A DNA stretch of 64,000 bases from a virus. Positions 1-64,000 of this stretch are shown here, piece by piece. The position numbers and the translations under genes are program-made. The notes beneath the pieces are model-generated. The model saw only the letters and a list, made by a program, of their open reading frames with translations. It was not told the origin of the DNA and ran no database searches. Numbering within the stretch: the stretch's first letter is position 1; every line of letters begins with the position of its first letter. Location: the IMG/VR virus record IMGVR_UViG_3300042563_002309, positions 62,001 through 126,000 of that record; one strand, given 5' to 3'.

Positions 1-1
1 A

Positions 2-1249
2 TTACGACCAGATTATTTTGATTCAGATGCTCACAAATGGATTCTAGAAACTACTATTAAGTATTATGATAAGTATCATACTACAATTTCTTTAGAGGCA
101 TTAAAAATCGAATTACAGAAAGTAGAGAATGATATTCTACAAGTAGCAGTTAAATCAGAATTGAGAAATTGTTATGAAGCAACTCAGGAAGATTTAGCAT
201 ACGTTGTAGAAGAATTTACTACCTTTGCCAAGAACCAAGAACTTAAAGCAGCATTATTAAACTCAGCAGATCTTTTAAACCAAGGAGACTTTGATGGAAT
301 CAGAGGATTGATTGAAAGAGCTATGAGAGCTGGTATGGATAAGAATATGGGTCATGAGTATAATAAGGATGTAGAGAGCCGTTATAGAGAGAACTACAGA
401 CCAACTATTCCAACACCTTGGCCGATTATGAATGAGACTATTGGAGGAGGATTCGGACCTGGAGATTTAATTATTATGTTTGGTAACCCTGGAGGAGGAA
501 AGTCTTGGACGATGGTTGCAGCAGCAGCACATGCAGTACTAATGGGTTATAATGTAAATTACTATACTTTAGAACTTGGAGAGGATTATGTAGGTAAACG
601 CTTTGACTGCTACTTTACAGGTTACGGAATTGAAGAAGTAAATAAGCATAGAGGAGAAGTAGAAAAAATTGTAGGTAAGTTAAAAGGAAAACTTATCGTA
701 AAGGAATATCCACCAAAAGGAGCTTCAATTAATACAATTAAATCTCATATTCAGAAATGTATGGATATGGATCACAAACCAGATATGATTGTTATTGACT
801 ATGTCGATTATTTAAAAGCACCTTCGAAATCTCGTTTCACAGAGAGAAAAGATGAAATAGATGACGTATTCATTGCAACGAAAGGATTAGCTAAGGAACT
901 TCAAATACCTATTCTAACACCATCTCAAGTTAATAGAATGGGTGCTAAGGATTCTGTTATTGAAGGAGACAAAGCAGCAGGTTCTTACGACAAGATGATG
1001 GTAGCAGATGTTTGTTTATCTCTATCGAGAATGAAAGAAGATAAAGTTTTAGGAACAGGAAGAATTCACGTAATGAAGAACAGATATGGAATGGACGGTA
1101 TGACTTGGGATGCTAAAGTTGATACAAATAATGGACATATTGAGATCTTAGGGCACATGTTAATCGACGAATCAGGTGACAAACCAAGAGGGAGTTACAA
1201 AGATATTGCCAATAAGTTCTTCGAATTAGAATCTCAAGTTCCAGGATAA
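2..1249 (+). CDS. Replicative DNA helicase, DnaB/gp41-like, 5'-truncated
   Basis: Hexameric SF4 helicase that would unwind the phage replication fork. The reading frame is open from base 2, so the gene begins upstream of the window; a TTG at 161 is only an internal codon. About 415 residues are visible. Seen: Walker A GNPGGGKS near visible residues 161-168, a TLELGEDYVGKR segment typical of DnaB-type RecA folds, and a Walker B-like MIVIDYVDYL near 263-272, followed by a TPSQVNR segment (DnaB motif-H3-like). The upstream visible part is helical, as in the DnaB N-terminal and linker regions. It is followed 54 bases later by ribonucleotide reductase, consistent with a replication and nucleotide supply block. 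The family assignment is strong; whether it needs a dedicated loader cannot be seen. Confidence 0.9.
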   Translation, partial: LRPDYFDSDAHKWILETTIKYYDKYHTTISLEALKIELQKVENDILQVAVKSELRNCYEATQEDLAYVVEEFTTFAKNQELKAALLNSADLLNQGDFDGIRGLIERAMRAGMDKNMGHEYNKDVESRYRENYRPTIPTPWPIMNETIGGGFGPGDLIIMFGNPGGGKSWTMVAAAAHAVLMGYNVNYYTLELGEDYVGKRFDCYFTGYGIEEVNKHRGEVEKIVGKLKGKLIVKEYPPKGASINTIKSHIQKCMDMDHKPDMIVIDYVDYLKAPSKSRFTERKDEIDDVFIATKGLAKELQIPILTPSQVNRMGAKDSVIEGDKAAGSYDKMMVADVCLSLSRMKEDKVLGTGRIHVMKNRYGMDGMTWDAKVDTNNGHIEILGHMLIDESGDKPRGSYKDIANKFFELESQVPG

Positions 1250-1303
1250 AAGCCTATTTATTTCTACAGCCATAATCTATAACAAATATTAAAAAAAGCC
1301 GAT

Positions 1304-2281
1304 ATGAGTCTAAAAGACGAACGCATAGTTTATAAACCATTTGAATACCCACAAGCACACGATTACTGGCTTAAAGCGCACCAAGCGCACTGGTTACATA
1401 CAGAAGTTCCAATGTCACAAGACGTAACAGATTGGAATTCAAACCTTAAACCGCACGAAAAAAACCTTATAGGAGGAATCCTAAAAGGCTTTGCTCAAAC
1501 AGAAACAGTTGTAAATGATTACTGGACATCTTTAGTAACAAAATGGTTTAGAAAACCAGAAGTTATTATGATGGCAGTTACTTTTGGAGCTTTCGAAACA
1601 ATCCATGCTGAAGCATATGCTTTACTAAACGAACAATTAGGATTAGATAATTTTGCAGAATTCTTAGAAGACGAATCAACTGCAGCTAAAATTCAATCTT
1701 TAATGGATGTTAGAGATGGAAATGCAGGAGAAACAGATTGGCATGAAGCAGCTAGATCTCTAGCAATATTCTCAGCATTTACTGAAGGAGTAAATTTATT
1801 CTCTTCTTTTGCAGTATTGTTATCATTTAAAATGAGAAACAAGCTAAAAGGAGTAGGGCAGATAGTTGAATGGTCTGTAAGAGATGAATCACTTCACTCA
1901 GAAGCAGGATGTTGGTTATTCAGAACTTTAATGGAAGAATATCCAGAATTAAAAACAGAAAGACTTATCAACGATATTAGAGAAGCGGCAACGCTTGCTT
2001 TAGAATTAGAATTCAATTTTATTGATAAAGTATTTGAAATGGGAGATTTAGAAAACTTATCTAAAAACGAACTAAAAAACTTTATTAAACACAGAGTAAA
2101 TACTAAGATGGGAGATTTAGGATTAAAACCATTAATACCTTCAGATCAAATCGATAAAGGAGCTTTAAAACAAATGTTATGGTTTGATGCTGTAGTAGCA
2201 GGAAAACAGCATACAGATTTTTTCGCATCAAGAGTAACAAATTATGCTAAAGGGCATATGGATTGGGACAACGCATTTTAA
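1304..2281 (+). CDS. nrdB: Ribonucleotide reductase class I beta subunit
   Basis: Small (radical-generating) subunit of class I ribonucleotide reductase, which makes deoxynucleotides for phage replication together with the alpha subunit encoded next. 325 residues, a normal length. Candidate metal ligands are visible in order: E67, E98 with H101 (ETIH), E161, and E195 with H198 (RDESLH). The radical tyrosine is probably Y105, four residues after H101 as in the E. coli enzyme, so this is not one of the tyrosine-modified or metal-free variants as far as the ligands show. Only 9 bases separate it from nrdA. The gene order beta then alpha is the reverse of many bacterial operons. Cytoplasmic. Confidence 0.95.
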   Translation: MSLKDERIVYKPFEYPQAHDYWLKAHQAHWLHTEVPMSQDVTDWNSNLKPHEKNLIGGILKGFAQTETVVNDYWTSLVTKWFRKPEVIMMAVTFGAFETIHAEAYALLNEQLGLDNFAEFLEDESTAAKIQSLMDVRDGNAGETDWHEAARSLAIFSAFTEGVNLFSSFAVLLSFKMRNKLKGVGQIVEWSVRDESLHSEAGCWLFRTLMEEYPELKTERLINDIREAATLALELEFNFIDKVFEMGDLENLSKNELKNFIKHRVNTKMGDLGLKPLIPSDQIDKGALKQMLWFDAVVAGKQHTDFFASRVTNYAKGHMDWDNAF

Positions 2282-2290
2282 TTTAATTTT

Positions 2291-4000
2291 ATGGGAGTAG
2301 ATTACAGTACCTGGAAACCAGGTGTAGATTATCCGGAATGGATGAATGAAGTATCTTTGGCTACAATTTCAAATGGTTATTTATTACCTGATGAAAATCC
2401 AAAGAAAGCTTACAAAAGAGTTGCTGATGCAGTAGCTAAGAGATTAGATCGTCCTGATCTAGCAAATAAATTTTACAAGTACATGTGGAAGGGTTGGTTA
2501 AACCTAGCTTCACCTGTATTATCAAACACTGGAACTGACAAAGGACTTCCAATCTCATGTTTCGGTATAGATACTCCTGATTCAATCAGAGGTATAGGAT
2601 TAACTAATGCAGAACTAATGAGACTTACTTCTTTAGGAGGAGGAGTTGGAATTGGATTAGGAAGAGTTAGAGGAAGAGGAAAGAAGATCGCAAATGGCGA
2701 TACAGGTAACTCAGAAGGAATTGTGCCTTGGGCTAAGATCTATGATTCAACTATCATTGCTACAAATCAAGGATCAGTTCGTAGAGGAGCAGCTTCTGTA
2801 AACTTAGATATTAATCACGAAGACATAAAAGAGTTTTTACGTATTAGAAGACCTCAAGGAGATCCAAACCGTCAGTGTTTAAATTTACACCAATGTGTTT
2901 CTATTGATGATAAGTTTATGCAGAGATTAGAGCATAGAGATCCAGAGGCAATGGAATTATGGGTTGAGATTTTAAAGTCAAGAGTTGAGACAGGAGAGCC
3001 TTATCTTATGTTTAAGGATAACGTTAACAACGCTAATCCACAGGCATACGTAAAAAACAACTTAGATGTAACAATGACTAATATCTGTTCAGAGATTGCA
3101 TTACATACTGACGAAGAGCATTCATTTGTTTGTTGTTTATCTTCTTTGAATATTACAAGATACGATGAGTGGAAAGATACTGACTTAGTTGAAACAGCAA
3201 TCTATTTCTTAGACGGAGTATTAGAAGAATTTTTAGTTAAGACAAATGGTAAAGATTCTATGATTAGAGCACACCGTTCTGCTAAAAAAGGAAGAGCATT
3301 AGGATTAGGAGTATTAGGATGGCATTCATTCTTACAATCAAAAGGATTACCATTTAATTCAATCGCATCTACTTCTTGGACAAATAGAATATTTGCACAG
3401 ATTAAAACACAAGCAGAAGCAGCTTCTAGAAAATTAGCTGAAGAGTATGGTGAACCAATCTGGTGTAAAGGAACAGGAATGAGAAATACGCATTTAATTG
3501 CTATTGCTCCAACAGTATCCAATTCAACAATCTCAGGAGGAGTATCAGCAGGTATTGAACCAATTCCAGCAAACGTTTATACTTTTAATTCATCTAAAGG
3601 AACTTTTATTAGAAAGAATCCAGTATTAGAAAAGTATTTAGAAGACAAAGGACATAATACAGAAGAGGTATGGCAACAAATTTTAAAAGATAGAGGATCA
3701 ATTGCAAATCTACCTGAAGACATTATGCCGTTTGACGATAAAGAAGTATTCTTAACATTTGCAGAAATAAATCAATTGGCTTTAGTAGAACAGGCTTCAG
3801 TAAGACAGAAGTATGTTGACCAGGCTCAATCATTAAACTTAGCATTCGATCCGGGAGATAGTCCTAAATTTATAAACCTTGTTCACCAGACAGCTTGGAA
3901 ACTTGGATTAAAAACGTTATATTATCTAAGAACCGATTCTGTCATAAACGGAGATATTGGAAGTAGAACTTCTGAAGACTGTTTAAGCTGTGATGGATAA
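2291..4000 (+). CDS. nrdA: Ribonucleotide reductase class I alpha subunit
   Basis: Catalytic subunit of class I ribonucleotide reductase. 569 residues, short because no N-terminal ATP-cone is visible, so dATP feedback inhibition through that domain is probably absent (inference). Active-site residues are all seen: C90 (PISC) and C281 as the redox pair, N264, C266 and E268 in the TNICSE motif, the Y544-Y545 radical-transfer pair near the C terminus, and a C-terminal C564-x2-C567 pair that would be re-reduced by thioredoxin or glutaredoxin. A thioredoxin gene lies at 12032. The glycine-rich LGGGVGIGLG segment is at about 115-124. Forms a two-gene unit with nrdB. Confidence 0.95.
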   Translation: MGVDYSTWKPGVDYPEWMNEVSLATISNGYLLPDENPKKAYKRVADAVAKRLDRPDLANKFYKYMWKGWLNLASPVLSNTGTDKGLPISCFGIDTPDSIRGIGLTNAELMRLTSLGGGVGIGLGRVRGRGKKIANGDTGNSEGIVPWAKIYDSTIIATNQGSVRRGAASVNLDINHEDIKEFLRIRRPQGDPNRQCLNLHQCVSIDDKFMQRLEHRDPEAMELWVEILKSRVETGEPYLMFKDNVNNANPQAYVKNNLDVTMTNICSEIALHTDEEHSFVCCLSSLNITRYDEWKDTDLVETAIYFLDGVLEEFLVKTNGKDSMIRAHRSAKKGRALGLGVLGWHSFLQSKGLPFNSIASTSWTNRIFAQIKTQAEAASRKLAEEYGEPIWCKGTGMRNTHLIAIAPTVSNSTISGGVSAGIEPIPANVYTFNSSKGTFIRKNPVLEKYLEDKGHNTEEVWQQILKDRGSIANLPEDIMPFDDKEVFLTFAEINQLALVEQASVRQKYVDQAQSLNLAFDPGDSPKFINLVHQTAWKLGLKTLYYLRTDSVINGDIGSRTSEDCLSCDG

Positions 4001-4011
4001 AAAATAAAAAT

Positions 4012-4467
4012 ATGACACTATTAATTATTTCACTATTTCTAGCAGTTGTAATTTTTCTACTAACAGTAAAGCTAAAAGACTATGTAGAAGAAGTAGCGCA
4101 ATTGAGAAAACAAATTGAAGAAACAGCTGCAGCTCATATAATTGAGAAAGCAAAAGTAAAAAAAGATTCAACATTTAGATCTTCAGCAGTTAACTGGGGT
4201 AAAACAATTGAACACTTTGTTCCGTTTATGACAAAGTTCCCTATACCGGCAGAAGATGTAGTATTCCTAGGAATGCCAATCGACTATGTAGGGTTTACTA
4301 ACACAGAGAGTAAAACCAAATGTGAGGTACATTTCATTGAAGTAAAATCAGGAAATGCATTTTTAATGGGAAAACAAAAGAATATTAAAAAAGCAATTCA
4401 AGAAGGAAGAGTTCACTGGCATGAAATTGCAGTAGATGGAAACCGAGTAGAGATCACGGAAGAATAG
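4012..4467 (+). CDS. Membrane-anchored Holliday-junction-resolvase-like PD-(D/E)XK nuclease
   Basis: 151 residues. The N-terminal 18 or so residues form one hydrophobic segment, followed by a charged coiled-coil stretch (about 20-50) and then a nuclease-like core. Candidate catalytic residues are E67, D91 in PIDYVGF, and E110/K112 in FIEVKSG, the spacing of a PD-(D/E)XK site. This layout matches the family described as endonuclease related to archaeal Holliday junction resolvase. A likely role is DNA branch processing at or near the membrane, but the substrate is inferred only from family. It starts 11 bases after nrdA, so it is probably co-transcribed. Confidence 0.7.
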   Translation: MTLLIISLFLAVVIFLLTVKLKDYVEEVAQLRKQIEETAAAHIIEKAKVKKDSTFRSSAVNWGKTIEHFVPFMTKFPIPAEDVVFLGMPIDYVGFTNTESKTKCEVHFIEVKSGNAFLMGKQKNIKKAIQEGRVHWHEIAVDGNRVEITEE

Positions 4468-4480
4468 CTATTTATATGAA

Positions 4481-5479
4481 ATGAATATATTAGCCAAAAT
4501 AGTAAAAATGTTATACCCTCTACTAATACTAGGGGGTATTTTATCTACGTACGGTCAAACCTTTACGCACTCTGGTTATATCTATGGATCAAACGCTACA
4601 GGTATACAAGGAGTACAGGTGCAGTTATATAGTAGAACAACACCTACTTTAACAGGATTTACAAACCAGCAAAATTATAACGGACATTCCTATTATAGAT
4701 CAACAAGTTCAATGACATGGACAGCTGCAAGACAGGCTTGTGCTAATATGGGAGGATATTTAGTAACTGTAACTACAGCAGCTGAAAATAACTTTATATT
4801 TAACTTATGGTCTGATGGATGGATAGGATTAACAGATGAAGTAGTAGAAGGCCAATGGAGATGGGTAACAGGAGAGCCGTACACTTGGGGAAACTGGAAC
4901 TCAGGAGAACCTAATAATTCAAATAATGAAGATTATACTCAATTTGTAGGAAACGGTAAATGGAATGATTTACCAAATACATCTTTACCGTATGTATTAG
5001 AATTTGACTATATAGTGACTTTTACACCCTGGACTTTGGTAACAACAGCAACAACAGATGTAACAGGGAGATATGTATTTTCAACACCAACAAATCCTTC
5101 TGTAGAATATTACATAACTTTTACTCCTCCAACCCTACCTACATTGCAAATAAGTGATGCACAGATTTCAAACACTGTAACTCTAGGATCACTGGCTTTA
5201 AAGAGTAGAGACTATTTTAGATTTGATGTTAATAATGATGGTAGAGTAACAATATCAGATACTTATTCAATATTTGCTAGAAGAAACGGAATATTTACAT
5301 CCTTTCCAGCATCCCCTCCAGACAGTAGAATATTTACAACAACTCAATGGAGTACAATTAATGCAAGTACAACAAACCTGAAAGCAACATTTCCAGGGGT
5401 ACAGACAATTACAATTAATACACCTGTATCGGGTGGAGTTTCTTCTTACTATATTACTAGACTAGGGTATAGCAACTAA
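4481..5479 (+). CDS. Exported C-type lectin-like protein with dockerin-like C terminus
   Basis: 332 residues. A signal peptide covers about residues 1-25 with a likely cleavage before Q26. A C-type lectin-like domain follows at about 66-176 with WIGL (114-117), EPN (143-145) and WND (161-163); EPN plus WND is the calcium and mannose-type sugar-binding signature of the family. After a short beta-rich linker, DVNNDGRVTISD at 249-260 resembles the calcium loop of a dockerin, followed by a module of about 70 residues shared with the end of the next protein. Inference: a secreted sugar-binding protein that can be tethered through its C terminus. Whether it sits on the infected cell, is released, or joins the virion cannot be told. 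The CTATTTAT sequence just before the start may be regulatory. Confidence 0.75.
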   Translation: MNILAKIVKMLYPLLILGGILSTYGQTFTHSGYIYGSNATGIQGVQVQLYSRTTPTLTGFTNQQNYNGHSYYRSTSSMTWTAARQACANMGGYLVTVTTAAENNFIFNLWSDGWIGLTDEVVEGQWRWVTGEPYTWGNWNSGEPNNSNNEDYTQFVGNGKWNDLPNTSLPYVLEFDYIVTFTPWTLVTTATTDVTGRYVFSTPTNPSVEYYITFTPPTLPTLQISDAQISNTVTLGSLALKSRDYFRFDVNNDGRVTISDTYSIFARRNGIFTSFPASPPDSRIFTTTQWSTINASTTNLKATFPGVQTITINTPVSGGVSSYYITRLGYSN

Positions 5480-5557
5480 AATCAGTACTATTTATAAAAG
5501 GTATGAGAGTGCATAAGCACCCGGTTGTGAAATAAAAATAACTTAAAAACAAAAGAA

Positions 5558-6649
5558 ATGAAAAAATTACTTTTAGTATTGAGTTTAGTTTTAGTATCAT
5601 TAACAGGATTTGCACAAACTATCGCACCTGATGCTACTAAGCCTTACTTAATATTTGACGCTAGTTACAACCTGGCACCACTTGGAGCAACACCTACAAA
5701 CGTTGCAATTTATTATGATAATGCTGGTTCTACAGCTATCAAAGCAGTACAGTACAGATTTTGGTACGACAAAAACGTATTTGCTTCTCCTACAGTGACT
5801 TACACTGGAACTGAAGCAAACAATTATTTCCAAACATTAGTAAATGCTACTGAAGGAAATGTAACAGTTACATGGGTTTACACAGGAGCAGATGCTGCTT
5901 TCAATATTGCTGACGGAGCAATGTTCAACGTAGCTTTACCATTTAAAGCAGGTTATACAAACGGTGCAGTAACAGCAATGGCGTTTACAGGAGCGACAGC
6001 TTACCCGGCTTACGGTACTCTAGCAAATGGAACTGATACTACACTAGGATTACATAATTACGGAGGAGCGTTCACAGAACCAGTATTTAACTATGCTGCT
6101 ACATTCTTAAATGATCCAACCAACCCAGCTTCAGACGTTCCAGTAATATTACAAAAATCTTCAAACGGAACAACTTGGGTAGATGTAATGACAGTTAATA
6201 CAGCAACTACAACAGGAGTAGCATCATTCACAACTAACTTAGATCAAAACTACTGGCAAATTAGAGTAAAAGTAGCACCAGGATTAACAGCACCAGGAGC
6301 ATTAGCAGCAGCAGATGCAAATATGATTGCTCAAATCGCTACAGGAATACAAGCTCCAACTGGAACTCAATTCTATACTGCTAACCCTAACCAAGCAAAT
6401 GGAATAACAATTTCAGATTCATATACAGTATTCTCTAGATTGGCTCAAGGTTTATCAGTTTACCCAAACACACCTGATTTACTATTCTTTACAGAAGCTC
6501 AATACAACACTATTGCAGCAGCTACAACAGATCAGTCAGCAACAATTCCAGGGGTAGCAACATTCTTATCAGCTAACATTAACAATACAACAGCAGCCAA
6601 TTACTATCTTCTAGTATTAGGAGACGCAAACGGAACAGGACGCAACTAA
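5558..6649 (+). CDS. Exported cohesin-like protein with dockerin-like C-terminal module
   Basis: 363 residues with a clear signal peptide (MKKLLLVLSL..., cleavage near residue 19, GFAQ). Residues about 20-170 read as a cohesin-like beta-sandwich: a run beginning AIKAVQYRFWYDK, then a GNVTVTWVY strand, then an exposed acidic loop. The C-terminal 85 residues align by eye with the end of the lectin protein upstream (ITISDSYTVFSRL against VTISDTYSIFARR), and the protein ends in GDANGTGRN, which looks like the start of a calcium loop. The first loop lacks most calcium-binding acids. A small hairpin (GTGC ATAA GCAC) lies in the 78-base gap before the gene. Role unknown; the pairing of cohesin-like and dockerin-like parts suggests an adaptor. 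Confidence 0.65.
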   Translation: MKKLLLVLSLVLVSLTGFAQTIAPDATKPYLIFDASYNLAPLGATPTNVAIYYDNAGSTAIKAVQYRFWYDKNVFASPTVTYTGTEANNYFQTLVNATEGNVTVTWVYTGADAAFNIADGAMFNVALPFKAGYTNGAVTAMAFTGATAYPAYGTLANGTDTTLGLHNYGGAFTEPVFNYAATFLNDPTNPASDVPVILQKSSNGTTWVDVMTVNTATTTGVASFTTNLDQNYWQIRVKVAPGLTAPGALAAADANMIAQIATGIQAPTGTQFYTANPNQANGITISDSYTVFSRLAQGLSVYPNTPDLLFFTEAQYNTIAAATTDQSATIPGVATFLSANINNTTAANYYLLVLGDANGTGRN

Positions 6650-6650
6650 T

Positions 6651-7382
6651 ATGCTACGCTATATAATCATAGCACTGTTATCAATAAATTCACTCTATTC
6701 CCAGGTACAATTTCAAGTGCCTGGGATTACAGTGTCTCCGTCTAATACCATAGATCTACCTGTAGCTATTCTAACAAATGGAAATGCAGTAGGGAGTTTA
6801 GAATTTGCTTTAAATTACGATCAAAGCATTTTACAATTCTCAGAAATAATTTTATCTGAAAAAGCACAAACCTGGTTAACCTATACAATGGATACCGGAA
6901 GTGGAAAAGTAAGATGGGGAGGATATGATAGAACACATGGACAGCATACTGTAACAGCTCCAACAGAATTATTCATATTAAAATTTACAGTACTTAATCC
7001 TAACTGGACTACAACTCCTATAACCGTAGGAAGAAAGACAGCTGGAAATGTACAAGGGTGGGATATCGCTGTAACTAATACAGATGGTTATATCAACTAT
7101 AATAGGTATGCAGCTCCTTTAGATGAAGATGGAATTCACGGAAAAGTATATCCAGTACCTACAGATGGAATTATAACAATGGAGATGTCTTTACCAGTGA
7201 GTGGAGATTATGAAATTGCAGTTTACGACATGGGAGGAAATCAACTAAGTATAAAGAAAGAACGTTTTGCAAAAGGACCGAATACTACTTATGGAGATCT
7301 AACTGCTTACCCAAGTGGTAACTATTTATTAAATATAAGAAGTAAGAACTTCGCAAAAACATTTAAAGTAATAAAAAAATAA
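6651..7382 (+). CDS. Exported cohesin-like protein with type IX secretion C-terminal sorting domain
   Basis: 243 residues. Signal peptide at about 1-17 (ends LYSQ). Residues 19-150 form a cohesin-like domain (IDLPVAI, SLEFALNYDQSILQF). Residues 164-243 match the Por/type IX secretion A-type sorting domain pattern: KVYPVPTDG, a GDYEIAVYDMGG strand pair, YPSGNYLLNIRS, and a Lys-rich end (KVIKK). In Bacteroidota this domain routes periplasmic proteins through the type IX system and is usually removed during attachment to the cell surface. The gene starts one base after the previous stop, so the three exported proteins are co-expressed. Inference: this is the surface anchor of a phage-encoded cohesin/dockerin-like set. 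Confidence 0.75.
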   Translation: MLRYIIIALLSINSLYSQVQFQVPGITVSPSNTIDLPVAILTNGNAVGSLEFALNYDQSILQFSEIILSEKAQTWLTYTMDTGSGKVRWGGYDRTHGQHTVTAPTELFILKFTVLNPNWTTTPITVGRKTAGNVQGWDIAVTNTDGYINYNRYAAPLDEDGIHGKVYPVPTDGIITMEMSLPVSGDYEIAVYDMGGNQLSIKKERFAKGPNTTYGDLTAYPSGNYLLNIRSKNFAKTFKVIKK

Positions 7383-7385
7383 GCT

Positions 7386-7709
7386 ATGTCAGAAGAAACA
7401 AACAACGAAGGTGGATTATCAGGATTGAAAAAAACCTTAATCGGAACTCTAACTACAGTAATCGGTGGAGCAGGTATTTGGGTATCAACAACTTTATTCG
7501 GAGGTCACTCAGAAGATAAAGAAGAAGTGAAAACAGAACAAGTAGCACCAGCACCAGCAGCAGCACCTGTCATTAATGTTAATTTGGAGAACAACAACAC
7601 CAACCAACAAAAACAACAATCAAACAACTCTAATTCAGCTAAAGCCGCTCCTGCTCCAGTTCAACAAGCAGCACCAGCACCAGCTCCTGCTCAAAAAGAA
7701 TCTTGGTAA
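7386..7709 (+). CDS. Small membrane protein with Ala/Pro- and Asn/Gln-rich tail
   Basis: 107 residues, not recognised. One hydrophobic segment at about residues 18-38 (LIGTLTTVIGGAGIWVSTTL) has no clear cleavage site, so it is probably a membrane anchor. The rest is low complexity: acidic at 42-50, then Ala/Pro runs and an Asn/Gln-rich stretch. Such tails often act as flexible spacers through the periplasm. It starts four bases after the type IX substrate gene and is followed by another single-span protein, so it may serve the same exported-protein block or act in lysis. Confidence 0.6.
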   Translation: MSEETNNEGGLSGLKKTLIGTLTTVIGGAGIWVSTTLFGGHSEDKEEVKTEQVAPAPAAAPVINVNLENNNTNQQKQQSNNSNSAKAAPAPVQQAAPAPAPAQKESW

Positions 7710-7712
7710 TAG

Positions 7713-7982
7713 ATGGAAGAGACAAAAGGGTTCATGGATACATTCCTGTCTAAACTAAAGGAACAGTCTTTTACTATAATAGTTATGGTAGGAATAATCT
7801 GGTACCAGGGAGTGATGATGGAAGAAAGAGTTGCCTATTGGCAAAAACTCTATGAGGCTCAAAAGGCTTATATTGAGGAAACTACTAAAGAAGATAAAGC
7901 AATTTTATTAGAAAGAGTAAAAGATTTAACAGATCAAAGAGAAAAGTATATAGAAGATTTATTAATACAAAAAAATAAATAA
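7713..7982 (+). CDS. Single-span membrane protein with coiled coil
   Basis: 89 residues, unknown. One hydrophobic segment at about 20-35 (FTIIVMVGIIWYQGV) is followed by a charged helical region with heptad-like spacing to the end. The topology resembles an inner-membrane spanin or a small phage scaffold protein, but a separate spanin-like pair is found at 48.4 kb, so that role is doubtful. It sits three bases after the preceding gene and two bases before the next. Confidence 0.6.
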   Translation: MEETKGFMDTFLSKLKEQSFTIIVMVGIIWYQGVMMEERVAYWQKLYEAQKAYIEETTKEDKAILLERVKDLTDQREKYIEDLLIQKNK

Positions 7983-7984
7983 AA

Positions 7985-8968
7985 ATGGCAGACGAAACAA
8001 TCGGAGTTGTAGTAGGTAACGAACAAGCAGGTGCATCAGCAGAAGCACACGCGGGAACAGAAGTAACAGATACATCAGTATCAGCAAATGCCGGAGTATC
8101 AGCCGAGGCTCATGCCAATGTAGAAAATACAACCGAAGTTGTAGAAGGAGTAGATATTAATTCAGAAGCACACGCTACAGCAGAAGCATCAGTAGAAGCA
8201 CAAGCACAAGCAGGATGGGATGGACATGACGCTTCAGCATCAGCTGGAGTAACAGCTGAAGTAAAAGTAGAGGTAGAAGCTTCAACAGAAGTAGAAACTG
8301 ATTACGGAACAGCAGGAGTACATGCCGGAGCATATGCAGAAGCACATGCAGGAGTAGAAGCAAATGCTTCAATAGGAGAACATGGAGCTGAAGCTAACGC
8401 AGGAGCATCAGTGGGAACATCAGTAGGAGTAGAAGCAGGAGTAACAGCACAATCAGGTGATGTATCAGCAGAAGCAAATGCAGGAGTATCTGTAGGGGTA
8501 CAAGCAGGAGCAGAAGTTGGAGGTGGAGCTACTTACGATGATGGAGCTATCACATTAGGAGTTGAAGGTGAATTAGCACTTTTAGTTGGTGTAGATGTAG
8601 ACGCATCAGTAACTATAGATGTATCGGATGAAGTAGAAGCAGCTAAAGCAGCGGCAGAAGAAGCGGCTAAAGCAGCAGCAGATTTATTAGCATCTCAAGA
8701 AGCAGCTGAAGCACAACGTGTAGCAGAAGAAACAGCAGCAGAAACAAAACGTGTAGCAGATGAAGCAGCTAGAGTATTAGCAGAACAAGCTGCAGCAACT
8801 GAGAGAAGATTAGCTGAAGAAGCAGCAGCAGCTCAAAGAGAATTAGAAAGACAAGCAAGAGAAGCTCAAGACGTACTTGATAGAAAAGCAAGAGAAGCTC
8901 AAGATGCACTTAATAATGCAGGTAAAGCAATAGAAAAAAGTAAAGCTAATCCAAGAAATTGGTTCTAA
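7985..8968 (+). CDS. Ala/Glu/Val-rich repeat protein with C-terminal coiled coil
   Basis: 327 residues with strongly biased composition. Residues about 10-215 carry degenerate short repeats built around AEAHAG, SAEANAGVSVG and similar units, with small and larger side chains alternating every second residue, which would suit an elongated beta structure. From about 216 to 310 the pattern changes to Ala/Glu/Arg heptads typical of a long coiled coil, and the protein ends in NPRNWF. No signal peptide or membrane span is visible. The reading frame is intact, so the bias is not a sequencing artefact. Function unknown; an elongated structural or fibrous protein is one possibility. The stop overlaps the next start (TAATG). 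Confidence 0.65.
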   Translation: MADETIGVVVGNEQAGASAEAHAGTEVTDTSVSANAGVSAEAHANVENTTEVVEGVDINSEAHATAEASVEAQAQAGWDGHDASASAGVTAEVKVEVEASTEVETDYGTAGVHAGAYAEAHAGVEANASIGEHGAEANAGASVGTSVGVEAGVTAQSGDVSAEANAGVSVGVQAGAEVGGGATYDDGAITLGVEGELALLVGVDVDASVTIDVSDEVEAAKAAAEEAAKAAADLLASQEAAEAQRVAEETAAETKRVADEAARVLAEQAAATERRLAEEAAAAQRELERQAREAQDVLDRKAREAQDALNNAGKAIEKSKANPRNWF

Positions 8969-9681
8969 TGGTAAGAAAATTAATATTTATACTATTTTTA
9001 TTAGCAAGCATAATAGGCTCTGCTCAAAAAGTAGGGTCTGTTAAAACTGAAGTCTACCAAGCCGATTTTGAAAAGAAGCAATCATTAGAGGTTGTATCTG
9101 ATTATAGCGGAGACATAGTCATCCCTATTCAGATCCTTAAGATTGGTATCAATGAGGAATTATATGAAATGTACCCTGAACTAAAAGATAAAAGAGTTGG
9201 TTTAGGAGTATCAAATATAGTATTAGAGTATTTAGAGTCCACAAATAGATTTAAGTTTACAGAAGACAGAGAAGAAATAAAACAAAAAATGATTGCTCAA
9301 CACATAGCTTCAGCTAAGGGTATATCAGAAAATAAAATAGAAGTTAAAGGAAATGTTATATTAGCAAAGTATTTTGTTTATATAGAAGTCTATGATTTCA
9401 GCATAGGTGAGGATGAAGAAGTTTCAACCTCTGGAGCTGAGATAAGACAAAAAACAATATTAGGGTTACAAGTAAGATTTGTGGATGCACAGAGCGGTGA
9501 AATAATTACTGGATCAGGATCCGGTGAAGCAGTTACAGTGAAGAAGGCAAGCTTATTAGATGGACTCGACGATATTAAATTTAATCAATCAACAATCGGA
9601 GTATCTACCAAAAAGTCATTAGAAACTGCCTCTTCAAGAGTAGTATCAAAAATGATTAAAAAGGGGATATTTCCGAACTAA
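8968..9681 (+). CDS. Exported CsgG-like protein
   Basis: 237 residues from the ATG at 8968, which overlaps the upstream stop; a TTG three codons earlier is less likely. A signal peptide spans about 1-19 (ending GSAQ). The mature part follows the CsgG family plan: an early strand-helix region (VSNIVLEYLESTNRFKF, then an acidic helix reading EDREEIKQKM), a central GNVILAKYFVYIEVYDF strand pair, an insertion where the channel hairpins would lie, LQVRFVDAQSGEIITGSG, and a long C-terminal helix. CsgG makes the outer-membrane channel for curli secretion. No lipobox cysteine is seen, unlike canonical CsgG, so it may be a soluble or differently anchored relative. The next gene encodes a candidate outer-membrane barrel. 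Confidence 0.55.
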   Translation: MVRKLIFILFLLASIIGSAQKVGSVKTEVYQADFEKKQSLEVVSDYSGDIVIPIQILKIGINEELYEMYPELKDKRVGLGVSNIVLEYLESTNRFKFTEDREEIKQKMIAQHIASAKGISENKIEVKGNVILAKYFVYIEVYDFSIGEDEEVSTSGAEIRQKTILGLQVRFVDAQSGEIITGSGSGEAVTVKKASLLDGLDDIKFNQSTIGVSTKKSLETASSRVVSKMIKKGIFPN

Positions 9682-11111
9682 TGAAAAAATGGATTTCTTT
9701 ATTTATATTCTTTGCTTTCCTACAGGCTTCAGCCCAGTACAGCTACACCTATACAGATCCGTGTACACTACAATCCAAGAGCGTATTCGTACCTGCTGGG
9801 GGAAATGTAATGGTAAACTACTTTGATAACCATAATACATTTTCTGCAAATGACTTCTCCTCAGGAGTCTTCGATAACTGGATAACTCTAGTATCTCAAC
9901 AAAATTCAAACTCACCTTGTGAATCAGTAACTACAGCTATTGTAAATAGTATAACCAATGTAACAGTTGCTAACACATTAACTGTTGTTACAAATGTAAT
10001 ATCAGTAACAAACGTAGCTCAATCCATAGCGACCATAGGAGGATCTATGGGAAGCTCTATGACAGCTACAGCCGGAGGCGTAACAAACTCTTCACAAAGT
10101 GAAGGAGGTAGTACTAACCAAAACTCAAAAGATGAAAAAAAATCCGATTCAAATACCAATTCAGGAACAAATACAGGAACTACTGGAACAAGCCCAACAG
10201 GTAACCAAAGTCAAGGAGGCCAAACCACTTCTAACCCTTCTGGAGGAACACCTACAGGATCTTCAACAGGAACACCTCAACAAGGAGGAGAAACTACAAG
10301 TCCAAATCAACCAGCTTCAACAGGAGGTTCATCGTCTGAGTCGTCTGTAGAAGGTTCAAGCGGTGGAGGAAGTAATTTAGCTAACTCTTTATCCAACTCT
10401 GTAGATGGAGGATCATCTGACGGAGGAAGTTCAGGCGGTGGAGGAACATCAGGCGGTGGTAAAAAATCTAATAATGCAGCTAAAAGTGTAGGAAGTTTAA
10501 TTGCCTCAGGAGATATAGTAGCTATTGCCAATACTGATCAAACTCAGAACTTTAGATTTGTAGGAAGTATAACTCATGCCAATACTAGAGGAACTAGAAT
10601 CAAAGGAGTATTATTCAATTATACCTCAGGAGTTAATAACTTAAATGTTACTTTTTATAAATCCTGGATTAATAAATCTAAAAAATTAAACACAGTAGGA
10701 GCTCAATCCATTATGATGGATTTTGATAAAAATTTCTTTAGTACAACGACAGTATTAGAATCATATAAAGTAAGTAACAAACTAACAGGAATGTTTGGTG
10801 TCAATTTTACAGCAGGTAAAATGGGAGAAAGAGCTTTATTGAATCTATCAGCTGTAGGTGGAGCACATAGTAGTTTTAAACTAAGCGATAGAGTTAGTAC
10901 TAGCGTACTTGTATTAGGAGTATACTCTCCATTCACTCAGTTCTACGAAGGTAAATGGTGGGATGCTGGCATAATAGTAGTACCATTTAATTCATGGGAT
11001 TTAAAAATAACTAAGACATTTAAGTTTAATGTAAGTTTTACAGGAGTATACGAAGCAGGTAAAGAATTTTTAAATTACCAAATATTAACAGGTGGTAAAT
11101 TGACATTTTAA
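9681..11111 (+). CDS. Exported protein with Ser/Gly/Thr-rich linker and C-terminal beta barrel
   Basis: 476 residues, not assigned to a family. Signal peptide at about 1-18 (LQASAQ). An N-terminal beta-rich region is followed by repeated Val/Thr/Asn segments (about 85-125), then a long low-complexity Ser/Gly/Thr/Asn/Gln region (about 130-275). The last 190 residues show alternating hydrophobic strands and end in Phe (GGKLTF), as outer-membrane barrels do. The start overlaps the previous stop by one base (TAATG). With the CsgG-like gene it looks like a pair acting at the outer membrane. A Gln-rich alternative frame inside the linker is a shadow. Confidence 0.6.
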   Translation: MKKWISLFIFFAFLQASAQYSYTYTDPCTLQSKSVFVPAGGNVMVNYFDNHNTFSANDFSSGVFDNWITLVSQQNSNSPCESVTTAIVNSITNVTVANTLTVVTNVISVTNVAQSIATIGGSMGSSMTATAGGVTNSSQSEGGSTNQNSKDEKKSDSNTNSGTNTGTTGTSPTGNQSQGGQTTSNPSGGTPTGSSTGTPQQGGETTSPNQPASTGGSSSESSVEGSSGGGSNLANSLSNSVDGGSSDGGSSGGGGTSGGGKKSNNAAKSVGSLIASGDIVAIANTDQTQNFRFVGSITHANTRGTRIKGVLFNYTSGVNNLNVTFYKSWINKSKKLNTVGAQSIMMDFDKNFFSTTTVLESYKVSNKLTGMFGVNFTAGKMGERALLNLSAVGGAHSSFKLSDRVSTSVLVLGVYSPFTQFYEGKWWDAGIIVVPFNSWDLKITKTFKFNVSFTGVYEAGKEFLNYQILTGGKLTF

Positions 11112-11113
11112 TT

Positions 11114-11182
11114 ATGAAAAAATTAAATCAATTATTTGAAAGGTTTTACGATAAGGTATCAAATTTCCTTTTTGGAAGATAA
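11114..11182 (+). CDS. Possible 22-residue peptide
   Basis: A very short open frame starting two bases after the preceding stop: basic and aromatic (MKKLNQLFERFYDKVSNFLF then GR). Its position between two exported-protein genes and its plausible amphipathic helix make it worth recording, but nothing else supports it. It could instead be untranslated spacer. Confidence 0.25.
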   Translation: MKKLNQLFERFYDKVSNFLFGR

Positions 11183-11196
11183 AACAGTTTAGTATT

Positions 11197-11652
11197 ATGA
11201 AAAAATTATTTTTATTATTAGCATTAGTATTTTTAGTATCAGCTGATACAACTACTAAGGAATGTTATAAAGTAACAAAAGTGTCTTCACAAGTTGAAGC
11301 ACCTGAAATGAAAAAAGAAAGAGTTGTATTCGGAATTAAACAAATGACAGAAGAAATTCTATCTGAAAAGCATGACATATGTGAAGATGGAACTCCAGTA
11401 GAAGTAGAAGTACTATCAGTTGAAGCACCTTCCACAAATACATCTTTAGGTCCATTCTCTAAAACTAAAAAAATTACTATTGTAAAATTAAGACTTATAA
11501 TAGGAAAAGAGGAATACTGGGGTCAAGGAGAAGCAAACGTAACAGTTCAATCAACATTCTTAGATTTGAACGACGATAACTTACCATTTAACAAGACTGC
11601 ATTCTCAGGAGCAGTTAAAAAAGCTTTAGTAGAAGCTGTTGGAGAAATGTAA
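11197..11652 (+). CDS. Exported protein of unknown function
   Basis: 151 residues. A hydrophobic N-terminal segment (about 3-16) preceded by two lysines is a likely signal peptide with cleavage near SADT. The mature part is about 135 residues with two cysteines early (CYKV, DICEDG) that could form a disulfide, and several predicted strands. No family recognised. As the last gene of the exported-protein run it may be a periplasmic partner of the CsgG-like and barrel proteins. A promoter for the next gene overlaps its 3' end. Confidence 0.6.
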   Translation: MKKLFLLLALVFLVSADTTTKECYKVTKVSSQVEAPEMKKERVVFGIKQMTEEILSEKHDICEDGTPVEVEVLSVEAPSTNTSLGPFSKTKKITIVKLRLIIGKEEYWGQGEANVTVQSTFLDLNDDNLPFNKTAFSGAVKKALVEAVGEM

Positions 11653-11669
11653 AAAATTTCGTATCTTTA
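11639..11669 (+). promoter_or_regulatory. Bacteroidota-type promoter
   Basis: TTG at 11639-11641, then 20 bases, then TATCTTTA at 11662-11669. It lies across the end of the preceding gene and directly before the ATG at 11674, so the transcript would be nearly leaderless. Confidence 0.6.
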
Positions 11670-11673
11670 AGAT

Positions 11674-11877
11674 ATGGAAGAATTCACTTTTAAATTTAGA
11701 GGAAAGACATACCGACTTACAGACAAGTGGGAGGAAACCTGTGTGAATGATTCTAAAGTTTTTCAGATACAGCAATTCAAATATGTAGACAAAGTAGGTG
11801 ATTATGTTACTATGGAAAATAGAATAAATAATCAGATAATGCTTGGATACCTGGAAGAAATTTCGTATATTAAATAA
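11674..11877 (+). CDS. Small protein of unknown function
   Basis: 67 residues, charged, no signal peptide or membrane span. It begins with a beta-rich FTFKFRGKTYRLTDKWEE segment. Only four bases separate the promoter -7 element and the start codon. Not recognised. Confidence 0.55.
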   Translation: MEEFTFKFRGKTYRLTDKWEETCVNDSKVFQIQQFKYVDKVGDYVTMENRINNQIMLGYLEEISYIK

Positions 11878-11895
11878 TAATCAAAAATCAAATTT

Positions 11896-12051
11896 ATGTC
11901 TAAAAATTCAGCAAAGAGTATCTATACTCAACTAATGGAATGGATTCCTACACTGAACCGTCCAAAACAAGCCGTAGAACAATCATCAACTAAATTCAGC
12001 AAAGCTGATCACTACAAATCAAAAGGAGCATATGGCAAAGCAGGTAATTAA
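11896..12051 (+). CDS. Small basic protein overlapping thioredoxin
   Basis: 51 residues from ATG 11896 to TAA 12051. It contains a WIPTLNRPKQA segment and a basic Ser/Lys-rich tail. The last 20 bases overlap the start of thioredoxin in another frame, a form of translational coupling common in this genome. Not recognised. Confidence 0.45.
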   Translation: MSKNSAKSIYTQLMEWIPTLNRPKQAVEQSSTKFSKADHYKSKGAYGKAGN

Positions 12052-12298
12052 ATTTTTCGCCGATTGGTGTGGACCTTGTAAGATCTACGGACCATCTTTT
12101 ACTCAAGTGAGAGAAGAATTAGAAAGTGATGAGATTACTTTCTTAGAAATTAATGTTGAAAATGATCCTGAAAATTTAGCAGGTGAATACGGAGTAAGAG
12201 GAATTCCTCATACGGTAGTTGTACAAGAGGGAGTAGAACCAAAAGCTGCATCCGGAAGACTAGGAGTAGAAGAATTAAAAGAATTTATTTTAAACTAA
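12032..12298 (+). CDS. Thioredoxin
   Basis: 88 residues with the redox motif WCGPC at 12-16 (cysteines 13 and 16) and the cis-proline region RGIPHTVVV. It is slightly shorter than typical bacterial thioredoxin (about 105), as in many phage versions. It probably reduces the C-terminal cysteines of ribonucleotide reductase encoded at 2291-4000. No signal peptide, so cytoplasmic. The start overlaps the small upstream gene. Confidence 0.9.
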   Translation: MAKQVIKFFADWCGPCKIYGPSFTQVREELESDEITFLEINVENDPENLAGEYGVRGIPHTVVVQEGVEPKAASGRLGVEELKEFILN

Positions 12299-12310
12299 AA
12301 ACTAAAACAA

Positions 12311-12619
12311 ATGTTACGTAATCCAAACACAATACCAGCAGGTGATACAGTTATCGAGGATCCAATCATGGAGCCATTCTTCATTACGCATTCTTCATCA
12401 GGAGGATATACAGTTTACGAAAGAGTAAACAGAGGTAAAGATGATAAAGCATATCTGAGAACTGTATGCTATCCAGCCACATTCAATTATGCATTGAGAG
12501 CTGTTTCAAAAGAGCTATTAAGTTTTAATAGTAACAAGCACTTTAAGACAATAAAGGAATATATTGAAACTTGGGACTCTATTGAGCAAAGTATGAAGAC
12601 AATGACTACTATCGGATAA
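12311..12619 (+). CDS. Protein of unknown function
   Basis: 102 residues, soluble, mixed alpha/beta by eye; not recognised. It begins 12 bases after thioredoxin and lies in a run of small genes leading to QueC. Nothing in the sequence indicates a catalytic site. Confidence 0.55.
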   Translation: MLRNPNTIPAGDTVIEDPIMEPFFITHSSSGGYTVYERVNRGKDDKAYLRTVCYPATFNYALRAVSKELLSFNSNKHFKTIKEYIETWDSIEQSMKTMTTIG

Positions 12620-12629
12620 GAAAGAGAAT

Positions 12630-12779
12630 ATGGTAGAGACATTTAGACATGCGATGGGACTATGTGGAGAGCATTGGCACCCTAATTTATTAAATATTTC
12701 TGCATTTTCTGTTGCCTTCGGAGGAAGTATTTCATATATTAAGTATAAAATAAAATCATTATGGAAGAAGCAGGATTAA
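12630..12779 (+). CDS. Small membrane-associated protein
   Basis: 49 residues, too short for standard gene tracks. Starts MVETFRHAMGLCGEHWHPNL and continues with a hydrophobic LLNISAFSVAFGGSISYI stretch and a basic tail. Small phage proteins with an H-x2-G-x-C-G-E motif before a membrane segment are familiar from other Bacteroidota phages, but the function is unknown. Its 3' end contains a promoter and overlaps the next gene by 19 bases. Confidence 0.5.
   Translation: MVETFRHAMGLCGEHWHPNLLNISAFSVAFGGSISYIKYKIKSLWKKQD
12712..12742 (+). promoter_or_regulatory. Bacteroidota-type promoter
   Basis: TTG at 12712-12714, 20 bases, then TATATTAA at 12735-12742, 18 bases before the ATG at 12761. It lies inside the small gene at 12630-12779. 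Confidence 0.55.
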
Positions 12780-12964
12780 TATCGTTATACGATTATTTAG
12801 GTTATGCAGCCGGGGGTGAATTAGGTAAACAGGTAGCTACAGCTGCTGCTAAGTCTAAAGAGAAGATTGGCAAAAGAGCAATCAGCAATACTCGATATAA
12901 AGGAGAAGTATTGTTATACCGTAGAGAGTTCTTACAAGAGTATTTTAAAACTCAACAACTATAG
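12761..12964 (+). CDS. Protein of unknown function
   Basis: 67 residues: an acidic and aromatic N terminus, a Gly/Ala-rich middle, and a basic C-terminal half (SKEKIGKRA...RYKGEVLLYRREF). Possibly nucleic-acid or membrane binding; not recognised. It has its own promoter. Confidence 0.55.
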   Translation: MEEAGLISLYDYLGYAAGGELGKQVATAAAKSKEKIGKRAISNTRYKGEVLLYRREFLQEYFKTQQL

Positions 12965-13012
12965 CGTTTGCCTATACGCTTAAAATACCTGGCTTATTTA
13001 AAATTATAAATT

Positions 13013-13903
13013 ATGTCTAAAAAACATGTTGTAGTATCCTTAAGTGGAGGAATGGACTCAAGTACATTATTACTTAGATGTCTAAAAGAGTATGATAGTG
13101 TAACAGCTATCTCATTTGACTATGGTCAAAAACACAGAGTAGAGCTAGATAGAGCTCAATCATTGGTGAATTATATAAATTCAAACGATTCTATTGAAGC
13201 TAATGGAAGTAATTACATATTTTACCCAAAAGTAAACTATCGCCAAATCAAACTAGACGGATTAGTTGACTTACTAGATTCAGCTTTAGTAACTGGAGGT
13301 GAAGATGTACCAGAAGGTCACTATGCAGAAGATAATATGAAAGCAACAGTTGTTCCTAACAGAAACAAAATATTTGCTTCTATTACTCAAGCAATAGCTT
13401 TATCAGTTGCTCAAAGAACAGGTGAATTTTGTAGTATTGCTTTAGGTATTCACGCTGGAGATCATGCAATTTATCCTGATTGTAGACAAGAATTCCGTGA
13501 TGCTGATGATTATGCATTTAGAATAGGAAATTGGGGAGCTGAAAATGTAGGGTATTTTACACCTTACTTGAAAGGAGATAAATTTACTATCTTACAAGAC
13601 GGAGAAGTATTATGTGAAGAATTAGGATTAAATTTTGATGAAGTTTATAAAAGAACTAACACATCTTATAAACCAATTTGGATACCTGGACCTGAAAGTA
13701 ACTCAAGAGTAGAAGAAACACTTAGAACTAAATTTGGAGAATGGTACTCAGATTATAAATCAGCTTCATCAGTTGAAAGAGTAGAAGCATTTATTAAATT
13801 AGGAAGAAAAGATCCAGCTCCTTATGCAGACGAAACAGGACCAGTAACATGGGAACATGTGGTAGCAGAGGTAACAAAAGTATTAGATAACCATAACAAT
13901 TAA
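13013..13903 (+). CDS. queC: 7-cyano-7-deazaguanine synthase
   Basis: Converts 7-carboxy-7-deazaguanine to preQ0 with ATP and ammonia; one step of the 7-deazaguanine pathway completed by FolE, QueD, QueE and QueF at 33-41 kb. 296 residues, longer than most QueC (about 220-230). The PP-loop SGGMDSS is at 11-17, DYGQKH at about 42-47, and VVPNRNKIF in the middle. The usual C-terminal zinc cluster of four cysteines is not visible: the corresponding region reads TNTSYKPIWIPGPESNSR. This suggests a divergent phage subtype. It is physically separate from the other pathway genes, about 19 kb upstream of QueD. Confidence 0.9.
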   Translation: MSKKHVVVSLSGGMDSSTLLLRCLKEYDSVTAISFDYGQKHRVELDRAQSLVNYINSNDSIEANGSNYIFYPKVNYRQIKLDGLVDLLDSALVTGGEDVPEGHYAEDNMKATVVPNRNKIFASITQAIALSVAQRTGEFCSIALGIHAGDHAIYPDCRQEFRDADDYAFRIGNWGAENVGYFTPYLKGDKFTILQDGEVLCEELGLNFDEVYKRTNTSYKPIWIPGPESNSRVEETLRTKFGEWYSDYKSASSVERVEAFIKLGRKDPAPYADETGPVTWEHVVAEVTKVLDNHNN

Positions 13904-13907
13904 GATT

Positions 13908-14378
13908 ATGAACGAAACAAACAGCAACTGGCTGACAAACAATCCTTGTAATATAACTACAACAGGAATAACAACAGGAACATCCACTATAAACGGATAC
14001 TCAGGAACAACAATATCCGGAAATTCTACAACACATATAAACGGAACAGTAGGAATGGGATGTATTAATCCTTCAGAAAAACTTACAATATCGGGAACAA
14101 ACTTTAACCAAGGATTAACCCTACAAGGAAATTCAACAATTAATTATTCAACAAATCAAATTCAAAATAACATGGCACCAAGACAAGTACAAGTAGCAGT
14201 ATTCACAATCACAAGAGATGTAGATACAAATGAAATCAATTCAACAACATTTGTAAAAGAATTATGGGTTGAGCAAAAAAACGGAACATCAATCGATTTA
14301 ATTGTTGCAAAAAAATTAGATAAAGATTTTGATCCTGAATTTACAATTATTAAAGTACTTTCAACAGTATCTTTTTAA
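13908..14378 (+). CDS. Fibre-like protein with Ser/Thr/Asn-rich N terminus
   Basis: 156 residues. The first 85 are rich in Thr, Ser, Gly and Asn, and include GTVGMGCINPSEKLTISG, which resembles the GIGT-x-PSEKL-x-V motif common in tail fibre and tip proteins of Bacteroidota phages and bacteria. The C-terminal 70 residues (from an internal ATG at 14173) form a denser domain. A short fibre or virion accessory protein is plausible. No signal peptide. It starts four bases after queC, which gives no functional clue. Confidence 0.5.
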   Translation: MNETNSNWLTNNPCNITTTGITTGTSTINGYSGTTISGNSTTHINGTVGMGCINPSEKLTISGTNFNQGLTLQGNSTINYSTNQIQNNMAPRQVQVAVFTITRDVDTNEINSTTFVKELWVEQKNGTSIDLIVAKKLDKDFDPEFTIIKVLSTVSF

Positions 14379-14386
14379 TAAAAAAG

Positions 14387-14417
14387 TTGCTCAATTGAAT
14401 TAAAGTTCGTATCTTTA
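14387..14417 (+). promoter_or_regulatory. Bacteroidota-type promoter
   Basis: TTG at 14387-14389 (in GTTGCTCA), 20 bases, then TATCTTTA at 14410-14417, 29 bases before the lipoprotein start at 14447. Confidence 0.7.
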
Positions 14418-14446
14418 AGTATTATTAATAACAAAAGAAAGTAAAA

Positions 14447-14647
14447 ATGAAAAAAGTATTTTTAGTATTAGCATTAGTATCAGCAGTATTAGTGTCTTGT
14501 AAAAAAGTAGAAGCACCTGCAAGATTAACAACAGTAGACTCAACAGCAGTAGTAGTTGATTCAGCATCAGTTGATACAACAGAAGAAGGTGCAATCATTG
14601 AAACTGAAAAAGTTCAGGATTCAATCGACGCTGCAACCACAAAGTAA
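14447..14647 (+). CDS. Small lipoprotein
   Basis: 66 residues. A type II signal peptide ends in LVSC with the lipidated cysteine at residue 18, followed by two lysines and then an acidic Val/Ser/Thr-rich tail without evident structure. It would be anchored to the outer membrane or inner leaflet. It has its own promoter, so it may be made early and in quantity. Small phage lipoproteins of this size often block superinfection by binding a receptor, but that is inference only. Confidence 0.7.
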   Translation: MKKVFLVLALVSAVLVSCKKVEAPARLTTVDSTAVVVDSASVDTTEEGAIIETEKVQDSIDAATTK

Positions 14648-14860
14648 AACACACCCCAGTAGATAGGTCCGCCAAGAAAGTCTTTAAACAACGTGGGAAC
14701 TGCGGCTCTCCCAATGTGGCTGGAATGTTTTAAAATTACCAATGCTCGCTGTTAATTGAGAAGTAGAGTGTATTAATTTCCGAACAAGGGTTTATAGTAG
14801 GAAGGCGTCACTTATTGCACTCAATCAGAAACCCTGAAAGACCAAGGTTGGTAAAAAAAG
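14648..14860 (+). other. Non-coding stretch, probably transcribed RNA
   Basis: No open frame is convincing here. Short complementary segments are present (for example GGGAACTGC...CTCCC around 14696-14710 and GGGTTT...AAACCC at about 14789-14834), suggesting RNA structure. It leads into the tRNA-like element at 14861, so it may be part of the same transcript. Confidence 0.35.
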
Positions 14861-14945
14861 AATCGGTTAGTGTCAACGGGAAAGTTCCTGCTAGGGTTAA
14901 CATGGACGATAAGTCTGGATGAGGGTTCGAATCCCTCACCGATTC
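14861..14945 (+). ncRNA. tRNA-like element with canonical T arm and unusual core
   Basis: AATCGGT (14861-14867) pairs with ACCGATT (14938-14944) as a 7-bp acceptor. It abuts a perfect T arm, GAGGG TTCGAAT CCCTC (14921-14937). A discriminator C and the bases CA follow, as in the tRNAs downstream. The 53-base core does not fold as a normal D arm plus anticodon arm. Instead it offers GTCAAC/GTTAAC and GGA/TCC pairings and a small GAC GATAA GTC hairpin. Possibilities are a class II tRNA that I cannot resolve, a tmRNA-like acceptor domain, or a decayed tRNA. No tag peptide frame is seen. Confidence 0.4.
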
Positions 14946-14956
14946 CAAATTTTAAG

Positions 14957-15318
14957 ATTACCGTTCTTTGAATTTAAAAAACAAAACTATGGAACAAATT
15001 TTAGCATTTGTTTTAGGTGTTAGTATAGCTCTTCTTGTATGGGGAGTTGTGGTAGCGTTTAAGACAGTAAAGAAAGTAAAGCAGATTGAACAAAAGATTG
15101 CAGGACATCAAGAGTGGATTCAAAGAAACGATGAGATGGTGAATCGTAGAATAGATCAAGAAGTTGATCGAACAAATAATGTCTTCAATGACTGTATCAG
15201 ACATACAGATTCAAGAGTAGATAAATTAGAACAAAAACTTACATCAATTGACAGAAACGGATGTGAGCCAGTTAAAGACAAGTTATTAAAAGGATAAATT
15301 AACCCAAAGAACGGTAAT
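14957..15318. repeat. Perfect 14-bp inverted repeat flanking one gene
   Basis: ATTACCGTTCTTTG at 14957-14970 and its exact reverse complement CAAAGAACGGTAAT at 15305-15318 bracket the 102-residue gene between them. No transposase lies inside, and no target duplication is obvious. In RNA the repeats could close a long-range stem that brackets this gene and touches the start of the next. Confidence 0.7.
14989..15297 (+). CDS. Single-span membrane protein with coiled coil
   Basis: 102 residues from the ATG at 14989; a TTG seven codons upstream lies inside the inverted repeat and is less likely. Residues about 4-25 are a membrane span, then a basic and glutamine-rich coiled-coil region to the end, with two cysteines. 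Function unknown. It is enclosed by the 14-bp inverted repeat. Confidence 0.6.
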   Translation: MEQILAFVLGVSIALLVWGVVVAFKTVKKVKQIEQKIAGHQEWIQRNDEMVNRRIDQEVDRTNNVFNDCIRHTDSRVDKLEQKLTSIDRNGCEPVKDKLLKG

Positions 15319-15319
15319 T

Positions 15320-15811
15320 ATTAAAAAACTATTATACATAATATATTTCATCCCATTACTATGCTATTCTCAGAATATCATAATAGGAGACTCACAAACA
15401 CCTTACATTGATAAAAATTCAAATAAGGTAGAAAAAGTAAGCTCTTTATGGAAGGGAGGGATAGGAGTTGATAAATTGACCTCAATGGTTTCAAATTATA
15501 AAACATCTCCTAAAGTAAAAAATATAATTTTATGTATAGGAACAAATAACAATTTCCGAACAGGAAATATTAAAGAATTATTCAAAGCAGTAAAGAAAAC
15601 TTTTCCAAATGCTACCATTTATGTAATAAAAGGATCATGGGGTTGGGGAGGAAACAAAAGAATAACAGAAGAAAAAGTAAATAATTATTACAAACAATAC
15701 GAAAAAGAAGGAGGAATCATAATAAATCCAGCAATAGGAAGAAATGAACCTCACCAGAATTTAACAGTTTATAAAACAATAGGACAACAATTGGATAATA
15801 TTTTAAAATAA
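15320..15811 (+). CDS. Exported SGNH-type hydrolase, apparent ATT start
   Basis: About 163 residues if translation starts at the ATT at 15320. From there the protein reads as a good signal peptide (two lysines, then a hydrophobic run ending LLCYSQ) followed at once by IIIGDSQT, block I of SGNH/GDSL hydrolases (nucleophile Ser25). A block III-like IGTNN is at about residues 71-75, and EPHQN near the C terminus could supply the catalytic His. The Asp of the usual D-x2-H is not clear. No ATG, GTG or TTG lies between the upstream in-frame stop at 15287 and block I, so a standard start would cut off the nucleophile. Likely substrate: ester groups on cell-surface glycans (inference). Confidence 0.6.
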   Translation: MKKLLYIIYFIPLLCYSQNIIIGDSQTPYIDKNSNKVEKVSSLWKGGIGVDKLTSMVSNYKTSPKVKNIILCIGTNNNFRTGNIKELFKAVKKTFPNATIYVIKGSWGWGGNKRITEEKVNNYYKQYEKEGGIIINPAIGRNEPHQNLTVYKTIGQQLDNILK

Positions 15812-15823
15812 TTTATTTAATAG

Positions 15824-15854
15824 TTGGTTTGGAAAGGAAAAGTTCATATATTTA
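15824..15854 (+). promoter_or_regulatory. Bacteroidota-type promoter
   Basis: TTG at 15824-15826, 20 bases, TATATTTA at 15847-15854, 18 bases before the ATG at 15873. Confidence 0.6.
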
Positions 15855-15872
15855 TATATAGAAACAAATAAA

Positions 15873-16013
15873 ATGAAAGCACAACAAAACATACATCAAC
15901 TTAATCTTACAGCGCAGAGAGCCATTAGTATATGGTCGGATTCGTTATGTGGAGATGTGATTGTAGGCTTTACGTATAATAACGAACCGAAAAAAGGCAA
16001 GACCGGGGTATGA
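15873..16013 (+). CDS. Small protein of unknown function
   Basis: 46 residues between a promoter and a strong terminator, so it forms its own transcription unit. Contains an amphipathic stretch (IHQLNLTAQRAISIWSDSL) and a basic C terminus. Not recognised. Confidence 0.5.
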   Translation: MKAQQNIHQLNLTAQRAISIWSDSLCGDVIVGFTYNNEPKKGKTGV

Positions 16014-16046
16014 TATAATTAACTTATACATATAAATTCTAATAAG

Positions 16047-16080
16047 AACCCGGATCAAATAAAAAAGATTCGGGTTTTTT
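16047..16080 (+). terminator. Intrinsic terminator before the tRNA array
   Basis: AACCCGGATC (16047-16056) pairs with GATTCGGGTT (16067-16076) around a 10-base loop and runs into a T stretch. It isolates the tRNA promoter from upstream genes. Confidence 0.8.
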
Positions 16081-16092
16081 ATTTAAAAAAAG

Positions 16093-16123
16093 TTGCTAGA
16101 AAGAATTAAAGATCGTATCTTTA
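16093..16123 (+). promoter_or_regulatory. Promoter of the first tRNA block
   Basis: TTG at 16093-16095 in GTTGCTAG, 20 bases, TATCTTTA at 16116-16123, followed by GGTATA. It directly precedes the tRNA array. Confidence 0.75.
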
Positions 16124-16173
16124 GGTATATAAATAAAGAATAAGAGTTCATTGACATATTGGATAAAGCATAA

Positions 16174-16257
16174 GGAAGGCGGCCGAATGGACGAGGAGCT
16201 TGTCTTGAAAACAAGTAGCGGGTAACACCGTTGTGGGTTCGATTCCCATGTCTTCCT
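16174..16257 (+). tRNA. tRNA-Ser(TGA)
   Basis: Acceptor GGAAGGC/GTCTTCC, anticodon arm CTTGT CTTGAAA ACAAG, long variable arm and T arm GTGGG TTCGATT CCCAT. Discriminator T followed by CA rather than CCA. Confidence 0.9.
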
Positions 16258-16263
16258 CAATAT

Positions 16264-16335
16264 TGGCTTATAGTGTAACGGTTAGCACAAAACACTTTGA
16301 CTGTTTTAGTCTAGGTTCGAATCCTAGTAAGCCAA
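16264..16335 (+). tRNA. tRNA-Gln(TTG)
   Basis: Acceptor TGGCTTA/TAAGCCA, anticodon arm AAACA CTTTGAC TGTTT, T arm CTAGG TTCGAAT CCTAG. Discriminator A, then CA. Confidence 0.92.
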
Positions 16336-16344
16336 CAATAATTT

Positions 16345-16420
16345 CGGGTAGTAGAGGAGTCTGGTTTATCTCGCTGGCCTTGGACGCTAGAGCACGCAGG
16401 TTCGAATCCTGCTTACCCGA
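16345..16420 (+). tRNA. tRNA-Pro(TGG)
   Basis: Acceptor CGGGTAG/TTACCCG, anticodon arm CTGGC CTTGGAC GCTAG, T arm GCAGG TTCGAAT CCTGC. Discriminator A, then CG. Confidence 0.88.
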
Positions 16421-16426
16421 CGAATT

Positions 16427-16498
16427 GCCCCTATAACTTAACGGCTAAAGTACTATACTTTTAATATAGGAATCCAAGTTCGATTCTTGGTGGGGGTA
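16427..16498 (+). tRNA. tRNA-Lys(TTT)
   Basis: Acceptor GCCCCTA/TGGGGGT, anticodon arm CTATA CTTTTAA TATAG, T arm CCAAG TTCGATT CTTGG. Discriminator A, then CA. Confidence 0.92.
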
Positions 16499-16503
16499 CA
16501 AAA

Positions 16504-16599
16504 GCTACATACACAACCTTACAATCTCTCAGTTAAAAGCTGTTGTAAGATCAAGTAATAAGCCAATATGCTTGTTAGTTGTGATCAGGTGTAGCACCA
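16504..16599 (+). ncRNA. Folded RNA, three-way junction ending in ACCA
   Basis: GCTACA (16504-16509) pairs with TGTAGC (16590-16595), continued by CACAAC with GTTGTG. Inside are a CTTACAA/TTGTAAG hairpin and a TAATAAGC/GCTTGTTA hairpin. The outer stem is followed by ACCA, so the 3' end looks like a mature tRNA end although no T arm or TTCGA loop is present. It touches the tRNA-Val gene. No coding potential. Confidence 0.55.
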
Positions 16600-16670
16600 G
16601 CCTCGTTGGCGTAATGGGAGCGTATTTCTTTTACATGGAAATGGCAGTAGTTCGATTCTACTACGAGGTA
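16600..16670 (+). tRNA. tRNA-Val(TAC)
   Basis: Acceptor GCCTCGT/ACGAGGT, anticodon arm TTTCT TTTACAT GGAAA, T arm AGTAG TTCGATT CTACT. Discriminator A, then CA. Confidence 0.88.
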
Positions 16671-16682
16671 CAAAATTCTGGG

Positions 16683-16764
16683 TAGCAAGTAAAATACCGG
16701 CAAGTATTTTCAAGTCTATATGGAGTCTATTATGAGTTATTAATTTGCCGATGAAAGCTTGTTA
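16683..16764 (+). ncRNA. Folded RNA with loop-to-tail pseudoknot
   Basis: Outer pairing TAGCAAG (16683-16689) with CTTGTTA (16758-16764). Inside, a perfect hairpin AAAATAC/GTATTTT (16691-16697, 16704-16710) shows the six-base loop CGGCAA, which is exactly complementary to TTGCCG at 16745-16750. This gives a pseudoknotted fold of about 82 bases. No tRNA T loop. Confidence 0.5.
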
Positions 16765-16769
16765 TAGTT

Positions 16770-16841
16770 TCGTTCTTGGTAGATTGGTGACTACGCTGCC
16801 CGCGGAGGGTGGAGAAGCAGGTTCGATTCCTGTAGAATGAT
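16770..16841 (+). tRNA. tRNA, isotype unresolved
   Basis: Good acceptor TCGTTCT/AGAATGA, D stem GTAG/CTAC and T arm GCAGG TTCGATT CCTGT. The anticodon arm can be drawn as CTGCC/GGTGG with loop CGCGGAG, which would give CGG but lacks the universal U33; a 6-bp stem with a five-base loop is equally possible. It may be decayed or an unusual tRNA. Discriminator T, then CA. Confidence 0.6.
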
Positions 16842-16847
16842 CAAATT

Positions 16848-16928
16848 GGGATGCTTCAGTCACTGGTGTGATAAGCGGTCTGTAAAATCGTTCTGTAAGA
16901 AGGTGTGGTTCGATTCCACAGTGTCCCA
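16848..16928 (+). tRNA. tRNA-Tyr(GTA)
   Basis: Acceptor GGGATGC/GTGTCCC, anticodon arm GCGGT CTGTAAA ATCGT, class II variable arm, T arm TGTGG TTCGATT CCACA. Discriminator A, then CA. Confidence 0.88.
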
Positions 16929-16947
16929 CAAATATGGAATAACATCG

Positions 16948-16985
16948 CTCCCGTAATGCCATGGCTTGTATACGAGTGACGGGAG
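16948..16985 (+). ncRNA. Hairpin between tRNAs
   Basis: CTCCCGT (16948-16954) pairs perfectly with ACGGGAG (16979-16985), enclosing two near-palindromic segments (GCCATGGC and CTTGTATACGAG). It may be a small structured RNA or a processing element. Confidence 0.4.
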
Positions 16986-16990
16986 ACAAT

Positions 16991-17063
16991 GGACCTTTGG
17001 TATAGCTGGTGCGTACGCTAGTCTGAAGAACTAGAGGAGTAGGTTCGATTCCTACAGGGTCCA
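16991..17063 (+). tRNA. tRNA-Phe(GAA)
   Basis: Acceptor GGACCTT/AGGGTCC, anticodon arm CTAGT CTGAAGA ACTAG, T arm GTAGG TTCGATT CCTAC. Discriminator A, then CG. Confidence 0.92.
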
Positions 17064-17140
17064 CGAAGTAGAGAGGTATGGGTTCGAGTCCCATCCGGGC
17101 CGTTAGCGGCGCGGTAGTATAACGGTAGTAACGCTTTCTT
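17064..17140 (+). other. tRNA halves in reversed order
   Basis: A 3' half (T arm ATGGG TTCGAGT CCCAT, then CCGGGCC) is followed within 6 bases by a 5' half (GGCGCGG TA GTATAACGGTA..., then GCTTT CTT). GGCGCGG and CCGGGCC can pair in six of seven positions. The order is that of a circularly permuted tRNA, but the anticodon loop would have to use bases shared with neighbouring tRNAs. A recombination scar between two tRNA genes is the simpler reading. Confidence 0.4.
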
Positions 17141-17212
17141 GGGTTTGTCGTATAACGGCTATTACGGATGACTGTTAATCATCTTATGAAGGTTCGATTC
17201 CTTCCAGGCCCG
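17141..17212 (+). tRNA. tRNA-Asn(GTT)
   Basis: Acceptor GGGTTTG/CAGGCCC, anticodon arm GATGA CTGTTAA TCATC, T arm GAAGG TTCGATT CCTTC. Discriminator G, then CA. Confidence 0.92.
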
Positions 17213-17218
17213 CAAAAT

Positions 17219-17292
17219 AGGTAATTAGCTCAATTGGTTAGAGCACTCGCCTGATACGTGAGAGGTTATAGGTTCGATTCCTATATTACCTA
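17219..17292 (+). tRNA. tRNA-Ile(GAT)
   Basis: Acceptor AGGTAAT/ATTACCT, anticodon arm CTCGC CTGATAC GTGAG, T arm ATAGG TTCGATT CCTAT. Discriminator A, then CA. Confidence 0.92.
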
Positions 17293-17297
17293 CAAAG

Positions 17298-17380
17298 GGA
17301 AAGTAAATCAACTAGGAGTTGAGACCGCTTGCTAAGCGTATCGTGCCTTCGGGCATGGGGTTCGATACCTCTGCTTTCCT
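17298..17380 (+). tRNA. tRNA-Ser(GCT)
   Basis: Acceptor GGAAAGT/GCTTTCC, anticodon loop TTGCTAA, long variable arm GTGCC TTCG GGCAT, T loop TTCGATA. Discriminator T, then CA. Confidence 0.88.
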
Positions 17381-17510
17381 CAAAAAAACCTCCTCACCGT
17401 CCTCACAACGCATCTAAGGAATGCAGGAGAAGGAAGTACGAACGGGGCCCCGTGGTAAGACACATTAAAATCAGATAGTACAGCGATAGGGTAAGAGGTT
17501 CCCTATCAAC
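17381..17510 (+). ncRNA. Non-tRNA folded stretch
   Basis: No gene. Contains AAAACCTCCTCACCG at 17385-17399 (repeated exactly at 46019-46033), the 12-base perfect palindrome ACGGGGCCCCGT at 17442-17453, and an ATAGGG/CCCTAT hairpin at 17486-17506. Probably one or more small structured RNAs. Confidence 0.35.
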
Positions 17511-17580
17511 TACCGACTTGATCTAGGATCGAGAATATCTCATAAGTATTCTCAGACAAGAGCGTAACTTGTAGTCGGTA
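17511..17580 (+). ncRNA. tRNA-like cloverleaf with CAT loop and non-canonical T loop
   Basis: TACCGACT/AGTCGGTA closes a four-way junction. It holds a small D-like arm GATC TAG GATC (17520-17530) and an 8-bp anticodon-like arm GAGAATAT/GTATTCTC with loop CTCATAA (17531-17553), the usual loop of CAU tRNAs. A third arm, ACAAG AGCGTAA CTTGT (17556-17572), abuts the acceptor strand exactly as a T arm does. The T loop sequence TTCGA is missing. Confidence 0.55.
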
Positions 17581-17697
17581 CTAAATTATATGGGTAGGTA
17601 GGAAGTTAAGAAACGTTTCTCAAAAAACGACTTAATGAGGTAAAGCGTTAGAGTAGTAAAATTGAGTAAGCGTTATTAAAGTAGTATAATTTTATAT
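17581..17697 (+). other. Non-coding spacer with imperfect direct repeat
   Basis: No gene. AAGCGTTA occurs twice (about 17644 and 17670), each followed by a similar AGTAGTA-AATT segment, an imperfect tandem copy. GTTAAG/CTTAAT pairing is possible upstream. Role unknown. Confidence 0.3.
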
Positions 17698-17769
17698 GGT
17701 GTTCGAAGCTTTTTAGTGAAGCGCAAGACTGTGAATCTTGAGAAGACGGGGCGGTACCGTCCTTACACC
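17698..17769 (+). tRNA. tRNA-His(GTG) with unusual T loop
   Basis: Anticodon arm CAAGA CTGTGAA TCTTG, D arm GCTT/AAGC, extra G at -1 (17698) opposite discriminator C73, a His identity feature. The T stem GACGG/CCGTC is perfect, but its loop is GGCGGTA rather than TTCGANT. The acceptor stem has two mismatches. Followed by CA. Confidence 0.75.
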
Positions 17770-17775
17770 CAACAT

Positions 17776-17855
17776 GCCTCTGTGGTGAAATAGGTAAACA
17801 CACCAGGCTTAAAACTTGGCGCTCAGGCTTGCTGGTTCGACTCCAGTCAGGGGTA
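17776..17855 (+). tRNA. tRNA-Leu(TAA)
   Basis: Acceptor GCCTCTG/CAGGGGT, anticodon arm CCAGG CTTAAAA CTTGG, variable region CGCTCAGGCTT, T arm GCTGG TTCGACT CCAGT. Discriminator A, then CA. Confidence 0.9.
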
Positions 17856-17862
17856 CAAAAAA

Positions 17863-17933
17863 ATCGCTGATGTCCTCTTTAATTGTTCGACATTGAAGAT
17901 GTGTAATGATATAAACATCGTAGGTTAAGCGAT
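17863..17933 (+). ncRNA. Folded RNA, three-way junction
   Basis: ATCGCT (17863-17868) pairs with AGCGAT (17928-17933). ATGTC/GACAT (17870-17874, 17889-17893) and GATGT/ACATC (17898-17902, 17915-17919) form inner hairpins. No T loop; alternative pairing GTAGG/CCTAC overlaps the 3' side. Confidence 0.45.
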
Positions 17934-17944
17934 ATCCTACAACT

Positions 17945-18016
17945 GGTCTTATAGTTTAATTGGAAAAACTTATCGCTACGAACGATAGAACGTAGGTTCG
18001 ACTCCTACTAAGACCT
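17945..18016 (+). tRNA. tRNA-Arg(ACG)
   Basis: Acceptor GGTCTTA/TAAGACC, anticodon arm TATCG CTACGAA CGATA, T arm GTAGG TTCGACT CCTAC. A34 would need host deamination to inosine. Discriminator T, then CA. Confidence 0.92.
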
Positions 18017-18017
18017 C

Positions 18018-18172
18018 AAAATATAATTACAAAGCGTAGGTAAGAAGACGTGGAGAGACGTTGCGCAAGGGTACACACTAAGGATAAGTATTTATACTCA
18101 ACTCTCTAAGGGTGTGTGAAGCACTAAGAAATTAGATCCCAGATTCCTGATAAAACTTACTAATTATATTTT
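18018..18172 (+). ncRNA. Large folded RNA closed by a 12-bp stem
   Basis: AAAATATAATTA (18018-18029) is the exact reverse complement of TAATTATATTTT (18161-18172). Inside are ACACAC/GTGTGT, AGTAT TT ATACT, ACGT pairings and a TAAG/CTTA extension of the outer stem. About 155 bases, no coding potential, exactly filling the gap between two tRNA genes. Confidence 0.55.
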
Positions 18173-18176
18173 AACC

Positions 18177-18248
18177 GCCCTATTAGTTAAACGGATATAA
18201 CGAATCTCTTCTAAAGATTAATTCTAGGTTCGATTCCTGGATGGGGTA
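18177..18248 (+). tRNA. tRNA-Arg(TCT)
   Basis: Acceptor GCCCTAT/ATGGGGT, anticodon arm AATCT CTTCTAA AGATT, T arm CTAGG TTCGATT CCTGG. Reads AGA, a frequent Arg codon in these genes. Discriminator A, then CA. Confidence 0.92.
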
Positions 18249-18254
18249 CAACAA

Positions 18255-18325
18255 GCGGGTCACAGACAAGGTGTCGGTACGGTCTCCAAAACTGCTACGG
18301 GTAGGTTCGATTCCTACGGTCTGCG
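18255..18325 (+). tRNA. tRNA-Trp(CCA)
   Basis: Acceptor GCGGGTC/GGTCTGC (with G-T pairs), anticodon loop CTCCAAA, T arm GTAGG TTCGATT CCTAC. Discriminator G, then CA. Confidence 0.85.
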
Positions 18326-18392
18326 CAAAATTATTAATTATGAAAAAGAAATTCGATGCTCATTAGGTTTATTAACCTAAAATTTGAGCAAG

Positions 18393-18575
18393 ATGAGAAT
18401 CAAAAACTATACTCAGAAAGAGTATAAAAAAGAAAAAAGAAAACAATCCAAAGATGGTGGAATGTGGTTTGAAGACTATTGGAGTAAATGTAAATCCGGA
18501 ATATGGGCCTTCAAGTACAGAGAGTACCGTACTTGGAAGTACAACAGAAAAACACAGTATAAACCTTTAAATTAA
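18393..18575 (+). CDS. Small basic protein
   Basis: 60 residues from the ATG at 18393; a TTG three codons upstream is possible. Very rich in Lys, Arg, Tyr and Trp (KEYKKEKRKQSKDGGMWFEDY...), so it may bind RNA. It sits between the first tRNA block and the HNH gene, after a TTAGGTT TATT AACCTAA hairpin at 18363-18380. Not recognised. Confidence 0.5.
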   Translation: MRIKNYTQKEYKKEKRKQSKDGGMWFEDYWSKCKSGIWAFKYREYRTWKYNRKTQYKPLN

Positions 18576-18580
18576 AAATC

Positions 18581-19087
18581 ATGAGTAAGTATCAAAAAGC
18601 ACTAGTAGTGGATGCAAGCTTTACAGCAAGATCAGTTATAAGTACCGAACGAGCGTTCGTGATTTTTTATAAGGGTAATGCTGAAGTAGTAGCAGAGCAT
18701 CCAGAAACATTTAGTTTAATTAATCCTGAACTAACCATTTACAAACCTTCTATTATTAGAGTAGCTAAGTATGTAAAACAAAACATTCAAAAAGTACCTC
18801 TAACAAGAGAGAATATTTACCGAAGAGATAATTATGAATGTGTTTATTGTGGTAGTTCAAATCAAAGAATATTAACACTTGACCATGTTATCCCTCAATC
18901 AAAAGGAGGAAAAGATGCTTGGGATAATTTAGTAACAGCTTGTAGACCATGTAATCATGAGAAAGCAGATTTAACATTAGAGGAATATGGTAAGGAAATT
19001 CCAGAACCAAAAAGACCTCATTATTTAATGTTAATGAGAAGTATGACATACATACCTAAAGAATGGGAAACATTTTTATTCTTTTAA
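18581..19087 (+). CDS. HNH endonuclease
   Basis: 168 residues. The C-terminal half is a classic HNH fold with two zinc-binding pairs: YECVYCGSS, then LTLDHVIPQSKGG with the catalytic DH, DAWDNLVTACRPCN, and an HEKADLT tail. The N-terminal half (about 1-75) is of the type seen in many bacterial and phage HNH proteins. Its place between two tRNA blocks suggests a free-standing homing endonuclease that may have mobilised or spread the tRNA cluster, but a packaging or nicking role cannot be excluded. Confidence 0.85.
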   Translation: MSKYQKALVVDASFTARSVISTERAFVIFYKGNAEVVAEHPETFSLINPELTIYKPSIIRVAKYVKQNIQKVPLTRENIYRRDNYECVYCGSSNQRILTLDHVIPQSKGGKDAWDNLVTACRPCNHEKADLTLEEYGKEIPEPKRPHYLMLMRSMTYIPKEWETFLFF

Positions 19088-19090
19088 ATA

Positions 19091-19246
19091 ATGGAAGAGT
19101 GGAAGCCAGGATATTATGATAAATGGGAGAATTTTATTCCTTATGATAAAAAATGGTATTGTAATGAAAATAAAAGAATCCATCAATCAGAAAAGGAAAA
19201 AAATAATTGTAAGTATTGCAATAAAGGTTTGGAAAACCAGAAATAG
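19091..19246 (+). CDS. Small zinc-finger-like protein
   Basis: 51 residues, three bases after the HNH gene. Aromatic N-terminal half and a single C-x2-C pair near the C terminus (NNCKYCNKG), with a further Cys at 24. Possibly a metal-binding peptide; not recognised. Its 3' end carries the -33 element of the next promoter. Confidence 0.45.
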   Translation: MEEWKPGYYDKWENFIPYDKKWYCNENKRIHQSEKEKNNCKYCNKGLENQK

Positions 19247-19259
19247 TTTCATATATTAA
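19229..19259 (+). promoter_or_regulatory. Promoter of the second tRNA block
   Basis: TTG at 19229-19231, 20 bases, TATATTAA at 19252-19259, followed by GGTATA, directly before the second run of tRNAs. Confidence 0.65.
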
Positions 19260-19280
19260 GGTATAAGAAAGTAAAATATA

Positions 19281-19352
19281 TCACCTACTACAAAACGGCG
19301 CGCGAAACAATAGAATCCCGACTTGTACTGTCTGGAAGGTCAGGCTAGGTGA
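19281..19352 (+). ncRNA. Folded RNA preceding tRNA-Cys
   Basis: TCACCTA (19281-19287) pairs perfectly with TAGGTGA (19346-19352). The interior holds GC-rich GGCGCGCG and a CTG...CAG hairpin just before the closing strand. tRNA-sized but without TTCGA. Begins about 20 bases after the promoter. Confidence 0.45.
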
Positions 19353-19356
19353 AAAT

Positions 19357-19427
19357 GGGCAGTTGGCCGATTGGTTAGGCACAGGATTGCAAACTCTGTT
19401 AGGTTGGTTCGATTCCAACACTGCCCT
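19357..19427 (+). tRNA. tRNA-Cys(GCA)
   Basis: Acceptor GGGCAGT/ACTGCCC, anticodon loop TTGCAAA on a stem with an A-C mismatch, T arm GTTGG TTCGATT CCAAC. Discriminator T, then CA. Confidence 0.88.
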
Positions 19428-19441
19428 CATTTAAGGTTCGA

Positions 19442-19518
19442 CCCTCTACCAAATGTGTTACACCCACAAATGGACAACGAGAGGGAGCTACCGATTGATA
19501 AGTGGCCGCACATGCGGC
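19442..19518 (+). ncRNA. Two hairpins between tRNAs
   Basis: CCCTCT/AGAGGG (19442-19447, 19480-19485) encloses a TGTG/CACA hairpin, and GCCGC ACAT GCGGC forms a second hairpin at 19505-19518. A GGTTCGACCCTC string just upstream looks like a leftover T arm. Possibly a decayed tRNA or a structured RNA. Confidence 0.35.
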
Positions 19519-19522
19519 AAAT

Positions 19523-19596
19523 GCCCGAGTGGTGGAATTGGCAGACACGGCGGCCTTAGAAGTCGTAAACTGAGAGTTCGAGTCTCTCCTTGGGTA
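19523..19596 (+). tRNA. tRNA-Leu(TAG) with short variable loop
   Basis: Acceptor GCCCGAG/CTTGGGT, anticodon arm GCGGC CTTAGAA GTCGT, T arm GAGAG TTCGAGT CTCTC. The variable region is only AAACT, whereas bacterial tRNA-Leu is class II. Discriminator A, then CA. Confidence 0.8.
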
Positions 19597-19598
19597 CA

Positions 19599-19668
19599 AA
19601 TTAGAGTTAGCTTATAGTAAAGCAGCAGGGGCTAACCTGCAGAACGGATACGAAAACCGGCTCTAATT
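19599..19668 (+). ncRNA. tRNA-like cloverleaf without T-loop consensus
   Basis: AATTAGAG/CTCTAATT (19599-19606, 19661-19668) closes a four-arm fold. It has a D-like arm GCTT ATAGTA AAGC (19610-19623), one linking A, an arm GCAGG GGCTAA CCTGC (19625-19640), AGAA, and a short CGG/CCG arm (19645-19659). The spacing is that of a tRNA, but the T loop is not canonical and the anticodon-like loop has six bases. Confidence 0.5.
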
Positions 19669-19672
19669 ATCT

Positions 19673-19746
19673 GCTTCTGACGCACAAATGGTGGTGCACC
19701 GGATTTGTAACCCAGAATAGAGTCGGTTCGATCCCGTCCAGAAGCT
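19673..19746 (+). tRNA. tRNA-Thr(TGT)
   Basis: Acceptor GCTTCTG/CAGAAGC, anticodon loop TTTGTAA, T arm GTCGG TTCGATC CCGTC with one mismatch. The anticodon stem has two mismatches. Discriminator T, then CA. Confidence 0.78.
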
Positions 19747-19751
19747 CAACT

Positions 19752-19823
19752 GCGACTATCGTATAATGGTCATTACTTCAGACTTCCAATCTGAAGATGA
19801 GAGTTCGATTCTCTCTAGTCGCT
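19752..19823 (+). tRNA. tRNA-Gly(TCC)
   Basis: Acceptor GCGACTA/TAGTCGC, anticodon arm TCAGA CTTCCAA TCTGA, T arm GAGAG TTCGATT CTCTC. Discriminator T, then CA. Confidence 0.92.
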
Positions 19824-19831
19824 CAGGGGTG

Positions 19832-19870
19832 TGTAGGAGCCCAAGAGTATGTGATGAGCATACGCCTACA
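19832..19870 (+). ncRNA. Nested hairpin between tRNAs
   Basis: TGTAGG/CCTACA (19832-19837, 19865-19870) encloses GTATG TGATGAG CATAC (19847-19863), a perfect 5-bp stem with a 7-base loop. Confidence 0.4.
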
Positions 19871-19874
19871 ATTT

Positions 19875-19946
19875 GCTGCCATCGTCTAACGGCTAGGACC
19901 TATGGTTTTCATCCATAAAATCGGAGTTCGATTCTCCGTGGCAGTA
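19875..19946 (+). tRNA. tRNA-Glu(TTC)
   Basis: Acceptor GCTGCCA/TGGCAGT, anticodon arm TATGG TTTTCAT CCATA, T arm CGGAG TTCGATT CTCCG. Discriminator A, then CA. Confidence 0.92.
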
Positions 19947-19951
19947 CAAAA

Positions 19952-20023
19952 GGGGCTATAGTGAAATTGGCATCACGATAGATTTGCATTCTGTTATTCC
20001 GGGTTCGAATCCCGGTAGCTCCA
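19952..20023 (+). tRNA. tRNA-Ala(TGC)
   Basis: Acceptor GGGGCTA/TAGCTCC, anticodon arm ATAGA TTTGCAT TCTGT, T arm CCGGG TTCGAAT CCCGG. Discriminator A, then CA. Confidence 0.92.
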
Positions 20024-20028
20024 CAAAA

Positions 20029-20100
20029 GGTCTATTCGTTCAACGGCTAGGATACTACCCTGTCACGGTAGGGATGAGAGTTCGATTCTCTCATAGACCG
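20029..20100 (+). tRNA. tRNA-Asp(GTC)
   Basis: Acceptor GGTCTAT/ATAGACC, anticodon arm CTACC CTGTCAC GGTAG, T arm GAGAG TTCGATT CTCTC. Discriminator G, then CT. Confidence 0.92.
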
Positions 20101-20109
20101 CTTATAAAC

Positions 20110-20179
20110 TGCGTTAAAGTGTAAAGGTTGCATCCCGGTCTCATAAGCCGGGGGGGTGGTTCGAGTCCACGCTACGCTA
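20110..20179 (+). tRNA. tRNA with CAT anticodon, weak acceptor (Met, possibly initiator)
   Basis: Anticodon arm CCGGT CTCATAA GCCGG, T loop TTCGAGT on a GGTGG/CCACG stem. In the acceptor only GCGT/ACGC pairs well; the end pair is mismatched, a feature of initiator tRNAs, but inner mismatches suggest divergence. Discriminator A, then CA. Confidence 0.65.
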
Positions 20180-20185
20180 CAAATT

Positions 20186-20259
20186 GTCCTTTTAGCTCAG
20201 ATGGTGAGAGCAGCTCGCTCATAACGAGAAGGTCACAGGTTCGAGCCCTGTATAGGACA
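20186..20259 (+). tRNA. tRNA with CAT anticodon (elongator Met or Ile2)
   Basis: Acceptor GTCCTTT/ATAGGAC, anticodon loop CTCATAA on a CTCG/CGAG stem, T arm ACAGG TTCGAGC CCTGT. Met and lysidine-modified Ile cannot be told apart by eye. Discriminator A, then CT. Confidence 0.85.
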
Positions 20260-20323
20260 CTAAATTTTATCCACTATGAGGTCAATTCCTTCGTCTCCAA
20301 TGTAGGTTAGCTATTGCTAACTT

Positions 20324-20557
20324 ATGACTCAGAAATTGAGAATTTGGAGAGTAGTCCCAACCAGCATGACTGGTGTTCAGGCTCCCACGTTTTTTGTAGA
20401 AACTACAGAAAATGGTAGAGAAGAAGCAGAAAAATCTGCAAACCTACAAGCAAGACAAAAATCTCGCTTGGGTAAGTTTAACAATTGGTATTTTGATTTA
20501 ACAAGAATGAATGTCAGAGTAGACAGACATGGGAGGTATATCAAACATCACCAATAA
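20324..20557 (+). CDS. Protein of unknown function
   Basis: 77 residues, basic, with a C-terminal YFDLTRMNVRVDRHGRYIKHHQ end. Not recognised. It follows the second tRNA block and a GTTAGC TATT GCTAAC hairpin at 20306-20321, so it is probably on the same transcript as the tRNAs. Confidence 0.5.
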   Translation: MTQKLRIWRVVPTSMTGVQAPTFFVETTENGREEAEKSANLQARQKSRLGKFNNWYFDLTRMNVRVDRHGRYIKHHQ

Positions 20558-20576
20558 GAAATATTCGGAGAAAGGT

Positions 20577-20607
20577 TTGGAAACCTGAACCTTTCTTCTT
20601 ATATTAA
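20577..20607 (+). promoter_or_regulatory. Bacteroidota-type promoter overlapping a hairpin
   Basis: TTG at 20577-20579, 20 bases, TATATTAA at 20600-20607. The TTG lies in the left arm of an AAAGGTTTGG / CCTGAACCTTT stem followed by a pyrimidine run, so terminator and promoter appear fused. Confidence 0.65.
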
Positions 20608-20624
20608 ATAAAAATAAAGGTAAT

Positions 20625-20840
20625 ATGGTCTGGTCTGTATTTAGTATTGAAGTAAAAGAGCAATTAGCATGGACAATACATACTAGACTATTTATGGGCG
20701 ATCTATCTAATATAGATCTTACAACAGATTGGAGATTTTGTGATGTTAAAGGAAAAAGAAGGAATTGTATATTCTTAGGTTTTATTGACAACCCAGAATT
20801 TCCATTAAAAGAACCAATAAAAACATATAGAAATAATTAA
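20625..20840 (+). CDS. Protein of unknown function
   Basis: 71 residues, soluble, mixed composition with two Trp in the first 16 residues and two cysteines. First gene after the promoter at 20577-20607. Not recognised. Confidence 0.55.
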   Translation: MVWSVFSIEVKEQLAWTIHTRLFMGDLSNIDLTTDWRFCDVKGKRRNCIFLGFIDNPEFPLKEPIKTYRNN

Positions 20841-20855
20841 ATAAAAATCATAGTT

Positions 20856-21767
20856 ATGAAAAATTCGTTATCTACAAAAGGGTTATCAATGTCTCAAGCA
20901 CAATCAATCTCAAACTTGTGCAATCAACGTTCAAAAGATATTACAGCGAAATTGGCTGATATCAATAACGTTTCTAAAGAACTAGTAATAGGTTCAGAAA
21001 CCTATGTAGAGACTAATGGGAATCCTATCCCAGTAAACGTAGTTGAGCTATTAACTGCTAAGGCAAGATTATCTGCCACTCAAGCTTTCTTGATGGAGAA
21101 TATCAAAGCAAAGGATGAATTGATTACTAAAATCAAATTTGAAAAGTATAACTACGAGGTTGAATCTCCAGAGAGACCAAAACTAATCTCAGAAGTAATT
21201 CCAACAGAAGTGGATGAAGATTTTGGTTGGGATACTTTATCTACAGCCGAATACAACGAATACCTAGAGGCAGAAGCTTATGCTTCACATATCGGACAAT
21301 TCATCCATAAAGGAGGAAAATTGGATAAGTTGAGAGGAGAACTTCCTACCATTAAAACTTTAGAGTTTATGGAAATAGAAGTAGGAAAGAAAACTCCTAT
21401 GAAAGTATCTATTCACCATACAGCAGAACAATTGCTTTCAGTTCATGAACAATTAGCAGCTCTTCATAGAGGATTTGAACAAAGAGTAAATTACTTTAAA
21501 TCTAAAGTAAAAAATGCTACTACTTCTGAGAATGCTAGAATTCAGAAAGAGAGAGGTATCATTCAAGCAAGAGTGAATAACGAGAATGCAGAAGCTGCAA
21601 ACAATTATAAGTTAGCTTATGATAAGTGGTCTGGAGAGGAACGTCAAGCACAACACGAGTTTGAAGAAAAACGTCAAGCAAGAATCCAAGAAGCTGTCAA
21701 TTTAAAAATTGAAGTAGCAGAAAGATTCCAGGACGTAGTAGATGAATTCTTGAATCAACTAAAATAA
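20856..21767 (+). CDS. Coiled-coil protein of unknown function
   Basis: 303 residues, mostly charged helix. Long heptad-like regions at about 10-110 and 200-300 flank a middle segment with SEVIPTEVDEDFGWDTLSTAEYNEYLEAEA. No signal peptide or catalytic motif. It may be a virion-associated or nucleoid-binding helical protein. The fragment does not resemble a named family that I can identify. The large folded RNA begins 5 bases after its stop. Confidence 0.6.
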   Translation: MKNSLSTKGLSMSQAQSISNLCNQRSKDITAKLADINNVSKELVIGSETYVETNGNPIPVNVVELLTAKARLSATQAFLMENIKAKDELITKIKFEKYNYEVESPERPKLISEVIPTEVDEDFGWDTLSTAEYNEYLEAEAYASHIGQFIHKGGKLDKLRGELPTIKTLEFMEIEVGKKTPMKVSIHHTAEQLLSVHEQLAALHRGFEQRVNYFKSKVKNATTSENARIQKERGIIQARVNNENAEAANNYKLAYDKWSGEERQAQHEFEEKRQARIQEAVNLKIEVAERFQDVVDEFLNQLK

Positions 21768-21771
21768 TTTG

Positions 21772-22088
21772 GTGCTAAGGAGGTAAGCACAAGCCGATCC
21801 TCCAAAGCTTTATGCTGGGATAGTAGAGTTTTAAATATAAACTATATGATATATGTAATCATCTACAGACTAAACGGCCATGGGCCCTTTAAAACTCGCT
21901 TCCCTACAACTTAAACCAAACTGAGATAGAACTCAACAGCTAGACATGTTACTCTTGAGGGAGACTAAAAGTGGCTAGCGACTCTAAGACTTAGTTTTTG
22001 TCCTTGCCCTTGTGGTAGTGGAAGGTTTTTGACTTTGATTTTGCATTTGACCTAGGCTATATGCTTTACATCCCAGCAACATTTTTTT
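21772..22088 (+). ncRNA. Large structured RNA of about 300 bases
   Basis: No gene fits here. An H-type pseudoknot leads: GTGCT/AGCAC (21772-21776, 21786-21790) with loop bases GGAGG (21779-21783) complementary to CCTCC (21799-21803). Then TGCTGGGAT (21813-21821) pairs perfectly with ATCCCAGCA (22070-22078), enclosing about 250 bases. A T7 run follows at 22082-22088, a possible transcript end. The size and place near a tRNA array recall the large ornate phage RNAs GOLLD and ROOL, but no sequence match is claimed. Confidence 0.6.
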
Positions 22089-22102
22089 AAAAATAATTAA
22101 CA

Positions 22103-22126
22103 AAAAGCTTGCTTAGGCAGGCTTTT
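22103..22126 (+). terminator. Terminator hairpin fused to a promoter
   Basis: AAAAGCTTGC (22103-22112) pairs with GCAGGCTTTT (22117-22126). The -33 TTG of the next promoter lies inside the left arm. Confidence 0.65.
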
Positions 22127-22139
22127 ATTCGTATATTTA
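22109..22139 (+). promoter_or_regulatory. Bacteroidota-type promoter
   Basis: TTG at 22109-22111, 20 bases, TATATTTA at 22132-22139, then GGTATA; 17 bases before the ATG at 22157. Confidence 0.75.
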
Positions 22140-22156
22140 GGTATAGAAAAAAGATT

Positions 22157-22399
22157 ATGAAAGATGCATTAGGAATAGAGATTCAAATAGGACAGCGATA
22201 CGGATACTCCAGAAATGAAAATGGATTTACTTATGTACGAATAGGTACTATAAGTAAGGTAAATGAAAAGACAGTAACAATGGATGTAGAGATTACAAAG
22301 AGAGCATTATACAGTGCAGACTTGGTAATAGATTCTACATCAAGTAAAAAAATATCAATAAAAGGAAATATGTTATTCCCAGTTAATACAATAGATTAA
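22157..22399 (+). CDS. Protein of unknown function
   Basis: 80 residues from the ATG at 22157; an upstream in-frame TTG lies within the promoter and cannot be the start. Beta-rich by eye (IGQRYGYSRNENGFTYVRIG...). Not recognised. Confidence 0.6.
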   Translation: MKDALGIEIQIGQRYGYSRNENGFTYVRIGTISKVNEKTVTMDVEITKRALYSADLVIDSTSSKKISIKGNMLFPVNTID

Positions 22400-22400
22400 A

Positions 22401-23051
22401 ATGAAACTAGTATTAGAAAAAGGACAGCAATTGTTCTTTACATCAGACACACATTACTCACACTCAAACATTTGTAGTGCTACTACAAACTGGTCAGTGA
22501 ATGATGGATATGCTCGTAAGTTTGATTCATTGGAAGATATGAACCAAAGACTAGTTGATAACATTAACAACATGGTCGGTGAAGATGATATCTTAATCCA
22601 TTTAGGTGACTGGTCATTTGGAGGATTTGATAAGATTGAAGAATTCAGAAGTCAAATCAACTGTAAAAACATTCACTTGACATTTGGAAACCATGATCAT
22701 CACATCGAAAGAAACAAAGAGGGAGTACAAAAACTATTCTCTTCAGTACAAAACTATTTGAGATTAGAAGTACAAAGACCAATCAATAAAGCAACAACTG
22801 AAAAGTTTATTTTCGTTTGTATGCACTATCCAATAGCGTCATGGCATGATATGAACCAAGGAGTAATTCACTTGCATGGCCACGTTCATTTACCTTCACA
22901 CCTAAGAATAGCAGAAGGTAAGGCAATGGATGTTGGAGTAGATGGAAATGGTTTAGAGCCTTTATCATTAGATGAAATAGTAGAATTGATGAAAGATCGT
23001 CCAGTTAAAAAATTAGCTTTACCAAAGGATCATCACGAAAAGAGAATTTAA
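22401..23051 (+). CDS. Calcineurin-like metallophosphoesterase
   Basis: 216 residues. All five metallophosphoesterase blocks are visible: SDTHYSH (D-x-H), LGDWSFGG (GD), FGNHDHH (GNHD), CMHYP (H) and HLHGHVHLP (GHxH). Cytoplasmic, no signal peptide. Substrate unknown; phage enzymes of this type often act on RNA or nucleotide phosphate ends. Close to the kinase and RNA ligase at 23265-24899, so a role in RNA end healing is possible (inference). Confidence 0.85.
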   Translation: MKLVLEKGQQLFFTSDTHYSHSNICSATTNWSVNDGYARKFDSLEDMNQRLVDNINNMVGEDDILIHLGDWSFGGFDKIEEFRSQINCKNIHLTFGNHDHHIERNKEGVQKLFSSVQNYLRLEVQRPINKATTEKFIFVCMHYPIASWHDMNQGVIHLHGHVHLPSHLRIAEGKAMDVGVDGNGLEPLSLDEIVELMKDRPVKKLALPKDHHEKRI

Positions 23052-23052
23052 T

Positions 23053-23268
23053 ATGAATATAATATACTCATACAGTCCACAAAAGGTTAAAGAACCTCAA
23101 TGGTATAAATTTTATAATACTGAAGAGTTTAACATAACTACTCAGAGAGATTATACAGCAAGAGCTGCATCTAGGTTAGATCTAATACCAGAACCTAAAT
23201 GTTTTACTCAAGAGTTTTTACGTAAACATGGAGACCATAGTAATATGATGTTAAAAAAGAAAATATGA
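23053..23268 (+). CDS. Protein of unknown function
   Basis: 71 residues, charged and aromatic, no recognisable motif. It overlaps the following kinase gene by four bases (ATGA), so the two are probably translationally coupled. Confidence 0.55.
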   Translation: MNIIYSYSPQKVKEPQWYKFYNTEEFNITTQRDYTARAASRLDLIPEPKCFTQEFLRKHGDHSNMMLKKKI

Positions 23269-23672
23269 AAGAGTTATTTTTATTAAGAGGATTACCTGGA
23301 TCAGGTAAATCAACATTAGCAGAATCTTTAACAGGAGGATCTTTTTTTGAAGCAGATCTTTTTTTCTTAGATGAGAAAGGAGAGTATAGATTTGATGCTT
23401 CTAAATTAAAAGACGCTCATAAGTGGTGCCAAGATCGTGTAGAAGCTATTATGAAAGGATTTGGAGCACATATACACCCAGCAAACAGGATTGTAGTGTC
23501 GAATACATTCACTCAGGAATGGGAAATGCAACCATACTTTGATCTAGCAGAAAAATACAGATACAGAGTTTATTCTTTGATTGTAGAAAATAGACATGGA
23601 GGAGTAAACGAGCATGGAGTCCCAGAAGAAAAATTAGTACAAATGAAAAATAGATTCGAAATAAAATTATAA
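23265..23672 (+). CDS. P-loop kinase, polynucleotide-kinase-like
   Basis: 135 residues with Walker A GLPGSGKST at 9-17, a DLFFLDE segment after the first helix, and VVSNTFTQEWEM, the pattern of small AAA_33 kinases related to the 5' kinase domain of T4 Pnk. No phosphatase domain is fused. It probably phosphorylates RNA or DNA 5' ends, preparing them for the RNA ligase encoded 100 bases downstream. Confidence 0.75.
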   Translation: MKELFLLRGLPGSGKSTLAESLTGGSFFEADLFFLDEKGEYRFDASKLKDAHKWCQDRVEAIMKGFGAHIHPANRIVVSNTFTQEWEMQPYFDLAEKYRYRVYSLIVENRHGGVNEHGVPEEKLVQMKNRFEIKL

Positions 23673-23675
23673 GAA

Positions 23676-23768
23676 ATGGAATTTTGGAAAGTATGGTTAA
23701 TAGTAGTGTCTTTATGGTACATAGGTTTTAAATTGCATGATATTTTAAATGAACTTAAAAAGAAATAA
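23676..23768 (+). CDS. Small single-span membrane peptide
   Basis: 30 residues: MEFWKVWLIVVSLWYIGFK, then a helical charged end. One membrane span. It lies between kinase and ligase genes. Supported by position and composition only. Confidence 0.4.
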   Translation: MEFWKVWLIVVSLWYIGFKLHDILNELKKK

Positions 23769-23771
23769 AAA

Positions 23772-24899
23772 ATGGAAAATCAAAATAGTGTTTGCTTTGT
23801 AGCAACAATCAAAGAAGTAAAAGCAATCGAAGGAGCTGACAACATCGAACAAGTAGTTGTTGGAGGATGGAATGCTATTACCAAAAAAGGTGAATTTAAA
23901 GAAGGTGACTTAACAGTTATTGCAACTACGGATGCAGTAATTCCAGAAGCATTTTCTGAAAAAATGGGAGTTACTTCTTATCTAAGAAAAGGAGGTAGAG
24001 TAAGAACTGTAAAATTAAGAGGAGTTTATTCTGAATGTCTAATCATTCCAACCAAATACATTCCAGGATATGGAGACAGATACCAAGATGGAGATGACAT
24101 GATGGAAAAATTTGGTATTGTAAAATACGAACCACCAGTTAAGCAAATTCAACTTGCTTCAGGTAGAAAAATTAAATGGAGAGACAATCAAAACTTCCAT
24201 ATCTACTACAAATTCCCAAACCTTAAAAACGTAGCAGGAATGTTTACTGAAGAAGATTTAGTAGAAATTACTAGAAAGGTTCACGGTACAAATGCTAGAT
24301 ACGGTATTGTAAAGAAAGGTAAATTATCATTCTGGGATAAAGTAAAAAAATTCTTTAGACTAGCTGATGAATGGATTGACTATGAATACATTTATGGATC
24401 TCATAACTGTGAAAAAGGAAGTGACTCTCAAGGATTCTATTCAACTGATGTTTGGAGAACAATCGCTGAAAAGTATAACATCAAAGAAAAACTTTGGAGT
24501 TATATTAAAAACAGAAATATTGAAATAGGTGAAGGTATTATCCTATACGGAGAGATTTACGGAGCAGGTATTCAGAAAAACTATGACTATGGTTTGACTG
24601 ATATTGAGTTTGCAGGGTTTGATGTGAAACTTAAAGGAGAATACGTAAGTACATATGATGCTTGGGTTTTAATTGAAAACCATTTAAAATTACCTTATGT
24701 AGAGGTTTTACATTATGGGGATTGGACACAAGAAATCCAAGATAAATTTACATTCAACAACTTCATTGAAGGAACTAAAGTACCACATGAAGGAATTGTA
24801 ATTAAATACTTCACCGGTGAACGTCAAAAGGTAGCAAAGGTAATCAATCCAGACTATTTGATCTACGGAGAGAAGAATGATGTAGGAGATTCTCACTAA
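23772..24899 (+). CDS. RNA ligase, Rnl5/DraRnl-like
   Basis: 375 residues. The N-terminal part (about 5-95) is OB-like (VCFVATIKEVKAIEGADNIE, GDLTVIATTDAVIPEA). It is followed by a nucleotidyltransferase domain with motif I RKVHGTN, in which K169 is the likely adenylated lysine, then EYIYGSHN, ILYGEIYG, EGIVIKY (motif IV) and a motif V-like KVAKVINP. This N-OB plus ligase order is typical of the Deinococcus Rnl5 group, which seals 3'-OH/5'-phosphate RNA nicks in duplexes. With the kinase upstream it could repair cleaved tRNAs, such as those cut by host anticodon nucleases. Confidence 0.85.
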   Translation: MENQNSVCFVATIKEVKAIEGADNIEQVVVGGWNAITKKGEFKEGDLTVIATTDAVIPEAFSEKMGVTSYLRKGGRVRTVKLRGVYSECLIIPTKYIPGYGDRYQDGDDMMEKFGIVKYEPPVKQIQLASGRKIKWRDNQNFHIYYKFPNLKNVAGMFTEEDLVEITRKVHGTNARYGIVKKGKLSFWDKVKKFFRLADEWIDYEYIYGSHNCEKGSDSQGFYSTDVWRTIAEKYNIKEKLWSYIKNRNIEIGEGIILYGEIYGAGIQKNYDYGLTDIEFAGFDVKLKGEYVSTYDAWVLIENHLKLPYVEVLHYGDWTQEIQDKFTFNNFIEGTKVPHEGIVIKYFTGERQKVAKVINPDYLIYGEKNDVGDSH

Positions 24900-24911
24900 A
24901 ATAATTGTTAA

Positions 24912-24937
24912 AAGAGTTGCTAGTTCAACTCTTTTTT
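24912..24937 (+). terminator. Terminator hairpin fused to a promoter
   Basis: AAGAGTTG (24912-24919) pairs perfectly with CAACTCTT (24926-24933) and is followed by T residues. The TTG of the next promoter is in the left arm. Confidence 0.7.
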
Positions 24938-24947
24938 CATATATTTA
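24917..24947 (+). promoter_or_regulatory. Bacteroidota-type promoter
   Basis: TTG at 24917-24919, 20 bases, TATATTTA at 24940-24947, GGTATA, then an AAAAAGGTTATG start context for the gene at 24973. Confidence 0.75.
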
Positions 24948-24972
24948 GGTATAATAATTAAACAAAAAGGTT

Positions 24973-25533
24973 ATGTATTACAAATTTAATGAACAGACAC
25001 TGTTACCAGAAAAAGTTAAATTGACCAACAAGTCATTACTAGGATTCGGAGCAGCAGTAGGATTACTATTAGTATTTGGATTTACATCTAATCCAGCTAA
25101 TGAAGTACAGAATCTTTCTCAGGAAGAGAAATTGATTGTAGTTAGAGAATATAACGAGTTTAGTGAGACTAAACTAATTGAAAAGATTACAGAGTTAAAT
25201 TTTAAGTATCCTTATATTATTTTAGCACAAGCTAAATTAGAATCAGGGCATTTTAAATCAACTATCTTTCTAGAGAACAATAACATGTTCGGTATGAAAG
25301 AAGCTAAGTTAAGAGCTAATTTAGCAAAAGGAACAAATAGAGGTCATGCCTATTATGAAACATGGCAAGAATCAGTTATCGATTATGCTTTATACTATTC
25401 ATCTTACTTAAGAAGTATTAAAACTGAAGGAGAGTATTTTGAATACTTAAGACAGAATTATGCTGAGGATTTAACTTACGTTCAGAGATTAAAAGAGATA
25501 ATTAAAAAAGAAGAATTAAAAAATAAATTCTAG
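24973..25533 (+). CDS. Membrane-anchored glucosaminidase-type muramidase
   Basis: 186 residues. One hydrophobic segment at about 21-38, then a periplasmic domain reading ILAQAKLESGHFKSTIFLEN followed by NMFGMKEAK, the catalytic region of glucosaminidase (GH73/LytD-like) domains, with E90 as likely acid. It would cut peptidoglycan glycan strands from the membrane side. Because it has its own promoter and lies away from the lysis cassette at 47 kb, it may serve DNA entry, wall remodelling or superinfection control rather than final lysis. Confidence 0.75.
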   Translation: MYYKFNEQTLLPEKVKLTNKSLLGFGAAVGLLLVFGFTSNPANEVQNLSQEEKLIVVREYNEFSETKLIEKITELNFKYPYIILAQAKLESGHFKSTIFLENNNMFGMKEAKLRANLAKGTNRGHAYYETWQESVIDYALYYSSYLRSIKTEGEYFEYLRQNYAEDLTYVQRLKEIIKKEELKNKF

Positions 25534-25534
25534 T

Positions 25535-26152
25535 ATGGAAGATTTTTTTGAAGATTTAAAAAACCAACCAAGACCAAACTTCTTTAGAAGAATATGGCTG
25601 TGGTGGGAGCATGACGGAAAGTATTATCACAAATACTTCATACAAGGAGTAAAGAACATTGTCTATTGGTTTCCAATCATCTGGAAAGACAGAAATTGGG
25701 ATGGACATTACATCTATGAAATAATGAAGCATAAATTGAAAGCTCAAGCCAATTATATCGGTAGAAGAGATTTTCATACAAGAGCACAACAAGACGCTCG
25801 TAGAATGAGACTATGTGTTAAATTAATTAAAGCATGTCAGGAAGAGCCTTACTCAATGGAGTATATGGATTACCATAAAGACAGAGTTTGGTTTACTGAT
25901 TGTGAAGACAGACCAGGATCATCTTTATATAATTCAGAAGAGGTATGGGAAAATTATGATGAGTTCTTTAAAAAGTATCCTTTAGTTTATAAAAGAGTAT
26001 TAAAAGGTGAAGGGCCATTTACTCTAGATGGTAGAGATGAATCTGAAATGAAAAGAATCATTGCAATGAGCATTGCACATATAAATCAAGATAGGGCAAG
26101 AAAATTGCTATTTAAAATAATGGAAGAAAATATTGAAGGATGGTGGGATTAG
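25535..26152 (+). CDS. Protein of unknown function
   Basis: 205 residues, rich in Trp, Tyr, His and Arg. The N-terminal third is aromatic (FFRRIWLWWEHDGKYYHKYF) and the rest is charged helix. No signal peptide or motif known to me. It starts one base after the muramidase stop. Confidence 0.6.
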   Translation: MEDFFEDLKNQPRPNFFRRIWLWWEHDGKYYHKYFIQGVKNIVYWFPIIWKDRNWDGHYIYEIMKHKLKAQANYIGRRDFHTRAQQDARRMRLCVKLIKACQEEPYSMEYMDYHKDRVWFTDCEDRPGSSLYNSEEVWENYDEFFKKYPLVYKRVLKGEGPFTLDGRDESEMKRIIAMSIAHINQDRARKLLFKIMEENIEGWWD

Positions 26153-26292
26153 TAATAGTATCAGTAGTAGCAGCAGCTTTTATAATAGCAGTAGGACTGT
26201 GGGTAGAAGGAATTGATTACATGAATACAAATCATCCAGACTACAAAGGAGAAGATTTATTTAACGAAGAAAAAGAAGATGCTAAGACATAG
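26140..26292 (+). CDS. Small single-span membrane protein
   Basis: 50 residues: hydrophobic residues 2-22, then an acidic, aromatic tail. It overlaps the upstream gene by 13 bases and the downstream gene by 14, in line with the packing of this region. Not recognised. Confidence 0.5.
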   Translation: MVGLVIVSVVAAAFIIAVGLWVEGIDYMNTNHPDYKGEDLFNEEKEDAKT

Positions 26293-26689
26293 AATATACT
26301 TAGACGACGTAAGAACACCAGTTGATCCAACTTGGATCGTGGTAAGAAATTACGAAGAGTTTGTACAAAAGGTACAAGACTTAGGACTGGAAAACATTGA
26401 TATAATTTCATTAGATCACGATTTAGGACCTTCGGCAATGGCTGAATGGCACTCAAACGTGTATCACAATTATGAATTAAATTATGATAACATTGAAGAG
26501 AAAACTGGAATGGATTGCACTAAATGGCTGGTGGATAAATGGTTGGACGGAGCTCCTGTTGTTGATGTTGTAATACATTCTGCAAATGCTGTGGGGAGTG
26601 CTAACATGATGGGGTACATAAACAACTACAGACATATCCACAGATTACCTCAGAATTGTGTAAGAGTACAAATTGAACATACAGTATAA
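26279..26689 (+). CDS. Cyclic-phosphate-processing receiver-type protein
   Basis: 136 residues. YLDDVRTP at 7-14, SLDHDLG at 44-50, then conserved Trp/His positions and IHSANAVGSANM in the last third match the cREC family, a receiver-like domain proposed by others to process cyclic phosphates in nucleotide or RNA metabolism. Acidic residues D9, D10, D46 and D48 could bind metal. Its presence near RNA ligase, kinase and phosphoesterases fits RNA repair or cyclic-nucleotide defence evasion (inference). Confidence 0.75.
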   Translation: MLRHRIYLDDVRTPVDPTWIVVRNYEEFVQKVQDLGLENIDIISLDHDLGPSAMAEWHSNVYHNYELNYDNIEEKTGMDCTKWLVDKWLDGAPVVDVVIHSANAVGSANMMGYINNYRHIHRLPQNCVRVQIEHTV

Positions 26690-26692
26690 GTT

Positions 26693-27049
26693 ATGATAGG
26701 AGGAGCACAACCAAAAGTATTACTAACTCAAACTGAGGAAGGTACATTTGATCTAGATGAAGCATTTAAGTCCATATTTGGTAAAGAATTAAAACCAAAC
26801 TACAAATTAGTAAGAGAAAGAGACGGTCTAACTAAAACATCAGTAGGAGTAAAATGGTTAGAGTTTAACGAGGAAGGAAGGTATAAAGCAGACTTTGAAG
26901 ACATTGCTGTTGGAAGAAGTTTATTAATGTCTCCATTCGGACCTTCATTTACTTGGCAAACAACTCTAGTAACAGAGATTGTAGAGCAAAGAGAAGATTA
27001 TATTAAATTTAATACAGAAAATAGTAACTACGAATTATTTAAAATATAG
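26693..27049 (+). CDS. Protein of unknown function
   Basis: 118 residues, soluble. Contains a beta-rich C-terminal half (FTWQTTLVTEIVEQREDYIKF) that looks like a small barrel. Three bases after the preceding gene. Not recognised. Confidence 0.55.
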   Translation: MIGGAQPKVLLTQTEEGTFDLDEAFKSIFGKELKPNYKLVRERDGLTKTSVGVKWLEFNEEGRYKADFEDIAVGRSLLMSPFGPSFTWQTTLVTEIVEQREDYIKFNTENSNYELFKI

Positions 27050-27052
27050 ATT

Positions 27053-27283
27053 ATGATTTGGATATTATTACTTTACGTTTTACCACTAGTACTTAGTATG
27101 TTAGTGGCATATTTCCTAATAAAAAAAGAAGGAGGGTCAGTAAAAGACTTTTTAGAACCACTTCCTTTTTTATTCATTCCTATAATGAACATTGCAGCCT
27201 TAGGAGCAGGGTTAGTTATTTTTATTGAGAAATTTTTAGAAGAAGATGAATCTTGGCAAAACTTTAAAAACAAAAAACTATAA
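27053..27283 (+). CDS. Two-span membrane protein
   Basis: 76 residues with hydrophobic segments at about 3-23 and 39-60 separated by a short charged loop. No family recognised. The stop shares a base with the next start (TAATG). Confidence 0.55.
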   Translation: MIWILLLYVLPLVLSMLVAYFLIKKEGGSVKDFLEPLPFLFIPIMNIAALGAGLVIFIEKFLEEDESWQNFKNKKL

Positions 27284-27999
27284 TGAGAATAACAGTACTA
27301 TCAGACACACATACAAGACATGGATTGATTCCTATGGAAGATTTACCTGGAGGTGATCTTCTTATTCATGCTGGAGACATAATGAATTCAGGGTACAACA
27401 AGAACGACATCTGGGATTTCTGTCATTGGTTCCAATCTCTAAAGCAATACCAAGACAAAGTATTCATAGCAGGTAACCACGATCGAATGTTTGAAAATCA
27501 TCCTGAGGATGTAAAGGAATGGGTAGACAAGTTTGGAGATATAATCTATCTTCAAGATGATGACTTAGTACTATACGGAGATGGTCCAAATGGAGATTCT
27601 CCTCAAGACAATATTCGCATTTACGGATCACCTTGGCAACCGGAATTCTATTCTTGGGCATTCAATTTACCAAAAAATGGAATTGAAATAGCAGGTAAGT
27701 GGGAAGGTATTCCTGACAACACAGACATCTTGGTTACACATGGTCCTTCATTTGGAACTCTAGATACAGTAGCAGGAAGACCTTGGGACGGATTAGGATG
27801 CGAATTGTTAGCTCAAAGAATTGAAATTATTAAACCAAAGATCCATGTATGTGGACATATTCATTCAGGATATGGTTATGAGTTTAAAAATGGTACTCAC
27901 TTCTTTAATGCATCAGTATTGGATGAGGCTTACGAGTACACTCAAAAGCCAATGACGTTTGATTGGGACAAGGAAACAAATACAGTAAAATTTATTTAA
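27283..27999 (+). CDS. Calcineurin-like metallophosphoesterase, MPPED-like
   Basis: 238 residues. VLSDTHTRH, IHAGDIM, AGNHDR, VTHGPSF and CGHIHSGYG are the five metal-binding blocks in order. The pattern is closer to the MPPED1/2 cyclic nucleotide phosphodiesterase group than to the phosphoesterase at 22401. The substrate may be a cyclic nucleotide or RNA cyclic phosphate. Cytoplasmic. Confidence 0.88.
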   Translation: MRITVLSDTHTRHGLIPMEDLPGGDLLIHAGDIMNSGYNKNDIWDFCHWFQSLKQYQDKVFIAGNHDRMFENHPEDVKEWVDKFGDIIYLQDDDLVLYGDGPNGDSPQDNIRIYGSPWQPEFYSWAFNLPKNGIEIAGKWEGIPDNTDILVTHGPSFGTLDTVAGRPWDGLGCELLAQRIEIIKPKIHVCGHIHSGYGYEFKNGTHFFNASVLDEAYEYTQKPMTFDWDKETNTVKFI

Positions 28000-28005
28000 G
28001 AAAAG

Positions 28006-28036
28006 TTGGCTCTTCGGAGCCTTTTTCTTATCTTTA
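28006..28036 (+). promoter_or_regulatory. Bacteroidota-type promoter fused to a terminator
   Basis: TTG at 28006-28008, 20 bases, TATCTTTA at 28029-28036. A GGCTC TTCG GAGCC hairpin (28008-28021) with a T5 tail fills the spacer, so termination of the upstream unit and initiation of the next share the same bases. Confidence 0.78.
28008..28026 (+). terminator. UUCG-loop terminator
   Basis: GGCTC (28008-28012), loop TTCG, GAGCC (28017-28021), then TTTTT. It ends the metallophosphoesterase operon. Confidence 0.8.
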
Positions 28037-28054
28037 AGTATAATTAAAAAGGTT

Positions 28055-28291
28055 ATGGAAGATCAAGGTACATTATTAGAACAAGCATCATTTATATTCT
28101 CACAAGATGCTAATTGTTTATCAGACAGGGATGAGTATGAATCTTTAGAGATAGAAGCACGTTCAAGTATAGGAATTGATAGAGACGAGGATTGTTTCTT
28201 TATACTAAAAACAGACAAATGGTCAGTAGGTTCAATAGAGGAACTAGAAACATTATTTGATAGAATAAAACAAGTAGTAATTAAAAAATAA
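28055..28291 (+). CDS. Protein of unknown function
   Basis: 78 residues, acidic. Start context AAAAAGGTTATG. Not recognised; first gene of a run of six or more small genes. Confidence 0.55.
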   Translation: MEDQGTLLEQASFIFSQDANCLSDRDEYESLEIEARSSIGIDRDEDCFFILKTDKWSVGSIEELETLFDRIKQVVIKK

Positions 28292-28296
28292 AGGTT

Positions 28297-28644
28297 ATGA
28301 TATTCAAAAGATTTTTCAAGTACACACCAACACAGCAAGAGCAACAATTCATAGATATTGTTACTAAATTATTAGCACATCCTAAAACATCTTTAAGGAT
28401 GACACCTCTAACAGATAAGTATTTTCTTATCAATGAGCAGAAACATTACTATGTTTTGCTAAAAGAGAATGGAATTCAGATTACTAACTCTAAGTTTTCT
28501 TTTGCAAAGTCTTTGCATTCAAAAGCTTATGATATGATCATAAAAATAATTCATGCTCACATGGAAGAGAATAGACAAGCCTTAGAAGACAAACTATTTG
28601 TAAATGAAACAAATATGCTGGATACAGTATTAACAAGCTTATAG
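28297..28644 (+). CDS. Protein of unknown function
   Basis: 115 residues, basic N terminus and mixed alpha/beta. Reads like a soluble phage accessory protein; no motif recognised. Confidence 0.55.
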   Translation: MIFKRFFKYTPTQQEQQFIDIVTKLLAHPKTSLRMTPLTDKYFLINEQKHYYVLLKENGIQITNSKFSFAKSLHSKAYDMIIKIIHAHMEENRQALEDKLFVNETNMLDTVLTSL

Positions 28645-28646
28645 TA

Positions 28647-28976
28647 ATGCAAAGACTTGAAAAATATTCTGAGAGATTTGATAATGATAAATCTCCAATA
28701 GGCAACTCAGATACTTGGGGTAAGAGGTTAGTTGAAGATAAAAATCCTTACATAGGATCATTTCTTCTTAAGAATGGATTTTCAAAAGATGTACTTGATA
28801 ACAATGTATACCATAATCTAGAATGCATTATAACAGTTCTAGATGAATGCTATCAGATTGACTTTGATCATCCAGAGTATGGAGCTGTTTCAACCTACAC
28901 AGACTCCTATTCAATTATACATTTAGTAGGAATTTTAACCTGGAATGATTTAATAGATAGAAATTATATAAAATGA
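28647..28976 (+). CDS. Protein of unknown function
   Basis: 109 residues, acidic, with several Asp/Asn-rich turns and a C-terminal hydrophobic strand. Overlaps the next gene by four bases (ATGA). Not recognised. Confidence 0.55.
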   Translation: MQRLEKYSERFDNDKSPIGNSDTWGKRLVEDKNPYIGSFLLKNGFSKDVLDNNVYHNLECIITVLDECYQIDFDHPEYGAVSTYTDSYSIIHLVGILTWNDLIDRNYIK

Positions 28977-29191
28977 AAAAAACATTATTGACAGTGACGG
29001 TGAATGGAAATGAAATTGCATTTGTAAAAGATAGAGAACATTATTTTATTCATTGGGGAGAACAAGGAAAGCCTAGAGCAGTAAAGAAGATAACAACTCC
29101 AACTGGAAGAAAGCCTTCACAAAAATCAGCACACAGACAGTTCCTAGAAGCAGTAAAAGCGACTAAAGTATTAAAATTCAGCAGACTATAA
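28973..29191 (+). CDS. Small basic protein
   Basis: 72 residues: a beta-hairpin-like first half (TLLTVTVNGNEIAFVKD) and a Lys/Ser-rich second half. May bind nucleic acid. Overlaps its neighbours at both ends by one to four bases. Confidence 0.5.
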   Translation: MKKTLLTVTVNGNEIAFVKDREHYFIHWGEQGKPRAVKKITTPTGRKPSQKSAHRQFLEAVKATKVLKFSRL

Positions 29192-29385
29192 TGGCAGCAC
29201 TAACAGATAATAAGTACGATGTATACAATTGGATAGAAAAAGTAATTGATTCTTGTACTACTTATTTTCATTTTAAGAGTGTAGATGCTCTTATAACAAA
29301 CTTCGATAGAGTATATGATGATTGGGAATTAACAGGAAAATTATTAGTTTACTCAAGTCATAAATACTATAAAACAAAAAGATAA
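29191..29385 (+). CDS. Protein of unknown function
   Basis: 64 residues, soluble and aromatic. No motif. Starts within the TAATG overlap with the preceding gene. Confidence 0.5.
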   Translation: MAALTDNKYDVYNWIEKVIDSCTTYFHFKSVDALITNFDRVYDDWELTGKLLVYSSHKYYKTKR

Positions 29386-29700
29386 ATGAGAGCACAGAAG
29401 ATAAAAGTAAATAAGATTATCAAGGAGTATAAAGAAGCAACCAATAGAGAAATTTGGGAAGGAGTTAGAGATAATTTTACTTTTGGATTCATAGGAGCAA
29501 CTCTAGTAGTATTCATTGCAACAAAGACAGACCTTGCAGTATTGCTAGGATATCTAGCCTACTACTTCTTTGTAGGTAAAATAGTTAACCGTCCAAAGTA
29601 CGTAACAGATTTAGGAAAGCTAATAGTATTTCCATTCCCTTCAGCACTTGGAGCATTTACCGGGTATAAATTAAGTTACATTTTATTACAGTACATATGA
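29386..29700 (+). CDS. Multi-span membrane protein
   Basis: 104 residues with a charged N-terminal helix (about 1-30) and about three hydrophobic segments (35-55, 57-68, 82-103). Possibly a small transporter-like or host-membrane-modifying protein. Coupled to the next membrane protein by an ATGA overlap. Confidence 0.55.
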   Translation: MRAQKIKVNKIIKEYKEATNREIWEGVRDNFTFGFIGATLVVFIATKTDLAVLLGYLAYYFFVGKIVNRPKYVTDLGKLIVFPFPSALGAFTGYKLSYILLQYI

Positions 29701-30035
29701 ATTTTATAATAGGTTTTAGCTTTGGAGTACTAGCACAAATACTTACATTTGTTCAACTACAGGGACAATTCAGATGGGAATGGTTCAAGCAACATCCATG
29801 GGCAGTTTCATTGATGGGAGTACCAATCTCATTTCTTTATATTATGTCTGTAAAGTATATGGTATCACATTTTGGAGGAGAGTTATGGCCTTCAAGACTA
29901 ATGGGATTCTCAATCGGAGCAATAGTATTTAGTTACATGGCACATTTATGGTTTCAAGAACCATTCACCCTTAAGACACTTATATGTCTTGGATTAGCTT
30001 TTGCAATAATGATGGTTCAATTATTTTGGAAATGA
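29697..30035 (+). CDS. Four-span membrane protein
   Basis: 112 residues with four hydrophobic helices, a size and topology similar to small multidrug or EamA-half transporters, though no signature residues confirm this. Paired with the preceding membrane protein. Confidence 0.55.
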   Translation: MNFIIGFSFGVLAQILTFVQLQGQFRWEWFKQHPWAVSLMGVPISFLYIMSVKYMVSHFGGELWPSRLMGFSIGAIVFSYMAHLWFQEPFTLKTLICLGLAFAIMMVQLFWK

Positions 30036-30262
30036 TACAACTTAAATCTACAGACAGAATACATGGAGTATATGAGGTGTATTTTAGTGAAAAAAGAATA
30101 GGTACCTTCCTTATACAGGAGGATGGATACTACGGATTCTATACAGAAAGTGACTCTGGATACTGGAGTTCATATGCTTTAAGGCTTATAGCAGATAAGT
30201 TAGATGAAATGAATAAAAAGTGGGATGATCAAGTAAAAAAAGATATAGGTAATGGAAAGTAA
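30032..30262 (+). CDS. Protein of unknown function
   Basis: 76 residues starting at the ATG at 30032, which overlaps the previous stop (ATGA); an upstream in-frame TTG inside the membrane protein gene is unlikely. Aromatic and acidic. Not recognised. Confidence 0.5.
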   Translation: MIQLKSTDRIHGVYEVYFSEKRIGTFLIQEDGYYGFYTESDSGYWSSYALRLIADKLDEMNKKWDDQVKKDIGNGK

Positions 30263-30701
30263 ATTAGAAACATGTCATCACTGCGGTGAAGAAAAAGAAA
30301 ATTGCTATCACGGATTTATAACAATGTGTATCCCTATTCCTGAAATGGAAGAAAAGATTAATAAGTGGAATCTGATTGATGCTTATAAAAGCTACGAAAA
30401 GGAATGGATGTTAGAAAATCCTCCATTTGCTGGTCCTTATACTGATACTTGCCTAACTCAGGAAGAATTTAATAGTAAAATAAAAACAGACTCAGAATTT
30501 TCACTGGAATGGTTTACCAATAAATGGTTTAACAATTTAGAAAGAGAAGATCTTACTGAGGAAGAACTAGAAGAACTAGATAAGCTTTCTTTATATGATC
30601 AGATGTTAAACAGTATTGGAAGAGGAGTTCAATGTAATGACTGCGGAAAGAAAGAATCAGAGCTTTATGAAAAATATTACCCAAAACATTTGGTACCTTA
30701 A
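30252..30701 (+). CDS. Protein with two CxxC pairs
   Basis: 149 residues. CHHCGEEKENC near the N terminus (cysteines 8, 11 and 18) and CNDCGKKE near residue 130 flank an acidic helical middle, so a split zinc site joining both ends is likely. Function unknown; it may contact host transcription or translation machinery. Overlaps the preceding gene by 11 bases. Confidence 0.6.
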   Translation: MESKLETCHHCGEEKENCYHGFITMCIPIPEMEEKINKWNLIDAYKSYEKEWMLENPPFAGPYTDTCLTQEEFNSKIKTDSEFSLEWFTNKWFNNLEREDLTEEELEELDKLSLYDQMLNSIGRGVQCNDCGKKESELYEKYYPKHLVP

Positions 30702-30720
30702 AATAAATTTACTATATTAA
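30690..30720 (+). promoter_or_regulatory. Bacteroidota-type promoter
   Basis: TTG at 30690-30692 in the end of the preceding gene, 20 bases, TATATTAA at 30713-30720, five bases before the ATG at 30726. Confidence 0.55.
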
Positions 30721-30725
30721 AAACT

Positions 30726-32396
30726 ATGAATAATAAATTTACATTCCACGTATTAGGACTTCCTCATACAATCACTAATAGAGAATTTGTAGCATGTGCT
30801 TATACACAAAAGGCTTGGAAATTCTGTAAGATGATGGGGGAAAGAGGGCATACTATCTACCATTACGGACATGAGGAGAGCGACGCTCCATATGCGGAAA
30901 ACGTAACAGTTATCACCAATAAGGTATGGAAAAAAGTATACGGTACTCATGACTATAAATCTAAATTCTTTAAATATAATGTAGAGGATGAAGCCTATCA
31001 AACCTTCTATAAAAATGCTATAAAGGAAATAGGAAAGAGAAAACAGAAGAATGATTTCATTTTACCATTCTGGGGGTCAGGAGTAAGGCCGGTATGTGAC
31101 GGACATCCAGATTTAATAACTGTTGAACCAGGAATAGGCTATGCAGGAGGGCATTGGGCAAATTGGAAAGTATTTGAATCTTATGCAATCTACCATGCAT
31201 ACTACGGACTGATGGGAGTGAATTATTGCGATATGAAAAACTACGAAGTAGTAATTCCAAACTACTTCGACCTCTCTGATTTTGAATTTAGCGATAAAAA
31301 AGAAGATTACTTTCTTTATTTAGGAAGAGTCTTTGACGGAAAAGGAGTTAATATAGCAATCCAGGTTACTGAACACTTAGGGTATAAATTAAAGATAGCA
31401 GGACAGATTGACGCCGATGGACCTTATAAGGATGGAAAGTTTCCTCCTCATGTAGAGTTTGTAGGGTATGCTGGAACCGAAAAGAGAAAAGAACTGATGA
31501 AGAGTGCAAAAGGATGCTTCCTACCTTCACAATATGTTGAACCATTTGGAGGAGTTCAAATAGAAAATTTACTATCAGGAACACCAACAATTACCTCAGA
31601 CTGGGGAGCCTTTGCAGAGAATAATATAAACGGAGTAACTGGTTACAGATGTAGAACGTTTGATGATTACTTGCAGGCAACTATAAAAATTAACAACGGA
31701 GAAATAGATTACAAGACTTGTAGAGAGTATGGAGAAAAGTTTTCATTAGAGAATGTAGCTCCTATGTACGAAAAATATTTTAAAGATATTTTAAATGTTT
31801 ATGAAGGAGAAGGATGGTATCAAACAGATATTCCTAGAGGGAAGACTGATGCTTTCAATTATACAAATATGGAGGAAGAAGAAAAGCCATTTGCAGATAA
31901 TCTAGCTAAGTGGATTAAAAAGTATTACAATCCTAAAAAAGTAGTCGATGTAGGTTGCGGGAGTGGGACTTATGTAAGGTCCTTAAGAAAAGAAAAAATT
32001 GATGCTATTGGGTACGATATTAACGATGTAGTAGAAGATCAGGACTTTCTCTTTAAAAAGAGTATCTTTGACCTAAACCATAAATCAGAACTAATTATCT
32101 GCCTGGAAGTAGCCGAGCACATAGAGACAGAACACAACGACAGTATTGTTGAAAAGTTATACGAAAACCTTAAACCAGGAGGTACTTTAATCTTCACAGC
32201 AGCACATCCAGGACAGCAAGGAATAGGTCATATAAACTGTCAAACAAAAGACTACTGGTGGGAGAAGTTTGCAGAAAAAGGATTAGTCCGAGATTTAAAA
32301 GCAGAGAAGGATTGGGAAGATTATTTTGATCAAGGAAGAGAGTACATGGGATGGTTCCGTATGAACAAGCTCTTTTTAACTAGAGTAGGATCATAA
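30726..32396 (+). CDS. Glycosyltransferase (GT4-like) fused to SAM methyltransferase
   Basis: 556 residues. The N-terminal part (about 1-355) reads as a GT-B glycosyltransferase of the GT4 type: YFLYLGRVFDGKGVNIAIQ and then PSQYVEPFGGVQIENLLSG, the conserved donor-binding E-x7-E region. The C-terminal part (about 390-550) is a class I methyltransferase with VVDVGCGSGTYVRSL as motif I and LIICLEVAEHIE as motif IV region. A single protein could add and then methylate a sugar. It lies 20 kb before the main glycan cluster and has its own promoter. Confidence 0.8.
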   Translation: MNNKFTFHVLGLPHTITNREFVACAYTQKAWKFCKMMGERGHTIYHYGHEESDAPYAENVTVITNKVWKKVYGTHDYKSKFFKYNVEDEAYQTFYKNAIKEIGKRKQKNDFILPFWGSGVRPVCDGHPDLITVEPGIGYAGGHWANWKVFESYAIYHAYYGLMGVNYCDMKNYEVVIPNYFDLSDFEFSDKKEDYFLYLGRVFDGKGVNIAIQVTEHLGYKLKIAGQIDADGPYKDGKFPPHVEFVGYAGTEKRKELMKSAKGCFLPSQYVEPFGGVQIENLLSGTPTITSDWGAFAENNINGVTGYRCRTFDDYLQATIKINNGEIDYKTCREYGEKFSLENVAPMYEKYFKDILNVYEGEGWYQTDIPRGKTDAFNYTNMEEEEKPFADNLAKWIKKYYNPKKVVDVGCGSGTYVRSLRKEKIDAIGYDINDVVEDQDFLFKKSIFDLNHKSELIICLEVAEHIETEHNDSIVEKLYENLKPGGTLIFTAAHPGQQGIGHINCQTKDYWWEKFAEKGLVRDLKAEKDWEDYFDQGREYMGWFRMNKLFLTRVGS

Positions 32397-32463
32397 AAAG
32401 ATATTTCTTATATTTATTAACATATAACAACAGTGTCGTAGCACCACTTTAAAAACACACCTT

Positions 32464-32787
32464 ATGGCAACATATTTTAAGAAGCCTTCCATAGAGAAAG
32501 CAGAACAATCGGTTATAATGGATAGAGTTCTAGAACAAAAAAAGAAAGAACTCTCACCAGGAGATTTCAAAACCTATGCAAACTTTACTACTCAGCAAGA
32601 ACTGCTTGAAGAAGCAACTAGAAGAAATCTATTAGCAATTCCAGATCCAAAACTACATCAACAAATTTCATTTATCAAATCCGGTATAAGAATACTTGGA
32701 TACTTTCTATTACCTTTTAATCTTTTATTAGGAGCTGGAGTATTAATTTTAAGTGAAATAGTTGGAATTTACGAAGAATTAGTTTAA
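32464..32787 (+). CDS. Protein with C-terminal membrane segment
   Basis: 107 residues: a charged helical N-terminal two thirds and a hydrophobic hairpin at about 77-103. Its 68-base leader carries TATATTTA at 32409-32416 without a good TTG, and a GTG TCGTAG CAC hairpin similar to one before folE. Not recognised. Confidence 0.5.
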   Translation: MATYFKKPSIEKAEQSVIMDRVLEQKKKELSPGDFKTYANFTTQQELLEEATRRNLLAIPDPKLHQQISFIKSGIRILGYFLLPFNLLLGAGVLILSEIVGIYEELV

Positions 32788-32796
32788 ATTAGAGTT

Positions 32797-32946
32797 ATGA
32801 GAGAGGTGAACGATCACGTAAAAGAAGCTTTAGGTATAAAGCCTAAGAAGAGATTTAAGAAAGACTACACAAAAGCATTTGTATGGATAGGGCTTGCTCT
32901 AATCACAATTGCTATATGGACAACAATTTACAATTTAATATTTTAA
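32797..32946 (+). CDS. Small single-span membrane protein
   Basis: 49 residues: a basic N-terminal half (GIKPKKRFKKDYTK) and one membrane span (about 28-48). Lies between the preceding gene and queD. Not recognised. Confidence 0.5.
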   Translation: MREVNDHVKEALGIKPKKRFKKDYTKAFVWIGLALITIAIWTTIYNLIF

Positions 32947-32949
32947 CAA

Positions 32950-33411
32950 ATGAAATTTCAAGCAACAAAACTATTTGACGGCTACTCAGCATGCTTTCGA
33001 CAATGGAAAGCAGAGGGTACACATTGCAGATTTCTTCACGGCTATGCCGTATCATTCCGAGTATGGTTCGAAGGAGAACTAGACGAAAGAAACTGGGTAT
33101 GGGACTTCGGAGGAATGAAAAGAGCTAAAGGAAACATCGAAGGATATTCTCCAAAAGCATTTTTCGATTACCTATTAGATCATACAACTATTGTAGCAGA
33201 GGATGATCCTTATATGGATACATTTAAACAAATGCATAACGACGGCGTTATACAGTTAAGAATACTTCCTGCTACAGGATGTGAACGATTTGCAGAATAC
33301 TTACATTTAAAAATCAATACATTTTTACTTGAAGAAACAAACAGTAGAGTAAGAGCTACTAAGGTAGAAGTTTACGAACATGAAAGGAACTCAGCATCTT
33401 ATGGTGAGTAA
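32950..33411 (+). CDS. queD: 6-carboxytetrahydropterin synthase-like
   Basis: 153 residues, T-fold. Makes 6-carboxytetrahydropterin from dihydroneopterin triphosphate for the 7-deazaguanine pathway. Comparison with the usual AAH...C-x3-HGH pattern shows C26 and H30 kept (THCRFLHGY), but the other two zinc histidines are replaced by C15 and Y32. WVWDFGGMK and LDHTTIVAEDDP match the next conserved blocks, and CERFAEYL and YEHERNSA near the end fit the family. The altered zinc site is probably a phage-type variation, though activity is then inferred from the pathway context (queE, folE, queF nearby). Confidence 0.82.
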   Translation: MKFQATKLFDGYSACFRQWKAEGTHCRFLHGYAVSFRVWFEGELDERNWVWDFGGMKRAKGNIEGYSPKAFFDYLLDHTTIVAEDDPYMDTFKQMHNDGVIQLRILPATGCERFAEYLHLKINTFLLEETNSRVRATKVEVYEHERNSASYGE

Positions 33412-33532
33412 GCCTAACTTAACAATGGACGAGTTTCATCAGTACTTACAAAATGTAATAGACTCTAAATTAGATCTAAGACAGAAAGTAGTAGCGGTAG
33501 AAAGGTATATAAAACAAATAACAGGAAGATGA
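33401..33532 (+). CDS. Small charged protein
   Basis: 43 residues, helical (TMDEFHQYLQNVIDSKLDLR), overlapping queD by 11 bases and the next gene by four (ATGA). Not recognised. Confidence 0.45.
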   Translation: MVSKPNLTMDEFHQYLQNVIDSKLDLRQKVVAVERYIKQITGR

Positions 33533-33723
33533 AACTGAGTGAAATAATTTACCTAGCAACAAAAGCATTCGATAAAGGATGGGACTTTGAAACTCTAAAG
33601 TACGGAGATGATTTGTATGGAAAGGAAAAATATGCTTCTGAAGTATGGGAGTATGTAGAAGAGCTGCAAGAAATAGGAAGAACTGAATTTTACATAAAAT
33701 ATTGTCAATACAATTTATATTAA
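33529..33723 (+). CDS. Protein of unknown function
   Basis: 64 residues, acidic and aromatic, helical. Lies directly upstream of queE with one base between them. No motif recognised. Confidence 0.5.
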   Translation: MKLSEIIYLATKAFDKGWDFETLKYGDDLYGKEKYASEVWEYVEELQEIGRTEFYIKYCQYNLY

Positions 33724-33724
33724 G

Positions 33725-34498
33725 ATGAAAAGAATAGAAGATTATAACAAAACACTTCCCATTGTAGAGCTTTATACAGCAGTACAATCAGAAGGAAGTA
33801 GAGCAGGTTATCCAACCGTAGTAATCAGAACAACAGGCTGTACTCACAGATGTTGGTTTGGTGATGGTGGATGGTGCGATTCTTGGTACACAAGTATACA
33901 TCCTGAAAAAGGACATATCAGTTTTCAAGATATTATTAACATGTATGATGCCAATCCCCACATCACAGAGATGATGCTAACAGGAGGATCACCAACAATG
34001 CATCCAGCATTAGTAAACGAATTAACACATTTTGCACATGAAAGAAATATTTTCATTACGATTGAGACCGAAGGAAGTCATTTTCTTGAGACAGATTACC
34101 CAATTAATCTATTATCAATCTCCCCTAAGTTCAGTAATTCTGTCCCTAAGGTTGGCATTGCAACACCTCAAGGAGACATTACAGATGAGAAAATGATTAA
34201 ACAGCATAACAAGCTAAGATTAAACTACGATGCAATATCCAAATCAATCTCTTATCATTCAGACTACCATTTAAAACCGGTATGGGATGGAGAGGATCAA
34301 GAAGCATTAAAAGAGATTATGAATTGTATTAAAATGCTAGACATACCAGAAGATAAAGTATGGTTCATGCCAGCAGGAGATTCAAGAGAAGCTTTATTCA
34401 AATCATATCCAAAAATGTTTGATTGGGTTAGAGATAACGGTTATAGATTGACCTGGAGACCTCACATCATTGCATTTGAAGACCAAAGAGAAGTGTAA
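33725..34498 (+). CDS. queE: 7-carboxy-7-deazaguanine synthase (radical SAM)
   Basis: 257 residues. Radical SAM enzyme that contracts 6-carboxytetrahydropterin to 7-carboxy-7-deazaguanine. The iron-sulfur cysteines are C39, C43 and C51 (C-x3-C-x7-C), whereas most radical SAM proteins have C-x3-C-x2-C and E. coli QueE has C-x14-C-x2-C. VQSEGSRAGYPTVVIRTTGC before it and MLTGGSPTMHP for SAM binding are clear. Forms an operon with queD and small genes. Confidence 0.9.
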   Translation: MKRIEDYNKTLPIVELYTAVQSEGSRAGYPTVVIRTTGCTHRCWFGDGGWCDSWYTSIHPEKGHISFQDIINMYDANPHITEMMLTGGSPTMHPALVNELTHFAHERNIFITIETEGSHFLETDYPINLLSISPKFSNSVPKVGIATPQGDITDEKMIKQHNKLRLNYDAISKSISYHSDYHLKPVWDGEDQEALKEIMNCIKMLDIPEDKVWFMPAGDSREALFKSYPKMFDWVRDNGYRLTWRPHIIAFEDQREV

Positions 34499-34499
34499 G

Positions 34500-34691
34500 A
34501 TGGCAGTAAAAAGAGCAACAGAGTTTGAAGTACTAACAGTATTTCATACACTATGGAAAAGTAGAGGGCTTGAAGCAGCAACAGTAAAAAGACTTTTAAA
34601 GGAAGAGTTTGATTTAGAACTAACAGTTCTAGCAAACGGAGAAATATCAGCACAATCACCAGACGGAAAAACTAAATATACAATTAAATAA
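34500..34691 (+). CDS. Protein of unknown function
   Basis: 63 residues from the ATG at 34500; an earlier in-frame ATG at 34470 lies within queE and is less likely. A helical, basic first half and a beta-hairpin-like end. Not recognised. Confidence 0.5.
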   Translation: MAVKRATEFEVLTVFHTLWKSRGLEAATVKRLLKEEFDLELTVLANGEISAQSPDGKTKYTIK

Positions 34692-34703
34692 AAAAACAAA
34701 GTT

Positions 34704-34997
34704 ATGACATTAAAAGATCTAATCGATTTAGCAGGGGATAGAGAACTATCAAAATCATATCCAAAAGCAGATGGCCTTTACATCTGGGATTATAAGTTAC
34801 AATTCAATCAAGACCTTAATTTAGAGCTAGTATTAATACCAAGTGACTCAGGTAAGACAGGATTTAAAGATAAAGTATCTATCGAAGAATTAGTAAATTA
34901 CGTATTGGAGTCAACAGATCCAGAAGTATCAGGAGACGAAGTTATCTCACAACTACAAATTGTAGACGTGGAAGGAATTACAATCGCAAAGGTATAG
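34704..34997 (+). CDS. Protein of unknown function
   Basis: 97 residues, acidic, mixed alpha/beta. No motif recognised; it lies one base before the exported nuclease gene. Confidence 0.5.
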   Translation: MTLKDLIDLAGDRELSKSYPKADGLYIWDYKLQFNQDLNLELVLIPSDSGKTGFKDKVSIEELVNYVLESTDPEVSGDEVISQLQIVDVEGITIAKV

Positions 34998-34998
34998 T

Positions 34999-35583
34999 AT
35001 GAAGAAGTTTTTATTATTACTCTTACTTCCGTTATTAGGGTTTGGACAGTTAAGAGATAGCGTTTATGTAAAGACAGACATATACGAGGTAATGTATTCA
35101 GAGACATTAGAGCAACCATTGTGGGTAAAGTACCAAGTACTGTGCACTGGAGTAGGAGCATCTAGAAAAGGAATGGATTTCTATAAAGATAAAACAATTC
35201 ATACCTCAGATGAAAAAGACTATGCATTCAATATCTACGACAAAGGACATTGTGCACCAGCAGCTGACTTTAACTGTACTAGAGAAATGTTATTTAAAAC
35301 ATTCTCATACCTAAACTGTACTCTTCAAAATGAAAGACTAAATAGAGTTCATTGGAGACTATTAGAAGACTATGAAAGACTTTTAGCCTTTTCAGAAGGA
35401 CCAGTCAACGTTGAAATAAAAATAGTATTTGATAAAAATCCCAGACGAGTTCCGGCAGGTGCAGCTATTCCTACGGCTTTCTATAAGATTATCAAAACTA
35501 AGAGTAAGACAATTGCTTTTTACTTTCTAAATGAAGCACCAAAGAAAGCAACGTTTGTAGATTATCAAGTAAAAATTAAATAG
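34999..35583 (+). CDS. Exported DNA/RNA non-specific endonuclease
   Basis: 194 residues with a strong signal peptide (cleavage near LLGFGQ, about residue 17). The mature protein shows YDKGHCAPAADF at 80-91, corresponding to the D-R-G-H catalytic motif with H84 as base, then SYLNCTLQNERLNRVHW, which holds the metal-binding Asn region, and PTAFYKII. This is the Serratia-type NS nuclease family. It would degrade nucleic acid in the periplasm or outside the cell. Possible roles are destroying incoming competitor DNA or salvaging extracellular DNA. Encoded among deazaguanine genes, so phage DNA modification might matter. Confidence 0.82.
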   Translation: MKKFLLLLLLPLLGFGQLRDSVYVKTDIYEVMYSETLEQPLWVKYQVLCTGVGASRKGMDFYKDKTIHTSDEKDYAFNIYDKGHCAPAADFNCTREMLFKTFSYLNCTLQNERLNRVHWRLLEDYERLLAFSEGPVNVEIKIVFDKNPRRVPAGAAIPTAFYKIIKTKSKTIAFYFLNEAPKKATFVDYQVKIK

Positions 35584-35585
35584 TT

Positions 35586-35981
35586 ATGGCACTAAAAATA
35601 GGAAATAAAGTTTATTTAAGCTGGGATGATATCAACATCTTAGTAGAAGATTTAGCAAATACAATAGCAGCATCAGGAGCAGAGATTAAATCGATAACAG
35701 GTATTCAAAGAGGAGGATTAATACCAGCAGTAATGATCTCCCACAAGCTCCACATACCTTACGTTAGTAGAATAAATAAAGATACTTTGGTAGTAGATGA
35801 TATTTGTGATACAGGAGAGACGTTAAAAAATACTATTGGAATGTATACTGCAACGCTTCATTACAAACCAACAGCAATCTTTACTCCAGACTTCTACTCA
35901 AAAGAAGTAGGAACAGAGTGGATTGTATACCCTTGGGAAAGAAATGACTCAGAAACTATTCAAGATTATTTGAAAAAATAG
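35586..35981 (+). CDS. Phosphoribosyltransferase
   Basis: 131 residues with the PRPP-binding motif VVDDICDTGETL at 69-80 and an IQRGGLIPAV loop at 40-49, as in type I purine phosphoribosyltransferases such as xanthine-guanine or hypoxanthine enzymes. It is short for the family (about 150-180). A role in purine salvage that feeds GTP, the precursor of 7-deazaguanine, is plausible. Confidence 0.8.
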   Translation: MALKIGNKVYLSWDDINILVEDLANTIAASGAEIKSITGIQRGGLIPAVMISHKLHIPYVSRINKDTLVVDDICDTGETLKNTIGMYTATLHYKPTAIFTPDFYSKEVGTEWIVYPWERNDSETIQDYLKK

Positions 35982-36012
35982 TTGCAGGATAAAGTAAAAA
36001 ATGTTATATTAA
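35982..36012 (+). promoter_or_regulatory. Bacteroidota-type promoter
   Basis: TTG at 35982-35984, 20 bases, TATATTAA at 36005-36012, before the folE leader that holds a GGAG TCGTAG...CTCC hairpin. Confidence 0.6.
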
Positions 36013-36052
36013 ATAAAACGGAGTCGTAGAACCTCCATAAAAACAATCTTAT

Positions 36053-36760
36053 ATGTCAAATAAAAAATTTATCGACGGTACAGAATTAGTACAAGCCGGA
36101 TTCGCTAATGGTATTTCCTCTCAATTGGCAAAAAAACAACTAACAGAAGGTCCAGAAGCAAGATTAACTGAAGTAGAAAAGCAACACATCATTGAAGATG
36201 CAGCAGAAGCTTTCGGACAATTCCTTTCAGCTTTAGGATGTGATTGGCAGAATGATCCAAATTCATCTGATACTCCTAAAAGAGTTGCAAAAGCATACGT
36301 AAACGATTTATGGGCAGGTCGATTTGAACCACTAACAAGAATTACAGCATTCCCTTCTGATGGTTATGATGGAATAGTACAAGAGAGTAATATACCAGTT
36401 ACCTCAATGTGCTCACATCACCACCAAACAATTTCAGGAGAGGTAAGTATAGCTTATGTTCCTTCAGCAGATGGAAAGGTAGTTGGGCTTTCAAAATTAA
36501 ATCGAATTGTAGAGCAGTTTGCTAGACGTGGAGCTATTCAAGAGCAGTTAACAGTTGCAATTCATAATGCAGTAGATAAAATCTGTGAAGGTAATCTAGG
36601 AGTAGCAGTAGCAATTTCAGCAACACATAACTGTGTATCGTGTAGAGGGATTAAACATCAGGGAGCTTCAATGCAAACAGCAAAGTTAACAGGGTGTTTC
36701 TTAGATGAAGCATCAGCAAGAGCAGAATTCTATACAAATATTAAACTTGGAAAAAAATAA
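36053..36760 (+). CDS. folE: GTP cyclohydrolase I
   Basis: Opens GTP to dihydroneopterin triphosphate, the first step of both folate and 7-deazaguanine synthesis. 235 residues. Zinc ligands C120 and H123 (CSHHH) and C194 (THNCVSCRG) are present, as are GLSKLNRIVEQFARR and QEQLTVAI, giving a complete active site. In a phage with queC, queD, queE and queF its product is most likely destined for preQ0/preQ1. It has its own promoter and a structured leader. Confidence 0.93.
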   Translation: MSNKKFIDGTELVQAGFANGISSQLAKKQLTEGPEARLTEVEKQHIIEDAAEAFGQFLSALGCDWQNDPNSSDTPKRVAKAYVNDLWAGRFEPLTRITAFPSDGYDGIVQESNIPVTSMCSHHHQTISGEVSIAYVPSADGKVVGLSKLNRIVEQFARRGAIQEQLTVAIHNAVDKICEGNLGVAVAISATHNCVSCRGIKHQGASMQTAKLTGCFLDEASARAEFYTNIKLGKK

Positions 36761-36775
36761 CTAAAACCAAACATT

Positions 36776-36973
36776 ATGAATTATTGGCAAGTAACTGTGC
36801 AATTGGAGCACGAAAATGACCGAGGTCGTATTCAAAGAGTAAAAGAACTTTATTTAGTAGATGCAATTTCAGCAACAGAAGCTGAAGCAAAGATCTATAC
36901 AGAGTTCGAAGGAGAGTCTAACTTCGCAGTAGTAGGAGTTAATCAATCTAAAATTATTAAAGTAATTGAATAA
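36776..36973 (+). CDS. DUF4494-like protein
   Basis: 65 residues. The ELYLVDAISATEAEAKIY segment is characteristic of DUF4494, a small domain found in Bacteroidota and their phages. Function unknown. Last gene of the folE unit before a terminator. Confidence 0.65.
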   Translation: MNYWQVTVQLEHENDRGRIQRVKELYLVDAISATEAEAKIYTEFEGESNFAVVGVNQSKIIKVIE

Positions 36974-36977
36974 TAAG

Positions 36978-36998
36978 TTGGCTCTTCGGAGCCAATTT
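36978..36998 (+). terminator. UUCG-loop terminator fused to promoter
   Basis: TTGGCTC (36978-36984), loop TTCG, GAGCCAA (36989-36995), then TTTC. The left arm begins with the TTG of the next promoter. Confidence 0.72.
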
Positions 36999-37008
36999 CT
37001 TATATTAA
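36978..37008 (+). promoter_or_regulatory. Bacteroidota-type promoter
   Basis: TTG at 36978-36980, 20 bases, TATATTAA at 37001-37008, 17 bases before the ATG at 37026. Confidence 0.72.
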
Positions 37009-37025
37009 TAAAAAAGTAAAAAGTT

Positions 37026-37538
37026 ATGATTACAGATCCAAAAGTACCTTTTATTGATGAGGTAGAGGAATTTAATGCCGTAATGGGTAAACCTAATAAC
37101 TATGAACCAACTATCCCCGAAAGAAAAGAATGGGAATTTGTATACAATTTCATCCTTGAGGAATTGGAAGAATATAGAGAAGCTTGCGAAGCAGGAGACA
37201 TCGTTGAGGTTCTGGATGCTTTGTGCGATATTACTTATGTTGCCACTGGGAACGGTACTATGTTACATGGCCTTAAGGATAAGATATGGCCAGCATATCA
37301 AGAAGTTCAAGCTTCAAATCTATCAAAAGCTTGCCAAACAGAAGAAGACGCTAAAGCAACTGTCATTCAGAGATCGAGTGAGCAAGGTGAGGAGTGTCAT
37401 TACGAAAAAGTTGGAGAGTATTACGTTGTTTATAGAACAAGAGATAGAAAAGTAATGAAGAATGTAAATTACTTCCGACCAGATCTTTCTCAGTTTTTTA
37501 CTCAAGAGCAGTTAAGTAAATTTAATAGAATTAAATAA
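37026..37538 (+). CDS. MazG/PRA-PH-like nucleotide pyrophosphohydrolase
   Basis: 170 residues. EELEEYREACEAGD followed by EVLDALCDITYVATG is the E-E-x2-E...D-x-L-x-D metal site of the all-alpha NTP pyrophosphohydrolase superfamily. The C-terminal 70 residues are an extension with ERCHYEK-type charged strands. It probably hydrolyses an NTP or dNTP; removing a specific dNTP before DNA modification is one idea, but no specificity can be read. Confidence 0.8.
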   Translation: MITDPKVPFIDEVEEFNAVMGKPNNYEPTIPERKEWEFVYNFILEELEEYREACEAGDIVEVLDALCDITYVATGNGTMLHGLKDKIWPAYQEVQASNLSKACQTEEDAKATVIQRSSEQGEECHYEKVGEYYVVYRTRDRKVMKNVNYFRPDLSQFFTQEQLSKFNRIK

Positions 37539-37741
37539 TGCAAGCAGCACTAGACCATTTAGAAAAGCATAAAGTGTTTATTGATACTTTAGGTATAGAT
37601 ATGATTCCTTTATCAGAGGCATATAAAGCAGTTGAGAAGTCTATCGATAGTCAACTGGCAGAAGTTATGGAAACATTACAAGCACAGTTAGGAGGATTAG
37701 TAGAAGATTTACAAGATATAACACCAGAAGATAATGATTAA
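37538..37741 (+). CDS. Small helical protein
   Basis: 67 residues, acidic, predicted helical, possibly oligomeric. It overlaps the transglycosylase gene by eight bases. Not recognised. Confidence 0.5.
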   Translation: MQAALDHLEKHKVFIDTLGIDMIPLSEAYKAVEKSIDSQLAEVMETLQAQLGGLVEDLQDITPEDND

Positions 37742-38528
37742 GATAGCACACGAATCACCGAAGAGTATCTTTAAAGAAGTACAGAAGTATACTGACTATG
37801 ATTATGCATTAGTGCATTTATTTGAAGAAGATCCAGAATACTTAAAACAGTTTCAAGATGCTAAAGAAGCAGGTAGAGAAATTATTTTAGATAATTCTAT
37901 CTTTGAATTAGAAGAAGCTTTTGATGCAGAGAAGTTTGCAGGCTGGGTATTAGAATTAAAGCCAGATTGGTATATAGTTCCGGATGCTTTAGAGGATGCA
38001 AAGAAGACTGTACAGCAAATGACAGAATGGAATAACAAGTATAAAAATCTTCCAGGAAAGAAAATAGGAGTTGTTCAAGGAAAGACTTACAGTCAAATTA
38101 AGACTTGTTATGAGTATATGGATAAGATTGCAAATGTAGATATGATTGCAATTTCATTCGACTACTCGTACTATACAAATACTATTTCACATCCTAACAA
38201 GTATGTTAGTTGGATGCTAGGAAGGGTTAAGCTACTAGGAGATCTATTGAGAGACGGTGTTATAAACGAAGAGAAGAAGCATCACCTATTGGGATGTGGA
38301 TTACCTCAAGAGTTTTCTTTCTACTCAGACTATAAATGGATCTATTCTTTAGATACTTCTAATCCAGTTGTACATGGTATAAAAGGAGTTGAGTATAGAG
38401 CAGATGGATTATGGTCAAAAGAGTCTCAAAAGTTATTTGAATTAATCAACTACGTACCGGAAGATACGAATATGATTCTTCAGAACATTCATAAATTCAG
38501 ATGGTTTGCAAATGGACGCAAAGTATAA
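37734..38528 (+). CDS. dpdA: TGT-like DNA transglycosylase (DpdA family candidate)
   Basis: 264 residues. Segments fit a tRNA-guanine transglycosylase barrel: ILDNSIFELEEAFD (D53), WYIVPDALEDA (D84), IGVVQGKT (111-118), MIAISFDY (137-144), HHLLGCGLPQE (183-193) and YSLDTSNPVVHG. In TGT the corresponding acids bind base and act as nucleophile. DpdA enzymes exchange guanine in DNA for a 7-deazaguanine base. This is shorter than bacterial DpdA, like other phage forms. The neighbouring folE, queF and formyltransferase genes strongly support DNA rather than tRNA as target, though the latter remains possible. Confidence 0.72.
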   Translation: MIKIAHESPKSIFKEVQKYTDYDYALVHLFEEDPEYLKQFQDAKEAGREIILDNSIFELEEAFDAEKFAGWVLELKPDWYIVPDALEDAKKTVQQMTEWNNKYKNLPGKKIGVVQGKTYSQIKTCYEYMDKIANVDMIAISFDYSYYTNTISHPNKYVSWMLGRVKLLGDLLRDGVINEEKKHHLLGCGLPQEFSFYSDYKWIYSLDTSNPVVHGIKGVEYRADGLWSKESQKLFELINYVPEDTNMILQNIHKFRWFANGRKV

Positions 38529-38694
38529 GATAGGGGAAATGGTTATTATAAATCTCGATAATGAGATTATAGATGCCGAAGTATTTGGAATAGTAGACAG
38601 TAATTCAGGAGGAAAACCTTCGTACAGTTTAAGAGTGAAAGGAAATTTTATCTTTATGAATGAGGATAGAATAATAAGTATATCACATGAATAG
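38512..38694 (+). CDS. Small beta-rich protein
   Basis: 60 residues from the ATG at 38512 (a TTG two codons earlier is possible). KIGEMVIINLDNEIIDAEVFGIV suggests an SH3-like barrel. It overlaps genes on both sides. Not recognised. Confidence 0.5.
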   Translation: MDAKYKIGEMVIINLDNEIIDAEVFGIVDSNSGGKPSYSLRVKGNFIFMNEDRIISISHE

Positions 38695-39214
38695 ACCTTG
38701 GATAGCATTCTTTAGTCAAACAGGATCAGAGATCGTAGAAGTATCAAAGCTACTAGGAAGATGGCCTGACCTTATTATTACAAACGAAAGACCAGAACAT
38801 CTTAGAAAGATTCATCCTGCTTTAGAAAATAAGCACTTAATCTTCGTAGACAATAAGCCTTCAGAAGAAGAACTATTTCCTCTATTGGCTCAGTATGATA
38901 ATGCTTTAGTAACTCTTCATGGATGGTTAAGGATTATGCCACCAGGTATTTGTAATCGATTTGAAATCTATAATGGACATCCAGGACTTATAACTCAGTA
39001 TCCAGAACTAAAAGGAAAAGATCCTCAGCAAAAAGCTTTTGACTTAGGATTAGAACATTCTGGATGTGTTATTCATAGAGTAACAGAAGGAGTGGATGAA
39101 GGAGCTATACTTTTACAGAGACAAGTTTCTATAAAAGGGTTGGAAATAGGAGAATTATTTCATATCTTACATAGTATATCAGTAAGTCTTTGGGTAGACT
39201 TTTTAAAAAATTAG
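38687..39214 (+). CDS. PurN-like formyltransferase
   Basis: 175 residues. The core NGHPGLITQYPELKGKDPQ and then SGCVIHRVTEGVDEGAILLQ matches the N-x-H-P-(S/G)-L and H-x-V-x2-G-x-D-x-G-x-I blocks of 10-formyltetrahydrofolate-dependent formyltransferases; N, H and D of the active site are present. The N terminus lacks a typical GAR-binding loop. It lies between the transglycosylase and QueF, so a plausible substrate is the aminomethyl group of preQ1 in DNA or as free base, giving a formylamino derivative. That assignment is inference. Confidence 0.72.
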   Translation: MNRPWIAFFSQTGSEIVEVSKLLGRWPDLIITNERPEHLRKIHPALENKHLIFVDNKPSEEELFPLLAQYDNALVTLHGWLRIMPPGICNRFEIYNGHPGLITQYPELKGKDPQQKAFDLGLEHSGCVIHRVTEGVDEGAILLQRQVSIKGLEIGELFHILHSISVSLWVDFLKN

Positions 39215-39216
39215 TT

Positions 39217-39741
39217 ATGAAAAGAATAGCATTAGTAGGAGCATCATCAGTAGGGAAGACTACAGTATACGAATTACTTAAAAGTAAATTACCTGAGTAT
39301 GATTTTATAAATGAATCAACAAGAACGGTTGGTAGTTATGGATTTCCTATTAATGAAGCAGGAACTTCTGAAACACAGCTTGCTATTTCTTCTTTCCATT
39401 TAGAGGCATTATTAGCTACTAAAGATGTAATACTTGATAGATGTTATTTAGATCTATTAGTTTATTCTACTTATATGGATAATTTATCCGATAGTGCTTA
39501 TACATACATCTTAGATACTTGGTTAAGAGTTAAAGATCAATATACACATTTTATTTATTTCCCTATTGAATTTGCTTCTGTAGATGATGGAGTAAGGAGT
39601 GTAAATGAAGGATGGAGAGAAGCAATTGATAAGCAGTTTGAAATTAACTTAAAGTCAATTAAGTTTGCTGGAGGAGATTACTTAACAGTAACAGGAAGTC
39701 CTAATCAAAGAGTTGAACAAATATTAAACTATATAAAATAA
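39217..39741 (+). CDS. P-loop ATPase/kinase (AAA_28-like)
   Basis: 174 residues from the ATG at 39217, two bases after the previous stop. Walker A GASSVGKTT, then VILDRCYLDLLVY as the Walker B/DR-type segment, typical of NadR-like and deoxynucleoside-kinase-like AAA_28 proteins. Substrate unknown; in this operon a nucleoside or base kinase acting in the deazaguanine route would fit. Confidence 0.75.
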   Translation: MKRIALVGASSVGKTTVYELLKSKLPEYDFINESTRTVGSYGFPINEAGTSETQLAISSFHLEALLATKDVILDRCYLDLLVYSTYMDNLSDSAYTYILDTWLRVKDQYTHFIYFPIEFASVDDGVRSVNEGWREAIDKQFEINLKSIKFAGGDYLTVTGSPNQRVEQILNYIK

Positions 39742-39742
39742 A

Positions 39743-40669
39743 ATGACACAAGAATTAAATCAAGCAGAAGTTGTAAAGATTGCAGGAAAGCATCTAGGAC
39801 AAGTAGGTGGAGCAGGATATAGCGATACTTACGATCCAAGTCTATTGGTAGAAATTCCACGTTACTTGAATAGAGAAGCGTATGGAATTGACGATAATAA
39901 CCTTCCATTTGTTGGAGGAGATGTTTGGAATGCATACGAAGTATCTGCAATCACTACAAAAGGATTACCAGTAGTAGGAATGTTAAAGATTTGGTATCCA
40001 GCCGATTCAAAACTTCACGTAGAGTCTAAATCAATTAAATTGTATTTGAATTCATTCAATATGACTCAATTGGGAGATACAGATCATGAATGTATTAAGT
40101 TACTAAAAGAAAGAGTAAAGAAAGACCTATCTGACTTACTACAGACAAAAGTACAGGTAGAGATGTTTACATCAGAGCATTCTCCAAGCTATGCCTTTAA
40201 AGGATATGCACCATTGGATGCTTTGGTTGACTTAAACAAAATTGAATTTACTTCTTACCATTCAGACGCTACACAGTTACAGTCAGAAGAAGTATCTGAA
40301 GACTTTGAAATTGGAGAAATAAAAATACAGTCTAATCTTTTAAGATCAAATTGTAGAGTAACAAACCAACCAGACTGGGGTGATGTATTTATTCATATTA
40401 AACCAACAGCAGGAGTTGTTCCTGATTTAGAATCATTAGCAAAATATATTGTAAGTCACAGACAAGTAAGTCACTTCCACGAAGAGATTTGTGAAATGAT
40501 CTACATGCACTTAAAAGAAGCTTACAATCCAGAAGAATTAATGGTAGCTTGTCTTTATACTCGTAGAGGAGGATTGGATATTAATCCAATTAGAGCTTCC
40601 CATAAGAAATTAATCCCAGGATTCTTTACAGATATTACTTGTAGAATGGCTAAAACATTACGTCAGTAA
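39743..40669 (+). CDS. queF: 7-cyano-7-deazaguanine reductase
   Basis: Reduces the nitrile of preQ0 to the aminomethyl of preQ1 with NADPH. 308 residues, the two-domain QueF length. The NADPH-binding motif ESKSIKLY is at 94-101, the catalytic Cys is probably C204 in RSNCRVTNQPDWGD with D211, and SHFHEEICE at 243-251 matches the second domain. Its presence means the phage can make preQ1 itself, so its DNA is predicted to carry preQ1 or a derivative rather than preQ0. Confidence 0.92.
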   Translation: MTQELNQAEVVKIAGKHLGQVGGAGYSDTYDPSLLVEIPRYLNREAYGIDDNNLPFVGGDVWNAYEVSAITTKGLPVVGMLKIWYPADSKLHVESKSIKLYLNSFNMTQLGDTDHECIKLLKERVKKDLSDLLQTKVQVEMFTSEHSPSYAFKGYAPLDALVDLNKIEFTSYHSDATQLQSEEVSEDFEIGEIKIQSNLLRSNCRVTNQPDWGDVFIHIKPTAGVVPDLESLAKYIVSHRQVSHFHEEICEMIYMHLKEAYNPEELMVACLYTRRGGLDINPIRASHKKLIPGFFTDITCRMAKTLRQ

Positions 40670-40938
40670 TGGAAGCTAACTCAAGACAAGAAGAAGTATT
40701 AGAGCTTATTGCCTTAAGAACACCACCAGGAGATAACTGGAAAGGACAATGGCCATCAGCACCCTTACATACAATTGAAGGACTGGTACCAACTCTATCA
40801 GCTTATATGAGAGCGACAGAGTTTAAAGGAGCTTACAGGTTAGAACCTCTAAAAGGAGAACTATACGCCATAAGAACTCAGACAGTTACCTGGACACCTC
40901 CAGAGCCAGAAAAATTTGACCTTTACGGGGAATTTTAG
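40669..40938 (+). CDS. Protein of unknown function
   Basis: 89 residues, soluble, Pro/Trp-containing ends (LRTPPGDNWKGQWPSAPLH and TWTPPEPEKF). It starts in the stop of queF (TAATG) and is the last gene before a terminator. Not recognised. Confidence 0.55.
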   Translation: MEANSRQEEVLELIALRTPPGDNWKGQWPSAPLHTIEGLVPTLSAYMRATEFKGAYRLEPLKGELYAIRTQTVTWTPPEPEKFDLYGEF

Positions 40939-40944
40939 TATAAA

Positions 40945-40970
40945 AGAGTTGCTTAACCGCAGCTCTTTTC
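40945..40970 (+). terminator. Terminator hairpin fused to a promoter
   Basis: AGAGTTGC (40945-40952), loop TTAACC, GCAGCTCT (40959-40966), then T residues. It ends the deazaguanine operon. Confidence 0.75.
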
Positions 40971-40979
40971 TTATCTTTA
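40949..40979 (+). promoter_or_regulatory. Bacteroidota-type promoter
   Basis: TTG at 40949-40951, 20 bases, TATCTTTA at 40972-40979, then an AAAAAGGTTATG start context for the gene at 41003. Confidence 0.75.
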
Positions 40980-41002
40980 CATAATATAAAAACAAAAAGG
41001 TT

Positions 41003-41458
41003 ATGACAGATTTCGAATTACTACTTAAGAAAGGGCAAGTTGGAGAACAGGTCGCATTAAAATACTTCAGTAAGATAACTGAAGTAAAAGATCGCACAGA
41101 TTATACTGAGCATAAATTCTACCAGAAGAAAGGATTTGATTTCGAATTTCTAAATAGAAAAACACAGACTTGGGATAGAGCAGAAGTAAAAACTAATATA
41201 AGAGAGAATAATTTAACGTTTTTTGAACTGTATAATAAGAAGCAGGAACTAGGATGGTTTAATACCTCTACTGCAGATATATTAGTTCTATTCAGCGTAT
41301 ATAGTAAGAAGCTGTACTACTGCAACTTAAAAGAGATGAGAAATTATATCAATAGTAGAATTGAGAGTAAGTCTATAAACTTTAGTACAGTTAAGGACGG
41401 AAGTGTTGGAGTATGGATTCCTGTAAATAAGAATAATTTAATTATAGAACTTGACTAA
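41003..41458 (+). CDS. PD-(D/E)XK nuclease-like protein
   Basis: 151 residues. GQVGEQVALKYF (E15), KGFDFEF (D46) and RAEVKTN (E61, K63) give the E...D...E-x-K arrangement of a PD-(D/E)XK nuclease of Holliday-junction-resolvase or Mrr-like type. Immediately upstream of DNA polymerase, so a role in replication or recombination is likely. Confidence 0.7.
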   Translation: MTDFELLLKKGQVGEQVALKYFSKITEVKDRTDYTEHKFYQKKGFDFEFLNRKTQTWDRAEVKTNIRENNLTFFELYNKKQELGWFNTSTADILVLFSVYSKKLYYCNLKEMRNYINSRIESKSINFSTVKDGSVGVWIPVNKNNLIIELD

Positions 41459-41461
41459 GTT

Positions 41462-43795
41462 ATGCAAATAGAAAAAAAGTATTACCACGTCGATAGTATC
41501 GAGACTATCAACCTTCTTATCGAGCATATTAATCAGTCAGAAGTTCTTGCTTACGATACTGAGACAACTGGACTGAATGTAAGAAGGGATCAAGTTGTAG
41601 GATGGTCCGTATCAGGAGAAGAAGGAATAGGATTCTATCTTCCAACTCAGAAATGGAATACAGAATTAAATCAATTAGAGGAATGTATCATTGGCGGAAA
41701 AGGAGCACATGACATTACTAAAAAGTTACTCCCGCTGCTTAAGGGTAAGAGACTAGTAATGCACAATGCTTCTTTTGACTGCCGAATTACTAAGAACTAT
41801 TACGGAGTATCTTTATTAGAAGATCTTTGGGTAGATACAGCTCTCCTTGTTCATACAGTACAGGAAGAAGGAGCTGGTATGGGAGTGTTTGGACTAAAGG
41901 CATTAGCTATCTCTATTCAGAAAGAGATCGGACTAAATGTAGAAGAAGCAGCTAACAAAGAGCAAGTAGAGCTAAAAGAATCTATTAAAGCAAATGGAGG
42001 ATCAACTACAAAAGATCTTTACGAGATCTTTAAAGCAGATATGGCAATTCTTTCCAAATATGCTGCAGCCGATACGGATTTAACCCTTAGAGTTTGTAAT
42101 CACTTCTTAAAAGTATTAAAGGAAGAAGGACTAGAGAAATTCTTCTTTGAAGAAGAAGTAATGCCTCTTTACAAAGAAGTAACTGTTCCAATGGAAGAGA
42201 TAGGAGTAGCATTAAATCTTCCGTTACTAGAAAAGACTAGAGATGATATTACAAATGACCTACAATCGAATAAAAAGATAGTAATTGACAGTATACTAAG
42301 CATTCCAGAGGCAAAGGAATGGGTAGTTGATACAGCACTTTATACTTACCCTCCTTCACACAAAGGTAACTGGGCACAGAATTTAATTATGCTTCACTCT
42401 CTTCCTTTAGAGAGAAGCGAAAAGACTGGAAAGTATTCTTTAACTAAAAAAGCTATTGACGAATTAGAAGAGAGTAATATAAAACAATTTCTACTAACAG
42501 GAGACTTAAACCTACTAGACGAAATGGAAGTTGTTAGAATTTCTATGTCGATGTGGAAGGAAGAGAATGAAGGAGACTATTTGAATATTCAATCTAAGAA
42601 ACACTTAGGTGAGATTGCATTCAAGTATATGGGAATCAAACCTCTTACTCAGACTAAAAAAGGTCAAGATCAATTTGACATGGATATGTTAGAGGAGTTA
42701 TCTAAGACTTATGAATGGGCAAATAACCTTAGAACATATAATAAGTTACTAAAAATTAAATCAACTTACATCGATAGATTCCTAGACGGTCAAGAGGACG
42801 GAAGATACTACTTTTACTACAAGCAGCATGGTACGGTATCAGGAAGGTATGGATCAGATGCTCAGCAATTACCAAAGCCTAAAGAAGAAGGAGAAGATAC
42901 CCCGCTACTTGTAAAGTATACAAATGTAGTAAGAGAGTTCTTAATTGCAGGAGAAGGAAGAAAGTTAATCGATAATGACTATACTTCTCTAGAACCTCAC
43001 TGCTTTGCTTCTGTAGCAGGTGATATTAATCTTCAAGAGATTTTTAACAACGGATGGGATTTCTATTCTACTGTTGCTATTAGAACTGAGAAGCTTGATC
43101 AAGATAAAGTAAAATATCCAGACGGTGTTTCACCTGATACTAAATCTCCTATCTTCTTAAAGAAATTAGATCCAGTAAAAAGAAATCAAGCTAAGGCTTA
43201 CTCTCTAGGAATTGCATACGGAATGGAAGCATATGCTCTGGCAAAGACTTTAAATATATCTCAGAAAGAAGCTGATACTCTTGTAGCAGGTTACCTAGAT
43301 GGTTTTCCTCAATTAAAAGAGTGGAGAGTTAACTCTAGAGAGCAAGTAAAAAGGCTAGGGTATATCCAAAATAAAGTAGGACGAATCAGACACTTACCAA
43401 AAGTGAAATTGATCTTTGAAAAGTTTGGAGATCAAGTATTGGATTGGAGATTTAGAAAGAGTCTTGAACAGCAGTACGGAAAAGATCCTGTAATGCAGAT
43501 GTATAGAGATTATCGAAATGGATTAAACAACTGCTTGAACTACCAGTTACAGTCTTTAGCGGCAGCGGTTGTGAATAGAGCAGCAATTCAGATTAATAGA
43601 AAAGCAAAAGAGTTAGGAATAGACGGTAGAGTACAAGCTCAGATTCATGACCAGTTGATCATAAATGTAAGAGAAGATCAAGCAGAAATGTTTATGCCTT
43701 ACGTTCAAGAGTTGATGGAATTAACAACACAACTACCGGGAGTAACTCTAAAGGCACCACCACAGATAGCAAATAACTTTGCAGAAGGTCATTAG
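41462..43795 (+). CDS. polA: DNA polymerase I family (family A) with 3'-5' exonuclease
   Basis: 777 residues. Exonuclease: Exo I YDTETTGL (D32, E34), Exo II-like HNASFDCR, Exo III-like KYAAADTDLTLR. Polymerase: motif A DNDYTSLEPHCF, motif B RNQAKAYSLGIAYGMEAYAL and motif C QIHDQLIINV. Motif C has HDQ in place of the usual HDE, and motif B has Leu at the position that is Phe or Tyr in Pol I. No 5' nuclease domain, as in phage T7-like enzymes. This is the likely replicative polymerase, working with the helicase at the start of the window. Confidence 0.95.
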   Translation: MQIEKKYYHVDSIETINLLIEHINQSEVLAYDTETTGLNVRRDQVVGWSVSGEEGIGFYLPTQKWNTELNQLEECIIGGKGAHDITKKLLPLLKGKRLVMHNASFDCRITKNYYGVSLLEDLWVDTALLVHTVQEEGAGMGVFGLKALAISIQKEIGLNVEEAANKEQVELKESIKANGGSTTKDLYEIFKADMAILSKYAAADTDLTLRVCNHFLKVLKEEGLEKFFFEEEVMPLYKEVTVPMEEIGVALNLPLLEKTRDDITNDLQSNKKIVIDSILSIPEAKEWVVDTALYTYPPSHKGNWAQNLIMLHSLPLERSEKTGKYSLTKKAIDELEESNIKQFLLTGDLNLLDEMEVVRISMSMWKEENEGDYLNIQSKKHLGEIAFKYMGIKPLTQTKKGQDQFDMDMLEELSKTYEWANNLRTYNKLLKIKSTYIDRFLDGQEDGRYYFYYKQHGTVSGRYGSDAQQLPKPKEEGEDTPLLVKYTNVVREFLIAGEGRKLIDNDYTSLEPHCFASVAGDINLQEIFNNGWDFYSTVAIRTEKLDQDKVKYPDGVSPDTKSPIFLKKLDPVKRNQAKAYSLGIAYGMEAYALAKTLNISQKEADTLVAGYLDGFPQLKEWRVNSREQVKRLGYIQNKVGRIRHLPKVKLIFEKFGDQVLDWRFRKSLEQQYGKDPVMQMYRDYRNGLNNCLNYQLQSLAAAVVNRAAIQINRKAKELGIDGRVQAQIHDQLIINVREDQAEMFMPYVQELMELTTQLPGVTLKAPPQIANNFAEGH

Positions 43796-43798
43796 AAG

Positions 43799-43829
43799 TT
43801 GTTTCCTTAGATATTTATTCATATATTAT
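43799..43829 (+). promoter_or_regulatory. Bacteroidota-type promoter for groES/groEL
   Basis: TTG at 43799-43801, 20 bases, TATATTAT at 43822-43829, 30 bases before groES. Confidence 0.6.
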
Positions 43830-43858
43830 TAAAATAAGTTATTAACCAAATCAAGTTT

Positions 43859-44164
43859 ATGTCACAAGAGTTATCAGCTAACAGCGACAGAGTTATTGTA
43901 AAGCCTGTTGAATCAGGAGAAGAAAGATTCGGAAGTATTATCATTCCGGATATGGGGAAAGAAAAGCCAGAAATGGGTGAAGTAGTTTCCGTAGGTCCAG
44001 GACGCCAGTCTGAATTTGGACAATTTATTAGAGTAGAAGCCAGTGTAGGAGATGTGGTATTGATTCCTAAGATAGGAACAATCCGTATTGACTTTGAAGG
44101 TCAAGAATACTTTATACTTCCAGACAGAGAAATTTTAGCAACAATCAGAAAATCACAAGAGTAG
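43859..44164 (+). CDS. groES: GroES-like co-chaperonin
   Basis: 101 residues. N-terminal strand DRVIVKPVE, a mobile loop around residues 18-36 with the GSIIIPD motif (hydrophobic tripeptide that binds GroEL), and C-terminal beta core ending in DREILATI. It caps the GroEL ring. Encoded two bases before groEL under a shared promoter. Confidence 0.92.
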   Translation: MSQELSANSDRVIVKPVESGEERFGSIIIPDMGKEKPEMGEVVSVGPGRQSEFGQFIRVEASVGDVVLIPKIGTIRIDFEGQEYFILPDREILATIRKSQE

Positions 44165-44166
44165 TT

Positions 44167-45801
44167 ATGTCAAAACAAATTAGTTTTTCAAAAGAAGCTA
44201 GAGAGAAATTACTATCAGGAGTAAACCAACTAGCAGACGCAGTAGTATGTACATTGGGACCGTCAGGTAGGAATGTATTTATTCAACAACAAGGAGGTAA
44301 TCCAACCTCAACAAAGGATGGTGTAACAGTAGCCAAAGAAGTAGAATTGGAAGATCCAATTGAGAATACTGGAGCACAAGCTGTAAAACAAGTAGCAATC
44401 GAATCAGCTAGATTGGCTGGAGATGGTACTACAACAGCAACATTACTTGCAAGAGAAATTTATAGCCAAGGATTATCTGAGCTACAAAATGCAAATGCAG
44501 TAGAAGTAAAAAGAGGAATCGATATTGCCACTAAAGCAGTAGTCGAATACTTAAGAGAGAAGTACTCTAAAGAAGTTACAGAAGAAGAACAAATCAAACA
44601 AGTAGCAACAATCTCAGGTAATAATGACCCAGAAGTAGGAAATCTTATTGCAACAGCAATGGATAAAGTTGGTAGAGATGGATTAGTAACTATTGAAGAA
44701 TCTAAAACAGGAGAGACTTATCTCGAAACTGTAGAGGGTATGCAATTCAACAGAGGATACAAGTCACCTTACTTCGTTACAGATAACAATACTATGACTT
44801 CAGTATTGAACAATCCTTTAATCCTTATCACAGATAAAAGAATCCAGCACGTAAAAGAGATGCTTCCTTTATTGGAATCAGTATCACAACAAAATAAAGA
44901 CTTACTTATCATTGCAGATGATATTGACGGAGAGGCTTTATCGACATTGGTTGTAAATAAGATGAGAGGAATTCTTAGAGTAGTAGCAGTTAAAGCTCCT
45001 GAATTTGGAGATAAGAAGAAAGCTATGCTTGAAGACATTGCAGCTCTTACTGGGGGTACAGTTGTATCTGAGGAGAAAGGAATGAAGCTAGACAAATTCG
45101 ATTTACAGTGGTTTGGTAATTCAAGAAAAGTAACAGTAGGTAAAGATGATACTACCATTGTAGATGGTAAAGGAACTGAAGAAGCTATTGCAGAGAGAAT
45201 TGAGCAATTAAAAGAACAAATCGAGAATACAGTTTCACCTTACGAGATTGAAATCTTACAAGACAGATTAGCAAAACTTATCGGAGGAGTAGCTATGATT
45301 CATGTTGGAGGTCATACAGAGGTTGAAATGAGAGAGAAAAAAGATAGAGTAGATGATGCTCTTCATGCAACTAAAGCAGCTTTACAAGAAGGTATTTTAC
45401 CTGGAGGAGGAATTGCTTTACTAAATGCTTCTTTCCACTTAACAGAGCATCCATTAGTAGCTCAACATCCAGATCAAGAAAAAGGATTTGACATTATAAT
45501 CAAAGCACTTCAGAAGCCATTCAAACAGATCTTAGCAAATGCAGGAGAGACTTCAGAAGTAATTGAAGAGAGAGTAAACTACATCTTTGACAATCACAAA
45601 TGGATTGGATTTAATCCAAGAACAGGGGAGTATGTTGATATGTTAGAGGAAGGTATTATTGATCCAACTAAAGTAACAAGACTAGCTTTAGAGAATGCAG
45701 CATCAGTTGCAGGAACAATGTTAATCACAGAGTGTGTTATCACAAGTATAAAACCAAAAGATGAACAAGGAGCAGGAATCGATCCTTCTCAGTTCATGTA
45801 A
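44167..45801 (+). CDS. groEL: GroEL-like chaperonin
   Basis: 544 residues, full length. [19 protein letters not shown] (D51), AGDGTTTAT (D86) and LPGGGIALL form the ATP site. The apical domain is present. The C-terminal GGM repeat of bacterial GroEL is absent; the protein ends AGIDPSQFM. It folds phage proteins, probably together with the adjacent GroES. Its divergence from host GroEL cannot be judged by eye. Confidence 0.95.
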
Positions 45802-45823
45802 TATTAATTAAAAAGAAAAAAAG

Positions 45824-45991
45824 ATGAACAAGCAAGAATTATTCGAACAAATCGATGAATTGTATCAAAGTTTTGTAGCAAGCCATAACGGAACTACTAA
45901 AAAATCGCAAGCACAAGCAAGAAAGTCTATCGGAGAGGTTAAGAAATTAATCACAGATTATAGAAAAGCTTCAACAGCAGAGAGCAAGTAA
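45824..45991 (+). CDS. Histone H1-like (Hc1-type) protein
   Basis: 55 residues: an acidic helix (NKQELFEQIDELYQSF), then KKSQAQARKSIGEVKKLITDYRK, which follows the pattern of the small H1-like proteins of Bacteroidota (a K-x-A-x3-RKA-x2-LKK run). It may bind and compact phage or host DNA. The downstream gene encodes a Lys-rich tail protein. Too short for usual gene tracks. Confidence 0.6.
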   Translation: MNKQELFEQIDELYQSFVASHNGTTKKSQAQARKSIGEVKKLITDYRKASTAESK

Positions 45992-46070
45992 GCAAGGACC
46001 GAGAGGGGAGGGGGCGTCAAAACCTCCTCACCGAAGGTGTCACGCGCAAATTTAACAAATAAACAAACAT
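45992..46070 (+). other. GC-rich structured spacer
   Basis: No gene. GAGGGGAGG...CCTCCTC and CACC GAA GGTG can pair. It contains AAAACCTCCTCACCG (46019-46033), which is also present at 17385-17399 in the tRNA array. Probably a small RNA or leader. Confidence 0.4.
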
Positions 46071-46436
46071 ATGACAATTTTAACATCAATTATTTTAGTG
46101 TTAGTTATAGTAGCAGGAACAGCATTCCTTGCATACTATATGCAAAGAGGAACAAAGCCCTTAAAAGAATTTAAAATGGACTTTGACAACAACAAAGAAG
46201 CTCAAGAGTTAGTAGAGTTATCTAAAGAATTGTACAATAAAGACTTACGTCCTATTGTAGCAAAGAAAGCACCTAAGAAAGACAAAGTAACAGAGCAGGT
46301 AGAGTCTATGAAAAAAGTAGTAGAAGCACACGATACTTTGGTAGAAGAGATTAACAAAATATCTCCAGAAGTAACAGCAGTAGTAGAAGCAGCAAAGCCA
46401 AAGAAAAAAAGAAAGTACTACCCTAAGAAAAAATAA
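46071..46436 (+). CDS. Membrane protein with Lys-rich tail
   Basis: 121 residues: a membrane span at about 4-24, then a helical region and a highly basic C terminus (AAKPKKKRKYYPKKK). It could tether DNA or RNA to the membrane; not recognised. Confidence 0.55.
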   Translation: MTILTSIILVLVIVAGTAFLAYYMQRGTKPLKEFKMDFDNNKEAQELVELSKELYNKDLRPIVAKKAPKKDKVTEQVESMKKVVEAHDTLVEEINKISPEVTAVVEAAKPKKKRKYYPKKK

Positions 46437-46448
46437 TACGTAAAGTGT

Positions 46449-46727
46449 ATGTCAGACTCAATAAAAAAATATCAAGAGTTACTAGAAGAAGGTAGAACGT
46501 TTACCGTTACAGCACATCAGAGAAGTACTATGACCATCATAGAGATACTTCGTGCTTCCGATTGTGCCGGTAATATGAAAACACTTCTAGAGAAAGCAAC
46601 AGACATATGCAAAAAAAGTCCGAACCTTACCCCGGCCACTGTATTTCAAATTGCAGGTGATGAGGTAAAGGTAGACGAGTTATGTGGTAAAGAAAAACAA
46701 GAACAATGGAACAACAACCAAGAATGA
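46449..46727 (+). CDS. Protein of unknown function
   Basis: 92 residues, helical, with three cysteines. It overlaps the next gene by 22 bases. Not recognised. Confidence 0.5.
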   Translation: MSDSIKKYQELLEEGRTFTVTAHQRSTMTIIEILRASDCAGNMKTLLEKATDICKKSPNLTPATVFQIAGDEVKVDELCGKEKQEQWNNNQE

Positions 46728-46942
46728 ATCTATCGATTGATCAAACACTTCCGGTAGAGTGCGAAAAATGTAACCATACATTTTTTGAAGAAGCTCTTCA
46801 CATTAGAAAGGCAAGTGGAATCCTTACAGGAACAGGTCAAACAACCTACATGCCTATTCCGGTATTTGCGTGCAAGGCCTGCGGCCATGTCAATACTGAG
46901 TTCCTTCCAAAGGAATTAAAGCACATGAATATAGGAGAGTAA
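46706..46942 (+). CDS. Zinc-ribbon protein
   Basis: 78 residues with CEKC and CKAC pairs about 35 residues apart flanking a beta-rich insert (FFEEALHIRK...TTYMPIPVFA). Similar small zinc ribbons occur in many phages; role unknown. Confidence 0.6.
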   Translation: MEQQPRMNLSIDQTLPVECEKCNHTFFEEALHIRKASGILTGTGQTTYMPIPVFACKACGHVNTEFLPKELKHMNIGE

Positions 46943-46963
46943 GAGAGACTTTACTTAAACATC

Positions 46964-46989
46964 AAAGAGGCCTTGTGCCTCTTTTTTTT
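46964..46989 (+). terminator. Intrinsic terminator
   Basis: AAAGAGGC (46964-46971), loop CTTGT, GCCTCTTT (46977-46984) with a T8 run. It separates the zinc-ribbon operon from the lysis cassette. Confidence 0.85.
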
Positions 46990-47020
46990 GTGCTATTTAT
47001 TAGAAATTAAACCAGTTACT

Positions 47021-47329
47021 ATGAAAAATTTGTTATTACCAATTAGTTACATCTTAACTAAACTAAATAATTATTTTATGGGATTTTTCAGTATCTTTAA
47101 AAAATCAAATGATTACAACGAGAAAGTTGTAATTGGATTCATGTCGTTCATGGTAATGGTAATTGCAATTGCAGTAGACCTTGTAACAGGTTACCTAGGT
47201 AAAGCGTTAGAATTAAACGAGTACATCTTTGATGCATTTATGTACATCACATTAGGTTCATTCCTTCCAGATGTATTAGAGAAGTTTGCAGCAATGAAAA
47301 ACGGAAACAAATCAAATAACGAAGAATAA
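47021..47329 (+). CDS. Two-span membrane protein of the lysis cassette
   Basis: 102 residues from the ATG at 47021; an earlier in-frame ATG lies in the terminator, and a later ATG at 47078 is also possible. Hydrophobic segments at about 36-58 and 65-82. Located directly before the endolysin, so a holin or antiholin is plausible; a better holin match is the gene at 47963. Confidence 0.55.
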   Translation: MKNLLLPISYILTKLNNYFMGFFSIFKKSNDYNEKVVIGFMSFMVMVIAIAVDLVTGYLGKALELNEYIFDAFMYITLGSFLPDVLEKFAAMKNGNKSNNEE

Positions 47330-47339
47330 AAATTAGATT

Positions 47340-47951
47340 ATGAGCTTAAAAAGTTTACAAGAAAAGATCGGAGTAGCTGCAGATGGAGCTTTCGGTCCTG
47401 GAACAATGAAAAAAGCAATGGAGTTTTACAAACTAACACCAGTTAGAGCGGCTCACTTCTTTGCTCAAACGTCACACGAATCAGGAGGATTTAAAGCATT
47501 CTCTGAAAACTTAAACTACTCAGCACAAGGACTTCAAGGTATCTTTGGAAAATACTTTCCAGGTAACTTAGAAGAGTCTTACGCTAGAAATCCAGAGAAG
47601 ATTGCCAATAGAGTTTACGCATCTAGAATGGGTAACGGTGATGAAAAATCAGGAGATGGTTTCAAATTTAGAGGAAGAGGTGCTCTTCAATTAACTGGTA
47701 AAGAAAACTACGCAGCATTTGCTAAGTATTTAAACAAGCCAGAAATTATGACTAATCCAGACTTAGTAGCAACAACTTATTCATTTGAATCAGCAATGTT
47801 CTTCTTTGACAAAAATAAATTGTGGGAGATATGCGACAAAGGAATTAATGATGCAGCCATATTAGCTCTTACAAAAAGAATTAACGGGGGTACTCACGGA
47901 TTAGCAGATCGTTCAGAGAAAACTAAAAAGTATTACGAATACGTTAAATAG
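47340..47951 (+). CDS. Endolysin, GH19 chitinase-like
   Basis: 203 residues. LQEKIGVAADGAFGPGTMKKAM at the N terminus is a short peptidoglycan-binding motif. The catalytic domain has TSHESGGF with E47 and GRGALQLTGKENY, the GH19 lysozyme signature. No signal peptide, so it needs the holin. Likely cleaves host peptidoglycan at lysis. Confidence 0.88.
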   Translation: MSLKSLQEKIGVAADGAFGPGTMKKAMEFYKLTPVRAAHFFAQTSHESGGFKAFSENLNYSAQGLQGIFGKYFPGNLEESYARNPEKIANRVYASRMGNGDEKSGDGFKFRGRGALQLTGKENYAAFAKYLNKPEIMTNPDLVATTYSFESAMFFFDKNKLWEICDKGINDAAILALTKRINGGTHGLADRSEKTKKYYEYVK

Positions 47952-47962
47952 GTAAATATAAG

Positions 47963-48388
47963 ATGAAAACTTCACTATTAATTACATTATCATTGACAAC
48001 AGCATTAGCATTTATTGGTACATATTTTATGCACCTAACAGCCGATAACATCGAGCAATTCCTAGCAGTAGGATTGGTTGTCTTTGCTGATGGCTTCTTT
48101 GGCATATGGGCCGGAGTTAAGAGAGAAGGATTTCAGACTTGTAAAGCATTAAGTGTATTAAAGACATTTGGTTTCTGGACAGTAATGCTGGCAGCCATCT
48201 TATCAATAGAAAAAGGATTTACTGGAACATCTTGGTTGAGTGAAACCATTATGGCTCCTTTCTTAGTGTTCCAGTTAGTCTCTATATTGAAAAATGCCTC
48301 AATGGTAGGTATAGTTAAAAACGAACTAGTAACACAAATACTAGACAGATTAGATAAACACAAAGGAGACAGAGATGTTACAAAATAA
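47963..48388 (+). CDS. Phage holin (holin-4-like)
   Basis: 141 residues with about four hydrophobic segments. FADGFFGIWAGVKREGFQTCKA followed by a membrane segment reading FGFWTVMLAAILSIEKGF resembles the Phage_holin_4 (toxin secretion/lysis) family. It overlaps the i-spanin candidate by 14 bases. Makes the pore that releases endolysin. Confidence 0.75.
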   Translation: MKTSLLITLSLTTALAFIGTYFMHLTADNIEQFLAVGLVVFADGFFGIWAGVKREGFQTCKALSVLKTFGFWTVMLAAILSIEKGFTGTSWLSETIMAPFLVFQLVSILKNASMVGIVKNELVTQILDRLDKHKGDRDVTK

Positions 48389-48728
48389 GCAAAACTTATT
48401 ATTGGTTATAGTAATTGTATTAATAGGTTATAATATATTTACTACAAACAGTATTAGAACAGACGTTAAAGGATATGAAGCCAGAATAGATTCAGTCCAA
48501 ACTAAAATTGATTCAGCACAAGTAATCAATAAACAAATCGATGTTAAGATCGATTCAGTAAAAGAAAATGTAATTTCTATTACAAAAGAAATACACCACA
48601 TAGATAATACCATAACAATTGTAAAAAAACAAACAGATGAAAAAATTAATACTGTTGATAAGTTTTCTAATGCTGAGCTTGAATTCTTTTTCACAAACAG
48701 ATACCACCAAGGTAACACTGCCAACTAA
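48375..48728 (+). CDS. Inner-membrane spanin candidate
   Basis: 117 residues: one N-terminal membrane span (about 8-24) and a long coiled coil with repeated ID-SV units, the layout of an i-spanin. Its last 92 bases contain the start of the next gene in another frame, as Rz/Rz1 pairs do. Confidence 0.6.
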   Translation: MLQNKQNLLLVIVIVLIGYNIFTTNSIRTDVKGYEARIDSVQTKIDSAQVINKQIDVKIDSVKENVISITKEIHHIDNTITIVKKQTDEKINTVDKFSNAELEFFFTNRYHQGNTAN

Positions 48729-49035
48729 GGTAGTAAGACTAGCAGCAAAAGATTTAGTTCGCTATGATGGATGTAAGGTAGAATTAAAACTTACTCAAGA
48801 TAAAGTAATTAAATTACAGGAAAGAGAAGTACAAAAAGATACTATCATCAACTTCTTAACTGTTAAAGATAAGAACAATCAGTTCATCATTGGACAGAAA
48901 GATGTTCAAATTGGAGAGTACAAAGGAATGACTGATGACTTAAAGAAAGAATTAAAAGGTCAAAGGAATAAAACATTCTGGTATAAAGTGTTAGCTTTTG
49001 TAAGCATATCCACAACACTATACTTCGCAAAATAA
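48637..49035 (+). CDS. Exported spanin-partner candidate
   Basis: 132 residues with a signal peptide (cleavage near LNSFSQ), a helical middle, and a C-terminal hydrophobic segment (FWYKVLAFVSISTTLYFA). It begins inside the preceding gene. No lipobox Cys at the cleavage site, so it is not a classical o-spanin lipoprotein; anchoring through the C-terminal segment would be unusual. Confidence 0.55.
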   Translation: MKKLILLISFLMLSLNSFSQTDTTKVTLPTKVVRLAAKDLVRYDGCKVELKLTQDKVIKLQEREVQKDTIINFLTVKDKNNQFIIGQKDVQIGEYKGMTDDLKKELKGQRNKTFWYKVLAFVSISTTLYFAK

Positions 49036-49042
49036 ATTAAAT

Positions 49043-49069
49043 AAGGCTTGTTTTTACAGGCCTTTTTTC
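49043..49069 (+). terminator. Terminator hairpin fused to a promoter
   Basis: AAGGCTTG (49043-49050), loop TTTTTA, CAGGCCTT (49057-49064) and T run. It closes the lysis cassette. Confidence 0.75.
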
Positions 49070-49078
49070 TTATATTAT
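49048..49078 (+). promoter_or_regulatory. Bacteroidota-type promoter
   Basis: TTG at 49048-49050, 20 bases, TATATTAT at 49071-49078, 20 bases before the ATG at 49099. Confidence 0.68.
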
Positions 49079-49098
49079 AGTTATATAAAAATGTTATT

Positions 49099-49368
49099 AT
49101 GAACGACAGAGAAGCGATCTTTACTATTGACGAGCCAAGTCAAAAGAAAGAACTAGTAAACCATCCAAACCATTACGGAGGAAAAGATAATCCCTACGAA
49201 GCCATAAAAGTTATTGAAGCCTGGAATTTAGGTTTCTGTTTAGGAAATACCGTTAAGTATATTGCCAGAGCTGGAAAGAAAGATGCTACAGTTCAAGAGC
49301 TTGAAAAAGCTTTATGGTACTTAGAAAGAGAAATCAAAAAACTAAAGGATGGTAAAAAAAACTCTTAA
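49099..49368 (+). CDS. DUF3310 protein
   Basis: 89 residues. NHPNHYGG, then EAIKVIEAWNLGFCLGNTVKYIARAG and ELEKALWYLEREI are the conserved features of DUF3310, a small phage protein often described as a nucleotide kinase-like protein. Role unproven. It overlaps the nuclease gene by 20 bases. Confidence 0.85.
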   Translation: MNDREAIFTIDEPSQKKELVNHPNHYGGKDNPYEAIKVIEAWNLGFCLGNTVKYIARAGKKDATVQELEKALWYLEREIKKLKDGKKNS

Positions 49369-50290
49369 ACAGGTAAGCCTGATAAGAGACTTCTGTAATC
49401 CAGTTATAGATTACAATATCAGCAAATCCATATCGTATAGTCAGACCTTAGCATACAATACTTGTCCACACCAATGGGCATTGAAATATGTTAAAGGATT
49501 GCAAGAGTATAAGCCTTCCATTCATACAGTCTTTGGCACAGCAGTACATGAAGTAATGCAGGAATGGTTAACAGAACTCTATGAAGGAACAGTAAAGAAG
49601 TCAAATGAAATGAATTTGAATGCTCTTCTACTGGAGAAAATGCACACAATTTATGCTCACGAGAAAGAAAAGTACGGAAAACATTTCTCTACCTCTCAAG
49701 AGCTTTCTGAGTTTCATAATGATGGTATTGAAATTCTAGAGTACGTTCGTAAGAAACGCTCTGTTTACTTCGGTACCAAGTACTATAAGCTGGTTGGAGT
49801 AGAAATTCCTCTTATACATAAAATATCTGACAATGTTTTCTTCAAAGGGTATATCGATATTGTTCTCTACGATGACCAAGACGATAAGTATATCATTTTA
49901 GATATCAAAACATCAACTTCAGGATGGAATGACTACGCAAAGAAAGATGATAAAAAGCTAGCACAGTTACTTCTTTATAAAGAATTCCTAGCAAGACAAT
50001 TTGATATAGATGTTGATAAGGTAGATGTAAAATATTTTATTGTAAAGAGAAAGGTTCCTAAAGATCCAGAATTTGCAGCAATGGGTAGAAGAGTTCAAGA
50101 GTTTGTACCTCCATCAGGAAAGATTAAAAGAGGTCAAGCCACTACAGCACTTACAAAATTTATTAACGATGCTTTTGATAGTCATGGACAGTACATCGAT
50201 AAAGAGTACGACAAGACTCCTTCAAGATCAAATTGTATGTTCTGTGAATTTAAAGGAACAGAGCACTGTCATGCAGGTGTTTTAGGATAA
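49349..50290 (+). CDS. Cas4/RecB-like PD-(D/E)XK exonuclease
   Basis: 313 residues. SYSQTLAYNTCPHQWALKYV with C39, GTAVHEVMQEWL (His of the family), FFKGYIDIVLYD and YIILDIKTSTSGW (D, D-x-K) form the nuclease core. C296, C299 and C307 at the end complete a four-cysteine iron-sulfur site with C39, as in Cas4 and AddB-type nucleases. Likely role in end resection or recombination during replication. No CRISPR array or Cas1/2 is present nearby, so it is not an adaptation gene. Confidence 0.85.
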   Translation: MVKKTLKQVSLIRDFCNPVIDYNISKSISYSQTLAYNTCPHQWALKYVKGLQEYKPSIHTVFGTAVHEVMQEWLTELYEGTVKKSNEMNLNALLLEKMHTIYAHEKEKYGKHFSTSQELSEFHNDGIEILEYVRKKRSVYFGTKYYKLVGVEIPLIHKISDNVFFKGYIDIVLYDDQDDKYIILDIKTSTSGWNDYAKKDDKKLAQLLLYKEFLARQFDIDVDKVDVKYFIVKRKVPKDPEFAAMGRRVQEFVPPSGKIKRGQATTALTKFINDAFDSHGQYIDKEYDKTPSRSNCMFCEFKGTEHCHAGVLG

Positions 50291-50325
50291 GGGTATATTT
50301 ATATATACATATAATTATATAAACA

Positions 50326-50508
50326 ATGAACACTAAAAAATTAACATCGGTTAAGGTAGAAGAAGATCTTCTACAGGAATTTAAAGAACAGTGCGTAAGG
50401 CATAAATTTTCTCTACAAAAGCTTGTAGACAGAGCAATTTTTTTATATCTTACAGAAGATAACTTCAAGCAAAAGTTACACACACAAACAAATATTAAAT
50501 TAAAATAG
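50326..50508 (+). CDS. Ribbon-helix-helix protein
   Basis: 60 residues: LTSVKVEEDLLQEFKEQCVRH then FSLQKLVDRAIFLYL fits the ribbon-helix-helix DNA-binding fold. A TATATTTA at 50293-50300 precedes it without a good TTG, and the start is 26 bases later. May regulate its own unit or the glycan cluster that begins 4 bases after it. Confidence 0.7.
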   Translation: MNTKKLTSVKVEEDLLQEFKEQCVRHKFSLQKLVDRAIFLYLTEDNFKQKLHTQTNIKLK

Positions 50509-50512
50509 TTAC

Positions 50513-51955
50513 ATGAAAGAAAAATTTCGTTATGTTAAGAAGGAGGATCGTAAAAAGATTCTCTTGTTATGCGATGATATTAGGATGCATTCCGGTATCG
50601 CAACTATGGCCAGAGAGATTGTTGTAGGAACATCTCACCACTTTAATTGGGTCAATTTAGGAGCAGCTATCAATCATCCAGAAGCAGGTAAAGCATTTAA
50701 TATCTCAGCTGAGGTAGGAAAGTTAAACGGTATAGAAGATGCTGATGTAAAGGTAATTCCTAACAATGGTTATGGAGATGCTATGCAAATAAGAAATTTA
50801 ATTGCTCAAGAAAAACCAGACGCTATTTTTATATTTACTGATCCAAGATACTGGACTTGGTTGTTTGAAATAGAAAGAGAGATTAGAAATGAAATTCCTT
50901 TAATGTATTTAAACATTTGGGATGACTATCCAGCACCTCTGTATAATAAACCTTACTACGAGTCATGTGACTTATTGATGGCAATCTCAAAACAAACTAA
51001 AAATATTAATGAAATAGTTTTAGGAGAAGCAGCTAAGGGTAAGCTACTTAAGTATGTTCCTCATGGAATAAACGATAAGCATTTCTTTCCTATGACTTCA
51101 GTAGATGAATTAGAAACACTAGGTAAATTTAAGAAAGACTTATTCCAAGGAAAAGATATCGAGTTCGTAGCATTCTTCAACTCTAGAAACATTAGAAGAA
51201 AATCTCCAGGAGATGTAATTCTTTCTTATAGAATGTTCTGTGATTTGATCGGAGAAGAGAAAGCTAAGAAATGTGCCCTTGTAATGCATACACAAGCTGT
51301 AGATGAAAATGGTACAGATCTTTATGCAGTAAGAGAAGCAATTTGTGATGACAGTTATGTAAATGTATTCTTCTCACAAGAGAGATTAGATACTCCACAT
51401 ATGAACTTACTGTATAATATAGCAGACGTTGGAATGCTTATCACTTCAAATGAAGGATGGGGGTTGTCTTTAACTGAAACTATGATGGCTGGTAAGATGA
51501 TTATTGCCAACGTAACAGGTGGTATGCAAGATCAAATGAGATTTACAGATGAGAACGGTAAGTGGATTGACTTCACTTCAGACTTCCCTTCTAATCATAG
51601 AGGAACATATAAGGAGTGTGGTGAGTGGGCAGTCCCTGTATTCCCTTCAAACATTTCAATGGTAGGCTCAGTTCCAACTCCTTATATCTTTGATGATAGA
51701 TGTCGACCAGAAGATGTAGCTAAAGCTTTAGAAGAAGTTTACAACATGGGTAAAGAGGAAAGAAACAGAAGAGGAGCACTAGCAAGAGAATGGGTAACAT
51801 CAGATGAATCAGGAATGTCAGCACGTCAGATGTGTGAGAATGTACTTGATTCAATGGATGAAACATTTGAGAAGTTTGTTCCTAGAACTAGATTTGATCT
51901 TTACAAAATAGAGGACCGACCAAAAAAATATATCACACATAAATTAATATACTAG
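50513..51955 (+). CDS. Glycosyltransferase, GT4-like
   Basis: 480 residues, GT-B type: an N-terminal KILLLCDDIRMHSGIATMAR nucleotide-fold start, and in the C-terminal half SNEGWGLSLTETMMAGK, the E-x7-E donor-binding region. First gene of an 11-kb run of sugar genes. Acceptor unknown. Confidence 0.85.
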   Translation: MKEKFRYVKKEDRKKILLLCDDIRMHSGIATMAREIVVGTSHHFNWVNLGAAINHPEAGKAFNISAEVGKLNGIEDADVKVIPNNGYGDAMQIRNLIAQEKPDAIFIFTDPRYWTWLFEIEREIRNEIPLMYLNIWDDYPAPLYNKPYYESCDLLMAISKQTKNINEIVLGEAAKGKLLKYVPHGINDKHFFPMTSVDELETLGKFKKDLFQGKDIEFVAFFNSRNIRRKSPGDVILSYRMFCDLIGEEKAKKCALVMHTQAVDENGTDLYAVREAICDDSYVNVFFSQERLDTPHMNLLYNIADVGMLITSNEGWGLSLTETMMAGKMIIANVTGGMQDQMRFTDENGKWIDFTSDFPSNHRGTYKECGEWAVPVFPSNISMVGSVPTPYIFDDRCRPEDVAKALEEVYNMGKEERNRRGALAREWVTSDESGMSARQMCENVLDSMDETFEKFVPRTRFDLYKIEDRPKKYITHKLIY

Positions 51956-51957
51956 TT

Positions 51958-53271
51958 ATGAGTAAACCTACATTAGTAGTAAGCTGCCCTATCGATACAT
52001 ATTCAGGATACGGAGCAAGAGCCAGAGACTTTGTACAATCGATTATCGATACAGATAAGTATGATGTTAGAATATTATCACAGAGATGGGGTAATACTAG
52101 ATTTGGATACTTAAAAGATCACGGAAATGAATCTCTACACTCTAGAGTTATTACACAACTAACACAACAACCAGACATCTGGATTCAAATTACAGTACCG
52201 AATGAATTCCAAAAGGTCGGTAAATATAATATTGGAGTAACAGCTGGTATTGAGACTACACTTTGTGATCCTTCCTGGGTACAGGGATGTAACAATATGG
52301 ACTTAGTTATTGTATCAGCACAACATGCTAAGAAAGTATTTGAAGAAAGTAAATTCAATATACAAGATGAAAAAACAGGTCAAGTAACAGGAGTAGTTGA
52401 ATTAAAAACTAAAGTTGAAGTAGTATTTGAAGGAGCTAATATAGAGAAGTATATGCCATTGGCATGGCCAGTAAAACTAGACTTAGATAGTATCGATGAA
52501 ATGTTTTGCTTTTTAGTAGTAGGACATTGGCTACCGGGAGTACTTGGAGAGGATAGAAAGAATATTGGATACACTATCAAAGCATTCCTTGAAACATTTA
52601 AGAATAAGAAATCAGCACCAGCACTTCTTTTAAAAGTACAAGCAGGATCAGGAACATCTATTATGGATAGAGAAGCTGTATTGGATAAAATTGATGAAAT
52701 AAAAAAAACTGTAAAAGGAAAGTTACCAAACATACATCTTCTACATGGAGAGCTATCTGATGCTGAGATGAATGAGCTATACAATCACGGTAAAGTAAAA
52801 GCAATGATCTCTCTAACAAAAGGAGAAGGATTTGGAAGACCTTTATTAGAGTTTAGTTTAGTAAACAAACCAATTATAGTATCAGGATGGTCAGGTCATA
52901 CAGACTTCTTAGATAATAAATTTACAAAACAAATAGGAGGTCAACTCACAAACGTACATCCTTCAGCTGCAATTGATAAGATGATACTAAGAGAAAGTCA
53001 ATGGTTTACACCGGATGATATGCTAGTAGGCAAGGCATTAAAAGATGTCTTTGAAGATTATAAACCATATAAGGAATTAGCAAAGAGACAGGGTCATAAG
53101 AGCAGAACTGAGTTCTCTTATGAGAAGATGAGAGAGACGCTAGATAACCTTCTAACACAGTACATTCCTGAGTTCCCTAAGCAAGTACAGTTAAAGCTAC
53201 CTACGCTTAAGAAAATAGAATTACCACAGGCTAATAAAGTTGAAATACCAAGGCTTAAAAAAATAGAATAA
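51958..53271 (+). CDS. Glycosyltransferase, GT4-like
   Basis: 437 residues. Starts with a SCPIDTYSGYGARARDFV fold segment and has SLTKGEGFGRPLLEFSLVNKP as the donor-binding region. The C terminus carries three copies of a KLP-x-LKKIE-like repeat (about 415-437), which may mediate contacts. Two bases after the preceding gene. Confidence 0.82.
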   Translation: MSKPTLVVSCPIDTYSGYGARARDFVQSIIDTDKYDVRILSQRWGNTRFGYLKDHGNESLHSRVITQLTQQPDIWIQITVPNEFQKVGKYNIGVTAGIETTLCDPSWVQGCNNMDLVIVSAQHAKKVFEESKFNIQDEKTGQVTGVVELKTKVEVVFEGANIEKYMPLAWPVKLDLDSIDEMFCFLVVGHWLPGVLGEDRKNIGYTIKAFLETFKNKKSAPALLLKVQAGSGTSIMDREAVLDKIDEIKKTVKGKLPNIHLLHGELSDAEMNELYNHGKVKAMISLTKGEGFGRPLLEFSLVNKPIIVSGWSGHTDFLDNKFTKQIGGQLTNVHPSAAIDKMILRESQWFTPDDMLVGKALKDVFEDYKPYKELAKRQGHKSRTEFSYEKMRETLDNLLTQYIPEFPKQVQLKLPTLKKIELPQANKVEIPRLKKIE

Positions 53272-53729
53272 TGGAAGAAAAAATGTCAATCTGTCCACAC
53301 TGTGGAGGAAATGCTTGCTATGAACAAGCAGTAACAGAAGAAGTAACAACAAGCTTTTGCTTTGGTTGTGGATATTCAACTTCAACTCTAATGGTTGAAG
53401 GAGGAGATCTAGTAGCAAAAACACTAGAAGCATCACCAGAACTTTATAAAGATCTTATGTTTATTGACGAAGATAAGAGAGTATGGTTCCCTTCAACAGT
53501 TACTCTTCCTGGTAAGGGAATGGTATTCTTAGATGGTACAGCAAAAGAGAATTGGAAATGGGCTGCAGTAAACTCTATAGAGATTTTAGAAGAAGAGAAA
53601 TCTAAGTTCCCAAAAGGTCAAACAACTAAAATGGATATGAAAAATATTAAACATTTTGAGAAAGAAGACTTCATGGAAGCATTAGATGCTATAAACTTCT
53701 TTGATGTAGAAGTTGCAGAATCAAAATAG
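53271..53729 (+). CDS. Zinc-ribbon protein of unknown function
   Basis: 152 residues. CPHCGGNAC and CFGCGY near the N terminus make a zinc ribbon; the rest is a soluble acidic domain. Resembles small phage zinc proteins; its position inside the sugar cluster gives no clear clue. Confidence 0.6.
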   Translation: MEEKMSICPHCGGNACYEQAVTEEVTTSFCFGCGYSTSTLMVEGGDLVAKTLEASPELYKDLMFIDEDKRVWFPSTVTLPGKGMVFLDGTAKENWKWAAVNSIEILEEEKSKFPKGQTTKMDMKNIKHFEKEDFMEALDAINFFDVEVAESK

Positions 53730-53743
53730 ATTTCGTATATTTA
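53713..53743 (+). promoter_or_regulatory. Bacteroidota-type promoter inside the glycan cluster
   Basis: TTG at 53713-53715, 20 bases, TATATTTA at 53736-53743, four bases before the ATG at 53748, so nearly leaderless. Confidence 0.6.
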
Positions 53744-53747
53744 CAGT

Positions 53748-54362
53748 ATGAAAATAAGTTATGCAATAACAGTTTGTAATGAATTGGAGGAAGTGAAAAG
53801 ACTAGTCAACTTCCTCCTTTCACATAAACGAAAAGAAGACGAGATAGTAATCTTGTTTGATGAGAAGAACGGAACAGATGAAGTATTTGATTATATAGAA
53901 TCTCAAGTACACGACTGTGAAGTCTTCTGTGAAAAATTCGAAGGACACTTTGCCGATTGGAAGAACTTACTGACTTCACATTGTACAGGAAATTATATCT
54001 TCCAAATAGATGCTGATGAGATTCCTCATCTCAATTTAATTCAAAACCTACCTACACTGTTAGAGACTAACGATGTTGATATGCTCAGAATACCTAGAGT
54101 AAATACTGTAGAAGGACTAACTCAAGAACATATTCAGAAGTGGGGATGGAATGTAAATGAAAAAGGATGGGTGAACTGGGCTGATTGGCAAATGAGAATC
54201 TATAAGAATGTTCCTTACATTAAATGGGTTAATAAGGTACATGAAGTACTAGAAGGATTTAAGATCCATGGCATGCTTCCAGTAGAAGAGGAATGGGCTT
54301 TGTACCATCCAAAGACAATTGACAGACAAGAGAAACAAAACAACTACTACGATACATTATGA
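53748..54362 (+). CDS. Glycosyltransferase, GT2-like
   Basis: 204 residues, GT-A type: SYAITVCNELEEVKRLVNFLL at the start, IFQIDADEIPH as the D-x-D metal site, and a late W-x-N-x-VHE segment. Overlaps the aminotransferase by four bases. Confidence 0.82.
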   Translation: MKISYAITVCNELEEVKRLVNFLLSHKRKEDEIVILFDEKNGTDEVFDYIESQVHDCEVFCEKFEGHFADWKNLLTSHCTGNYIFQIDADEIPHLNLIQNLPTLLETNDVDMLRIPRVNTVEGLTQEHIQKWGWNVNEKGWVNWADWQMRIYKNVPYIKWVNKVHEVLEGFKIHGMLPVEEEWALYHPKTIDRQEKQNNYYDTL

Positions 54363-55558
54363 AAAAAATAAACAAACAAATTGATCTGTTTAAAGTATTT
54401 ATGTCACCAACAGCAGCAGCAGAAGTGGGTGAAGTACTTAATAGCGGTTTTATCGGACAGGGACCTAAAGTTAATGAGCTTGAAAAGAAATTACAAAACT
54501 TCCTTAAAGTAGATAACTCAGAGGTAATTACTTACAATTCAGCAACATCAGCAGAACATTTAGCATACCATTTATTAAAAAAGCCTTCTAAAATATCAAT
54601 AGGATTTGATGGAGCGGCTATGGTAACAGAGAACTGGCCAGGACTTGAAGAAGGGGATGAAGTATTAACAACAGCGTTGACTTGTACAGCAACCAATTGG
54701 CCTATTTTAGCAAATGGATTAAAGATCAAATGGGTAGATGTGGAACCTACTACAATGAATATTTGCTTAAAGGATTTAGAGAGTAAATTAACAGAGAAGA
54801 CTAAAATTGTAGCCGTAGTACACTGGGGAGGATATCCAGTAGACTTAGTAGAACTTCAAGCTATTCAAAAAAGATATAGAGAGAAGTACGGCTTTCCTTT
54901 TATGATTATGGATGATGCTGCTCATGCTATGGGAAGTAAATTAGATGGAAAGAACATCGGCACATTCGAAACTATTACTACATTCTCATTACAAGCAATT
55001 AAACATATAACATCTGTAGATGGAGGATTCTGGACATCACCTTTCATAGAATTAAACAAAAGAGCAAAACTAACTAGATGGTACGGTATTGATAGAGAAG
55101 GTCCTAGATCAGACTTTAGATGTGAATCAGATATTCCTGAGTGGGGTTTTAAATTCCATATGAATGATATCTGTGCAACAGTAGGACTCTCAAATCTAAA
55201 TCATGCAGAAGAGATTATATCAAAGCATAAAGCAAATGGAGCTTTCTATAATAAAGAATTGCAAGGAGTAAAAGGAGTTACTCTATTGGAGAATGATCCT
55301 AGAAAAGAATCAGCTTACTGGCTATATACTATGAGAGTAGAGAACAGAGATGCTTTTATGAAGTATATGTCTGAGAACGGAGTGGCTACTTCTAGAGTTC
55401 ATGAAAGAAATGATAAGCATACTTGTACAAGAGAATTCTTAGCTCCTCTTCCTAATGTAGATTTAGTATCAAAAGATATGATATGCATACCAGTAGGGTG
55501 GTGGGTAACAGAGGAAGAGAGACAGTACATAGTAGATTTAATTAAACAAGGATGGTAG
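54359..55558 (+). CDS. DegT/DnrJ/EryC1-type sugar aminotransferase
   Basis: 399 residues. PLP enzyme that aminates keto sugars. MIMDDAAHAMGSKLDGK (the D-x-A-x-A site), SLQAIKHITSVDGGF with the Schiff-base Lys in QAIKH, and the N-terminal TYNSATSAEHLAYHLL motif are clear. Probably forms an amino sugar used by the neighbouring transferases. Confidence 0.9.
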   Translation: MKKINKQIDLFKVFMSPTAAAEVGEVLNSGFIGQGPKVNELEKKLQNFLKVDNSEVITYNSATSAEHLAYHLLKKPSKISIGFDGAAMVTENWPGLEEGDEVLTTALTCTATNWPILANGLKIKWVDVEPTTMNICLKDLESKLTEKTKIVAVVHWGGYPVDLVELQAIQKRYREKYGFPFMIMDDAAHAMGSKLDGKNIGTFETITTFSLQAIKHITSVDGGFWTSPFIELNKRAKLTRWYGIDREGPRSDFRCESDIPEWGFKFHMNDICATVGLSNLNHAEEIISKHKANGAFYNKELQGVKGVTLLENDPRKESAYWLYTMRVENRDAFMKYMSENGVATSRVHERNDKHTCTREFLAPLPNVDLVSKDMICIPVGWWVTEEERQYIVDLIKQGW

Positions 55559-55776
55559 ATACTAAAGTAGATTTAAAATCATCAGTTACAGAAGCAGTAG
55601 GAGAATTAACAACTCAGATTATACACTTTGTAGGAGGAGAGAAGAGAACATTTACAGATGTAGTATCTACGTCAATCAGGCAAGGACAGTTCACAAAGTT
55701 TAAACAAAAGGACGGTACTTGGATTATGATAAATGATAAGAATGTTTTATGTATAGAAGTTTTTAAACAAGAGTAG
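55552..55776 (+). CDS. Protein of unknown function
   Basis: 74 residues, beta-rich C-terminal half (GTWIMINDKNVLCIEVF). Overlaps the aminotransferase by seven bases. Not recognised. Confidence 0.5.
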   Translation: MVDTKVDLKSSVTEAVGELTTQIIHFVGGEKRTFTDVVSTSIRQGQFTKFKQKDGTWIMINDKNVLCIEVFKQE

Positions 55777-55782
55777 ACAGAT

Positions 55783-56385
55783 ATGAAATATGCAAATATA
55801 TTACCGCAACACAAATATCCTTGGCTGGAGACGTTGTACAGTATGGTACTTGATATAAAGCCTAAGGTAGTCATAGAGTACGGAACAGAGCATGCAGGCA
55901 CGGCTATAGTAATGGGACTTGCATTGAAAGAGTTGTACGAACAGGAACAGCATCAAGGAATTGTATTCACATATGATACTTTTGAAAAACAAAGTAAAGG
56001 GGAAATAGGCTCATCACCGAACTATAAAGTAGCAGTGGATAATATAGCTCACTACGGATTACAAGACTATGTAAAAGTGGACTATGGGGACTTTTTTAAA
56101 TTTTGTGACGACCCTAGTAAAGAGTTTGATTTACTGTACTTTGACATAGACAATGATGGAGATAAGGTACTGGAAATGTATAACGGATGCAAGAGTAATA
56201 TTGAAAAAGGCTCAGTAGTAATCTTTGAAGGAGGTTCACAAGTAAGAGACGATGTTGAATGGATGAATAATCTAAACAAAGTAAAAATTACAGACATTAA
56301 AGAACAAGTAGGGTACCAACTACTCACACCTAATCAAAAATACTCTTGTAGTATAATCTTTAACACCAAAAAATATAGTTTATGA
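55783..56385 (+). CDS. SAM-dependent methyltransferase-like protein
   Basis: 200 residues. VVIEYGTEHAGTAIVM corresponds to motif I, then FDLLYFDIDNDGD and VVIFEGG, as in methyltransf_24 and cephalosporin-hydroxylase-like proteins. Probably methylates a sugar in this cluster. The glycine-rich loop is degenerate, so activity is less certain. Confidence 0.65.
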   Translation: MKYANILPQHKYPWLETLYSMVLDIKPKVVIEYGTEHAGTAIVMGLALKELYEQEQHQGIVFTYDTFEKQSKGEIGSSPNYKVAVDNIAHYGLQDYVKVDYGDFFKFCDDPSKEFDLLYFDIDNDGDKVLEMYNGCKSNIEKGSVVIFEGGSQVRDDVEWMNNLNKVKITDIKEQVGYQLLTPNQKYSCSIIFNTKKYSL

Positions 56386-57083
56386 TACAGTTTATAATAG
56401 TAGGGTGGCACTTTGACCTATACCCGGAATTAGTACAGGAATTAATTGAATTGCAAGAGGCAAATAAAGATTCAATAAACATCTTTTGGTCATGTCATAG
56501 AGAGCCTTCAGAGTCAGTTAAAGCTAACTTCGAATATAAAGTGTTTCCTAACTTAGGACTAGAGGATGGAGCTTATCAACAAGCATTAGATTACCTAGAT
56601 ATTGCTGACGATACTATTTTGTTCTTAATGCATGACGATATCATAGTTAAGGATTGGGGATTCATTAATGAATGCATAGGAAGGTTAGAGCAAGGAGCTG
56701 CCTTCGTAGGTAATGGAATGAATTACCCAGACTATATGTCTCCAACTAGAATCTACGATGAGGAGTTCTTTCCACGTACAGTACTAGAAGTATCACGTCC
56801 GGAGAGTCTTCACTACTTCCAGAAAGAAGGAATGGCCTATACCTTTAGAGAAAGCTTCCTATGTACAGTAAGAAAATATCTAAGAGATATAAATGACTTT
56901 GAAGTAGTATGGGAAGAGCCAGGAGAGAATATGCCAATAGGTCCTATGGGTAATATGCAACAATCAATGCTGGGGTGGAAAATTACACAGACATATGGAG
57001 TAGAACGTATGAGCTATCTTTCAAATACTTACATGGATTCCGATTGGTTATACGAATGTGAAAGAGGTCTAGTTAAAAACTAA
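56382..57083 (+). CDS. Glycosyltransferase-like protein (GT-A)
   Basis: 233 residues with a Rossmann-like start and ILFLMHDDIIVKDWGF, an HDD metal motif in the position of D-x-D, followed by a region typical of GT2-like or DUF-type transferases. The family is not certain. Overlaps the previous gene by four bases. Confidence 0.65.
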   Translation: MIQFIIVGWHFDLYPELVQELIELQEANKDSINIFWSCHREPSESVKANFEYKVFPNLGLEDGAYQQALDYLDIADDTILFLMHDDIIVKDWGFINECIGRLEQGAAFVGNGMNYPDYMSPTRIYDEEFFPRTVLEVSRPESLHYFQKEGMAYTFRESFLCTVRKYLRDINDFEVVWEEPGENMPIGPMGNMQQSMLGWKITQTYGVERMSYLSNTYMDSDWLYECERGLVKN

Positions 57084-57099
57084 TATAATAAAACAAGTT

Positions 57100-58092
57100 A
57101 TGGATAAAAAAGTATACTACATAAGTGATTGGCATGTAAGCCCAGGGCATTACAGTTACGAACGTCATCGCTTTCCACAAGCATACATAGAGCTAGCTCC
57201 TTGGTATATCTTAAACTGGAGAGATATTCCTAATGTAATAAAAGGTACTGGAAATATTATCGTAATAAACACTCCTGTTCACGATGAGTTGGCTAAGTTA
57301 AAGATTGCCGATAGTCTTACAGAAGGTAATGAAGTGTATATTGTACAGGAAGGATCCGTATGGGACTGGTTAGATTGGTCAGCTCCAGAACAAGAAATGT
57401 ATATAAAGATACTGTCTAAAGCAAAAGCATACCTATGCTCTAATGAATACGAAAAACGTATGATGAAAGTGTTTATAGAAAATAGTATAAAGGTACCGCC
57501 CTGCACTAGGCATTTCGCAGAATCAGCTAGAGAACATTTAGGGAACTATGTGTTTATAGTTAATCCCTGTAAGGGATATCAGAGAGGTATGATCTCTCAC
57601 AAGTTAGTATACGATAGTGTTCCTAAAGAATTAGAAGTGTATACTATGCATTATGATAGAACTCCTCACATTGGAAGAATGTTACCACTACCAGACTCGT
57701 ACTCTATGCCAGGTTTTAAAAAATTAAACTATATGCAGCATGATGAGTTTTTATCCACTGCTTATACTTCAAGATTTGGAGTAGATATTCATAGGGACTT
57801 TTCAGCAGGACAAACAGCAGTAGACTTTGGATCACTCGGAGTACCTATGGTAGGTAATATTCAACTAGATGCTCAGAGAAATATATTTCCAGACACTTCT
57901 TTCGAATGGGACGACTACGAAGGATTTAAGAAATGTATTAAAACACTTTCTACTGATGATGAATTCTGTAAAGAAGTCGGAAGAAAAGCTTTAGAGAATG
58001 TACAGAAAACACATTTAAGTACTATAGTTGTAGAAACTTTTAAAAACGAATTTAATACATTAAGAGAATGTCAAACGGAATCTATAAAATAA
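57100..58092 (+). CDS. Probable GT-B glycosyltransferase
   Basis: 330 residues. The C-terminal part (TAYTSRFGVDIHRDFSAGQ and TAVDFGSLGVPMVGN) resembles the donor-binding half of GT-B enzymes, where a Ser/Gly-rich G-x-P loop follows a conserved acidic position. No close family recognised. Overlaps the next gene by 25 bases. Confidence 0.55.
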   Translation: MDKKVYYISDWHVSPGHYSYERHRFPQAYIELAPWYILNWRDIPNVIKGTGNIIVINTPVHDELAKLKIADSLTEGNEVYIVQEGSVWDWLDWSAPEQEMYIKILSKAKAYLCSNEYEKRMMKVFIENSIKVPPCTRHFAESAREHLGNYVFIVNPCKGYQRGMISHKLVYDSVPKELEVYTMHYDRTPHIGRMLPLPDSYSMPGFKKLNYMQHDEFLSTAYTSRFGVDIHRDFSAGQTAVDFGSLGVPMVGNIQLDAQRNIFPDTSFEWDDYEGFKKCIKTLSTDDEFCKEVGRKALENVQKTHLSTIVVETFKNEFNTLRECQTESIK

Positions 58093-58712
58093 CAGAAGAC
58101 TTTGAAAAAGCCTTAGGAGATTATACAGGAGCAAAGTATGTAATTACTTTAGATAATATGAGTAACGGACTTTTCTTAGCACTATATTACGAGAACTATG
58201 TAAAAAAGAGCATAACATCTCCTACAATAAAAATACCAAACAGAACATACCCTTCAGTACCATGTGAGATTATTCATGCTGGATTAAGAGTAGAGTTTGA
58301 AATAGTAGAGGGAAGAACTATTAAAGGAGCTTATAATCTAAAAGGAAGTAATGTATGGGACTCTGCTTTATCGTTTACAGCAGACATGTATAAGCAAGGA
58401 ACTCATATGTGTATATCTTTTACAGGACCTTATAAGCATTTTAAATTATCTAAAGGAGGAGCAATACTGACAGATAGCGAAGAGGCTTACTTGTGGTTTA
58501 AGAGAGCTAGGTATAGTGGAAGAAGAGAATGTTCGTACCACGAAGATGATTTGGATATGTTAGGATGGAATTTCTATATGATGCCAGAGTTAGCAGCAAG
58601 AGGAATGTTATTAATGAATCAATTCTACACACTAGACGGTACTAAGAAACATAATGCTGATTTAGAATTACCTTACCCAGACTTATCTAAGTTCGAGATA
58701 TACACACGATGA
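58068..58712 (+). CDS. Short DegT-like aminotransferase
   Basis: 214 residues, about half the usual length. LDNMSNGLFLALYY, SNVWDSALSFTADM (the Asp that binds PLP nitrogen) and SFTGPYKHFKLSKGGAIL (probable PLP Lys region) match the large domain of DegT enzymes, but the small C-terminal domain is missing. It may be a truncated, non-canonical or heteromeric partner of the full-length enzyme at 54359. Confidence 0.65.
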   Translation: MSNGIYKITEDFEKALGDYTGAKYVITLDNMSNGLFLALYYENYVKKSITSPTIKIPNRTYPSVPCEIIHAGLRVEFEIVEGRTIKGAYNLKGSNVWDSALSFTADMYKQGTHMCISFTGPYKHFKLSKGGAILTDSEEAYLWFKRARYSGRRECSYHEDDLDMLGWNFYMMPELAARGMLLMNQFYTLDGTKKHNADLELPYPDLSKFEIYTR

Positions 58713-59281
58713 AAAAAGCTTTAATAGGATTTGGGGGACATGCTAGAGAGGTCTTAGCTCAAATGGGAGAAGATCTTATATGCTTTGTAGATAATCAATA
58801 TGTAGTAGAGGGTACATTACCTATCTCTTCTTTTGATCCTACAGAGTATGAAGTAATGGTAGCAGTAGGAGACTCTAAGGACAGGTACGACATAGTTCAG
58901 AAGCTTCCAAAAGAGACTAAATACTTTACCTTCATACATCCTACAGCTCTTATAATGAATAATGTGGAGATAGGAGAGGGTAGTTTTATTGGTGCTTATT
59001 CAATACTTACTACTAATATTAAAATAGGTAAACATGCATTACTGAATAGAGGTAATCAAATAGGGCATGACTGCATCATCGGAGATTACTTCAGTGCAAT
59101 GCCAGGAGCTATTGTATCAGGTAATGTAACAATTTACAGCTGCGTGTATATGGGAACTAACTCAACAATTAGAGAAAAACTATCAGTACATAGCTTTGCT
59201 ACAATCGGACTTAATGCCGGAGTTGTAAAATCAACAGAAGGTCCTTATACTTATATAGGAACACCAGCTAAAATACTATAA
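58709..59281 (+). CDS. NeuD/PglD-like sugar O- or N-acyltransferase
   Basis: 190 residues. KKALIGFGGHAREVL is the N-terminal substrate-binding fold of the NeuD/PglD group, and from about residue 80 a left-handed beta-helix of hexapeptide repeats runs to the end (VEIGEGSFIGAYSIL, IGHDCIIGDY). Acetylates an amino sugar, probably the product of the aminotransferase genes. Overlaps the preceding gene by four bases. Confidence 0.88.
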   Translation: MKKALIGFGGHAREVLAQMGEDLICFVDNQYVVEGTLPISSFDPTEYEVMVAVGDSKDRYDIVQKLPKETKYFTFIHPTALIMNNVEIGEGSFIGAYSILTTNIKIGKHALLNRGNQIGHDCIIGDYFSAMPGAIVSGNVTIYSCVYMGTNSTIREKLSVHSFATIGLNAGVVKSTEGPYTYIGTPAKIL

Positions 59282-59291
59282 ACAAAATAGA

Positions 59292-60143
59292 ATGAAAGTA
59301 CTAGTAACAGGAGGAGCAGGATTTGTAGGAACAAATCTAATCAAAAGACTTCTAGAGGAAGGACATGAAGTTGTATCGGTTGATAACTACAACACAGGAT
59401 TGAAAAGCAATCATCAAGAAGGATGCTTATATGTTGAACAAGACATAAGAAACATATCTGATTATTCTGCATGGGGTAAATTTGATATTGTATATCATTT
59501 AGCAGCAATTGCTAGAATACAGCCATCCTTTATCAATCCGGAAGAGTACTTTATAACTAATGCTTATGCTACTATGAAGATAGCTAAGTATTGTTCCGAT
59601 AAGAACATACCACTTGTATATGCAGGAAGTAGTTCACATCATTCAGGTAAGTTTAAAAATCCATATACATTTAGTAAGGATGTAGGAGAAGAAGTAATCC
59701 AGTTATTTGAACAACATTACAATTTAAAAGCTACCATAGTACGATTTTATAATGTATACGGACCATATCATTTAAAAGAAGGAGGATATACTACTCTAAT
59801 AGGAGCATGGGAGAAGAGAGTTGAAGAAGGTAAGTCACTAATCATTTACGGAGATGGAACAAAGCGTAGAGACTTCACACACGTTGATGATATTATAGAA
59901 GGATTAGTATTAGTGAATACTAAACAAGCTTGGGGGATTATATTTGAATTAGGAAAAGGACATAACTATTCAGTTAATGAAATAGCAGATGCTTTTGGAA
60001 TAGAGGTAGAATATAAAGAGAACAAGCCAGGTGAAGCAGAGATAACTCTATGTACAGATACAGCAGCAAGAGACATCCTAGGTTGGAATCCTGAGAAAGA
60101 TATCATAGATTACATAAAAGAATACTTATCATGCAAAAAATAA
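59292..60143 (+). CDS. NAD-dependent sugar epimerase/dehydratase
   Basis: 283 residues, extended SDR. VTGGAGFVGTNL at the N terminus binds NAD, AGSSS and NPYTFSK give the Ser and Y-x3-K catalytic residues, and RFYNVYGPYH and RRDFTHVDDI are the usual later motifs. Acts on a nucleotide sugar, GalE- or UDP-glucuronate epimerase-like. Shares 13 bases with the next gene. Confidence 0.92.
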   Translation: MKVLVTGGAGFVGTNLIKRLLEEGHEVVSVDNYNTGLKSNHQEGCLYVEQDIRNISDYSAWGKFDIVYHLAAIARIQPSFINPEEYFITNAYATMKIAKYCSDKNIPLVYAGSSSHHSGKFKNPYTFSKDVGEEVIQLFEQHYNLKATIVRFYNVYGPYHLKEGGYTTLIGAWEKRVEEGKSLIIYGDGTKRRDFTHVDDIIEGLVLVNTKQAWGIIFELGKGHNYSVNEIADAFGIEVEYKENKPGEAEITLCTDTAARDILGWNPEKDIIDYIKEYLSCKK

Positions 60144-61321
60144 CATTCGTAATACCTTCCAGAAACAATCTAGAGTTTTTACAATTAGCTTATAAATCAA
60201 TTCGAAATCTTAGAACCAAGCATGAAGTCTTAGTACTTGATGATGCTTCTACAGATGGAACAGCAGAATGGATTACATCTCTTAACGATGAAGATCTTAT
60301 CACACATGTCAATCCAGGTCCAGAAAGGATAGGAATTGTAGGAATGTTTGACAAAGGAATTGAGATGGCAAGAACAGAGATCATATTTGCCTTCCATGCC
60401 GATATGATTGCAGGTCCTAATCTAGATAAGAATATATTAAAGCATTTAAAAAGAGGAACAGTTGTAAGTGCAACTAGAATAGAACCTTCTCTTCATCCAC
60501 CAGGACCGGAGAAGATTACTCAAGATTGGGGAATAGAAGTAGAAGAGATAGACTTCAACGGAGTAATAAATGCTATAGGTCATTTTGAAAATCAAAATAA
60601 AGATAAAACAACTGAGGGTATATTTGCTCCCTGGTGTATGTATAAAGAAGACTTCCAGGCAGTAGGAGGACATGACGAAGTATTTGCACCTCAATCAAAA
60701 GAAGACTCAGATCTATTTAACAGATTTGTATTAAATGGTTACAAAGTAATTCAATCATGGGATGGATTAGTATATCATTTTACTTCTAGAGGAAGTAGAT
60801 TTAATAAACATGCCGGAGGAGGAGCTGGAAAGAATAGTGAGGAGTGGTTATACACAACTACTAAGAATGGTAGAGAGTTTATTCGTAAGTGGGGATCGTT
60901 TATAAAGCATGATTCATTAATGAAGCCAATCGTACCTCCAAAGTATAATGTAGCATTTGTAGTTAACAATTGTAACTCTGAGATGTTAGAAGCATTTGAA
61001 CCTTGGTGCGATAGAATCTATATTAACGATGAACTGGGAATATTGTTTGCAGCCTACTATGAAACTGAACATAAAAATACATCATACGATTTAAAGAAAC
61101 GAGTACTTAATACGAAGTGGAACGATCCTCAAGGAGAAAATGATATCGTAGTAGAGTTTGATGGAAAGCAGATCACACAACAGTCCTTCAGCGTTATACA
61201 ACAACTGGCAGAGATTATAAAAGAGAGTGGAGAAGTAGGAGAGTTTGAATTAGATGTATTTAAAATAACTATTAACTCTCTTATAGAATATCAGAACGAT
61301 CTAATAGTATGTAAAAATTAA
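60131..61321 (+). CDS. Glycosyltransferase, GT2-like with C-terminal extension
   Basis: 396 residues. GT-A start ITFVIPSRNNLEFLQLAYKSI, VLDDASTDGTAEW, FAFHADMIAGPNL (D-x-D-like) and a GGHDEVFAPQSKEDSDL acceptor region. The C-terminal 130 residues are an extra domain of unknown role. Last gene of the sugar cluster. Confidence 0.85.
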   Translation: MQKITFVIPSRNNLEFLQLAYKSIRNLRTKHEVLVLDDASTDGTAEWITSLNDEDLITHVNPGPERIGIVGMFDKGIEMARTEIIFAFHADMIAGPNLDKNILKHLKRGTVVSATRIEPSLHPPGPEKITQDWGIEVEEIDFNGVINAIGHFENQNKDKTTEGIFAPWCMYKEDFQAVGGHDEVFAPQSKEDSDLFNRFVLNGYKVIQSWDGLVYHFTSRGSRFNKHAGGGAGKNSEEWLYTTTKNGREFIRKWGSFIKHDSLMKPIVPPKYNVAFVVNNCNSEMLEAFEPWCDRIYINDELGILFAAYYETEHKNTSYDLKKRVLNTKWNDPQGENDIVVEFDGKQITQQSFSVIQQLAEIIKESGEVGEFELDVFKITINSLIEYQNDLIVCKN

Positions 61322-61340
61322 CTATTTATAACAAAAACAT

Positions 61341-61694
61341 ATGAGCTTAATCAACGAAATAAAAGAGATGCTATCTGAAGTTACAAAGGTAAACTTCAAA
61401 GGAAACAAATTTGTCCTTAAGATAGATGTAAACGAAGATCCAAATAAGAAAGGAATCAAAGTACAATTCCTTCCAACTACATTTGCAGGTATGTCTAAGC
61501 AACAACAAGACGACATCGCTATGGAGTTAGGAGCTAAATTGAATCAAGGACTATCGGCTCTAGGCTTAACAGTTGAGAGAGACAGAGAATTAAAGGATAA
61601 GACGATTGTAGGCTTCTTTATATACATCGAATACCTAGATAAGATTATTATCAATGCTTTAAATCAAGCAGCACAAGAACCAAGTAACAACTAA
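61341..61694 (+). CDS. Protein of unknown function
   Basis: 117 residues, soluble, mixed alpha/beta, with KFVLKIDVNEDPNKKGIKVQF and a long central helix. CTATTTAT at 61322-61329 lies just before the start. Not recognised. Confidence 0.55.
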   Translation: MSLINEIKEMLSEVTKVNFKGNKFVLKIDVNEDPNKKGIKVQFLPTTFAGMSKQQQDDIAMELGAKLNQGLSALGLTVERDRELKDKTIVGFFIYIEYLDKIIINALNQAAQEPSNN

Positions 61695-61704
61695 TTAGAG
61701 AGAT

Positions 61705-61917
61705 ATGCCACAGTTTTGTTTTTATTCAAAAAATAACCCTACACAAGAACCAGTAGGAGTATTACATGCAGCAAGTAGAGAAGAAGCAATAAAATTCTTC
61801 TCATTATCAAAACAGTTACCAGTAAACGATTTTCTAACAATTTTTGAAGTAAAGAACTACACGTATGGTACACAAGAAGGACTTAAGGAAAACACTAAAC
61901 AGCTTCTTAAAGGCTAG
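61705..61917 (+). CDS. Protein of unknown function
   Basis: 70 residues, soluble. LHAASREEAIKFFSLSKQLPV resembles small beta-alpha-beta proteins with E-E-A helices. Not recognised. Confidence 0.5.
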   Translation: MPQFCFYSKNNPTQEPVGVLHAASREEAIKFFSLSKQLPVNDFLTIFEVKNYTYGTQEGLKENTKQLLKG

Positions 61918-61939
61918 TATTAGTATAAAGGAAAAGGGT

Positions 61940-62275
61940 ATGGCTAGAGAGGTAATCGAAAAGAAACTCTTCATAGAAAATATTATCCTTTTAAGAGAGA
62001 TAGAGGATAGGAGAGACTTCATGGAAGAAGAGATCGGAGTAGATATGTCTATCTACGAAGAGAAGTTCCTACAAATAATAGAAAATCTATTCAAGATACA
62101 CTTCAGCAAAGAACAATTTGCATTAATACAGTACTACCTTTACCAAGTCCCTACAATAGATAATTGGGATGGAAAGATAGATCTCTCAGATGGAAAGAAA
62201 ATGATTACAGTTGACTTTGAAACACCTGAGCAGGTTTGGAATGTAATAACTAGCTTAAAAGAAGTAAAGAAATAG
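61940..62275 (+). CDS. Protein of unknown function
   Basis: 111 residues starting at the ATG at 61940; an upstream in-frame GTG would overlap the previous gene heavily. Acidic, helical N-terminal two thirds and a strand-rich end. Not recognised. Confidence 0.5.
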   Translation: MAREVIEKKLFIENIILLREIEDRRDFMEEEIGVDMSIYEEKFLQIIENLFKIHFSKEQFALIQYYLYQVPTIDNWDGKIDLSDGKKMITVDFETPEQVWNVITSLKEVKK

Positions 62276-62306
62276 TTGCTAGAACGAATCTTTATTCTTA
62301 TATTTA
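62276..62306 (+). promoter_or_regulatory. Bacteroidota-type promoter
   Basis: TTG at 62276-62278 in GTTGCTAG, 20 bases, TATATTTA at 62299-62306, GGTATA, then an ACGGTTATG start context at 62333. Confidence 0.75.
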
Positions 62307-62332
62307 GGTATAATTAATAAACAAAAACGGTT

Positions 62333-62734
62333 ATGAATTTAGAAATGATTCCTTGTACAAGATGTGGCAATGATATGCCAAAGCTCCGATTAGACAGTTA
62401 CGGATACGACTTCTGTGTTAACTGCTCAGATGTAAAGCCTAAGGTAGGACGTATTAGAGTAGTAGGAGAAGGAGACTATACAGTAACAGAGCTTGATATC
62501 TTAGATCAAGACACTGCTAGAAGACTTCAAGAGATGGAAAATACTTCAAGAGGAGTAAGAAATGTTCCATTAGAGATCTTAAACTATGACGAAGATGAAG
62601 TAACAGATGATGCTAAAGCATTAGATGCTGTTATTGAAAAGGCCTTAGATGATGATTTAGAAATCGAAGAGGTAGAAGAAGACTTAGAAGATCTAGAAGA
62701 TATAGATGATCTAGAAGACGAAGATGAAGACTAA
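62333..62734 (+). CDS. Zinc-ribbon protein with acidic tail
   Basis: 133 residues. CTRCGNDMPKLRLDSYGYDFC then VNC near the N terminus forms a DksA/TraR-type zinc ribbon (cysteines 8, 11, 28 and 31). The last 45 residues are almost purely Asp/Glu/Leu. The design suggests a protein that contacts RNA polymerase or a basic partner, but function is unknown. Confidence 0.6.
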   Translation: MNLEMIPCTRCGNDMPKLRLDSYGYDFCVNCSDVKPKVGRIRVVGEGDYTVTELDILDQDTARRLQEMENTSRGVRNVPLEILNYDEDEVTDDAKALDAVIEKALDDDLEIEEVEEDLEDLEDIDDLEDEDED

Positions 62735-63388
62735 ATGCCAGCAGCTAAATTTATATCTAAAGATGATTGCCTCAGAGCAATGGACAATACTAAGAGTAAT
62801 AGAGGAGCAGCTCGATTTCTTCGTTGCAGCTTTGTCCATTATAAGAAGTATGCCAGAACTTATGTAAACGAAGAAGGAATAACTCTATGGGAGGTTCATA
62901 AGAATCCAGCCGGAATAGGTATTCCTAAATATCTTCCTAACAAAGGCAAACAAGCACCCCTTAAGGAATTAATAGAAGGAAAGATATCAGTAGCTTCTTT
63001 TGAGCCGGCTAAGATCAAACAGAGACTAATCTTTGAAGGGTACTTGAAAGAGGAATGCAATCGATGTGGCTTTCATGAAGAGAGAGTAACAGATCATAAA
63101 ATACCTTTGATACTTCAATTCAAGGATAAGAATAAAGTCAACTATGAGCTTACTAATATAGAGCTTATGTGTTACAATTGTTCTTTCCTGTACTCGGTAT
63201 CACCTATTACCGACAAGCAAGTAGCAGCAGCAGAAGATTCTGTAGACAGACAAGTAAGAGATTTTGATTGGGAGGTAGATGATGCAATGAAAGAGCATCT
63301 AGAATCATTAGGACTTTGGAATGAAGTACCAACAGATGGTTCACAATACATCTCAGAAAACTTTAAGAGGAATGAAAAAGAAGACTAA
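62735..63388 (+). CDS. HNH-like zinc protein
   Basis: 217 residues. An N-terminal helix-turn-helix-like part (about 8-40) is followed by LKEECNRCGFHEERVTDHKIPL then FKDKNKVNYELTNIELMCYNCSFLY: two C-x2-C pairs around a DH-x4-L segment in the order of an HNH domain, similar to proteins found in many large phages. The final catalytic His is not obvious, so it may be a DNA-binding zinc protein. Starts one base after the preceding stop. Confidence 0.6.
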   Translation: MPAAKFISKDDCLRAMDNTKSNRGAARFLRCSFVHYKKYARTYVNEEGITLWEVHKNPAGIGIPKYLPNKGKQAPLKELIEGKISVASFEPAKIKQRLIFEGYLKEECNRCGFHEERVTDHKIPLILQFKDKNKVNYELTNIELMCYNCSFLYSVSPITDKQVAAAEDSVDRQVRDFDWEVDDAMKEHLESLGLWNEVPTDGSQYISENFKRNEKED

Positions 63389-63500
63389 ACCTACCAGAGA
63401 AAGAATTGTAGCCAACAAGCTTGTAAAGCAATCAGAGCAGAATGAAAAGCTGAGAGAGAAAACAATCAGTAATTCTTTTTGGAAATTGTTTGGAAAATAG
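63372..63500 (+). CDS. Small basic protein
   Basis: 42 residues, very basic and helical (KKKTKPTRERIVANKLVKQS...), overlapping the previous gene by 17 bases. The stop is directly followed by the next promoter. Not recognised. Confidence 0.45.
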   Translation: MKKKTKPTRERIVANKLVKQSEQNEKLREKTISNSFWKLFGK

Positions 63501-63531
63501 TTGCTAGTACGAATCTTTGTTCGTATATTTA
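63501..63531 (+). promoter_or_regulatory. Bacteroidota-type promoter
   Basis: TTG at 63501-63503 in GTTGCTAG, 20 bases, TATATTTA at 63524-63531, GGTATA, then an AAAAAAAGGTTATG start context at 63555. Confidence 0.75.
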
Positions 63532-63554
63532 GGTATAGAAATTAAAAAAAGGTT

Positions 63555-63884
63555 ATGGCAGAAAAGACAGGCGCTACAGTCAAAAAGATTCACGATTTTA
63601 ATACCTCAGGTGTATTAGAAGTATGTATCAAAGGAAATTGGTATAGAACTACTTGTAATGAATTCAGATCATTCGATGGTAAGAGAAGAATAACTGAGCC
63701 TTTAAAGCAGCCAGGTATTGGAGATAGCTTTAATGATATAGAATTTAGAACGTATGACTATAACGGCCCAGTTTATATCCTTCAGACTAATCTAGAGGTA
63801 ATTAGAATGGATACAGAGACTATTGTAACTAATCCAAAAATGCCAGTCAATCAAAAATCAGAAGCAAATAGTAATCGTATATGA
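63555..63884 (+). CDS. Protein of unknown function
   Basis: 109 residues, beta-rich, with a KKIHDFNTSGVLEVCIKGNWYR start and two cysteines. Not recognised. Overlaps the next gene by four bases (ATGA). Confidence 0.5.
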   Translation: MAEKTGATVKKIHDFNTSGVLEVCIKGNWYRTTCNEFRSFDGKRRITEPLKQPGIGDSFNDIEFRTYDYNGPVYILQTNLEVIRMDTETIVTNPKMPVNQKSEANSNRI

Positions 63885-64000
63885 GAAAATTAGAAATAGA
63901 ATCTCTAGAAGAATTAGAATCTATCTTCAGAGAAAGATCAGTCGATATGACAAACAATATCAGAGAAGGTATTGAAGAAGCTATGAAGAGTAAGAAGAGG
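63881..64000 (+). CDS. Helical protein, cut by the window end
   Basis: The first 40 codons are visible and the frame is still open at the edge. Acidic and helical (LEIESLEELESIFRERS...). Not identifiable from this part. Confidence 0.5.
   Translation, partial: MRKLEIESLEELESIFRERSVDMTNNIREGIEEAMKSKKR

Follow-up and report, generated by a model that had tools for sequence, protein, structure and literature searches.

Assembly through cohesins and dockerins is known from bacteria that degrade polysaccharides, and we came upon no description of its use by a virus. Among cellulosome scaffoldins, the Coh9-X-DocII segment of Clostridium thermocellum CipA (PDB 4fl4, 3kcp) has a like order of cohesin, X module and dockerin to the second of the three proteins described here (P1, P2 and P3), and the anchoring and adaptor scaffoldins ScaA/ScaB resemble the phage set in placing a cohesin on the anchor and a dockerin on the cargo, giving an anchor-adaptor-cargo chain. 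On the phage side, 'Cryophage' proteins bear type IX secretion system (T9SS) type A domains along with variable domains that include PA14, and the authors propose that these proteins exploit the host T9SS and serve to exclude superinfection or in competition between strains (Bellas et al. 2020, PMC7468147). There the variable protein is itself T9SS-tagged and the text mentions no cohesin or dockerin (PMC7468147), whereas in the present locus anchor, adaptor and tip are separate modules. The crAss-BACON ORFs of Bacteroidota phages likewise tie presumed carbohydrate binding to a T9SS sorting domain, and the excerpts of that paper used here describe no cohesin-dockerin assembly and associate other BACON ORFs with tail genes (PMC6949934).

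A phage locus with cohesin and dockerin-like modules

The window, by which we mean the whole 64,000-nucleotide stretch analysed, belongs to a relative of Flavobacterium phage vB_FspM_immuto (Immutovirus), a myophage of ~160 kb with T4-type capsid genes, and the virus family carrying the set has Flavobacterium-type bacteria as hosts. The immuto proteins gp013-gp015 are orthologous to P1-P3, in the same order and with 69-74% protein identity; GenBank labels them singly, as 'lectin C-type', hypothetical and 'cohesin domain-containing', and we found no published analysis of them as a set. The first-pass annotation had held that no such phage system was described. This stands for the scaffold itself, our literature search having found no paper on phage cohesin-dockerin pairs or such a scaffold, and fails for T9SS cargo with variable domains, which is already known from phages (PMC7468147 and, from excerpts, PMC6949934).

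Four immuto records were the only annotated phages matching P1, P2, P3 or the fused form described below; none of the three had a significant match in PHROGs, and no plasmid matched the set. A bacterial origin was considered and rejected: in a scan of 84,980 species with two short patterns, whose sensitivity is limited, a P2 relative turned up only within a metagenome-assembled genome, on a contig with phage-type replication genes. The set differs from a cellulosome in being virus-encoded, in having glycan-binding cargo with no enzyme or cellulose-binding module seen, in being anchored by a T9SS domain rather than SLH or sortase, and in its degenerate dockerins. No catalytic domain was detected in the proteins carrying dockerin modules, whose other domains are lectin-type or otherwise non-catalytic, so that the locus does not encode a cellulosome in the strict sense of a scaffoldin with dockerin-tagged polysaccharide-degrading enzymes.

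Anatomy of the three exported proteins

Three consecutive exported proteins had been proposed in the first-pass annotation, and the corresponding reading frames lie at the positions it gave (Table 1) and each begin with a predicted signal peptide whose cleavage would leave an N-terminal Gln (STYG/QTF, GFA/QTI and LYS/QVQ for P1, P2 and P3, the slash marking the cleavage site), in keeping with the 'Q-rule' of Bacteroidota (PMC10653852).

Table 1. Positions of genes and modules in the window.
Feature	Position	Strand	Evidence
P1, tip protein, 332 aa	4481-5479	+	ORF; Lectin_C; AF2 model; both ends conserved and the middle exchanged among relatives
P1 X-like module, first half, residues 26-53	4556-4639	+	Strands E26-36, E46-53; pLDDT blocks 91-94 (residues 31-50)
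P1 C-type lectin domain, residues ~65-175	4673-5005	+	Pfam; PDB matches; EPN and WND motifs
P1 X-like module, second half, residues 185-214	5033-5122	+	Strands; pLDDT blocks 80-96
P1 dockerin-like module, residues 221-332	5141-5476	+	Helices 224-235, 242-248, 258-268; pLDDT 80-89 (221-270)
P1 dockerin-type Ca loop D-V-N-N-D-G-R-V-T-I-S-D	5225-5260	+	Sequence
P2, adaptor, 363 aa	5558-6649	+	ORF; model and Foldseek; relatives match Pfam Cohesin
P2 cohesin-fold domain, residues ~24-165	5627-6052	+	AF2 model, pLDDT up to 92; Foldseek
P2 X-like β-sandwich, residues ~170-240	6065-6277	+	Weak Pfam matches in relatives; aligns with P1 X half
P2 dockerin-like module, residues ~241-363	6278-6646	+	HMM-HMM with P1 module; alignment
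P3, anchor, 243 aa	6651-7382	+	Pfam and NCBIfam above curated cut-offs
P3 cohesin domain	6705-7115	+	PF00963
P3 T9SS type A C-terminal sorting domain	7146-7379	+	PF18962 and TIGR04183
Small protein, one hydrophobic stretch, adjoins P3	7386-7709	+	ORF
CsgG-like exported protein, true start probably ATG 8968	8959-9681	+	Co-inheritance; weak CsgG matches in relatives
Exported protein, low-complexity middle, conserved C-terminal ~210 residues	9681-11111	+	Synteny; co-inherited

P1 consists of a signal peptide, an X-like β-sandwich split by an inserted C-type lectin and a dockerin-like C terminus. The lectin scored 63.9 bits against Pfam Lectin_C (PF00059, cut-off 22.6), the sugar and calcium motifs EPN and WND can be read in its sequence (GEPNN...KWNDLP), in line with the lectin motifs previously noted, and its PDB matches include C-type mannose receptor 2 (E 1.5e-21). 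We used the one of five AF2 models that scored 68.1, the others reaching at most 50.8. With this model the PDB matches listed by Foldseek were all lectins. The model also matched a phage protein of 636 aa bearing a T9SS tag (E 1.4e-12) and a viral protein of 363 aa, the size of P2 (E 1.1e-11), which adds structural support for an end shared with P2. Relatives of the second half of the X-like module gave weak SdrD_B/CarboxypepD_reg matches. The dockerin repeats show the canonical loop once, at residues 249-260, with Asp-249, Asn-251 and Asp-260 invariant across 28 aligned P1 proteins; the first repeat is degenerate.

P2 combines a signal peptide, a cohesin fold, an X-like module and a dockerin-like C terminus. 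Its AF2 model, in which the first domain is predicted to adopt the nine-strand jelly roll of cohesins, matched 1aoh_B in Foldseek (E 1.5e-6, TM (target) 0.72, probability 1.00), and nearly all of the best PDB matches were cohesins, cellulosomal or related. The match to CipA-type Coh-X-Doc structures extended over ~239 columns, with poor superposition past the cohesin. A Pfam search with P2 alone matched no family and remained below the Cohesin cut-off; 9 of its 32 family members matched Cohesin (best E 7.4e-5), a single one reaching the curated PF00963 cut-off of 24.1. The fold and the matches of the relatives together bear out the earlier description of this domain as cohesin-like. The X module gave weak matches among the same 32 proteins (Transthyretin in 14, Big_1 in 8), and the calcium loop of the dockerin-like end is degenerate (N-x-N...D), with a pLDDT there of ~33.

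P3 is made up of a signal peptide, a cohesin and a T9SS type A sorting domain. Both domains lie above curated cut-offs (33.4 bits for PF00963, cut-off 24.1; 38.6 bits for Por_Secre_tail/PF18962, cut-off 27; 39.3 bits for TIGR04183, cut-off 23), which bears out the cohesin-like and sorting domains named in the first-pass annotation, and they do so in 7/7 related records checked. With a sorting domain, a signal peptide and a Gln start, P3 has the make-up of a T9SS type A substrate. The tag is absent from P1 and P2 in Pfam and sorting-domain searches; their ends, considered as further sorting domains, compared with the P3 domain at a profile probability of 0.1-0.2%, and the assignment was rejected. 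The cohesins of P2 and P3 are weakly similar to each other (HMM-HMM E 6.5e-4, probability 27.5%).

The ends of P1 and P2 are homologous (HMM-HMM E 2e-15, probability 98.5%), which upholds the shared C-terminal module first described and revises its length from about 85 to ~150 residues, comprising the second half of the X-like β-sandwich and the dockerin-like end. Its identity as a dockerin is clearer in relatives than in the window, where the modules score 13.7-15.7 bits at most against the type I dockerin family Dockerin_1 (PF00404, cut-off 22.9), both values coming from P1. The profile search suggested at first pass thus fell short for the window modules and succeeded for homologous ones in 2/16 related records. 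Dockerin_1 was matched by 12 of 29 fused relatives (best E 7.8e-5), and the best PDB match to their profile was the ScaB dockerin 4uyp_B (E 7.3e-4), spanning both repeats.

Conserved module count and exchange of tips

The genes for P1-P3 lie in a replication/nucleotide module, away from capsid and tail genes, with DnaB, ribonucleotide reductase and a resolvase-like nuclease as neighbors. The order P1-P2-P3 recurs among the immuto-type loci listed, some of them cut by contig ends, and is therefore not due to chance. We found the cohesin/dockerin set in 72 of 77 viral loci fetched through the neighboring CsgG-like gene; in 57 of the 72, P2 and P3 are fused as one Coh-X-Doc-Coh-T9SS chain while the tip remains a separate gene. 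A typical phage record searched has a pair each of X-dockerin modules and cohesins and a single sorting domain: exactly two X-dockerin modules were present in 15/16 records (the exception being a 56.6-kb fragment), cohesins were confined to P2/P3, and there was one sorting domain per record. No cohesin or dockerin module was found on tail or virion genes of these records. A virion tail fibre set was rejected as the main reading because of the replication-gene neighbors, the signal peptides and this lack of modules on tail genes.

The tip varies among relatives, in which C-type lectin, PA14, GEVED, laminin-G (Laminin_G_3) and other domains replace one another. Between GEVED and PA14-like tips the dockerin ends are 96% identical; between C-type lectin and PA14 tips the ends are 89% and P2 94% identical. 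Together, the domain matches, fold search, profile comparison, module counts, P2-P3 fusions and tip swapping support the originally proposed anatomy of anchor, adaptor and sugar-binding tip.

Assembly, export and possible function

On balance we favor, as reasonably probable, the reading of P1-P3 as a phage-encoded cohesin-dockerin surface scaffold, with masking of host glycans by the tip as the likeliest use. All three proteins would leave the cytoplasm by Sec, the host T9SS would export P3 and fix it on the outer surface, and calcium-dependent cohesin-dockerin contacts may then dock P2 on P3 and P1 on P2, so that an exchangeable glycan-binding tip would be displayed on the infected cell. Such binding and display, like those in the first-pass annotation, are deduced from module identity. 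Several points weigh against this model: the window dockerins are sub-cut-off, with one clear calcium loop in P1 and a degenerate one in P2; the P1 structure comes from a single one of five AF2 models, and the P2 end has low model confidence; P1 and P2 bear no T9SS tag that would account for their export; and the fused chains keep a dockerin between two cohesins, which a linear anchor-adaptor-tip order does not require. Masking is the weakest step; the tip would most likely bind the host's own surface polysaccharides and shield them from further phage adsorption (superinfection exclusion), and adherence of infected cells to neighbors or particles is the next most likely use.

In that second use the same surface assembly would attach cells to neighboring cells, algal polysaccharide or particles and so help progeny to reach new hosts. 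The tip domains have folds of a general kind, found in glycan binding or in surface proteins, and are not those of tail fibres; their repertoire is as wide as varied substrates would demand, and T9SS adhesins of Bacteroidota function in gliding and attachment; but sequence does not distinguish adhesion from self-glycan masking, and we give adhesion a low likelihood. That the folds are generic β-sandwich and EF-hand-like spacers of Bacteroidota surface proteins, and the products three separate, non-binding secreted factors, would fit the sub-threshold dockerins and the weak P2-P3 cohesin similarity. The fixed count of two dockerins, two cohesins and one anchor, the co-inheritance, the P2-P3 fusion and an end module conserved while tips change all argue against such spacers, which we regard as somewhat less likely still. 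Improbable, too, is a release at lysis in which the proteins would coat virions or debris, and not the living cell, and act there as decoys or aids to adsorption: P1 and P2, being untagged, could simply escape, and tip swapping is like that of receptor-binding proteins, but virion genes offer no receiving module, and the T9SS domain of P3 and its frequent fusion with P2 indicate secretion before lysis.

The two co-inherited downstream genes (Table 1) raise the idea that P1 (and P2) have a dedicated exit through the outer membrane, which would make the locus a complete surface-assembly system and not a T9SS hitchhiker. It is compatible with the scaffold reading and would supply the missing export route, and its partners both have a signal peptide and Gln start; the CsgG-like gene is the one through which the loci counted above were fetched, 72 of 77 with the set. 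Similarity to CsgG (PF03783) is weak, however, with a best E of 8.5e-5 in 2 of 14 relatives, no profile match for the window copy and no PDB match, and the barrel is putative: the C-terminal ~210 residues of the second protein, which has no Pfam family, look like an outer-membrane barrel by sequence. We consider a dedicated exit unlikely.

More broadly, a large group of Bacteroidota phages may, tentatively, encode a complete self-assembling surface organelle, with a T9SS-anchored scaffold, possibly its own CsgG-like channel, and exchangeable glycan-binding tips re-coating the cell. If so, these viruses would have their own equivalent of the cellulosome, controlling who touches or infects the host cell, in which a modular plug mounts different lectins, chosen by the virus, on a constant scaffold and the host T9SS is borrowed for display. 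Phages would thereby have a concrete means of remodelling the surface of infected Bacteroidota, one that can be tested with the immuto isolate and its host strain.

Next to P3 lies the gene for a small protein, and in one related locus (L121) a short protein similar to its product sits after the fused scaffold.

Cohesin and dockerin-like domains of the three proteins

The signal peptides claimed for the three proteins in the first-pass annotation are present on the tip protein P1, the adaptor P2 and the anchor P3, and each is followed by Gln, as in the Q-rule for exported proteins of Bacteroidota (PMC10653852). The lectin claimed for P1 was equally borne out, and on P3 we recovered both the cohesin and the type IX secretion system (T9SS) sorting domain (TIGR04183, 39.3 against a cut-off of 23); the P1 lectin, P3 cohesin and P3 Por secretion tail all exceed the Pfam curated cut-offs.

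Features of the window and of two related loci (window coordinates unless a locus is named)
Feature	Coordinates	Description
P1, tip	4481-5479	Signal peptide then Gln; C-type lectin domain, 63.9 bits (Pfam)
P2, adaptor	5558-6649	Signal peptide then Gln
P3, anchor	6651-7382	Signal peptide then Gln; cohesin, 33.4 bits; Por secretion tail, 38.6 bits (Pfam)
Alanine-rich repetitive protein	7985-8968	Similar immuto gene near 45,005 (NC_055915.1), beside lysis genes
CsgG-like exported protein and putative outer-membrane barrel protein	8959-11111	Co-inherited with the cohesin/dockerin set in >70 viral loci
Apparent matches to the immuto 7-deazaguanine DNA-modification set	13013-13903, 32950-34498, 36053-36760, 37734-38528, 39743-40669	Immuto set: QueC, QueD, QueE, FolE, DpdA, QueF-like
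tRNA gene cluster	16174-20260	20 genes
GroES and GroEL	43859-45801	Phage-encoded
Glycosyltransferase-, aminotransferase-, epimerase- and acetyltransferase-like genes	50513-61321	Long series
Tandem tip genes	L007:2549-4822	First with an unassigned domain, second a C-type lectin
Nested insertions	L019:2365-4032	Laminin_G_3 in C-type lectin, lectin in X-like module

A Pfam search with P2 alone gave no match; Cohesin was matched by 9 of 32 P2 family members, and one relative reached the Pfam cut-off. With these 32 sequences as input, AlphaFold2 modeled the first domain confidently (pLDDT 84-92, residues 61-130; about 33 in the C-terminal third), and the Foldseek matches of the model in the PDB are nearly all cohesins, mostly cellulosomal (for example 1aoh_B: E 1.5e-6, probability 1.00, TM 0.72). 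P2 is a cohesin protein, in keeping with the cohesin-like part first proposed. The Coh-X-Doc trimodule chains of CipA (4fl4, 3kcp) align with the P2 model across ~239 columns but superpose poorly, perhaps through a different hinging of the domains.

In the P1 model, of a quality attained by only one of five models, residues 26-53 and 185-214 form a beta-sandwich, the lectin is inserted between its halves, and three helices that surround the loop DVNNDGRVTISD come next (pLDDT 80-89, residues 221-270). The C-terminal module thought to be shared by P1 and P2 is indeed homologous (E 2e-15), over ~150 residues rather than the ~85 first proposed. Its reading as a dockerin held for the family more than for the window, where the module scores 15.7 bits, under the Pfam cut-off of 22.9. 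Dockerin_1 was matched in 12 of 29 fused scaffolds, in which P2 and P3 form one chain (best 7.8e-5), the top PDB match of their profile is the ScaB dockerin with both repeats covered (E 7.3e-4), and the cut-off was passed in 2 of 16 related records. Because the signal is sub-threshold in the window and clearer in the wider family, we call the module, on sequence grounds, dockerin-like in the former and dockerin-derived in the latter.

Conservation of the set and exchange of its tips

Searches with P2 and P3 returned 28 to 54 viral loci, most down to ~50-55% identity, with the order P1-P2-P3-small protein-CsgG-like-barrel-like preserved; in more distant phages P2 and P3 share a single ORF of 635-637 aa. 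The CsgG-like neighbor, a bait independent of P1-P3, gave 80 loci, 77 of them newly named, and both cohesins and a dockerin module occur in 72 of the 77. The remaining five have the CsgG-like gene no more than about 1.5 kb from the stretch start, so the place expected for the scaffold is cut off. A single ORF carries both cohesins in 57 loci, and each has its own ORF in 15; these counts include many near-duplicate contigs and denote loci, not independent events. Most fused loci carry a separate dockerin-module protein downstream of the barrel-like gene. Whole records hold two dockerin modules in 15 of 16 cases (the exception is a 56.6-kb fragment), and a duplication of P1 brings one further record to three. 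In seven records tested, cohesins are confined to P2 and P3, split or fused, with a single T9SS domain per record.

P1 relatives retain both ends and differ in the middle, which is Lectin_C in the window and in Flavobacterium phage vB_FspM_immuto, PA14 in L018 and L020, GEVED in L009 and L051, Laminin_G_3 inside the lectin in L019, a weak, partly by-eye PA14-like domain in L028 and L054, and a domain of at least some 200 residues with no family assigned in L007, L011 and L014. Among the 24 tips of the fused group, 18 have Lectin_C, seven Laminin_G_3, two GEVED and one PA14. Dockerin ends are up to 96% identical despite different tips (L050, GEVED, against L028, PA14-like); between L016 (lectin) and L018 (PA14) they are 89% identical and P2 is 94% identical. 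One phage carries two tip genes in tandem (L007/L040, same contig). Judged by sequence, such variable cargo on a constant plug is the pattern expected of a docking system.

Putative assembly, role and precedent

The simplest model would be a chain of anchor, adaptor and tip, with P3 exported through the host T9SS. That P2 and P3 are fused in most relatives speaks for a physical association between them. P1 and P2 bear no T9SS tag and might travel with P3, leave via the CsgG-like and barrel-like proteins inherited along with them, or emerge only when the cell lyses. The CsgG-like and barrel-like proteins may be the export channel of the set or a separate surface module. Fused scaffolds retain a dockerin between their two cohesins, and this dockerin could join one scaffold to the next in a chain. 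As to role, we favor tips that would mask host surface glycans against further phage adsorption; adhesion by the tips ranks second to masking.

The first-pass annotation knew of no such phage system. For the scaffold, a search of open-licence papers likewise turned up no account of cohesin-dockerin assembly in a phage. The statement needs narrowing as regards T9SS cargo encoded by phages, which is already known: Cryophage has three variable T9SS-tagged genes, for which its authors proposed superinfection exclusion or strain competition (PMC7468147), and a crAss-BACON ORF bears a T9SS domain (PMC6949934). We regard the set as real and conserved, and as a new form of cohesin-dockerin surface scaffold with putative assembly and function.

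Phage relative and gene neighborhood

The window spans 62,001-126,000 of a virus record of 126,330 bases. Its first 12 kb are 85.6% identical across 84% to immuto (Immutovirus; genome ~160 kb; host Flavobacterium sp. LMO8), which encodes T4-type capsid proteins (Gp20, Gp23) and a tail sheath and tail tube, along with replication genes of its own. P1-P2-P3 correspond to immuto gp013-gp015, placed in a replication/nucleotide block with a nuclease on one side and small unknown genes on the other; no other gene with cohesin, dockerin or T9SS modules was found in the immuto genome. Elsewhere in the window, the glycosyltransferase-like series suggests phage-directed glycan synthesis.
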